Shown: positions 1 through 22,461 of the stretch, in pieces
Layout of the letters: each line of letters begins with the position of its first letter
Numbering within the stretch: the stretch's first letter is position 1
DNA from: an uncultured delta proteobacterium
GTDB taxonomy: Bacteria; RBG-13-61-14; DRUE01
NCBI GenBank assembly: GCA_903930515.1
Contig: CAIYYW010000203.1
Coordinates: 1 to 22,461, forward strand
Direction: 5' to 3'
Length of the DNA: 22,461 nucleotides
Notes under the pieces: generated by a model
Seen by the model: only the letters and a program-made list of their open reading frames with translations
Databases searched by the model: none
Told to the model about the DNA's origin: nothing
Program-made: the position numbers and the translations under genes

Positions 1-381
1 ACTCCTTTGACTCCTTTGTCGGAATCCGCCAAGCCATAAATCAATCAGGGCCTCAAACTCTGTATCTAGAATACAGCAACCAATTTATAATGTCAAGAAA
101 AACAAGAGAAAAGAGCCAGGGAAAAGGTGTCGTATGGTAAAGCCGTTGTGGAAATACTATACTGGGTTTCCGGGGGTTCCCCACTTTATACTTTTTTCCT
201 TCTTGCCCTCCGAAGCTCTTGCTGAAAGCGGAAAAGAGCTAAGGAGAATCAACCTTTGCCCCTTGTCCCTGCTGGGAGCTTTTGGGGTTTCGCAGGGCAG
301 GCCCGAAACGCGGAGCGAGAGAATCTAAACGGTCAAGCAGGATAGCCTGCGGCCTTTGTCCAATCCAAAACCGACACGAAT
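1..381. other. intergenic region downstream of livF, no convincing gene
   Basis: This gap lies between the end of the liv genes and whatever lies left of the window. I see no reading frame with both a ribosome site and protein-like composition; a 64-codon frame at 134-328 (+) has no Shine-Dalgarno site and no recognisable content. The stretch holds a leftward promoter (68-96), a direct repeat of ACTCCTTTG at 2-9 and nearby, and short hairpins: GCAGG-ATAG-CCTGC at 337-350, and GTTTCG/CGAAAC at 287-292 and 304-309. The 337-350 hairpin sits about 30 bases after the livF stop and might help end the liv transcript, but no T-run follows it, so terminator function is doubtful. Confidence 0.5.
68..96 (-). 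promoter_or_regulatory. sigma70-type promoter reading left, with overlapping dyad
   Basis: On the minus strand the -35 box is TTGACA (91-96), a full match to consensus. A 17-base spacer follows, then TATTCT (68-73) as the -10 box. Transcription would start near 61 and run out of the window. A perfect 6-bp inverted repeat, CTGTAT-CTAGA-ATACAG (60-76), covers the -10 box and the likely start point, which is where a repressor operator would sit. A possible start codon on the minus strand at 35-37 follows, with only a weak ribosome site. The promoter call rests on sequence match only. Confidence 0.55.
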
Positions 382-1116
382 TTATTCCCAGACTTCGCGG
401 TAGTCCTTTCCGAGATAAGCCCTTCGGACTTCGGGGTCGTTGATCAATTCCCGGGCGTCCCCCTGGAGCACGAGCCGTCCGTTCTCAAGCACATAGGCGC
501 GATCGGAAATGGCGAGCGCGGCCCTTGCGTTCTGCTCGACCAATAAAATAGTGGTTCCTTCCTTGCGGAGCCGGAAGATGTTTTCAAAAATCTCCCGCAC
601 CAGCTTGGGGGCGAGTCCCATTGAAGGCTCGTCCAATAAAAGCAGTTTGGGCCTGGCCATCAAGGCCCTTCCAATCGCGAGCATCTGTTGTTCGCCTCCG
701 CTCAGGGTCCCGGCGAACTGATTCTTGCGCTCGTCCAGGACTGGGAAGAGCTGGCAAATCCGTTCCAGGTCTTGGGCTCTTTGCTCGCGGTCCTTGCGCC
801 GGGATCGGAGGTATGCGCCTAGTTCCAGGTTTTCCAGGACGGTATGGTGGGCGAAAATCTGACGGCCCTCGGGCGCCTGGGAAATCCCCAGCCGGACAAT
901 GCGTTCCGGGGAGAGGCTTTTGAGGGACTGTTCTTCAAACACGATCTCCCCGGAGCCGGGCGTGAGGATTCCGGAGATGGTATTGAGCAGGGTGGTTTTC
1001 CCGGCGCCGTTTGCTCCGATCAGGGACACCACCTCTCCGGATTGGATATGGAGCGACACATTCCGGAGCGCCTGGATCCGGCCGTAAAAGGTGGAGATGT
1101 TTTTTATCTTGAGCAT
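382..1116 (-). CDS. livF: branched-chain/hydrophobic amino acid ABC transporter ATP-binding protein LivF
   Basis: One of the two ATPases that power the LivHM permease at the cytoplasmic face of the inner membrane. The 244-residue protein has Walker A GANGAGKT (34-41), the Q-loop region near 80-88 (APEGRQIF), ABC signature LSGGEQQ (138-144) and Walker B LLLLDEP (158-164). The position of the H-loop reads VEQN, with Gln instead of His, which is usual for LivF and separates it from LivG. Length is normal for the family. Its ATG overlaps the livG stop codon by one base (TAATG), so translation is probably coupled. It is the last gene of the unit. The family call is firm; the substrate is not decided by this subunit. 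Confidence 0.95.
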   Translation of the reverse strand: MLKIKNISTFYGRIQALRNVSLHIQSGEVVSLIGANGAGKTTLLNTISGILTPGSGEIVFEEQSLKSLSPERIVRLGISQAPEGRQIFAHHTVLENLELGAYLRSRRKDREQRAQDLERICQLFPVLDERKNQFAGTLSGGEQQMLAIGRALMARPKLLLLDEPSMGLAPKLVREIFENIFRLRKEGTTILLVEQNARAALAISDRAYVLENGRLVLQGDARELINDPEVRRAYLGKDYREVWE

Positions 1117-1892
1117 TACCTTCTCAACGACTTGATCCAGTCTTCCTCGCCCAGGTAGGCCTTGAGCACGGCGGGGTCCCGCTGGATTTCCTTGGGAGCG
1201 CCCTCGGCGATTTTCCTTCCCTGGTCCAGGACCACGATGCGGTCGGAGAGGTCCATCACCAGGCTCATATCGTGTTCAATGACGATGATGGTGATTTTAC
1301 GGGAGCGGAGCCTGCCGATATATTCGGCGAGTTCTTCGGTTTCATTATGGTTCAGCCCGGCGGCCGGCTCGTCCAGCAGCAGCAATTCCGGATGGGAACA
1401 GAGCGCCCTTCCCAGTTCAAGCATCCTCATCTTGCCGAACGACAAACTGCCGGCGCCGGCTTGGGCGGAACCTTTCAGGCCGATTTCGGAAAGCATCTCC
1501 ATTGCGCGTTCCCGGATGGATCGCTCTTCCTTGCGCTCCCAGGGCGGCTTGAGGATAGCCGAGAAAAAACCGGATCTCCCCTGGAGATGATACCCGGCCA
1601 TCAGGTTTTCCAGCACGGTCATCTCCTCAAAGATGGCGGGGTTCTGGAAGGTTCGGCAGAGGCCGAGTTTGGCGATCTGGTGCGTGGCAAGGCCGGTGAT
1701 GTTTTGTTCCCGGAAAAAGACTTTGCCGGAATCAGGGTGAAGGATTCCGCTGATCACATTGAAGAGGGTGGTCTTTCCGGCGCCGTTGGGCCCGATCAGT
1801 CCCAGGATTTCTCCGGGCTGAACCTGGAAGCCGACCTGGTCCAGGGCTTTCAGGCCTCCGAAACTTTTCGCGATCTCATCCAGCCGGAGCAT
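1116..1892 (-). CDS. livG: branched-chain/hydrophobic amino acid ABC transporter ATP-binding protein LivG
   Basis: Second ATPase of the Liv transporter, expected to pair with LivF under the LivHM permease. The 258-residue protein shows Walker A GPNGAGKT (34-41), a Q-loop in CRTFQNPAIF (79-88), a signature LSFGKMR (150-156) that departs from LSGGQ as LivG proteins often do, Walker B LLLLDEP (170-176) and the H-loop IEHDM with His207. Residues 105-128 form the charged insertion common in LivG. The start codon lies inside the end of livM (17-base overlap), and the stop overlaps the livF start. Both overlaps support one polycistronic message. Confidence 0.95.
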   Translation of the reverse strand: MLRLDEIAKSFGGLKALDQVGFQVQPGEILGLIGPNGAGKTTLFNVISGILHPDSGKVFFREQNITGLATHQIAKLGLCRTFQNPAIFEEMTVLENLMAGYHLQGRSGFFSAILKPPWERKEERSIRERAMEMLSEIGLKGSAQAGAGSLSFGKMRMLELGRALCSHPELLLLDEPAAGLNHNETEELAEYIGRLRSRKITIIVIEHDMSLVMDLSDRIVVLDQGRKIAEGAPKEIQRDPAVLKAYLGEEDWIKSLRR

Positions 1893-2841
1893 CTTGTTTC
1901 TTGACCTTGTTTCTGATGGTTTGGTAAATCCAGGAAAAGATCCCGGCCAATCCCTTGGGGGCGAACATCATCACCAGGATCAGGATGGCGCCGAAAACCA
2001 GCATCTCATAATCTTCCAGCACCGCCAGGAATTCCGGGAGGGAAGTGAGCAGGGCGGTTCCGAGCAAGGCTCCCCAGAGCGAACTGCTCCCGCCGATCAC
2101 CACCATCGCCATAAATTTTACTGAAGCCATAAATCCGAACGGGCTCGGGTTTACGAAGGTGAGGTAATGGGCGTAGAGGGACCCGGCCAGGGAGGCGTAT
2201 CCTGCGCTGAGTCCGAACATCAGGAGCTTGAACCAACTGACATTGATCCCGAGGGAGCCGGCCGCGGTTTGGTTCTGGCTGATGGACCGGAGGGCCCTTC
2301 CGATCCGGGAGTGGACCAGGTTGATGGAAAGGCCGTAGAGGATGATCAGGAAAATCCAACAGAGGAAATAATATTTACGGTCGTTGGAAAAGGTTATTGA
2401 GGACAGGTGGAAATAAGGGATTCCACCCATCCCGCTGGGACCTCCGGTCAGTTCCAGCTCTTCCTTGAAAATGATCTGGAGCACCACTCCCAGTCCGAGG
2501 GTGGCTATTGCCAGGTAATGGCCGCGCAAACGCAAGGTAGGTATGCCCAGGATGAAAGCGACCAGGACGGTGGCGATCAGGGCGATTCCCATCGCCGGCC
2601 AGGGATTAAGGTGGAGGTGGACGGTTAGGATCGCGGAGAAGTAGGCGCCGAGTCCAAAGAAGCCGGCGTGTCCGAGCGAGACCTGTCCGGCGTATCCCAT
2701 CAACAATGTCAGTCCCAAGACCACGATCCCGTAAATGGCGATGAAGATCAGGATGGAATAATAATATGGGCTTCGGATGAAGAGGGGCATTCCGAAGACA
2801 ACCGCGCAGAGCAAAAGCCAGATGCCCCAGTCGCGCTTCAT
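1876..2841 (-). CDS. livM: branched-chain/hydrophobic amino acid ABC transporter permease LivM
   Basis: Inner-membrane permease subunit that pairs with LivH. I place the start at the ATG at 2841, giving 321 residues beginning MKRDWGIWLLL. The frame stays open upstream to 3033, but those residues are charged and read through the livH gene, so they are not part of LivM. The chosen ATG overlaps the livH stop as ATGA, the classic coupled arrangement. The protein is strongly hydrophobic with about nine membrane spans. It has the family segments LTLLMGYAGQVSLGHAGFFG and IPTLRLRGHYLAIATLGLG near the middle, and the loop NQTAAGSLGIN that contacts the ATPases. The C-terminus is short and basic. Confidence 0.93.
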   Translation of the reverse strand: MKRDWGIWLLLCAVVFGMPLFIRSPYYYSILIFIAIYGIVVLGLTLLMGYAGQVSLGHAGFFGLGAYFSAILTVHLHLNPWPAMGIALIATVLVAFILGIPTLRLRGHYLAIATLGLGVVLQIIFKEELELTGGPSGMGGIPYFHLSSITFSNDRKYYFLCWIFLIILYGLSINLVHSRIGRALRSISQNQTAAGSLGINVSWFKLLMFGLSAGYASLAGSLYAHYLTFVNPSPFGFMASVKFMAMVVIGGSSSLWGALLGTALLTSLPEFLAVLEDYEMLVFGAILILVMMFAPKGLAGIFSWIYQTIRNKVKKQDAPAG

Positions 2842-3719
2842 ACCTTCTCCAATTTTTTCTTGAGGATGCCCGCGGGCCGCAGGTAAAGCATCAGGAGCAG
2901 AATCAGAAAGGCAAAGGCGTCCTTGTACCCGCTGGAGAGATATCCGGCGGAAAGGGATTCCACGATCCCGATCACCAGCCCGCCCATAACGGCCCCGGGG
3001 TTGGACCCGATCCCTCCCAGGATGGCTGCGCAAAAACCTTTCAGCCCGAGCATGGTTCCGGCGTCCCAGGCGGTGTAGGTGATGGGTGTGATCAGGACCC
3101 CGGCAAAGGCTCCCAGCAGGGCGCTGAGTCCGAAGGAAAAAAGCACCATCCGCTCCACGCTGATCCCGCAGAGACGGGCGGCCTTGCGGTTGAAGGCGCA
3201 GGCTCGCAGGGCTTTTCCGGTGATGGTTTTTTCGTAGAAGTAGTGGAGCAGGATCACGGCGAGCAGAGTTCCGGCCATCACCCAGAGGCTCTGACCGGAG
3301 AGGGTTGCCCCGAAGAATTTGATCGGCTCGGTGGAGGTGAAGGCGGGAAGGGACCTTGATTCCTTGCCCCAGATCAGCACGGCGATTCCCTTGAGCAGGA
3401 TGGACCCGCCGATGGTGATGATGATCAGGTTGATCACCGAGCCGTTCCGGACCGGCCGGATCGCGAGCCGCTCGAAGATCAGTCCGATCAGTGCGGTGAT
3501 GGCGACGGCGAGGATCACGGCCACCCAGAGGGGGACTCCGAGCAAGGGGAATAAGCTGACCGCGATCATAGATCCGAGCATCACGAATTCTCCCTGGGCG
3601 AAATTGATGATTTCGGTGGAGTTGTAAATGATGGAAAAGCCGAGCGCGACCAGGGCGTAAACCGCTCCGGTGGTAATCCCGGTGATCAGGTATTGCAGTA
3701 ATTGATCATACCATTCCAA
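2838..3719 (-). CDS. livH: branched-chain/hydrophobic amino acid ABC transporter permease LivH
   Basis: Inner-membrane permease subunit, 293 residues, with about eight hydrophobic spans. The N-terminus carries the family hallmark GAVYALVALGFSIIYNSTEI followed by NFAQGEFVMLG. The stretch KALRACAFNRKAARLCGIS (about 172-190) is the cytoplasmic coupling loop, and GLKGFCAAILGGIGSNPGA near residue 228 is another conserved block. Its ribosome site is weak (only a short GGA just before the ATG), in contrast to livK. A large hairpin lies between livK and this gene, so livH may be made at a lower level than the binding protein. The stop overlaps the livM start. Confidence 0.94.
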   Translation of the reverse strand: MEWYDQLLQYLITGITTGAVYALVALGFSIIYNSTEIINFAQGEFVMLGSMIAVSLFPLLGVPLWVAVILAVAITALIGLIFERLAIRPVRNGSVINLIIITIGGSILLKGIAVLIWGKESRSLPAFTSTEPIKFFGATLSGQSLWVMAGTLLAVILLHYFYEKTITGKALRACAFNRKAARLCGISVERMVLFSFGLSALLGAFAGVLITPITYTAWDAGTMLGLKGFCAAILGGIGSNPGAVMGGLVIGIVESLSAGYLSSGYKDAFAFLILLLMLYLRPAGILKKKLEKV

Positions 3720-3732
3720 ATTTTTCCCGGAT

Positions 3733-3772
3733 AAGGAAGGGAGGTTTGGGCAAAGCCCAAACCTCCCTCCTT
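3733..3772 (-). promoter_or_regulatory. large intercistronic hairpin between livK and livH
   Basis: A perfect 13-bp inverted repeat, GGGAGGTTTGGGC and its complement, flanks an AAA loop (arms 3739-3751 and 3755-3767). The stem continues with AAGGA/TCCTT on the outside, interrupted by one unpaired A. It fills most of the 67-base gap between livK and livH. No run of T follows on the minus strand, so it is not a standard intrinsic terminator. Known parallels, such as structures after periplasmic binding protein genes, protect the upstream message and reduce expression of the membrane genes. That role is inferred here. Confidence 0.75.
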
Positions 3773-3786
3773 AGAATTCAGACTCC

Positions 3787-4956
3787 TTATTTAACCAGTT
3801 CCCAGTTCCCGTTCTTGATGGTCACCATCATAAAAGCGTCCTTGGTCAGGCCCTCGTGATCATCGGGCCCCATATTGAAAATTCCTCCGGTGCCGGGGAA
3901 TCCCTTGACCTTTTCCAGCTCGTCCCGGATTTTCTTCTGGTCCGGGCCGGCCTTTTTAATAGCATCGGTCAACATGGTAAAGGCGTCGTAGGCGTGCCCG
4001 CCGAAAGTGGAAACCGGCGTTTTGTATTTGGCCTCGAACTTGTTCCGGTAATCAATCAGGACTTTCTTTTGCGGATCGGTGGCGGGAAGCAAGTCGGCCA
4101 CGATCAATTTGCCGGCGGGAAGGATGATCCCTTCGGAGGCGTCTCCGGCCAGTTCAATAAACTTCTTGGTGGCCACGCCGTGGCTCATAATCAGCATCTG
4201 CTTCATTCCCAACTGCTTCATATTCTTGGCCACCACCGCGGAGGGATCCCGGATCGCCCAGCAGATCACGGCCTCGGCCCCGGATCCCTTGATCTTGGTC
4301 AACTGAGCGCTCATATCGGTATCAGTCGGAGCGAAGCGCTCGTCGGCCACGATCTCGAACTTGTAATTGGGAGCCAGCCGTTGCAATTCCGCGCGGCCGG
4401 AATCTCCATACCCGGTTGACACCGACATAATGGCGATTTTCTTGACACCCTTTTTCTGGAGGTAGTCGAAGATTTTAGTCACCGCCAGGCTGTCTGACTG
4501 TGGGGTCTTGAAAACCCACTCGCGGGTCTTTTTGGTTTCCGGATCCCGGATGATCTTCCAACTCGCGGCGCAACTGACCAGAGGGATCTGCGCTGCGGTC
4601 ACGGTCGGAACGATCGCCATAGTGGTTCCGCTCTGGGAAGTTCCGATCAGGGCCAGCACCTTGTCCTGCTCAATCAGTTTTTTGGCCTTGATCAGGGATT
4701 TGGCCTCGTCGCCTTCATTGTCATAGAGGATCATTTCAATCAGGTGGCCGTTGATCCCGCCCTTGGCGTTGAGTTCTTCGGCCAGCATCCCCAGAGTTTG
4801 CTTTTCCGGCTCTCCCAGCGAGGACGCCGGACCGGTGATATCCAGGACCACTCCGATCTTATAAGTCTCTTTGGCCTGCTCCGCGGTGTTCGCGACCGAG
4901 ATCGCGACCAGTCCGACCAGAACAGTCAAAACCGCGGTCAACGCTAGTTTTTTCAT
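3787..4956 (-). CDS. periplasmic amino-acid-type substrate-binding protein LivK-like
   Basis: Periplasmic ligand-binding protein of the type I fold (Peripla_BP_6 family) that delivers substrate to LivHMGF. The 389-residue precursor begins with a Sec signal (MKKLALTAVLTVLVGLVAIS), with probable cleavage after ANTA near residue 25. No lipobox Cys is present, so it should be soluble in the periplasm. The mature start YKIGVVLDITGPASSLG is typical. The SQSGTT segment (about 112-117) lies where the family binds the amino acid backbone. It has a strong ribosome site (GGGAGGAAG). It follows the porin-like gene by 15 bases. Linked aryl-pyruvate oxidoreductase and aryl-CoA ligase genes suggest aromatic or hydrophobic amino acids, or aromatic acids, as ligands. 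This is inferred from context. Confidence 0.9.
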   Translation of the reverse strand: MKKLALTAVLTVLVGLVAISVANTAEQAKETYKIGVVLDITGPASSLGEPEKQTLGMLAEELNAKGGINGHLIEMILYDNEGDEAKSLIKAKKLIEQDKVLALIGTSQSGTTMAIVPTVTAAQIPLVSCAASWKIIRDPETKKTREWVFKTPQSDSLAVTKIFDYLQKKGVKKIAIMSVSTGYGDSGRAELQRLAPNYKFEIVADERFAPTDTDMSAQLTKIKGSGAEAVICWAIRDPSAVVAKNMKQLGMKQMLIMSHGVATKKFIELAGDASEGIILPAGKLIVADLLPATDPQKKVLIDYRNKFEAKYKTPVSTFGGHAYDAFTMLTDAIKKAGPDQKKIRDELEKVKGFPGTGGIFNMGPDDHEGLTKDAFMMVTIKNGNWELVK

Positions 4957-4971
4957 TATCTTCCTCCCTTT

Positions 4972-6309
4972 TTAGATGAAGAACCAGAAGCTCAGGGTAT
5001 AACGGTTGACCAACCCGTTGTCCCATTCCAAGGGCGCGTCTTCGGCCAGGTCGTATTCAGTGTTCACCTGCATCCACTCCAGGCTGACATCGGCTACCTT
5101 GGGCACCACCCAGTAATGAACGCTGGCATAGGCCATACTGTTCTTGGTGATCGACGAGATCGGGGCTTTGCCGTTATTCATGACCACAGCTTCATCCAAT
5201 TGACCATTGTCCACATCGTCCACGCCGTATCCGGCATAGATCACGAATTGGTTGAACGGCCCCAATTCCACTTCCCCCCATCCGCCGGTGCTCGCAAGCG
5301 GATGAAAGTCGCCATCATCGTCCACGACCCAGCCCTGGCCCTGCGCGCCGGTGTACTGGCCGTCCAGGTTGGCTCCCTGGAAGTATTCGCCGTTGATGGA
5401 CATCCACTTGGTGACCGGGAGCATCATATGAAGGTTCCAGCTCCAACTGGGGATCTTTTCCTTGTTGCCCAAGTCATCCAGATTTACCGCCCCATAATTA
5501 GTCACTTCTTCCATTGCATAGTGGCCGGTGACGCCGAGCTTGAAGGGCTTATCGTTGAGCTTGGAGTCCCACATAATTCCGCCCTGAAAATCCGGCTGAG
5601 CCGCGTCGTCTCCGGTATCCACATCATAGAATCCATTGTAATCGCCGATTTTATTATCAATGCTTCCCATAATCTGCAGTTGATTATCCATCAGGTATCC
5701 GGTCAGCCGGACCTGGGGCATCCGGTATCCCAGGTTGCCCATCTCCGCTCCCGCGGTATAGTTGGACACATGGGGAGCCAACGGGCTCATCACCATCCAG
5801 TCGTTTCCGGCCAGGATGCTCAGGGATTTGCACTTCAACTCAACGGTGGCGATCCGGAGTAAAAAGTTTCCCTTGCTCTCGTCTTCATAGTTATAGCTGG
5901 AAACCGCGCCGGTGAGCGGGTCATATTTGGAGATGATTTTGCCACCGCCGGTCCCGTAAAAGTCTCCTTCAAACCGGCCCAATACCTGGCCGTCTTTCCC
6001 GAAAGTGGGTCCCTTGATCCTGAACCCGAACCGGCTTTGACGGGCGGTGATGGAGAAGGACGGGTCTTCGCTGTTTCTGGTGAAATCATCCGATTCCGGC
6101 ACATAGCCGTCGTGAAGGTTTCCAGGCGGAACCATCACCAGATAATTGTCTCCATAGGCCTTGGCGTCCATATACACGGTGTCCACTTTCAGGTAGCCGT
6201 AAAAAGTGACATCCCAGTTGCTGAGCATATTCTTTGGCCCGGCTTGTTGACCAAAGGCGCTCAGGCTGACCAATACGCCCAAAATCGCAATCAATATTCC
6301 TTTTTTCAT
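4972..6309 (-). CDS. outer-membrane beta-barrel protein, porin-like
   Basis: Predicted outer-membrane porin of 445 residues. I start it at the ATG at 6309 because it has a good ribosome site (CGGAGGGAG) and a clean Sec signal, MKKGILIAILGVLVSLSAFG, probably cut before QQ. The frame continues upstream to 6444, but those residues are charged and not signal-like. The mature protein begins with WDVTFYGYLKVDTVYMD, similar to the first strands of DcaP-like porins, and then alternates short aromatic/polar strands with acidic Gly/Asp/Asn-rich loops. It ends in TLSFWFFI, an aromatic-rich last strand expected by the BAM machinery, although the final residue is Ile rather than Phe. The 115-base upstream gap is AT-rich and may hold its own promoter. 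Its place just before livK suggests entry of the same substrate. Confidence 0.8.
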   Translation of the reverse strand: MKKGILIAILGVLVSLSAFGQQAGPKNMLSNWDVTFYGYLKVDTVYMDAKAYGDNYLVMVPPGNLHDGYVPESDDFTRNSEDPSFSITARQSRFGFRIKGPTFGKDGQVLGRFEGDFYGTGGGKIISKYDPLTGAVSSYNYEDESKGNFLLRIATVELKCKSLSILAGNDWMVMSPLAPHVSNYTAGAEMGNLGYRMPQVRLTGYLMDNQLQIMGSIDNKIGDYNGFYDVDTGDDAAQPDFQGGIMWDSKLNDKPFKLGVTGHYAMEEVTNYGAVNLDDLGNKEKIPSWSWNLHMMLPVTKWMSINGEYFQGANLDGQYTGAQGQGWVVDDDGDFHPLASTGGWGEVELGPFNQFVIYAGYGVDDVDNGQLDEAVVMNNGKAPISSITKNSMAYASVHYWVVPKVADVSLEWMQVNTEYDLAEDAPLEWDNGLVNRYTLSFWFFI

Positions 6310-6424
6310 AGATCTCCCTCCGTTAAATAAATTTTTAAATACCATCCTTAACTGACACTTACCCAAGCCCACTTTACTTTCCTCAATCCCCCTTTCTTTC
6401 TTTGTTGTTGACAGCGTAAATCGC

Positions 6425-7753
6425 TTACAACTTCCTTTTATCAATCACCCTTTGGGCCTTTCCTTCAAACCTCTGCAAAGTCCGCGGCTCCACCAGGCGG
6501 ACCTTGGCGCCGACCTGGTACAACTCCCGGATCTCGTTTTCAATTTTTTTCTGGAGGCTTTCCAATCCCCTGACCATATCGGTCATCATCTTCTCGTTGC
6601 ACTCCACCAAGACCTCTAGGGTATCAAGATTATTTATCCGGTCAACTATCAACTGATAGTGCGGCTCCACGCCCTCAATTTTCATCAAGAGGTCTTCAAT
6701 CTGACTGGGGAACAGGTTCACCCCCCGGATGATCAGCATATCGTCGGTCCTGCCCTTGATCCGGGCGATCCTGCGGTTGGTCCTTCCGCAAGCGCATTGA
6801 TCGCTCATCATCCGGCTGAGGTCCCGGGTGCGGTAGCGGATGACCGGGAAGGCTTCCTTATGGATGGTGGTAATGACCAGCTCCCCCCATTCCCCTTCCG
6901 GGACCGGCTTCAAGGTTTGCGGGTCAACCACCTCCACGATAAAAACATCCTCGGCGATGTGCTGCCCGTTCTTGCACAAACATTCCCCGGAAACCCCCGG
7001 CCCCATCACCTCGCTCAGTCCGTAATTGTCAGTGGCGGTGATGAACAGACGGCCCTCAATCTCCTCCCGCATCCGCTCGCTCCAGGGCTCGCCCCCGAAC
7101 AGTCCCCATTTGAGGGAAAGGCTCCGGGGGTCCACCCCCATCTCCTCCATCGTCTCAACCAGATAGAGCGCGTAGCTGGGCGTGCAGACCAGGGCGGTGG
7201 TCTTGAAATCCTGCATAATCATAATCTGCTTCTTGGTGTTCCCGCTGGAACTAGGGATCACGCTCGCGCCGATCTTCTCCGCGCCGTAATGCAACCCGAA
7301 CCCTCCGGTGAACAGGCCGTAGCTGAAGGCGATCTGGACCACATCGTCCGCGGTCACCCCGGCCGCGGTCATCATCCGGGCCACAATCTCCGCCCAGGTG
7401 TCCAGGTCGTTTTTAGTGTATCCCACCACCGTGGGCTTGCCGGTGGTTCCGGACGAGGAATGGATCCGGACCACTTCCCGGAGCGGCACCGCGAACAGGC
7501 CGTAGGGATAGTTGTCGCGCAGGTCGTTCTTGCCGGTAAAGGGAAGCCGGGACAGGTCGGACAGGGATTTCAGGTCTTCCGGCTCGAATTTTATTTCTTC
7601 AAAATGCCTGCGGTAAAACTTGACATTCCGAGAGACCTTCTGGAGCGTGGCCTGGAGCCGCTCCAACTGGAGCTGAGCCCTCTCGTCCGAACTCATCCGC
7701 TCGGACCTGGGATTCCAGATCCGGTGCTCAACTTTGGCTCCGCACTCTTTCAT
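6425..7753 (-). CDS. phenylacetate-CoA ligase family protein (paralog 1)
   Basis: AMP-forming aryl-acid CoA ligase of the PaaK family, 442 residues. It would interconvert an arylacetate, ATP and CoA with arylacetyl-CoA, AMP and PPi in the cytoplasm. Visible motifs are the phosphate loop [10 protein letters not shown] (99-108), YGLSE (244-248), RYRTRDLSR (307-315), [20 protein letters not shown] (334-353), which covers the domain hinge, and the C-terminal catalytic Lys432 in EGKAQR. Compared with the second copy it has an 11-residue N-terminal extension. At the putative metal-binding segment it has Gly256 and Val270 where paralog 2 has Cys245 and His260, while keeping C320-A-C322. The start overlaps the ACT gene stop as ATGA. 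Substrate is likely aryl-acetate, but could be another aromatic or branched acid. Confidence 0.9.
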
Positions 7754-8184
7754 TTGGCCAGCGCCAACACCTCTTCATTGGTCATAACCCTGACCTTGGT
7801 TTTCTTCAACGATTCCACCGCCCGGTCCGGATCGTCAAACCGGAACACGATCAAGGCGTCCTGCCTCCGGGAAACAAACGCATACATATATTCCACATTC
7901 AACCTGTTTTCCGCAAACACCTTCAGCACCTTTCCCAGCGAGCCGGGCTGGTCCGGGATTTCCACCGCCAACACCTCGGTTTCGGTGACGGTGAATTTCC
8001 TTTCCTTCAAAACCTTCCGGGCCTTTTCAAAATCGGTCACGATCATCCGGATCACCCCGAAATCGCTGCTCTCCGCCACGGTGAGCGCCATAATATTGAT
8101 CCCGGCTTCCCCCAGCGCACTCGCCATTTCCGAGAGCCTCCCCGGCTGGTTTTCCATAAACACCGAAATCTGCTTGACCTTCAT
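7750..8184 (-). CDS. tandem ACT-domain protein
   Basis: Small cytoplasmic protein of 144 residues made of two ACT domains (about 1-70 and 71-144) with little else. Domain 1 shows [18 protein letters not shown] and [12 protein letters not shown]; domain 2 shows [18 protein letters not shown] and [10 protein letters not shown]. The repeated xxQPGxL turns are the usual amino-acid-binding site in ACT regulators. Proteins of this kind often sit beside iorAB and paaK genes, where an amino-acid-sensing role is assumed but, to my knowledge, not well proven. A strong ribosome site (GGAGGGAG) precedes the ATG, which lies 26 bases after paralog 2 of the ligase. Its stop overlaps the start of paralog 1. 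It has no DNA-binding domain or catalytic domain. Confidence 0.9.
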
Positions 8185-8210
8185 CCTTTCTCCCTCCCAA
8201 CTTTACCGGC

Positions 8211-9509
8211 TTAAATCTTTCTCTTATCAATCACCCGTTTGGCTTTTCCTTCCGAACGCTGGATGGTTCTCGGCTCCACCAAAGTGATTTTGGCGCTCAC
8301 TCCCAGGAAATCTTTGAGGTCGTATTCCAGCTTTTTTTTCAACTGGTCCAGCTTTTTCATTTCGTCCGAGAAAATCTTCTCGTTCACTTCCACCTGTATT
8401 TCCAACTCGTCCATCGTTCCCTTGCGGTCAACAATGATCTGGTAGTGCGGCTCCAGCCCCTCAATCTTCATAAGCACATGCTCAATCTGGCTGGGGAAAA
8501 CATTGACGCCCCTGATGATCAGCATATCATCGGTCCTGCCCGTGATCCGCTCCATCCGGTAAGAAGTCCTCCCGCACGGACACGGCTCCGAAATCAGACG
8601 GCTCAGGTCGCGGGTCCGGTATCGGATCAACGGGAAAGCCTCTTTGGTCAGGGAAGTGAAGACCAACTCTCCCATTTCTCCGAGCGGGACCGGCTCCAGG
8701 GTTTTGGGATTGACCACCTCTGCCAGGAAATGGTCCTCATTAATATGGAGGCCGAATTTGGCTTCCAGACATTCGCAGCTCACGCCCGGGCCGATCACTT
8801 CGGAAAGTCCGTAAACATCCAGGGCCTTGAGGTTCAGTTGCTTCTCAATCTCCGTCCTCATCCCCTCGCTCCAAGGCTCGGCGCCGAAGATGCCGACCTT
8901 GAGCTTGAATTTACGGATGTCCGCTCCCTGCTGCTTGGCCGATTCCGCCGGGTTCAGGGCGTAGCTGGGCGTGCAGCAGAGCACGGTTGATCCGAAATCC
9001 TGCATAATCATAATCTGGCGCTGGGTCTGTCCCCCCGAAATCGGGATCACGGTGGCGCCCACCCTTTCCGCGCCGTAATGGAACCCGAGTCCGCCGGTGA
9101 ACAGGCCGTAGCCATAGGCGTTATGGATCACATCCCCGGCGTGGACGCCGGCGCCGGATAAAGCGCGCGCCATCAAATCCGACCACATCGTAATATCGTT
9201 CCTGGTATAGCCGACCACCGTGGGCTTGCCGGTGGTGCCGGAAGAGGCGTGCACCCGGACCACCTCCTCCATCGGGACCGCGAACATCCCGAAGGGATAG
9301 TTGTCGCGCAAATCGCTCTTGATGGTAAAGGGCAGATTCTTGAGGTCGGAAAGTTTTTTAATATCCGAGGGCTTGAGCTTGGCCTGGTCAAACTGCTTCC
9401 GGTAAAAAGGGACCTTCTCATATACCCGATTGACCACCGCCTGCAAACGCTTAAGCTGGAGTCCCTCCAGATCCTTCCTTGATAAGGTTTCCTCCTGGTT
9501 CCAAATCAT
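8211..9509 (-). CDS. phenylacetate-CoA ligase family protein (paralog 2)
   Basis: Second PaaK-family AMP-forming ligase, 432 residues. It has the phosphate loop [10 protein letters not shown] (88-97), YGLSE (233-237), RYRTRDLSR (297-305), [20 protein letters not shown] (324-343) and catalytic Lys422 in EGKAKR. It carries a Cys/His set, C245-E-C247, EDHF with His260, and C310-P-C312, that could bind a metal as in zinc-containing anaerobic members of the family; this is inferred from the pattern. It aligns with paralog 1 along its whole length, and the two gene ends are nearly alike in DNA, so they probably arose by tandem duplication. The ATG has a GGGAGCAGGGGA ribosome site. It directly follows iorB and is the ligase most likely to share substrate with IorAB. 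Confidence 0.92.
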
Positions 9510-9539
9510 TTCCCCTGCTCCCTTTTTTAATTTCCGCTG

Positions 9540-9569
9540 ATACTACCACAATTAATAAAATAAATTCAA
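9540..9569 (-). promoter_or_regulatory. possible internal promoter ahead of the paaK-like pair
   Basis: In the 56-base gap after iorB the minus strand shows TTGAAT (9564-9569), an 18-base AT-rich spacer, and TAGTAT (9540-9545). Each box matches 4 of 6 consensus bases. It could give extra transcription of the ligase-ACT genes. Chance occurrence in an AT-rich gap is a real alternative. Confidence 0.25.
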
Positions 9570-10159
9570 GGCCCCGCCAATTCCCTTCCCCTTTGAAAGG
9601 CCTTGAGGTTTATTTCAACGGCCTTTTTAGGAACCATTTCCTTGACTTTATCCAGCCAGAGTTGAAGATTAAAATCAAGGATTTTGCTCAAAGACCCGAG
9701 CAGGACAATTCCGGCGACGCGGGCATCCCCAAGCCCCACCGCTTCTTTCAAGGCGTCTATCGCGATCAATTGCGGATCTTTGGCTTTGAGTTTTTCCACC
9801 AGTCCTTCCGGATATGGTTTTTCTCCCCGGAACACCGAGGGCGGGTCTATCTTCTGGAGGCTGGCGATGATTTTTCCGCCTTCTTTTAAATAGGGCAGCC
9901 AGCGGCAGGTTTCCAATAATTCCGATCCGAACAGGATGTCCGCTTCCCCGGCCGGAATCAGGGGGGAATATACCTTTTGCCCGAACCGGATATGGCTGGA
10001 GACCGCGCCTCCGCGCTGTGCCATTCCGTGCACTTCGCTTTTCTTGATTACCAGGCCGGATTCCGCGGCCACTGCGGCCAGGATGGAGCTGGTGAGTATT
10101 ATCCCCTGCCCCCCCACTCCGACCATCAGGACATTGGTCACTTCCGCAGCCGGCTTCAT
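9566..10159 (-). CDS. iorB: indolepyruvate:ferredoxin oxidoreductase, beta subunit
   Basis: Small subunit of the thiamine-diphosphate enzyme that decarboxylates indolepyruvate, phenylpyruvate and similar aryl-2-oxo acids to arylacetyl-CoA and CO2 while reducing ferredoxin. The 197-residue protein is of the POR-gamma type, with MVGVGGQGI (12-20) and SEVHGMAQRGGAVSSHIRFG (41-60), the best-known family block. I start it at the ATG at 10159, whose A of the preceding TAA overlap (TAATG) joins it to the iorA stop. Upstream residues in the same frame to 10225 are read from iorA DNA and are not family-like. The overlap suggests balanced production of the two subunits. It carries no iron-sulfur motif, as expected. 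Confidence 0.94.
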   Translation of the reverse strand: MKPAAEVTNVLMVGVGGQGIILTSSILAAVAAESGLVIKKSEVHGMAQRGGAVSSHIRFGQKVYSPLIPAGEADILFGSELLETCRWLPYLKEGGKIIASLQKIDPPSVFRGEKPYPEGLVEKLKAKDPQLIAIDALKEAVGLGDARVAGIVLLGSLSKILDFNLQLWLDKVKEMVPKKAVEINLKAFQRGRELAGP

Positions 10160-11925
10160 TATTGATCCTCCCGGCAAATCGCGGCTTCGTTGCAGACCTG
10201 GAGGCAGATTTCGCATCCGGTGCATTGGAGCGGATCAATCCGGGCATACCCTTTTCTTTTTTTGCCCGGCTCGGTTTTCGCCTCCCAGGTCAAGGCCGGG
10301 CACATCAGTTGGAGACAGATTTTGCACCCGTCGCATTTTTCCCGATCCACCCGGACCGGCTTTTTCCTGACGCCCTTGAACTGCGGGATCAGCACACAGG
10401 CCGACCGGGCGATGATCACGGAAGGCTCGTCCGCTTCCATCTCTTCTTGAATAACTTTTTCCAGCAAGGGAAGATCATAGGGGTTGACCACCGTCACCCT
10501 TTTCACCCCCAGCCCCAGGACCAGCTTTTCCAACTCCACCACCGGCGAGGGCTGGCCGTAGATGTCCAGGCCGGACCCGGGATGGCCCTGCCTTCCGGTC
10601 ATTGCCGTGGTCAGGTTGTCCAGGATGAGCACCGTGCCCTTGCCCCGGTTGTAAACAATGTCCGCGAGCGCTGTGATCCCGGAATGATAAAAGGTGCTGT
10701 CGCCGATCACCGCAACCACCCGGGCGTCTTTCCCCAAAGCCTTTTCCATCCCAAAGCTCTGGCCGATCCCGGCTCCCATGCAAAGGCAGGTGTGCAGGGC
10801 ATTGAGCGGGGGCTGCGCCGCCAGGGTGTAACAGCCGATGTCCCCGCAGGTGAAGACCTTGAGCTTTTTCAGGATATGGAACACTCCCCGGTGCGGACAG
10901 CCCGGACAGAGGATGGGAGGCCGCTGCGGGATGGCCTGGTCAAAGTTGATTTCCCGGACCGACCCTTTGCCGGAGACGCCTTGCTTCACCAGTTCCGGAC
11001 TCAACTCTCCGCAGAGTGGAAAAACCTCCTTGCCCACCGGGTCCAACCCCATCATCCGGAGGTTGTCTTCCAGGAACGGGTCCAATTCCTCCACCACAAA
11101 TAATTTTTCCACCTGCCCGGCGAATTTCTTGACCAGCTTTTCCGGGAGCGGCCAGACCATTCCCAACTTGAGGAAAGAGGCGTCGGGGAAGGCCTCGCGG
11201 CCGTATTGGTAAGCGACCCCGCTGGACACGATCCCGATTTTTTTATCTCCCATCTCAATCCGGTTTTCCGGAAAGGTCTCGGCGAATTCTTTCAGCCTGT
11301 TCATCCGCTCTTCCACCAGCGGGTGCCGGGGACGGGCGTATCCGGGCAACATCACATACTTGGACGGGTTCCGGTCAAATTTTTTCAGGACCGGTCCCAT
11401 CTTCCGCTCTTCCAGCTCGGTCAAACTTTCGCCGTGGGAAATCCGGGTGGTCAAACGGAGCAGCACCGGGCAGTCATATTTTTCCGAAAGAGCAAACGCG
11501 GTTTTGGAGAACCTCCTCGCCTCGTCGCTGTCCGAGGGCTCCAGCATCGGCAGTTTGGCCGCCCGGGCGTAATGTCGGTTGTCCTGCTCGTTCTGGCTGG
11601 AATATAAATTAGGGTCGTCGGCCGTGACCACCACCAGCCCTCCCTGGATCCCGGTGTAAGAAAGGGTGAAAAGGGGATCCGAGGCCACATTGAGTCCGAC
11701 ATGCTTCATCGCGCAGAGCGAGCGGGCGCCTGCGTACCCGGCTCCGGAGGCCACTTCCAGCGCCACCTTCTCGTTGACGCTCCACTGCGCGTTCACCTCC
11801 GGATACCCGGCAAGGGCTTGCACAATCTCGGTGCTGGGAGTGCCGGGATAGGCCGTGGCGACCTCTACTCCCGCTTCCCAGGCTCCCCGGGCAACTGCTT
11901 CATTACCGCTTAACAGTTTTCTCAA
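10159..11925 (-). CDS. iorA: indolepyruvate:ferredoxin oxidoreductase, alpha subunit
   Basis: Catalytic and electron-transfer subunit of the aryl-pyruvate oxidoreductase. I choose a TTG start at 11925 because AGGAGGAGG (11931-11939) lies just ahead of it; this gives 588 residues starting LRKLLSGNEAVARGAWEAG, where family members usually begin. An ATG at 11982 would add 19 residues that translate through that ribosome site. Order of regions: pyrimidine-binding domain with AYPGTPSTE, a middle domain, the CPGCPHRG block (340-347), the thiamine-diphosphate site starting at GDST (408-411), and two C-terminal [4Fe-4S] motifs, Cys531/534/537/542 and Cys568/571/574/578. The last cysteine of the second cluster is followed by Asn, not the usual Pro. 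The stop overlaps the iorB start. Confidence 0.95.
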   Translation of the reverse strand: MRKLLSGNEAVARGAWEAGVEVATAYPGTPSTEIVQALAGYPEVNAQWSVNEKVALEVASGAGYAGARSLCAMKHVGLNVASDPLFTLSYTGIQGGLVVVTADDPNLYSSQNEQDNRHYARAAKLPMLEPSDSDEARRFSKTAFALSEKYDCPVLLRLTTRISHGESLTELEERKMGPVLKKFDRNPSKYVMLPGYARPRHPLVEERMNRLKEFAETFPENRIEMGDKKIGIVSSGVAYQYGREAFPDASFLKLGMVWPLPEKLVKKFAGQVEKLFVVEELDPFLEDNLRMMGLDPVGKEVFPLCGELSPELVKQGVSGKGSVREINFDQAIPQRPPILCPGCPHRGVFHILKKLKVFTCGDIGCYTLAAQPPLNALHTCLCMGAGIGQSFGMEKALGKDARVVAVIGDSTFYHSGITALADIVYNRGKGTVLILDNLTTAMTGRQGHPGSGLDIYGQPSPVVELEKLVLGLGVKRVTVVNPYDLPLLEKVIQEEMEADEPSVIIARSACVLIPQFKGVRKKPVRVDREKCDGCKICLQLMCPALTWEAKTEPGKKRKGYARIDPLQCTGCEICLQVCNEAAICREDQ

Positions 11926-11930
11926 AAAAA

Positions 11931-11939
11931 CCTCCTCCT
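11931..11939 (-). promoter_or_regulatory. strong ribosome binding site deciding a TTG start for iorA
   Basis: The minus strand reads AGGAGGAGG, an extended match to the anti-Shine-Dalgarno sequence, followed by a short T-run and TTG at 11925. No comparable site precedes the in-frame ATG at 11982, which falls only three bases after the stop codon of the TPR gene. Confidence 0.7.
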
Positions 11940-11985
11940 GACTGCGAGGTGGATTTGGAAGCCGTTTTTTAAAATGCCGCAACCT

Positions 11986-12648
11986 TTATTTGTTCGGCTG
12001 AGCCTCCGGGGCTTTGACGGTTGCTCCGGGAGCAACCTGGGGAGTGGGTTCGGGAGGGGCTTTCTTTTCTCCGCCTGCCTTATTTCCTTCCTGGAAATTC
12101 TTGTTCACTTTTTCCATCTGCTCCAGCCAATCCAGGTTTTCCTTGAAGACTTTATTGTCCGGCTCCAGCGAGACCGCTTTTTCAATATCCTTGCGGGCCA
12201 ACTCAAATTTGCCCAAATACCCTTCAACCACACCCCGGTTGCTGTAAGCCTTGGCGTAATCATCCCGGGCCTTGATCGCCTGGTCAAATTCCTGAATCGC
12301 CTGGTCAAACTTGAGTTGGGGCCCCTGCATATACAGGAATCCCAGATTATAATAGGCCTCCGGGTAATCCGGATTCAACTCAACCGCTTTCTTATAATGT
12401 TGCTCGGCATCCGAAAATTTTCCCCGCTTGGCATAGGAATATCCCAGCTGGTTCTCCAAAACCGCATTCTTGGGGTCGGCCTTCAGCTTTTCCTGGTAAT
12501 ACTTGGTGGCTTCCCAATATTTGCCGTCATTAAGGTATTGTATCCCTTCCGGGTAGGGATTCTTCTTGCATCCCCCCAGGGAACCGCCGATCCCGATCAA
12601 AACCAGCAAGAGCCATACCGGGATGGAATTAAGAACCCTCTTTTCCAT
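11986..12648 (-). CDS. TPR-repeat lipoprotein
   Basis: Predicted lipoprotein of 220 residues, starting at the ATG at 12648 with a strong AAGGAGG site. The N-terminus MEKRVLNSIPVWLLLVLIGI leads to a lipobox LGGC, with Cys27 as the lipidation site. Next come about four tetratricopeptide repeats (roughly residues 33-165), recognisable by blocks such as LGYSYAKRGKFSDAEQHYKK and YNLGFLYMQG. The last 40 residues are Lys/Pro/Ala-rich and look disordered. TPR domains bind partner proteins; the partner is unknown. It overlaps the preceding mscS-like gene by 20 bases and lies 60 bases before iorA, so it is probably cotranscribed, though its link to amino acid metabolism is unclear. It sits in the inner or outer membrane facing the periplasm. 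Confidence 0.85.
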   Translation of the reverse strand: MEKRVLNSIPVWLLLVLIGIGGSLGGCKKNPYPEGIQYLNDGKYWEATKYYQEKLKADPKNAVLENQLGYSYAKRGKFSDAEQHYKKAVELNPDYPEAYYNLGFLYMQGPQLKFDQAIQEFDQAIKARDDYAKAYSNRGVVEGYLGKFELARKDIEKAVSLEPDNKVFKENLDWLEQMEKVNKNFQEGNKAGGEKKAPPEPTPQVAPGATVKAPEAQPNK

Positions 12649-13132
12649 TTTGATCCTCCTTCGCGTTTGCAACCGATTGTAGCAAAGTTTTAGATAAATT
12701 TCCAAAGCACACGGTCCGGGCCGGAAAAGGCAACTGAATCCCGAGCCGGTCAAAGCGTTTTTTCACCCGGAGATTAAGCTCCCGTCCCACCCGCCATTGT
12801 CGGGCCGGTTTGGTCTTGATCCGGCCCTGGATCATTACCGCGGAATCTTCAAACCGATCCAAACCCAGAATCTCAGCCGGCTCCAGGATGTCGTCCTTGA
12901 ACCTCGGGTCATTCCTCAATTCCTCCGCCACCTCTTCCAAGACTTTGATCACCCGCTTTTTAGATTCCTCGTTCCGGATGACGCCGGCCATTTTATTGAA
13001 CCGCTTAATCAGCAGGCGGGAGGACAACAGGGCCAGGCCGGCGAGCAGGACGATCAGGCCCAGCCTTTGACAGAGGCTGACCCAGCCCTCGCGGCCGAAC
13101 GCGGATATCCATTGATCCAATTGGCTACTCAC
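12629..13132 (-). CDS. short MscS-like protein lacking the pore region
   Basis: A 167-residue protein whose C-terminal half (about 61-144) matches the cytoplasmic alpha/beta domain of MscS mechanosensitive channels: KVLEEVAEELRNDP, ILEPAEILGLDRFEDSAV, GRIKTKPARQW and GIQLPFPARTV. The N-terminus has one hydrophobic span (about 21-41) and a charged stretch RNEESKKR like the linker after TM1 in MscS proteins. The pore helix TM3, TM2 and the beta domain are absent, so it cannot form a normal MscS pore alone. The start is a GTG at 13132, with GGAAGG only a few bases ahead; TGA lies upstream in frame. It could be a decayed channel gene or a working one-span oligomer or modulator. The clean frame and overlap with the TPR gene favour a real gene. 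Confidence 0.7.
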   Translation of the reverse strand: MSSQLDQWISAFGREGWVSLCQRLGLIVLLAGLALLSSRLLIKRFNKMAGVIRNEESKKRVIKVLEEVAEELRNDPRFKDDILEPAEILGLDRFEDSAVMIQGRIKTKPARQWRVGRELNLRVKKRFDRLGIQLPFPARTVCFGNLSKTLLQSVANAKEDQNGKEGS

Positions 13133-13161
13133 CTTCCGATCATCTCAGAATCCGGTTCCGG

Positions 13162-13204
13162 AAAAAATACCCCTGATCCCGGCCTTGAATTCCCGGGGCC
13201 GGGA
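13162..13204 (-). terminator. weak candidate terminator after the Ig-like gene
   Basis: An 8-bp inverted repeat TCCCGGCC/GGCCGGGA (13177-13184 and 13197-13204) with a 12-base loop lies just after the stop codon at 13214. Six T residues (13162-13167, minus strand) follow, but nine bases separate them from the stem, more than in good intrinsic terminators. It may cause partial termination before the mscS-like gene. Confidence 0.3.
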
Positions 13205-13213
13205 AATCATCCT

Positions 13214-14026
13214 TTACCGAGCGGTGAAGTAGGTATTGGTGGATTCGCACACCACCTTTTTGTCCTTCAGCAACTGGTAGGACGCGGCATATGCCCCGGC
13301 CGGGAGCCAGGCCGGAACATAATTCCAGTAGGAGGCTTCCTGATCAAAGCCGGGCTTAATGGTTTTGTTGTAAATCAATCCTCTTAAAGGCTCCACCTTT
13401 TTCCCCTCAAGGAAGAACTGAATCTTATATCCTTGCAGTTTCTTGGGACCATAAACCTCGGCGCGCAAGATGAAGTTAAGATACCCGAGCAATCTCTCGT
13501 TGGTGATCTCGCGCTGGCCGTACATCACCAGGATCGGGCCGCAATGCGCCGGCTCGCCCGGAGCGGGATATACCTCCAACTCGGAAACCCCGCGGATCGG
13601 CCTCTGGTCCGCATCCAGGCAGCCGCTCGACTCGGCCGCGATCTTGAAATTGCCCGCGGCCATTCCGGATACCGAAAAGACGGCGCTGTCTCCCGAGGCC
13701 GTGAGCTTGTGTCCGTCGGAAGTTGTCAGTTTTTCCCCCTCGGGCAGGCCCCGGAAATACCAGACCAGGTTGGCCGGGACTTGCTTGCCCGAGCCGTCGT
13801 AGGCCTTGGCGATTAACTTAACCTCTTTGCCCGCGCCCACAGTTATTTGAGGATCGTTGACGCGGTCCGGGCTGAGCACGATTTTGGAGAACCCGCAGGT
13901 TGGAAGGACTACCGGCGCCGGGGCCTCCACCGCCTTTTTGCCTTTCTTCTTGTCTTTCTTGGTCGCGCCGACCAGCAGGCCGACGCTCAGGATCAATGCC
14001 AAAGCCAGGATTATTCTCTTCTTCAT
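13214..14026 (-). CDS. secreted protein with Ig-like domain, function unknown
   Basis: Exported protein of 270 residues that I cannot assign to a named family. A Sec signal (MKKRIILALALILSVGLLVG) ends near residue 21, followed by a Lys-rich patch KKDKKKGKK (23-31) and a short Pro/Ala linker. Residues about 48-152 look like a bacterial Ig-like (Big_2-type) domain: VLSPDRVNDPQITVGAGKEV, a KAYDGSGKQV strand, then VSGMAAGNFKIAAESSG. Residues about 160-270 form a second beta-rich region with LEGKKVEPLRGLIYN and a C-terminal AGAYAASYQLLKDKKVV, like a domain that describes ligand-free beta sandwiches. Four Cys (44, 136, 162, 260) could form two disulfides. The start has AAGGAGG ten bases upstream. 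It is placed between an SDR and the mscS-like gene. Confidence 0.7.
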   Translation of the reverse strand: MKKRIILALALILSVGLLVGATKKDKKKGKKAVEAPAPVVLPTCGFSKIVLSPDRVNDPQITVGAGKEVKLIAKAYDGSGKQVPANLVWYFRGLPEGEKLTTSDGHKLTASGDSAVFSVSGMAAGNFKIAAESSGCLDADQRPIRGVSELEVYPAPGEPAHCGPILVMYGQREITNERLLGYLNFILRAEVYGPKKLQGYKIQFFLEGKKVEPLRGLIYNKTIKPGFDQEASYWNYVPAWLPAGAYAASYQLLKDKKVVCESTNTYFTAR

Positions 14027-14057
14027 CTCCCCGAAACCTCCTTTTCAGTGCCGATAC

Positions 14058-14087
14058 TATATATCACAAGTATTGGTGATTTGTAAA
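14058..14087 (-). promoter_or_regulatory. possible promoter for the Ig-like protein gene
   Basis: Minus strand: TTTACA (14082-14087, 5 of 6 matches), an 18-base spacer, and TATATA (14058-14063). A start near 14050 would leave the AAGGAGG site at 14037-14043 inside the message. An imperfect dyad ATACT/AGTAT overlaps the region. The site lies at the very 3' end of the SDR gene. Confidence 0.35.
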
Positions 14088-15059
14088 CCAGCCGATCGCC
14101 CTCTTGACCGCGTCCTCAATCGGGGTCTGGGGCATGCCCAATTCCCGGATCGCTTTTTGGGCCGTGAAATAATGATCGGCGTATCCCATTTTGGCGGTGA
14201 CGGAATTGATGTCGGGCTCAAACCGGAAAAGCCGGCCGAGCAGATCAAAAAGATACCCGGCCGATACCGCGGCGGGATACGGGATTTTAAAGCCGGGCGG
14301 CTTCACCCCGGCGATCCCGGCCACCAGCGAGAAAAATTCCCGGTAGCTTAAATTCCCGGAATCGTTGGCCAGGATATATGCCTCGCCGGTTTTCCCCTTC
14401 TCCATCGCCAGCCTCATCCCCTCGCAGACATCCAGCACATCCACGAAATTGTTCCCGCCCTCCGGGTATCCCGGGGCGCGTCCCTTGCAGACCTGGACGA
14501 TCATCTGCCCGGAGGTGGGTTTGAGGTCCCATTCCCCGATCATAAAAGTGGGCTTGATCAGGACCAGGTCCAGGCCCCGGCTTAAAAATTTCCTCGCCTC
14601 CTGCTCGGCCTGGTATTTGGTGTCGGTGTATGGGCTTCGGTATCTCGCCATTGATTCGTGCTCGGGCCAGTCCTCGTCCGCGGGATGCTCCCGGCTGGAC
14701 AGACCCAGGGTGTCCACCGTGCTGACATAAACCACCCGCTTGACCCCGGCTTTAAGAGCGGCTTCCATAACATTGATGGTGCCCTGGACATTCACGGCGT
14801 AACAATTGCCGTAGTTCGGCCGCCATTGGCTGACCAGGGCCGCGCAATGATAAACCCGGCCCACTCCCGACATCGCAGTCTCCAGGCTCTCCGGCTCCCG
14901 GATGTCGCCGTAAGCGATCTCCACCTGCAAATCCTGGAGCGCCAAGGCCTTGGAGCTTTTCCGGAGCAGCGCCCGCAGGTCGCGCTCATTTTTGCTCCAG
15001 AGATGCCTGGCCAGGTTCCCGCCCAGCAATCCGCTCGCGCCGGTGATCAAGGTTTTCAT
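14064..15059 (-). CDS. NAD(P)-dependent SDR, HpnA/dihydroflavonol-reductase-like
   Basis: Extended short-chain dehydrogenase of 331 residues. The start is the ATG at 15059 (GAAGGAAG ribosome site), directly before the nucleotide-binding motif TGASGLLG (6-13). Other family marks are GDIRE (51-55), the VSTVDTLG strand (112-119) with Ser113/Thr114, and the catalytic pair Tyr144/Lys148 in YTDTK. Blocks such as NVQGTINVMEAALKAGVKRV and KPTFMIGEWDLKPTSGQMI resemble hopanoid-associated epimerase HpnA and dihydroflavonol reductases. No hopanoid genes are nearby, so the substrate is open; a nucleotide sugar, sterol-like or lipid-linked alcohol are all possible. It is transcribed away from the GT39 gene across a 91-base gap, and it may be the first gene of the long minus-strand unit. 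Confidence 0.85.
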   Translation of the reverse strand: MKTLITGASGLLGGNLARHLWSKNERDLRALLRKSSKALALQDLQVEIAYGDIREPESLETAMSGVGRVYHCAALVSQWRPNYGNCYAVNVQGTINVMEAALKAGVKRVVYVSTVDTLGLSSREHPADEDWPEHESMARYRSPYTDTKYQAEQEARKFLSRGLDLVLIKPTFMIGEWDLKPTSGQMIVQVCKGRAPGYPEGGNNFVDVLDVCEGMRLAMEKGKTGEAYILANDSGNLSYREFFSLVAGIAGVKPPGFKIPYPAAVSAGYLFDLLGRLFRFEPDINSVTAKMGYADHYFTAQKAIRELGMPQTPIEDAVKRAIGWFTNHQYL

Positions 15060-15150
15060 TTTGCTTCCTTCAACTTTACAAAAAAAATCCCCGTCCGTCA
15101 ACCGGTTCCCATTTTAATCGCCGATGTGATAAAATTTTCCGGTTTGGACA

Positions 15151-16530
15151 ATGAAGATTTTTTTCCATAAATGGCTCTGGTTCCTGCTGCTCCTGATCCT
15201 CTCCGGGGCGCTCCGTCTGTTCGGCCTGGAGATGGGCTTCTGGATGGACGAGATTATCACGGTCACGCAATTCGTTCCCAGTCCCTGGCTGAAGATCATT
15301 ACCGAGGTTCCCTATCCCAACAACCATATCCTTTACACCCTGCTGGCCAAGCTCGCGATCGATCTTTTCGGGGAGAAGGAATGGGCCGCGCGACTGCCGG
15401 CAATGATCTTTGGAACCGTCACGGCTCCGGTGGTTTATTCGGTGCTGCGCAAGAGATTTTCAAATCCGGCCTCGTTCGCAACCGGTTTGTTCCTGGCCCT
15501 CAATTTCTGGTCGGTATGGTTCAGCCAGGACGCGCGGGGATATTCGGCCTTGATCCTGTTCGGGTTCTTGAGCAATTGGCTGTTCCTGGAATACCCGGAG
15601 CGCGGTGACCAAAAATCGGTTTTCGCCTATATCCTGGTTTCGGTCCTCTGCGTTTGGTTTTATCTTTACGGGATTTTCCTGGTCGCGGGCCAGCTGTTTT
15701 GGGCCTTGCTCCGAGGGCGCGGCAAAAATGTTCGGCTGAAAAACCTGGTCCCGGTTTTGATTTCCGGCATCCTCGGGATTTCTCTTTACCTTCCGGGCCT
15801 GGCCCAGATTTATCATTACGGATTGAGCCAGCGCCAGATGGCCCGGCTTCACCCGCTGAACCTTTTGTTCTTCAAGGACCTGTTGATGATGCTGGCCGGA
15901 TCCAGGAACCTGGTCATCACCGCGGGGGTGTGCCTTTTGGCCCTGCCCGGATTTTTTTACCTGGCCAAAAAATGGCCTGGTTTTTTAGCGATCAACCTGG
16001 CCGGCGCCTTGGGGATTCTGACCGTGACCGCCCTGTCCGGTTTTTTTATATATCCCCGTTTTTTGATCTTCCTGCTTCCGTTGTTCGGGCTTTGCTTCGG
16101 GCTGAGCCTGGAATTTGCGGGGGTAATTTTGAAAGCGGCCAACAATTTTTTACGGGCAGCGGTTTTCACGATCCTGATCTTCCTGATGGTTTTGCTGCTG
16201 GCGCCGGGTCTGGTCAATTATTATCTTTTGGGCAAGCAAGGCTTCAAGGATTCCGCGGTTTACCTTCAAGACCGCCATCCGCCGGAGAGCGTAATCTGCT
16301 ACGGGATCATCTGCAAGGAGCTGGCTTACTATTACCATCGGCCGATGCTGGAGGTTTCGGAAAAAAAGCGCTTGACCCCGGAACTGATCCGGGGCAAGGT
16401 GATTATCTCGCGGCGGGTGGATTGGACCCAGGATAATCTTGAACTGGTCGGCCGGATTTGCTATCCTGAACAAGTGTGGCGATCCTCGGGGTATCCGGAA
16501 AACATCCTGGTCCTGTTCAACTGCAAATAA
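15151..16530 (+). CDS. membrane glycosyltransferase, GT39/ArnT-like (GT-C fold)
   Basis: Polytopic inner-membrane enzyme of 459 residues that would transfer a sugar from a lipid-linked donor to an acceptor on the periplasmic side. After the first span comes an acidic pair in the first external loop, FWMDE (Asp33, Glu34), the metal/acceptor site of GT-C enzymes. SQDARGYS (125-132) matches the SQxxR-Y block of the PMT-2/ArnT group. About ten hydrophobic spans follow, then a soluble C-terminal region from about residue 360 with PPESVICYGIICKELAYYY. The start has only a weak ribosome site (TTTGGAC). Sugar and acceptor cannot be deduced. The divergent neighbour is an SDR that might act on sugars. 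Confidence 0.85.
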   Translation: MKIFFHKWLWFLLLLILSGALRLFGLEMGFWMDEIITVTQFVPSPWLKIITEVPYPNNHILYTLLAKLAIDLFGEKEWAARLPAMIFGTVTAPVVYSVLRKRFSNPASFATGLFLALNFWSVWFSQDARGYSALILFGFLSNWLFLEYPERGDQKSVFAYILVSVLCVWFYLYGIFLVAGQLFWALLRGRGKNVRLKNLVPVLISGILGISLYLPGLAQIYHYGLSQRQMARLHPLNLLFFKDLLMMLAGSRNLVITAGVCLLALPGFFYLAKKWPGFLAINLAGALGILTVTALSGFFIYPRFLIFLLPLFGLCFGLSLEFAGVILKAANNFLRAAVFTILIFLMVLLLAPGLVNYYLLGKQGFKDSAVYLQDRHPPESVICYGIICKELAYYYHRPMLEVSEKKRLTPELIRGKVIISRRVDWTQDNLELVGRICYPEQVWRSSGYPENILVLFNCK

Positions 16531-16593
16531 TTTTTCATCTCTCAGAAAGCCGGGTCAAGGGCCGGAATCCTTTCGGCGGTCTCCGGGGATTTG

Positions 16594-16646
16594 CTTTGCA
16601 GGTAAAACCTTGCTATTTTTTTAGAAGTTAAAGTTGTAAAAGGAGG
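16594..16646 (+). promoter_or_regulatory. ribosome site and possible promoter of the acyl-CoA ligase gene
   Basis: AGGAGG at 16641-16646 lies nine bases before the ATG at 16656. Upstream, TTGCTT (starting about 16591) and TATTTT (about 16614) are 17 bases apart and could be a weak sigma70 promoter. The ribosome site is clear, the promoter is not. The 125-base gap after the GT39 gene has no clear terminator. Confidence 0.35.
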
Positions 16647-16655
16647 TTCGGGGGA

Positions 16656-18554
16656 ATGGCAAAGTATCAGGAAGTATGGGAAGAGTCGGTAAAGAATACT
16701 GAAAAATATTGGGGAGACGCCTCGGAAAAGGTTTACTGGAAGAAGAAATGGACCCAGGTTCTGGACCAATCCAAAAAGCCCTTTAACCGCTGGTTCGTGG
16801 GCGGGACCACCAACCTCTGCTACAACGCGATTGACCGGCATCTTCAAGCGAGGGCGGATCAGCCGGCGATTATCTGGGAAAGCCCGGAGACCAACAGCAG
16901 CCGCAAGCTGACCTACCGCGAGTTGTATCAGGAGGTCAACCGTTTTGCCAAGGTCCTGAAAGACCTGGGCCTGGCCAAAGGAGACCGGGTGGTGATTTAC
17001 CTGCCGATGGTTCCGGAGGCGATTGTGGCGATTATGGCCTGCGTCCGGATCGGCGCGATCCACTCGGTGGTTTTCGCCGGGTTCAGCTACGAGGCCCTGG
17101 CGGACCGGATCAACGACGCCCGCCCGAAGCTGTTGATCTGCGCGGAGGCGGGCAAGCGCAAGGGCAGAGAAGTTCTGCTGAAAGAGATTATTGACCGGTC
17201 TCTGGAGGTCTCTAAATTCCAGCCCGAGAAGGTGATTGTGCTGGACCGGAAGATCAGCCAGTGGAATAAGGTTGAGGGAAGGGACCTGGATTGGCAGGAG
17301 TTGATGGCCAAGGTTCCGGCCGACACCGTGGTTGAGCCGGAATGGCTGGAGAGCAGCGAGCTCAGCTATATCCTTTACACCTCCGGAACCACCGGCAAGC
17401 CCAAGGGAGTGGTGCGCGACACCGGCGGCCACCTGGTGGCTTTGAGCGACTCTATGGAAAAAATTTACGGGGTAAAGGCCGGGGATATTTACTGGTCAAC
17501 CTCCGACATCGGCTGGGTGGTCGGGCATAGCTACATTGTTTACGGACCCCTGATCGTGGGGGCGACCACCGTGATGTTTGAAGGCACGCCGGACAGCCCG
17601 AACCCGGGAATCTGGTGGGACATTGTTGACAAATATCAGGTCAATGTTATGTTCAGCGCGCCCACCGCGCTCCGGGTTTTGCGCAAGTTCCCGGAAAAAT
17701 GGATTAAGGACCACAGCTTCAAATCTCTCCGGTATTTGTTTTTGGCCGGGGAGCCCCTGGACGAGTTCACCTGGAAATGGGCCACCGATACTTTGGGCAA
17801 GACCGTGATTGACCATTACTGGCAGACCGAAAGCGGCTGGCCGATCCTGACCAATTTTGAAGGACTGGAATTGCTCCCGATCAAGCCGGGCAGTCCGACC
17901 AAGCCGGCGATGGGTTGGAGGCTGGAAGTGGTGAATGAAAAAGGAGAGCCCCTGCCCCGAGGCACCAAGGGATTTTTAATCGCCCATCCGCCGCTTCCTC
18001 CCGGCACCCTGATGACCATCTGGGGCGAGGACGACAAATTTTTGGAAAGCTACTGGAAGAACTATCCGGGAAAACTTTTGTATCATTCCGGCGATTACGC
18101 GATTGAGGACAAGGACGGATACTTCTTTATGTTGGGCCGGGCGGATGAAGTGATCAATGTGGCCGGGCACCGGCTGGGCACGCGGGAGATTGAGGAAGTG
18201 ATCAGCGGTCATCCTGCGGTGGCGGAGGTGAGCGCGATCGGGGTGAAGGACGAGATTAAGGGAGAGGCGATCGCGGCGTTCGTGGTGGTCAAGGAAGGGA
18301 TCACCACCGGAGAGGCTCTCCGGAAGGAAATCGCCGCCCTGGTCCGGGACAAGATCGGCGCGATTGCGGTACCGAGAAACATTGAGTTCGTCCGGATCCT
18401 GCCCAAGACCCGGAGCGGGAAAGTGATGCGGCGGGTGCTCAAGGCGATTACCGAGGGCGCGAAGCTGGGAGACCTTTCCACCATTGAAGACGGGACGAGC
18501 CTGGATGAAATCAAGAAGGCCACCGAGGCGAGCGGGCTCAAGGTCAAGGAATAG
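16656..18554 (+). CDS. AMP-forming acyl-CoA synthetase, propionate/acetate type (PrpE/AcsA-like)
   Basis: Cytoplasmic ligase of 632 residues that activates a short-chain acid to its CoA thioester through an acyl-AMP. Visible parts: the Acs N-terminal region with YWKKKWTQVLD, the phosphate loop YTSGTTGKPKG (from about 241), VRDTGGHLVAL soon after, WQTESGW (389-395), the GEDDKFLESYW and SGDYAIEDKDGYFFMLGRAD blocks, and Lys589 in PKTRSGKVMRR, the residue that is acetylated to switch off Acs enzymes. VRDTGGH and WQTESGW resemble propionate-CoA ligase PrpE more than acetate enzymes (usually WQTETGG). It is followed after three bases by a methyltransferase gene. It may handle short-chain acid products of amino acid fermentation in either direction. 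Exact acid is not proven. Confidence 0.92.
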   Translation: MAKYQEVWEESVKNTEKYWGDASEKVYWKKKWTQVLDQSKKPFNRWFVGGTTNLCYNAIDRHLQARADQPAIIWESPETNSSRKLTYRELYQEVNRFAKVLKDLGLAKGDRVVIYLPMVPEAIVAIMACVRIGAIHSVVFAGFSYEALADRINDARPKLLICAEAGKRKGREVLLKEIIDRSLEVSKFQPEKVIVLDRKISQWNKVEGRDLDWQELMAKVPADTVVEPEWLESSELSYILYTSGTTGKPKGVVRDTGGHLVALSDSMEKIYGVKAGDIYWSTSDIGWVVGHSYIVYGPLIVGATTVMFEGTPDSPNPGIWWDIVDKYQVNVMFSAPTALRVLRKFPEKWIKDHSFKSLRYLFLAGEPLDEFTWKWATDTLGKTVIDHYWQTESGWPILTNFEGLELLPIKPGSPTKPAMGWRLEVVNEKGEPLPRGTKGFLIAHPPLPPGTLMTIWGEDDKFLESYWKNYPGKLLYHSGDYAIEDKDGYFFMLGRADEVINVAGHRLGTREIEEVISGHPAVAEVSAIGVKDEIKGEAIAAFVVVKEGITTGEALRKEIAALVRDKIGAIAVPRNIEFVRILPKTRSGKVMRRVLKAITEGAKLGDLSTIEDGTSLDEIKKATEASGLKVKE

Positions 18555-18557
18555 CGA

Positions 18558-19286
18558 TTGCCGGAAATACTTGACCGCAGCCCGGAACTGCTGAATCCGG
18601 AGCAGTATTTCCAGAACCGTTTCCGGGAGCTTTTTAAGGACCCGTATAACCTGGCGACCAAGCCGGGGATGAGGTATTCGGAGTTGCTGGGAAAAATTCC
18701 GCCGCTCCAGGGTCATGAGGAATGCCTGGACCTGGGATGCGGCGCCGGCTTGGGAACCTGGATGATCGGCCGATCCGCGAAATTCGCGTTGGGAGTGGAC
18801 AGCACCCTGCCGGCCATAACCTTCGCCAATCAGCATTACCGCCGGGAAGGCAGGATTGAGTTTTCGGTTGAGGATGTCACCCGACTCTCGCTGGAGCGTA
18901 AATTTGACCGGGTGTTCCTGGTTCATGTTCTTGAGCATATTCTTGCAAAGCCCGGCTCAGAATTGATCTCCTTGATTTACCGCATGCTTAAACCCGGAGG
19001 GATGCTGCATGTATCAGTTCCAACCGAGGCGACTTTAATCAGCCGGTATCAGCGTTTGATGCAGTGGTCCAAGAATATTCCGCCCTGGGACCCTACCCAT
19101 ATCAGCAAGTTCACCATTCCCGGACTTAAAAGACTCGGGGAAAAATCCGGGTTCCAGGTTCTCAGGATTGAAGGAAAACTTTTCCCGTCAAAAAAACTTA
19201 AGGCCCTTGACCAAAAGTTGAAATTCCCGGCCTGGCTTCAAAACCCTTTAACCGAAGAGGCTTTCCTAACGCTGTCAAAAAAATAG
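18558..19286 (+). CDS. class I SAM-dependent methyltransferase (TTG start)
   Basis: Probable methyltransferase of 242 residues. The first plausible start is a TTG three bases after the ligase stop, with AAGGA at 18546-18550 seven bases ahead; the next ATG would remove 37 residues. The SAM-binding motif I is LDLGCGAGLG (57-66), the acidic end of strand 2 is GVDST (79-83), motif around FDRVFLVHVLEH (117-128), and LKPGGMLHVSVP (144-155) is typical of the UbiE/Methyltransf_11 group. The C-terminal part is Lys-rich. Substrate is unknown; small methyltransferases of this type occur in polysaccharide and lipid loci. It ends 91 bases before a convergent glycosyltransferase gene. Confidence 0.85.
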   Translation: MPEILDRSPELLNPEQYFQNRFRELFKDPYNLATKPGMRYSELLGKIPPLQGHEECLDLGCGAGLGTWMIGRSAKFALGVDSTLPAITFANQHYRREGRIEFSVEDVTRLSLERKFDRVFLVHVLEHILAKPGSELISLIYRMLKPGGMLHVSVPTEATLISRYQRLMQWSKNIPPWDPTHISKFTIPGLKRLGEKSGFQVLRIEGKLFPSKKLKALDQKLKFPAWLQNPLTEEAFLTLSKK

Positions 19287-19376
19287 CTGCCGGTCAAAGC
19301 AGGCGGATCCGCGCATGCGCTTGCCCCCGAGTGCGGCCAATATGGCAATCTGGATCGCGCCCAAGGTGTTTCCGGA

Positions 19377-20594
19377 TCAAACCATGCGCAACCGGTCCAT
19401 TAGATTTTTTATGACAATATTTTCCTCAAACTCCCAAGGCCTGGGATAGGCATAATCGGAAAGATCCTGTCCTTCCGCCAAGCGCTTTAAAAAGCGGTCA
19501 ATCCCCTCTTTAAATCGGGATTGCTCCTGCCCCAAGAAGCCCGGATGCGCGTATCCCCCGACCAGATCCGAGATGGCGCCCTGCTCCGGGCTGAAAAGCA
19601 ACAGGGGCTTTTGCGCCACCGCGTAATCACCGAATTTGGAAGGCAGGAATATTCCTTCCTGGAGCGGGGCCTCTACCAATAAGAGCGCGGATGCCTCGGA
19701 TATTCGCTCCAGACTCTCTTGGTAGGAAACCTGCCCTTCAAAAGCGATAAAAGATTCCATTCCATTATTCTTGACAAAGGTTTTAAAAGACTCATTCACA
19801 ATCCCGACAAATATAATGCGAACTTTGTTTCGCAATAATGCCTGCGCTTGAACCGCTTTATGGAAATAGCTGAAAAAATCCAGGGAAATCCGCAGAGAAT
19901 TCGCAGTCCCGACATGAAGGATATCTATTTGACGGCCTTGAGAATGACCGCTTTGTTTCTTCCATCCGATATGAGGAACGACGATCATTTTGGGGCCGAA
20001 TTGCAGATTAAGATTTCGCTCCAGATATTTCCCCAGCCGTTGACCGGGGAATATAATTCCATCAGCGGCGCTCAGGGCTTCTCTCGTTTTCCGACAGCTC
20101 CAGTAATCGGAGATCGGGTTCCGCCGTCCCTGCGTGTATGGCCATGGGGTCAAATAATAGGGGATCGGATCATTTATTCCGGCAACCCATTTTATCTTAA
20201 ACCGCCTTTTTAAGGACGCTCCGAGCATAATCGTTTCCAAGGGATATGACCTGGTCAACAGAAGATCAAAGGAGGTCTCTTGGAGCAGCTTCGCCGCGAA
20301 TGCGCGGGCCCGATTCAGATACCAATAAAGCACAAGCTTCCTCTTGCTGAACCGATCAATGAAACCAGCCATCTTTGCCCATCGGTAATAAATAGGAGCG
20401 GGGGTCCGGGTGATCCGCCCCAAGTCCTTGTTTAAAAATGGCGATCGGTCTTCATATTTTATCCCATATTCAAGCGCAGTTACCACATTCAAATCAACCC
20501 CTGATCCCACTAGAGCACGAGCCAATTTGGCGTTAACCACCGATTCCGGCGTGAGGATCGGCGGGAAATGAGGGGTGATCATCAGGATTCGCAT
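19377..20594 (-). CDS. GT4-like glycosyltransferase
   Basis: Predicted GT-B-fold glycosyltransferase of 405 residues. The N-terminus MRILMITPHFPPILTPESVV is the donor/acceptor domain start of GT4 enzymes. The C-terminal domain shows DILHVGTANSLR, IIFVGIVNE, FEGQVSYQESLERISEASAL and LPSKFGDYAVAQKPLL (317-332). The last block is the place of the EX7E-like nucleotide-sugar site, here with only part of that pattern (EGIFLPSKFGDY). It would add a sugar to a polysaccharide, glycolipid or protein in the cytoplasm. Transcription continues from the methyltransferase upstream (22-base gap). DNA here has visibly lower GC than the ligase and ior genes. The exact sugar is unknown. Confidence 0.75.
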   Translation of the reverse strand: MRILMITPHFPPILTPESVVNAKLARALVGSGVDLNVVTALEYGIKYEDRSPFLNKDLGRITRTPAPIYYRWAKMAGFIDRFSKRKLVLYWYLNRARAFAAKLLQETSFDLLLTRSYPLETIMLGASLKRRFKIKWVAGINDPIPYYLTPWPYTQGRRNPISDYWSCRKTREALSAADGIIFPGQRLGKYLERNLNLQFGPKMIVVPHIGWKKQSGHSQGRQIDILHVGTANSLRISLDFFSYFHKAVQAQALLRNKVRIIFVGIVNESFKTFVKNNGMESFIAFEGQVSYQESLERISEASALLLVEAPLQEGIFLPSKFGDYAVAQKPLLLFSPEQGAISDLVGGYAHPGFLGQEQSRFKEGIDRFLKRLAEGQDLSDYAYPRPWEFEENIVIKNLMDRLRMV

Positions 20595-20616
20595 CCCGCT
20601 CCTTGAGTTGAATCCA

Positions 20617-21459
20617 TCACTTTCTTGCCAAAACGAATCCCTGGCAGGTTAAATACCAGGGTTCAACCTTTTGACGGAGAACAATTTCGCGGAAGATGTT
20701 TTTGCATAATTTAATTATGTCTCTATACGATTTTTTTTCAAAAATCGGTTGCAAGCTCCCGGTATTCAACAGATACAGGCACGGGTGAGTAGTCCTTTCC
20801 GGGGCCTGCAAATTAAAATATTGTTCCAAAACCGTTCTGAATACCCGGTAATTTTGAGCGGTAAATTGGTTCGCGGAATTCAAACTGATGTCAACGGTGA
20901 GAATGAGCAACCCCTTCGGCTCAAGCACCCGGGCGAGTTCCTGAATGGTTCCTTCCAGATCAGACACATGCTCCAAGACGCTGATGCAGTAAGCCGCGGG
21001 AACCGAATGGTCAGGCAGCGGGATTGATTTTGCGGAAGCCAGCCGGAATTCGGTTGTTCCCGGATGGGAGGGCACGATTCGGGAAGCCCTCTTGAAATCC
21101 TTTTCCGAAACCGGGTCAACATCTATCGCCATCACCTCAAACCCTTCCCTTGCCGCCGCGAACGGGAAAAAAGTGACTCCGCTCCCAAAATCAACAAGCC
21201 TGGGGTTTTGACCGGGACCAAAGGATTTCCGCCATTTCCGCAGGTGATATAAAACATAGGGATATTCCCAAACCCGGCTCCAATTATGGAGCGGGTCCCG
21301 GGGCCAGATATATTCCGGACTTCTAAATTCCGGTTCATGGCTCAAAAATTCTTCCTGAATCCCTTCCAGATGATTGAAAAGTTCCTGCCATTCCCGGGAT
21401 TCAATATCCTCCAGGGAAGCAAATCCCGAATGATTAAATATTTCTCCTTTTAGCGGCAT
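20617..21459 (-). CDS. class I SAM-dependent methyltransferase
   Basis: Methyltransferase-like protein of 280 residues. After an N-terminal segment rich in acidic and aromatic residues (about 1-80) comes motif I as LVDFGSGVTFFP (88-99), with the strand-2 acid in AIDVDP (111-116), then AKSIPLPDHSVPAAYCISVL and LEHVSDLEGT, and a post-motif block LARVLEPKGLLILTVDI. The N-terminal part is longer than in simple Methyltransf_11 proteins and may bind the substrate. The ATG at 21459 has no good ribosome site (GGGGTG is 13 bases off), so the start is less sure. It is cotranscribed with the glycosyltransferase and the zinc-ribbon methyltransferase. Substrate unknown, perhaps a sugar or glycan end. Confidence 0.8.
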   Translation of the reverse strand: MPLKGEIFNHSGFASLEDIESREWQELFNHLEGIQEEFLSHEPEFRSPEYIWPRDPLHNWSRVWEYPYVLYHLRKWRKSFGPGQNPRLVDFGSGVTFFPFAAAREGFEVMAIDVDPVSEKDFKRASRIVPSHPGTTEFRLASAKSIPLPDHSVPAAYCISVLEHVSDLEGTIQELARVLEPKGLLILTVDISLNSANQFTAQNYRVFRTVLEQYFNLQAPERTTHPCLYLLNTGSLQPIFEKKSYRDIIKLCKNIFREIVLRQKVEPWYLTCQGFVLARK

Positions 21460-21495
21460 CGGCTATTTATCACCCCATCTCAAAAGTCAATCCCT

Positions 21496-22398
21496 TCATC
21501 CTTTTCGCGCAAGAATGGTCGCGACAAAAGAGCCTTGGGAGGAAATAGGTTTCGGATAAATCAACCCCGTAATCCTGCGCCAATTTATGGTCAGCGAAGA
21601 TGGCTGAGATTTGACAGGACCGGACCTTGGGATGCAGGGCTGGGCGTGTTCCCAGAATTGTTCCAGCAACAGGCCGTGGCGGCTCAATAAATTAGAGAGG
21701 CTGGCCAGGTCAAAGTAATTTATGTGCTCCAGGTCCACCCGGAAGCCGATCCAGGTCAGGCCCGCCTTGGCAATTTCTCCGGCATTGGGGATAGAAATCA
21801 AAAGCCTTCCGTCTTTTTCCATTGCGCCGGCGATGGTTTCAAGCATATCTCCGGGACGGGAAAGGTGCTCCAAGACCTGAAATAAGCAAAAAACATCATA
21901 TCGCCGTCCTTCAGGGATTGATTCCGAATGCGGGATTTTTTTCTCTTCCAATACTTTTGCGGCATTGGCATCCAATTCAACACCGAACACATTTCCGCCC
22001 CGATATTTTAAAAGTTCCAGAAAAAAACCGCCGGAACATCCTATTTCACAAATTGACACCCCCCTGATCCCGCCGGTATTCTCCAGGATATTAATGAAGG
22101 GATTGTTCAAGTTCGCGCTGATTTTATCCCATAAGCCCGCTTTTCCGAAGCCATAATTCTTATGAATGCCGTAGCCTTGATAGAATTTCGCCAACTCCTC
22201 CGGGCTGGGGATGTCGGCTAAATAGTGCATCCCGCAGTTTTTGCATTTATGGACCACAAAACGGTCGGGTCTGATTACCAGCGGCGCCGGGGTGTCTCCC
22301 GAACAGACCGGACAAGGACGGCGCCGCGCATTTTGCGCATTCCATCCCGGCGGCTTTCCGGCATGAACATTCTGAGGCAAAAAAGGCAGCTCAATCAT
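21496..22398 (-). CDS. zinc-ribbon class I SAM-dependent methyltransferase
   Basis: Protein of 300 residues with an N-terminal zinc ribbon, C29-P-V-C32 and C52-K-N-C55, followed by a Methyltransf_23-type SAM domain. The SAM motif is CEIGCSGGFFLELL (117-130), with the acid at GVELD (139-143), FQVLEHLSRPGDMLETIAGA and ISIPNAGEIAKAG further on. The layout resembles zinc-ribbon methyltransferases of surface-glycan loci, which methylate sugars or nucleotide sugars. The ATG at 22398 has a GAGGAAAGG site. It is the most upstream gene of this minus-strand unit in the window; the 63 bases beyond it include TGATATTTTA, which may be part of a promoter. Likely role is methylation of a glycan, not proven. 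Confidence 0.85.
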   Translation of the reverse strand: MIELPFLPQNVHAGKPPGWNAQNARRRPCPVCSGDTPAPLVIRPDRFVVHKCKNCGMHYLADIPSPEELAKFYQGYGIHKNYGFGKAGLWDKISANLNNPFINILENTGGIRGVSICEIGCSGGFFLELLKYRGGNVFGVELDANAAKVLEEKKIPHSESIPEGRRYDVFCLFQVLEHLSRPGDMLETIAGAMEKDGRLLISIPNAGEIAKAGLTWIGFRVDLEHINYFDLASLSNLLSRHGLLLEQFWEHAQPCIPRSGPVKSQPSSLTINWRRITGLIYPKPISSQGSFVATILARKG

Positions 22399-22461
22399 CG
22401 CGCCCTTTCCTCGGATGATCTTGGTAAAATATCATTGCTTCCGCTCCCATCCTTTAATGTC
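22399..22461. other. upstream end of the window
   Basis: Short AT-rich edge upstream of the zinc-ribbon methyltransferase. It contains its ribosome site and a minus-strand TATTTTA element that might be a -10 box. I see no gene start here. Confidence 0.3.

Follow-up and report, generated by a model that had tools for sequence, protein, structure and literature searches.

Anaerobes build phenylalanine, tyrosine and tryptophan from phenylacetate, hydroxyphenylacetate and indoleacetate. In methanogens, IorAB (indolepyruvate:ferredoxin oxidoreductase, IOR) is reportedly encoded beside a PaaK-type ligase in an aryl-acid route of this kind, proposed to lead towards aromatic amino acids. A like pairing of IOR with an AMP-forming arylacetate-CoA ligase in Bacteroides has been proposed to run in the same direction, and it has been argued that it may be biosynthetic (PMC13285125). 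Both resemble the cluster described below in the IorAB-ligase pair but differ in that a Liv-type importer, a second ligase and a porin are not described as part of them. Binding proteins of the same type as the one encoded here are known from the Rhodopseudomonas palustris p-coumarate importer (RPA1789), which lies beside a p-coumarate-CoA ligase (PMC3223731), and from Variovorax, where IadK2 serves indole-3-acetate (PMC10374108). Uptake is tied to aryl-acid metabolism in both systems, although the enzymes are a hydratase/lyase or a Rieske oxygenase, and Ior and an ACT protein are not described. The paa cluster of Pseudomonas putida likewise combines a dedicated outer-membrane porin and a transporter (PaaL/PaaM) with phenylacetyl-CoA genes, but it serves aerobic degradation, lacks Ior and imports through one permease, PaaL, where the present cluster encodes a five-gene ABC importer (PMC2653477). 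In Desulfococcus multivorans, the tags of the two PaaK-type genes of the padJ pair (dmul_C22990/C23060) are far enough apart for six intervening genes, a spacing that, as judged from the tags only, resembles paaK-livFGMHK-ACT-paaK and was not reported as a system (PMC5109826). Parts and sub-associations of the cluster are already known and its core is widespread, whereas the open-access full texts searched contain no account of the complete set as a single system, with Ior, the ACT protein, both ligases, the aromatic-type Liv importer and the porin together. The original prediction, that the version with its own porin and complete Liv transporter had not been described as one system, agrees with these papers, but the version is not a one-off, as the core with Liv genes occurs widely and has gained porins on several occasions.

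The window, which is the whole 22,461-nucleotide contig G000:C203 of a 3.65-Mb metagenome-assembled genome (MAG; 93% complete) from an uncultured delta proteobacterium, carries eleven genes on its minus strand (11925-382) in the order iorA-iorB-paaK-ACT-paaK-porin-livKHMGF (Table 1), each at the place originally predicted. The phylum of the source MAG is represented in the comparison by three genomes (G000, G001 and G002), which are incomplete MAGs. Translation of iorA starts at a TTG codon at 11925, preceded by GGAGGAGG. The junctions are overlapping or close, as anticipated: five overlap, namely iorA/iorB (TAATG), ACT/paaK2 (ATGA), livH/livM (ATGA), livM/livG and livG/livF, and the remaining gaps measure 15-115 bp, the widest (115 bp) lying upstream of the porin gene. 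A single transcript for all eleven genes is plausible; consensus promoter and terminator matches at the cluster were of little informative value. The livK-livH junction (window 3720-3790, minus strand) contains a strong hairpin, GGAGGGAGGTTTGGGC-TTT-GCCCAAACCTCCC (z -4.1), and strong hairpins of differing sequence are found at this junction in most cluster loci, perhaps giving higher expression of the binding protein. Upstream of iorA (11986-15101, minus strand) are genes for an HpnA-like SDR, an unknown protein of 270 aa, an MscS C-terminal domain on its own and a TPR lipoprotein. They may share a transcript with iorA, and G001 keeps them upstream of its iorAB, on the contig that carries that pair.

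Table 1. Computed gene content of the cluster, in order of transcription.
Feature	Position	Strand	Basis
iorA, indolepyruvate:ferredoxin oxidoreductase alpha subunit (predicted)	10159..11925	-	TIGR03336; TTG start
iorB, indolepyruvate:ferredoxin oxidoreductase beta subunit (predicted)	9566..10159	-	PF01558; NF005322 above cut-off
paaK1, PaaK-type aryl-CoA ligase, ior/ACT-adjacent lineage	8211..9509	-	TIGR02155 636.4 bits, PF14535; tree
tandem ACT-domain protein, putative amino-acid sensor	7750..8184	-	PF19571 1.2e-27; 2f06 1.7e-29
paaK2, second PaaK-type ligase, separate lineage	6425..7753	-	TIGR02155 573.6 bits, PF14535; tree
DcaP-like outer-membrane porin (predicted)	4972..6309	-	six-relative profile vs DcaP 6eus, 5.6e-13
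livK-type periplasmic binding protein, aromatic-acid kind (predicted)	3787..4956	-	sequence relatives, residues, model
livH-type permease	2838..3719	-	PF02653
livM-type permease	1876..2841	-	PF02653; ATG overlapping livH stop
livG-type ATPase	1116..1892	-	PF00005, PF12399
livF-type ATPase	382..1116	-	PF00005

By family criteria, IorAB is predicted to be an indolepyruvate:ferredoxin oxidoreductase. IorA scores 706.5 bits against TIGR03336 (cut-off 650.9) and comprises a TPP domain and two 4Fe-4S motifs, the eight motif cysteines being invariant in the comparison; IorB, in which the POR domain is present, scores 240.6 against NF005322 (cut-off 237). The same genome also encodes another, divergent iorA-iorB pair (L049, G000:C313, 12805-16133) with about 37-43% identity. 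Both ligases appear PaaK-like and resemble TIGR02155, yet they fall below its cut-off of 646.3 bits (Table 1) and by score are not members of that equivalog. In a phylogenetic tree, the ligases adjacent to ior and ACT form one group (88/99) apart from the second ligases, indicating that two distinct ligases are kept side by side.

The reading that we favour, at a little short of an even chance, is that the cluster is a module for aromatic-acid uptake and assimilation, leading from aryl acid through aryl-CoA to arylpyruvate. An aryl carboxylate (an arylacetate or aryl-2-oxo acid) would enter through the DcaP-like porin in the outer membrane, be bound by the LivK-type protein and be imported by LivHMGF. 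Free arylacetates would become arylacetyl-CoA through the AMP-forming PaaK-type ligases, and IorAB would interconvert arylacetyl-CoA, CO2 and reduced ferredoxin with arylpyruvate, most likely running mainly towards arylpyruvate because the adjacent ligases favour thioester formation. An unlinked aminotransferase would then turn arylpyruvate into Phe, Tyr or Trp, while the ACT pair would probably sense an aromatic amino acid and tune the ligases or IOR. Uptake of aryl acids and their activation by AMP-forming ligases is suggested by the parts present. The direction put forward in the original prediction, to arylacetyl-CoA and reduced ferredoxin, is unproven: Ior and the AMP-forming ligases make the same thioester from different substrates, which does not imply one forward chain, and they either feed one pool from two sides or act in succession, with IOR carboxylating the thioester. 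The ACT sensor fits biosynthetic control better than catabolism, and in L096 a class-I aminotransferase gene follows the second ligase. Counted against assimilation are the reversibility of IOR, the PF13607 genes described below and the unlinked iorAB of G001; prephenate dehydratase, moreover, is present in all three phylum genomes, so that salvage of aromatic amino acids would not be essential. Substitution of IorA for a missing prephenate dehydratase was considered and rejected, as the enzyme is present in the phylum and its absence is not associated with IorA in 98 genomes (dehydratase lacking in 13/40 against 19/58; Fisher p = 1.0).

Catabolism is a serious rival, ranked somewhat below assimilation and credible as a minority reading. 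IorAB would oxidise imported arylpyruvates, or transaminated aromatic amino acids, yielding arylacetyl-CoA and reduced ferredoxin; imported arylacetates would join the pool via PaaK, and the thioester would undergo further oxidation or yield ATP on cleavage by an ADP-forming ligase encoded elsewhere. Such a course is consistent with the binding of 3-phenylpyruvate by 4dqd, a relative of LivK, with the formation of an Ior by D. multivorans on phenylpyruvate (PMC5109826) and with PF13607 (ADP-forming-ligase-type) genes, which occur elsewhere in the genome of the window organism and near iorB in L053, L139 and L140. AMP-forming ligases would, however, be wasteful where fermentation already gives the thioester, the ACT protein is a better match for biosynthetic control, and the three phylum genomes gave no match to BamA, which marks the benzoyl-CoA route, or to PaaA, which marks the aerobic phenylacetyl-CoA route. 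Degradation via benzoyl-CoA or the aerobic paa route was rejected for the latter reason.

Comparison of gene order bore out the predicted linkage for the core, which is conserved in several phyla, but not for the full cluster in the closest relative, where iorAB is split off. The core iorAB-paaK-ACT-livKHMGF-paaK is found in Thermodesulfobacteriota, Nitrospirota and others, in this order in L060 (Thermodesulfobacteriota), L064 (Nitrospirae), L067, L072 (Desulfobulbaceae), L084 and L096 (both Desulfobacterales). A shorter iorAB-paaK-ACT-paaK occurs in L114 and L119, iorAB-paaK-ACT is present in many Clostridia, and Geobacter presumably has a counterpart. All three genomes of a second small phylum (G026, G098 and G099) display paaK-ACT-livKHMGF-paaK-porin-iorA-iorB. 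Since the same gene set recurs, differently ordered, in other phyla, the linkage goes beyond chance, and the analysis supports a conserved co-linear locus in which aryl-CoA chemistry is combined with an ABC importer and a channel in the outer membrane. In the second phylum (L053, L139 and L140; 3/3 genomes), a PF13607 ADP-forming-type CoA-ligase alpha gene lies a few kb past iorB, and G026 additionally has genes for an arylsulfatase-like protein and a PF03601 membrane protein nearby. In G001, a sister species and the only other genome of the genus compared, paaK1-ACT-paaK2-porin-livKHMGF is intact, with identities to the window proteins of 59-61% for the porin and 64-85% for the others. Its iorAB is located on a separate contig and followed by a convergent gene, and 1.1 kb of other sequence precedes paaK1. 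G002, of the same order as the window organism, has iorAB-paaK1 only.

The porin-like barrel of the original prediction can be assigned more closely, as a predicted DcaP-like carboxylate porin of distant homology. The window protein alone gave no Pfam or NCBIfam match, whereas the profile of six relatives aligned with DcaP 6eus over positions 87-455 of 477, most of the barrel. Two relatives score 21.3 and 24.5 bits against the Pfam DcaP family PF19577 (gathering score 27), which the window protein does not match. The Acinetobacter DcaP porins (6eus) belong to a family that serves carboxylic-acid uptake and is required for Acinetobacter growth on carboxylic acids (PMC12338516). An AlphaFold2 model built from a two-row alignment had a pLDDT of 29, too low for use. 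The gene is single-copy in G000 and in the genome of L060, and a genome-contig scan with the porin query gave no relative. Porin relatives were found in 21 of the 198 Thermodesulfobacteriota genomes, none near ior or paaK except in L060, some contigs being short; the porin as a fixed part of the module was rejected on these counts. In a tree of 28 porins, in which some branches are long, the six cluster-linked copies require three changes and a single clade of them is rejected (p-AU 2.5e-43), indicating that a carboxylate-type channel joined the cluster at least three times, independently. Porins are inserted at differing places within the cluster, and in L096 an unrelated barrel, Alginate_exp (PF13372), lies ahead of iorA. 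We regard the porin as an accessory that recurs, outside the core of the module. The families of the P. putida porin and permease PaaL/PaaM are presumably different from those of the window cluster. Four DcaP-like porins from Thermodesulfobacteriota (L176, L180, L185 and L190) adjoin an acetyl/propionyl-CoA-synthetase-like gene, which suggests a wider role in organic-acid uptake.

These results bear on whether the genes form one route at all. The separation of iorAB in G001, the reduced set in G002, the variation in gene order between lineages and the 115-bp gap ahead of the porin would suit a loose neighbourhood in which iorAB, paaK-ACT-paaK and porin-liv are expressed separately, as two or three units. 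This is improbable given the recurrence of the same set in several orders across phyla and the repeated joining of channels to the cluster.

The substrate type of the importer was assessed from LivK. All five Liv proteins score far below the LivKHMGF equivalog cut-offs (NCBIfam). The nearest solved relatives of LivK are 3sg0, 4dqd, 7ylt, 3ukj, 3tx6, 4jb0 and 3uk0 (E 1e-49 to 1e-40), which would place it with the aromatic-acid binding proteins (cluster B-III); the pneumococcal amino-acid binder/LivJ 4gnr is intermediate (E 2.8e-35) and E. coli LivJ is at E 1.7e-11. Among these, 7ylt is probably IadK2, the Variovorax indole-3-acetate binder, by family agreement with PMC10374108. The LivKs of L060 and L140 are likewise nearest to aromatic-acid binders by sequence. 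The best fold matches of the LivK model (pLDDT 79) are binders of p-coumarate, caffeate, 3-phenylpyruvate and 3-hydroxybenzoate (Z about 34), with amino-acid binders close behind at Z 32-33, within 1-2 Z, and thus the fold alone is not decisive. The residue comparison is sharper. From the LivJ structures we take LivJ Glu226 to grip the alpha-amino group of the ligand. E. coli LivK also has Glu at this position, whereas 12/12 cluster LivKs have His there, as do 3sg0, 7ylt and 3tx6; LivJ Tyr202 is lost in all of the 12 and in the same three structures. The nearest sequences, the fold ranking, the replacement of Glu226 and the loss of Tyr202 together make an aromatic carboxylate the likelier ligand, rather than an amino acid as the original prediction had it. 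Import of hydrophobic or aromatic amino acids by Liv, with deamination elsewhere and oxidation by Ior, accords with the family-name annotation, the fold scores and the 4gnr match, but is improbable, because His takes the place of the amino-group ligand, the closest sequences are aromatic-acid binders, the window has no aminotransferase, as originally noted, and the ligases would be left without a role. As LivK is probably no amino-acid binder, a linked aminotransferase is unnecessary for uptake, and the label 'branched-chain amino acid' importer is likely a misannotation here.

If uptake and assimilation is the correct reading, the cluster could represent a widespread and undescribed bacterial salvage of aryl acids from outer membrane to amino acid, with a porin, an aromatic-type ABC importer, two aryl-CoA ligases, IOR acting as arylpyruvate synthase, ACT feedback and repeated porin recruitment; in this full form the proposal is doubtful but worth stating. 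Bacterial genes for the uptake and control of aryl-acid assimilation are poorly defined, and the cluster offers concrete candidates; aryl-acid exchange, indoleacetate included, would become readable from sediment genomes. Elsewhere in the window, on the plus strand (16656-18554), a propionate-CoA ligase gene (above the TIGR02316 cut-off) is followed by methyltransferase and glycosyltransferase-like genes.
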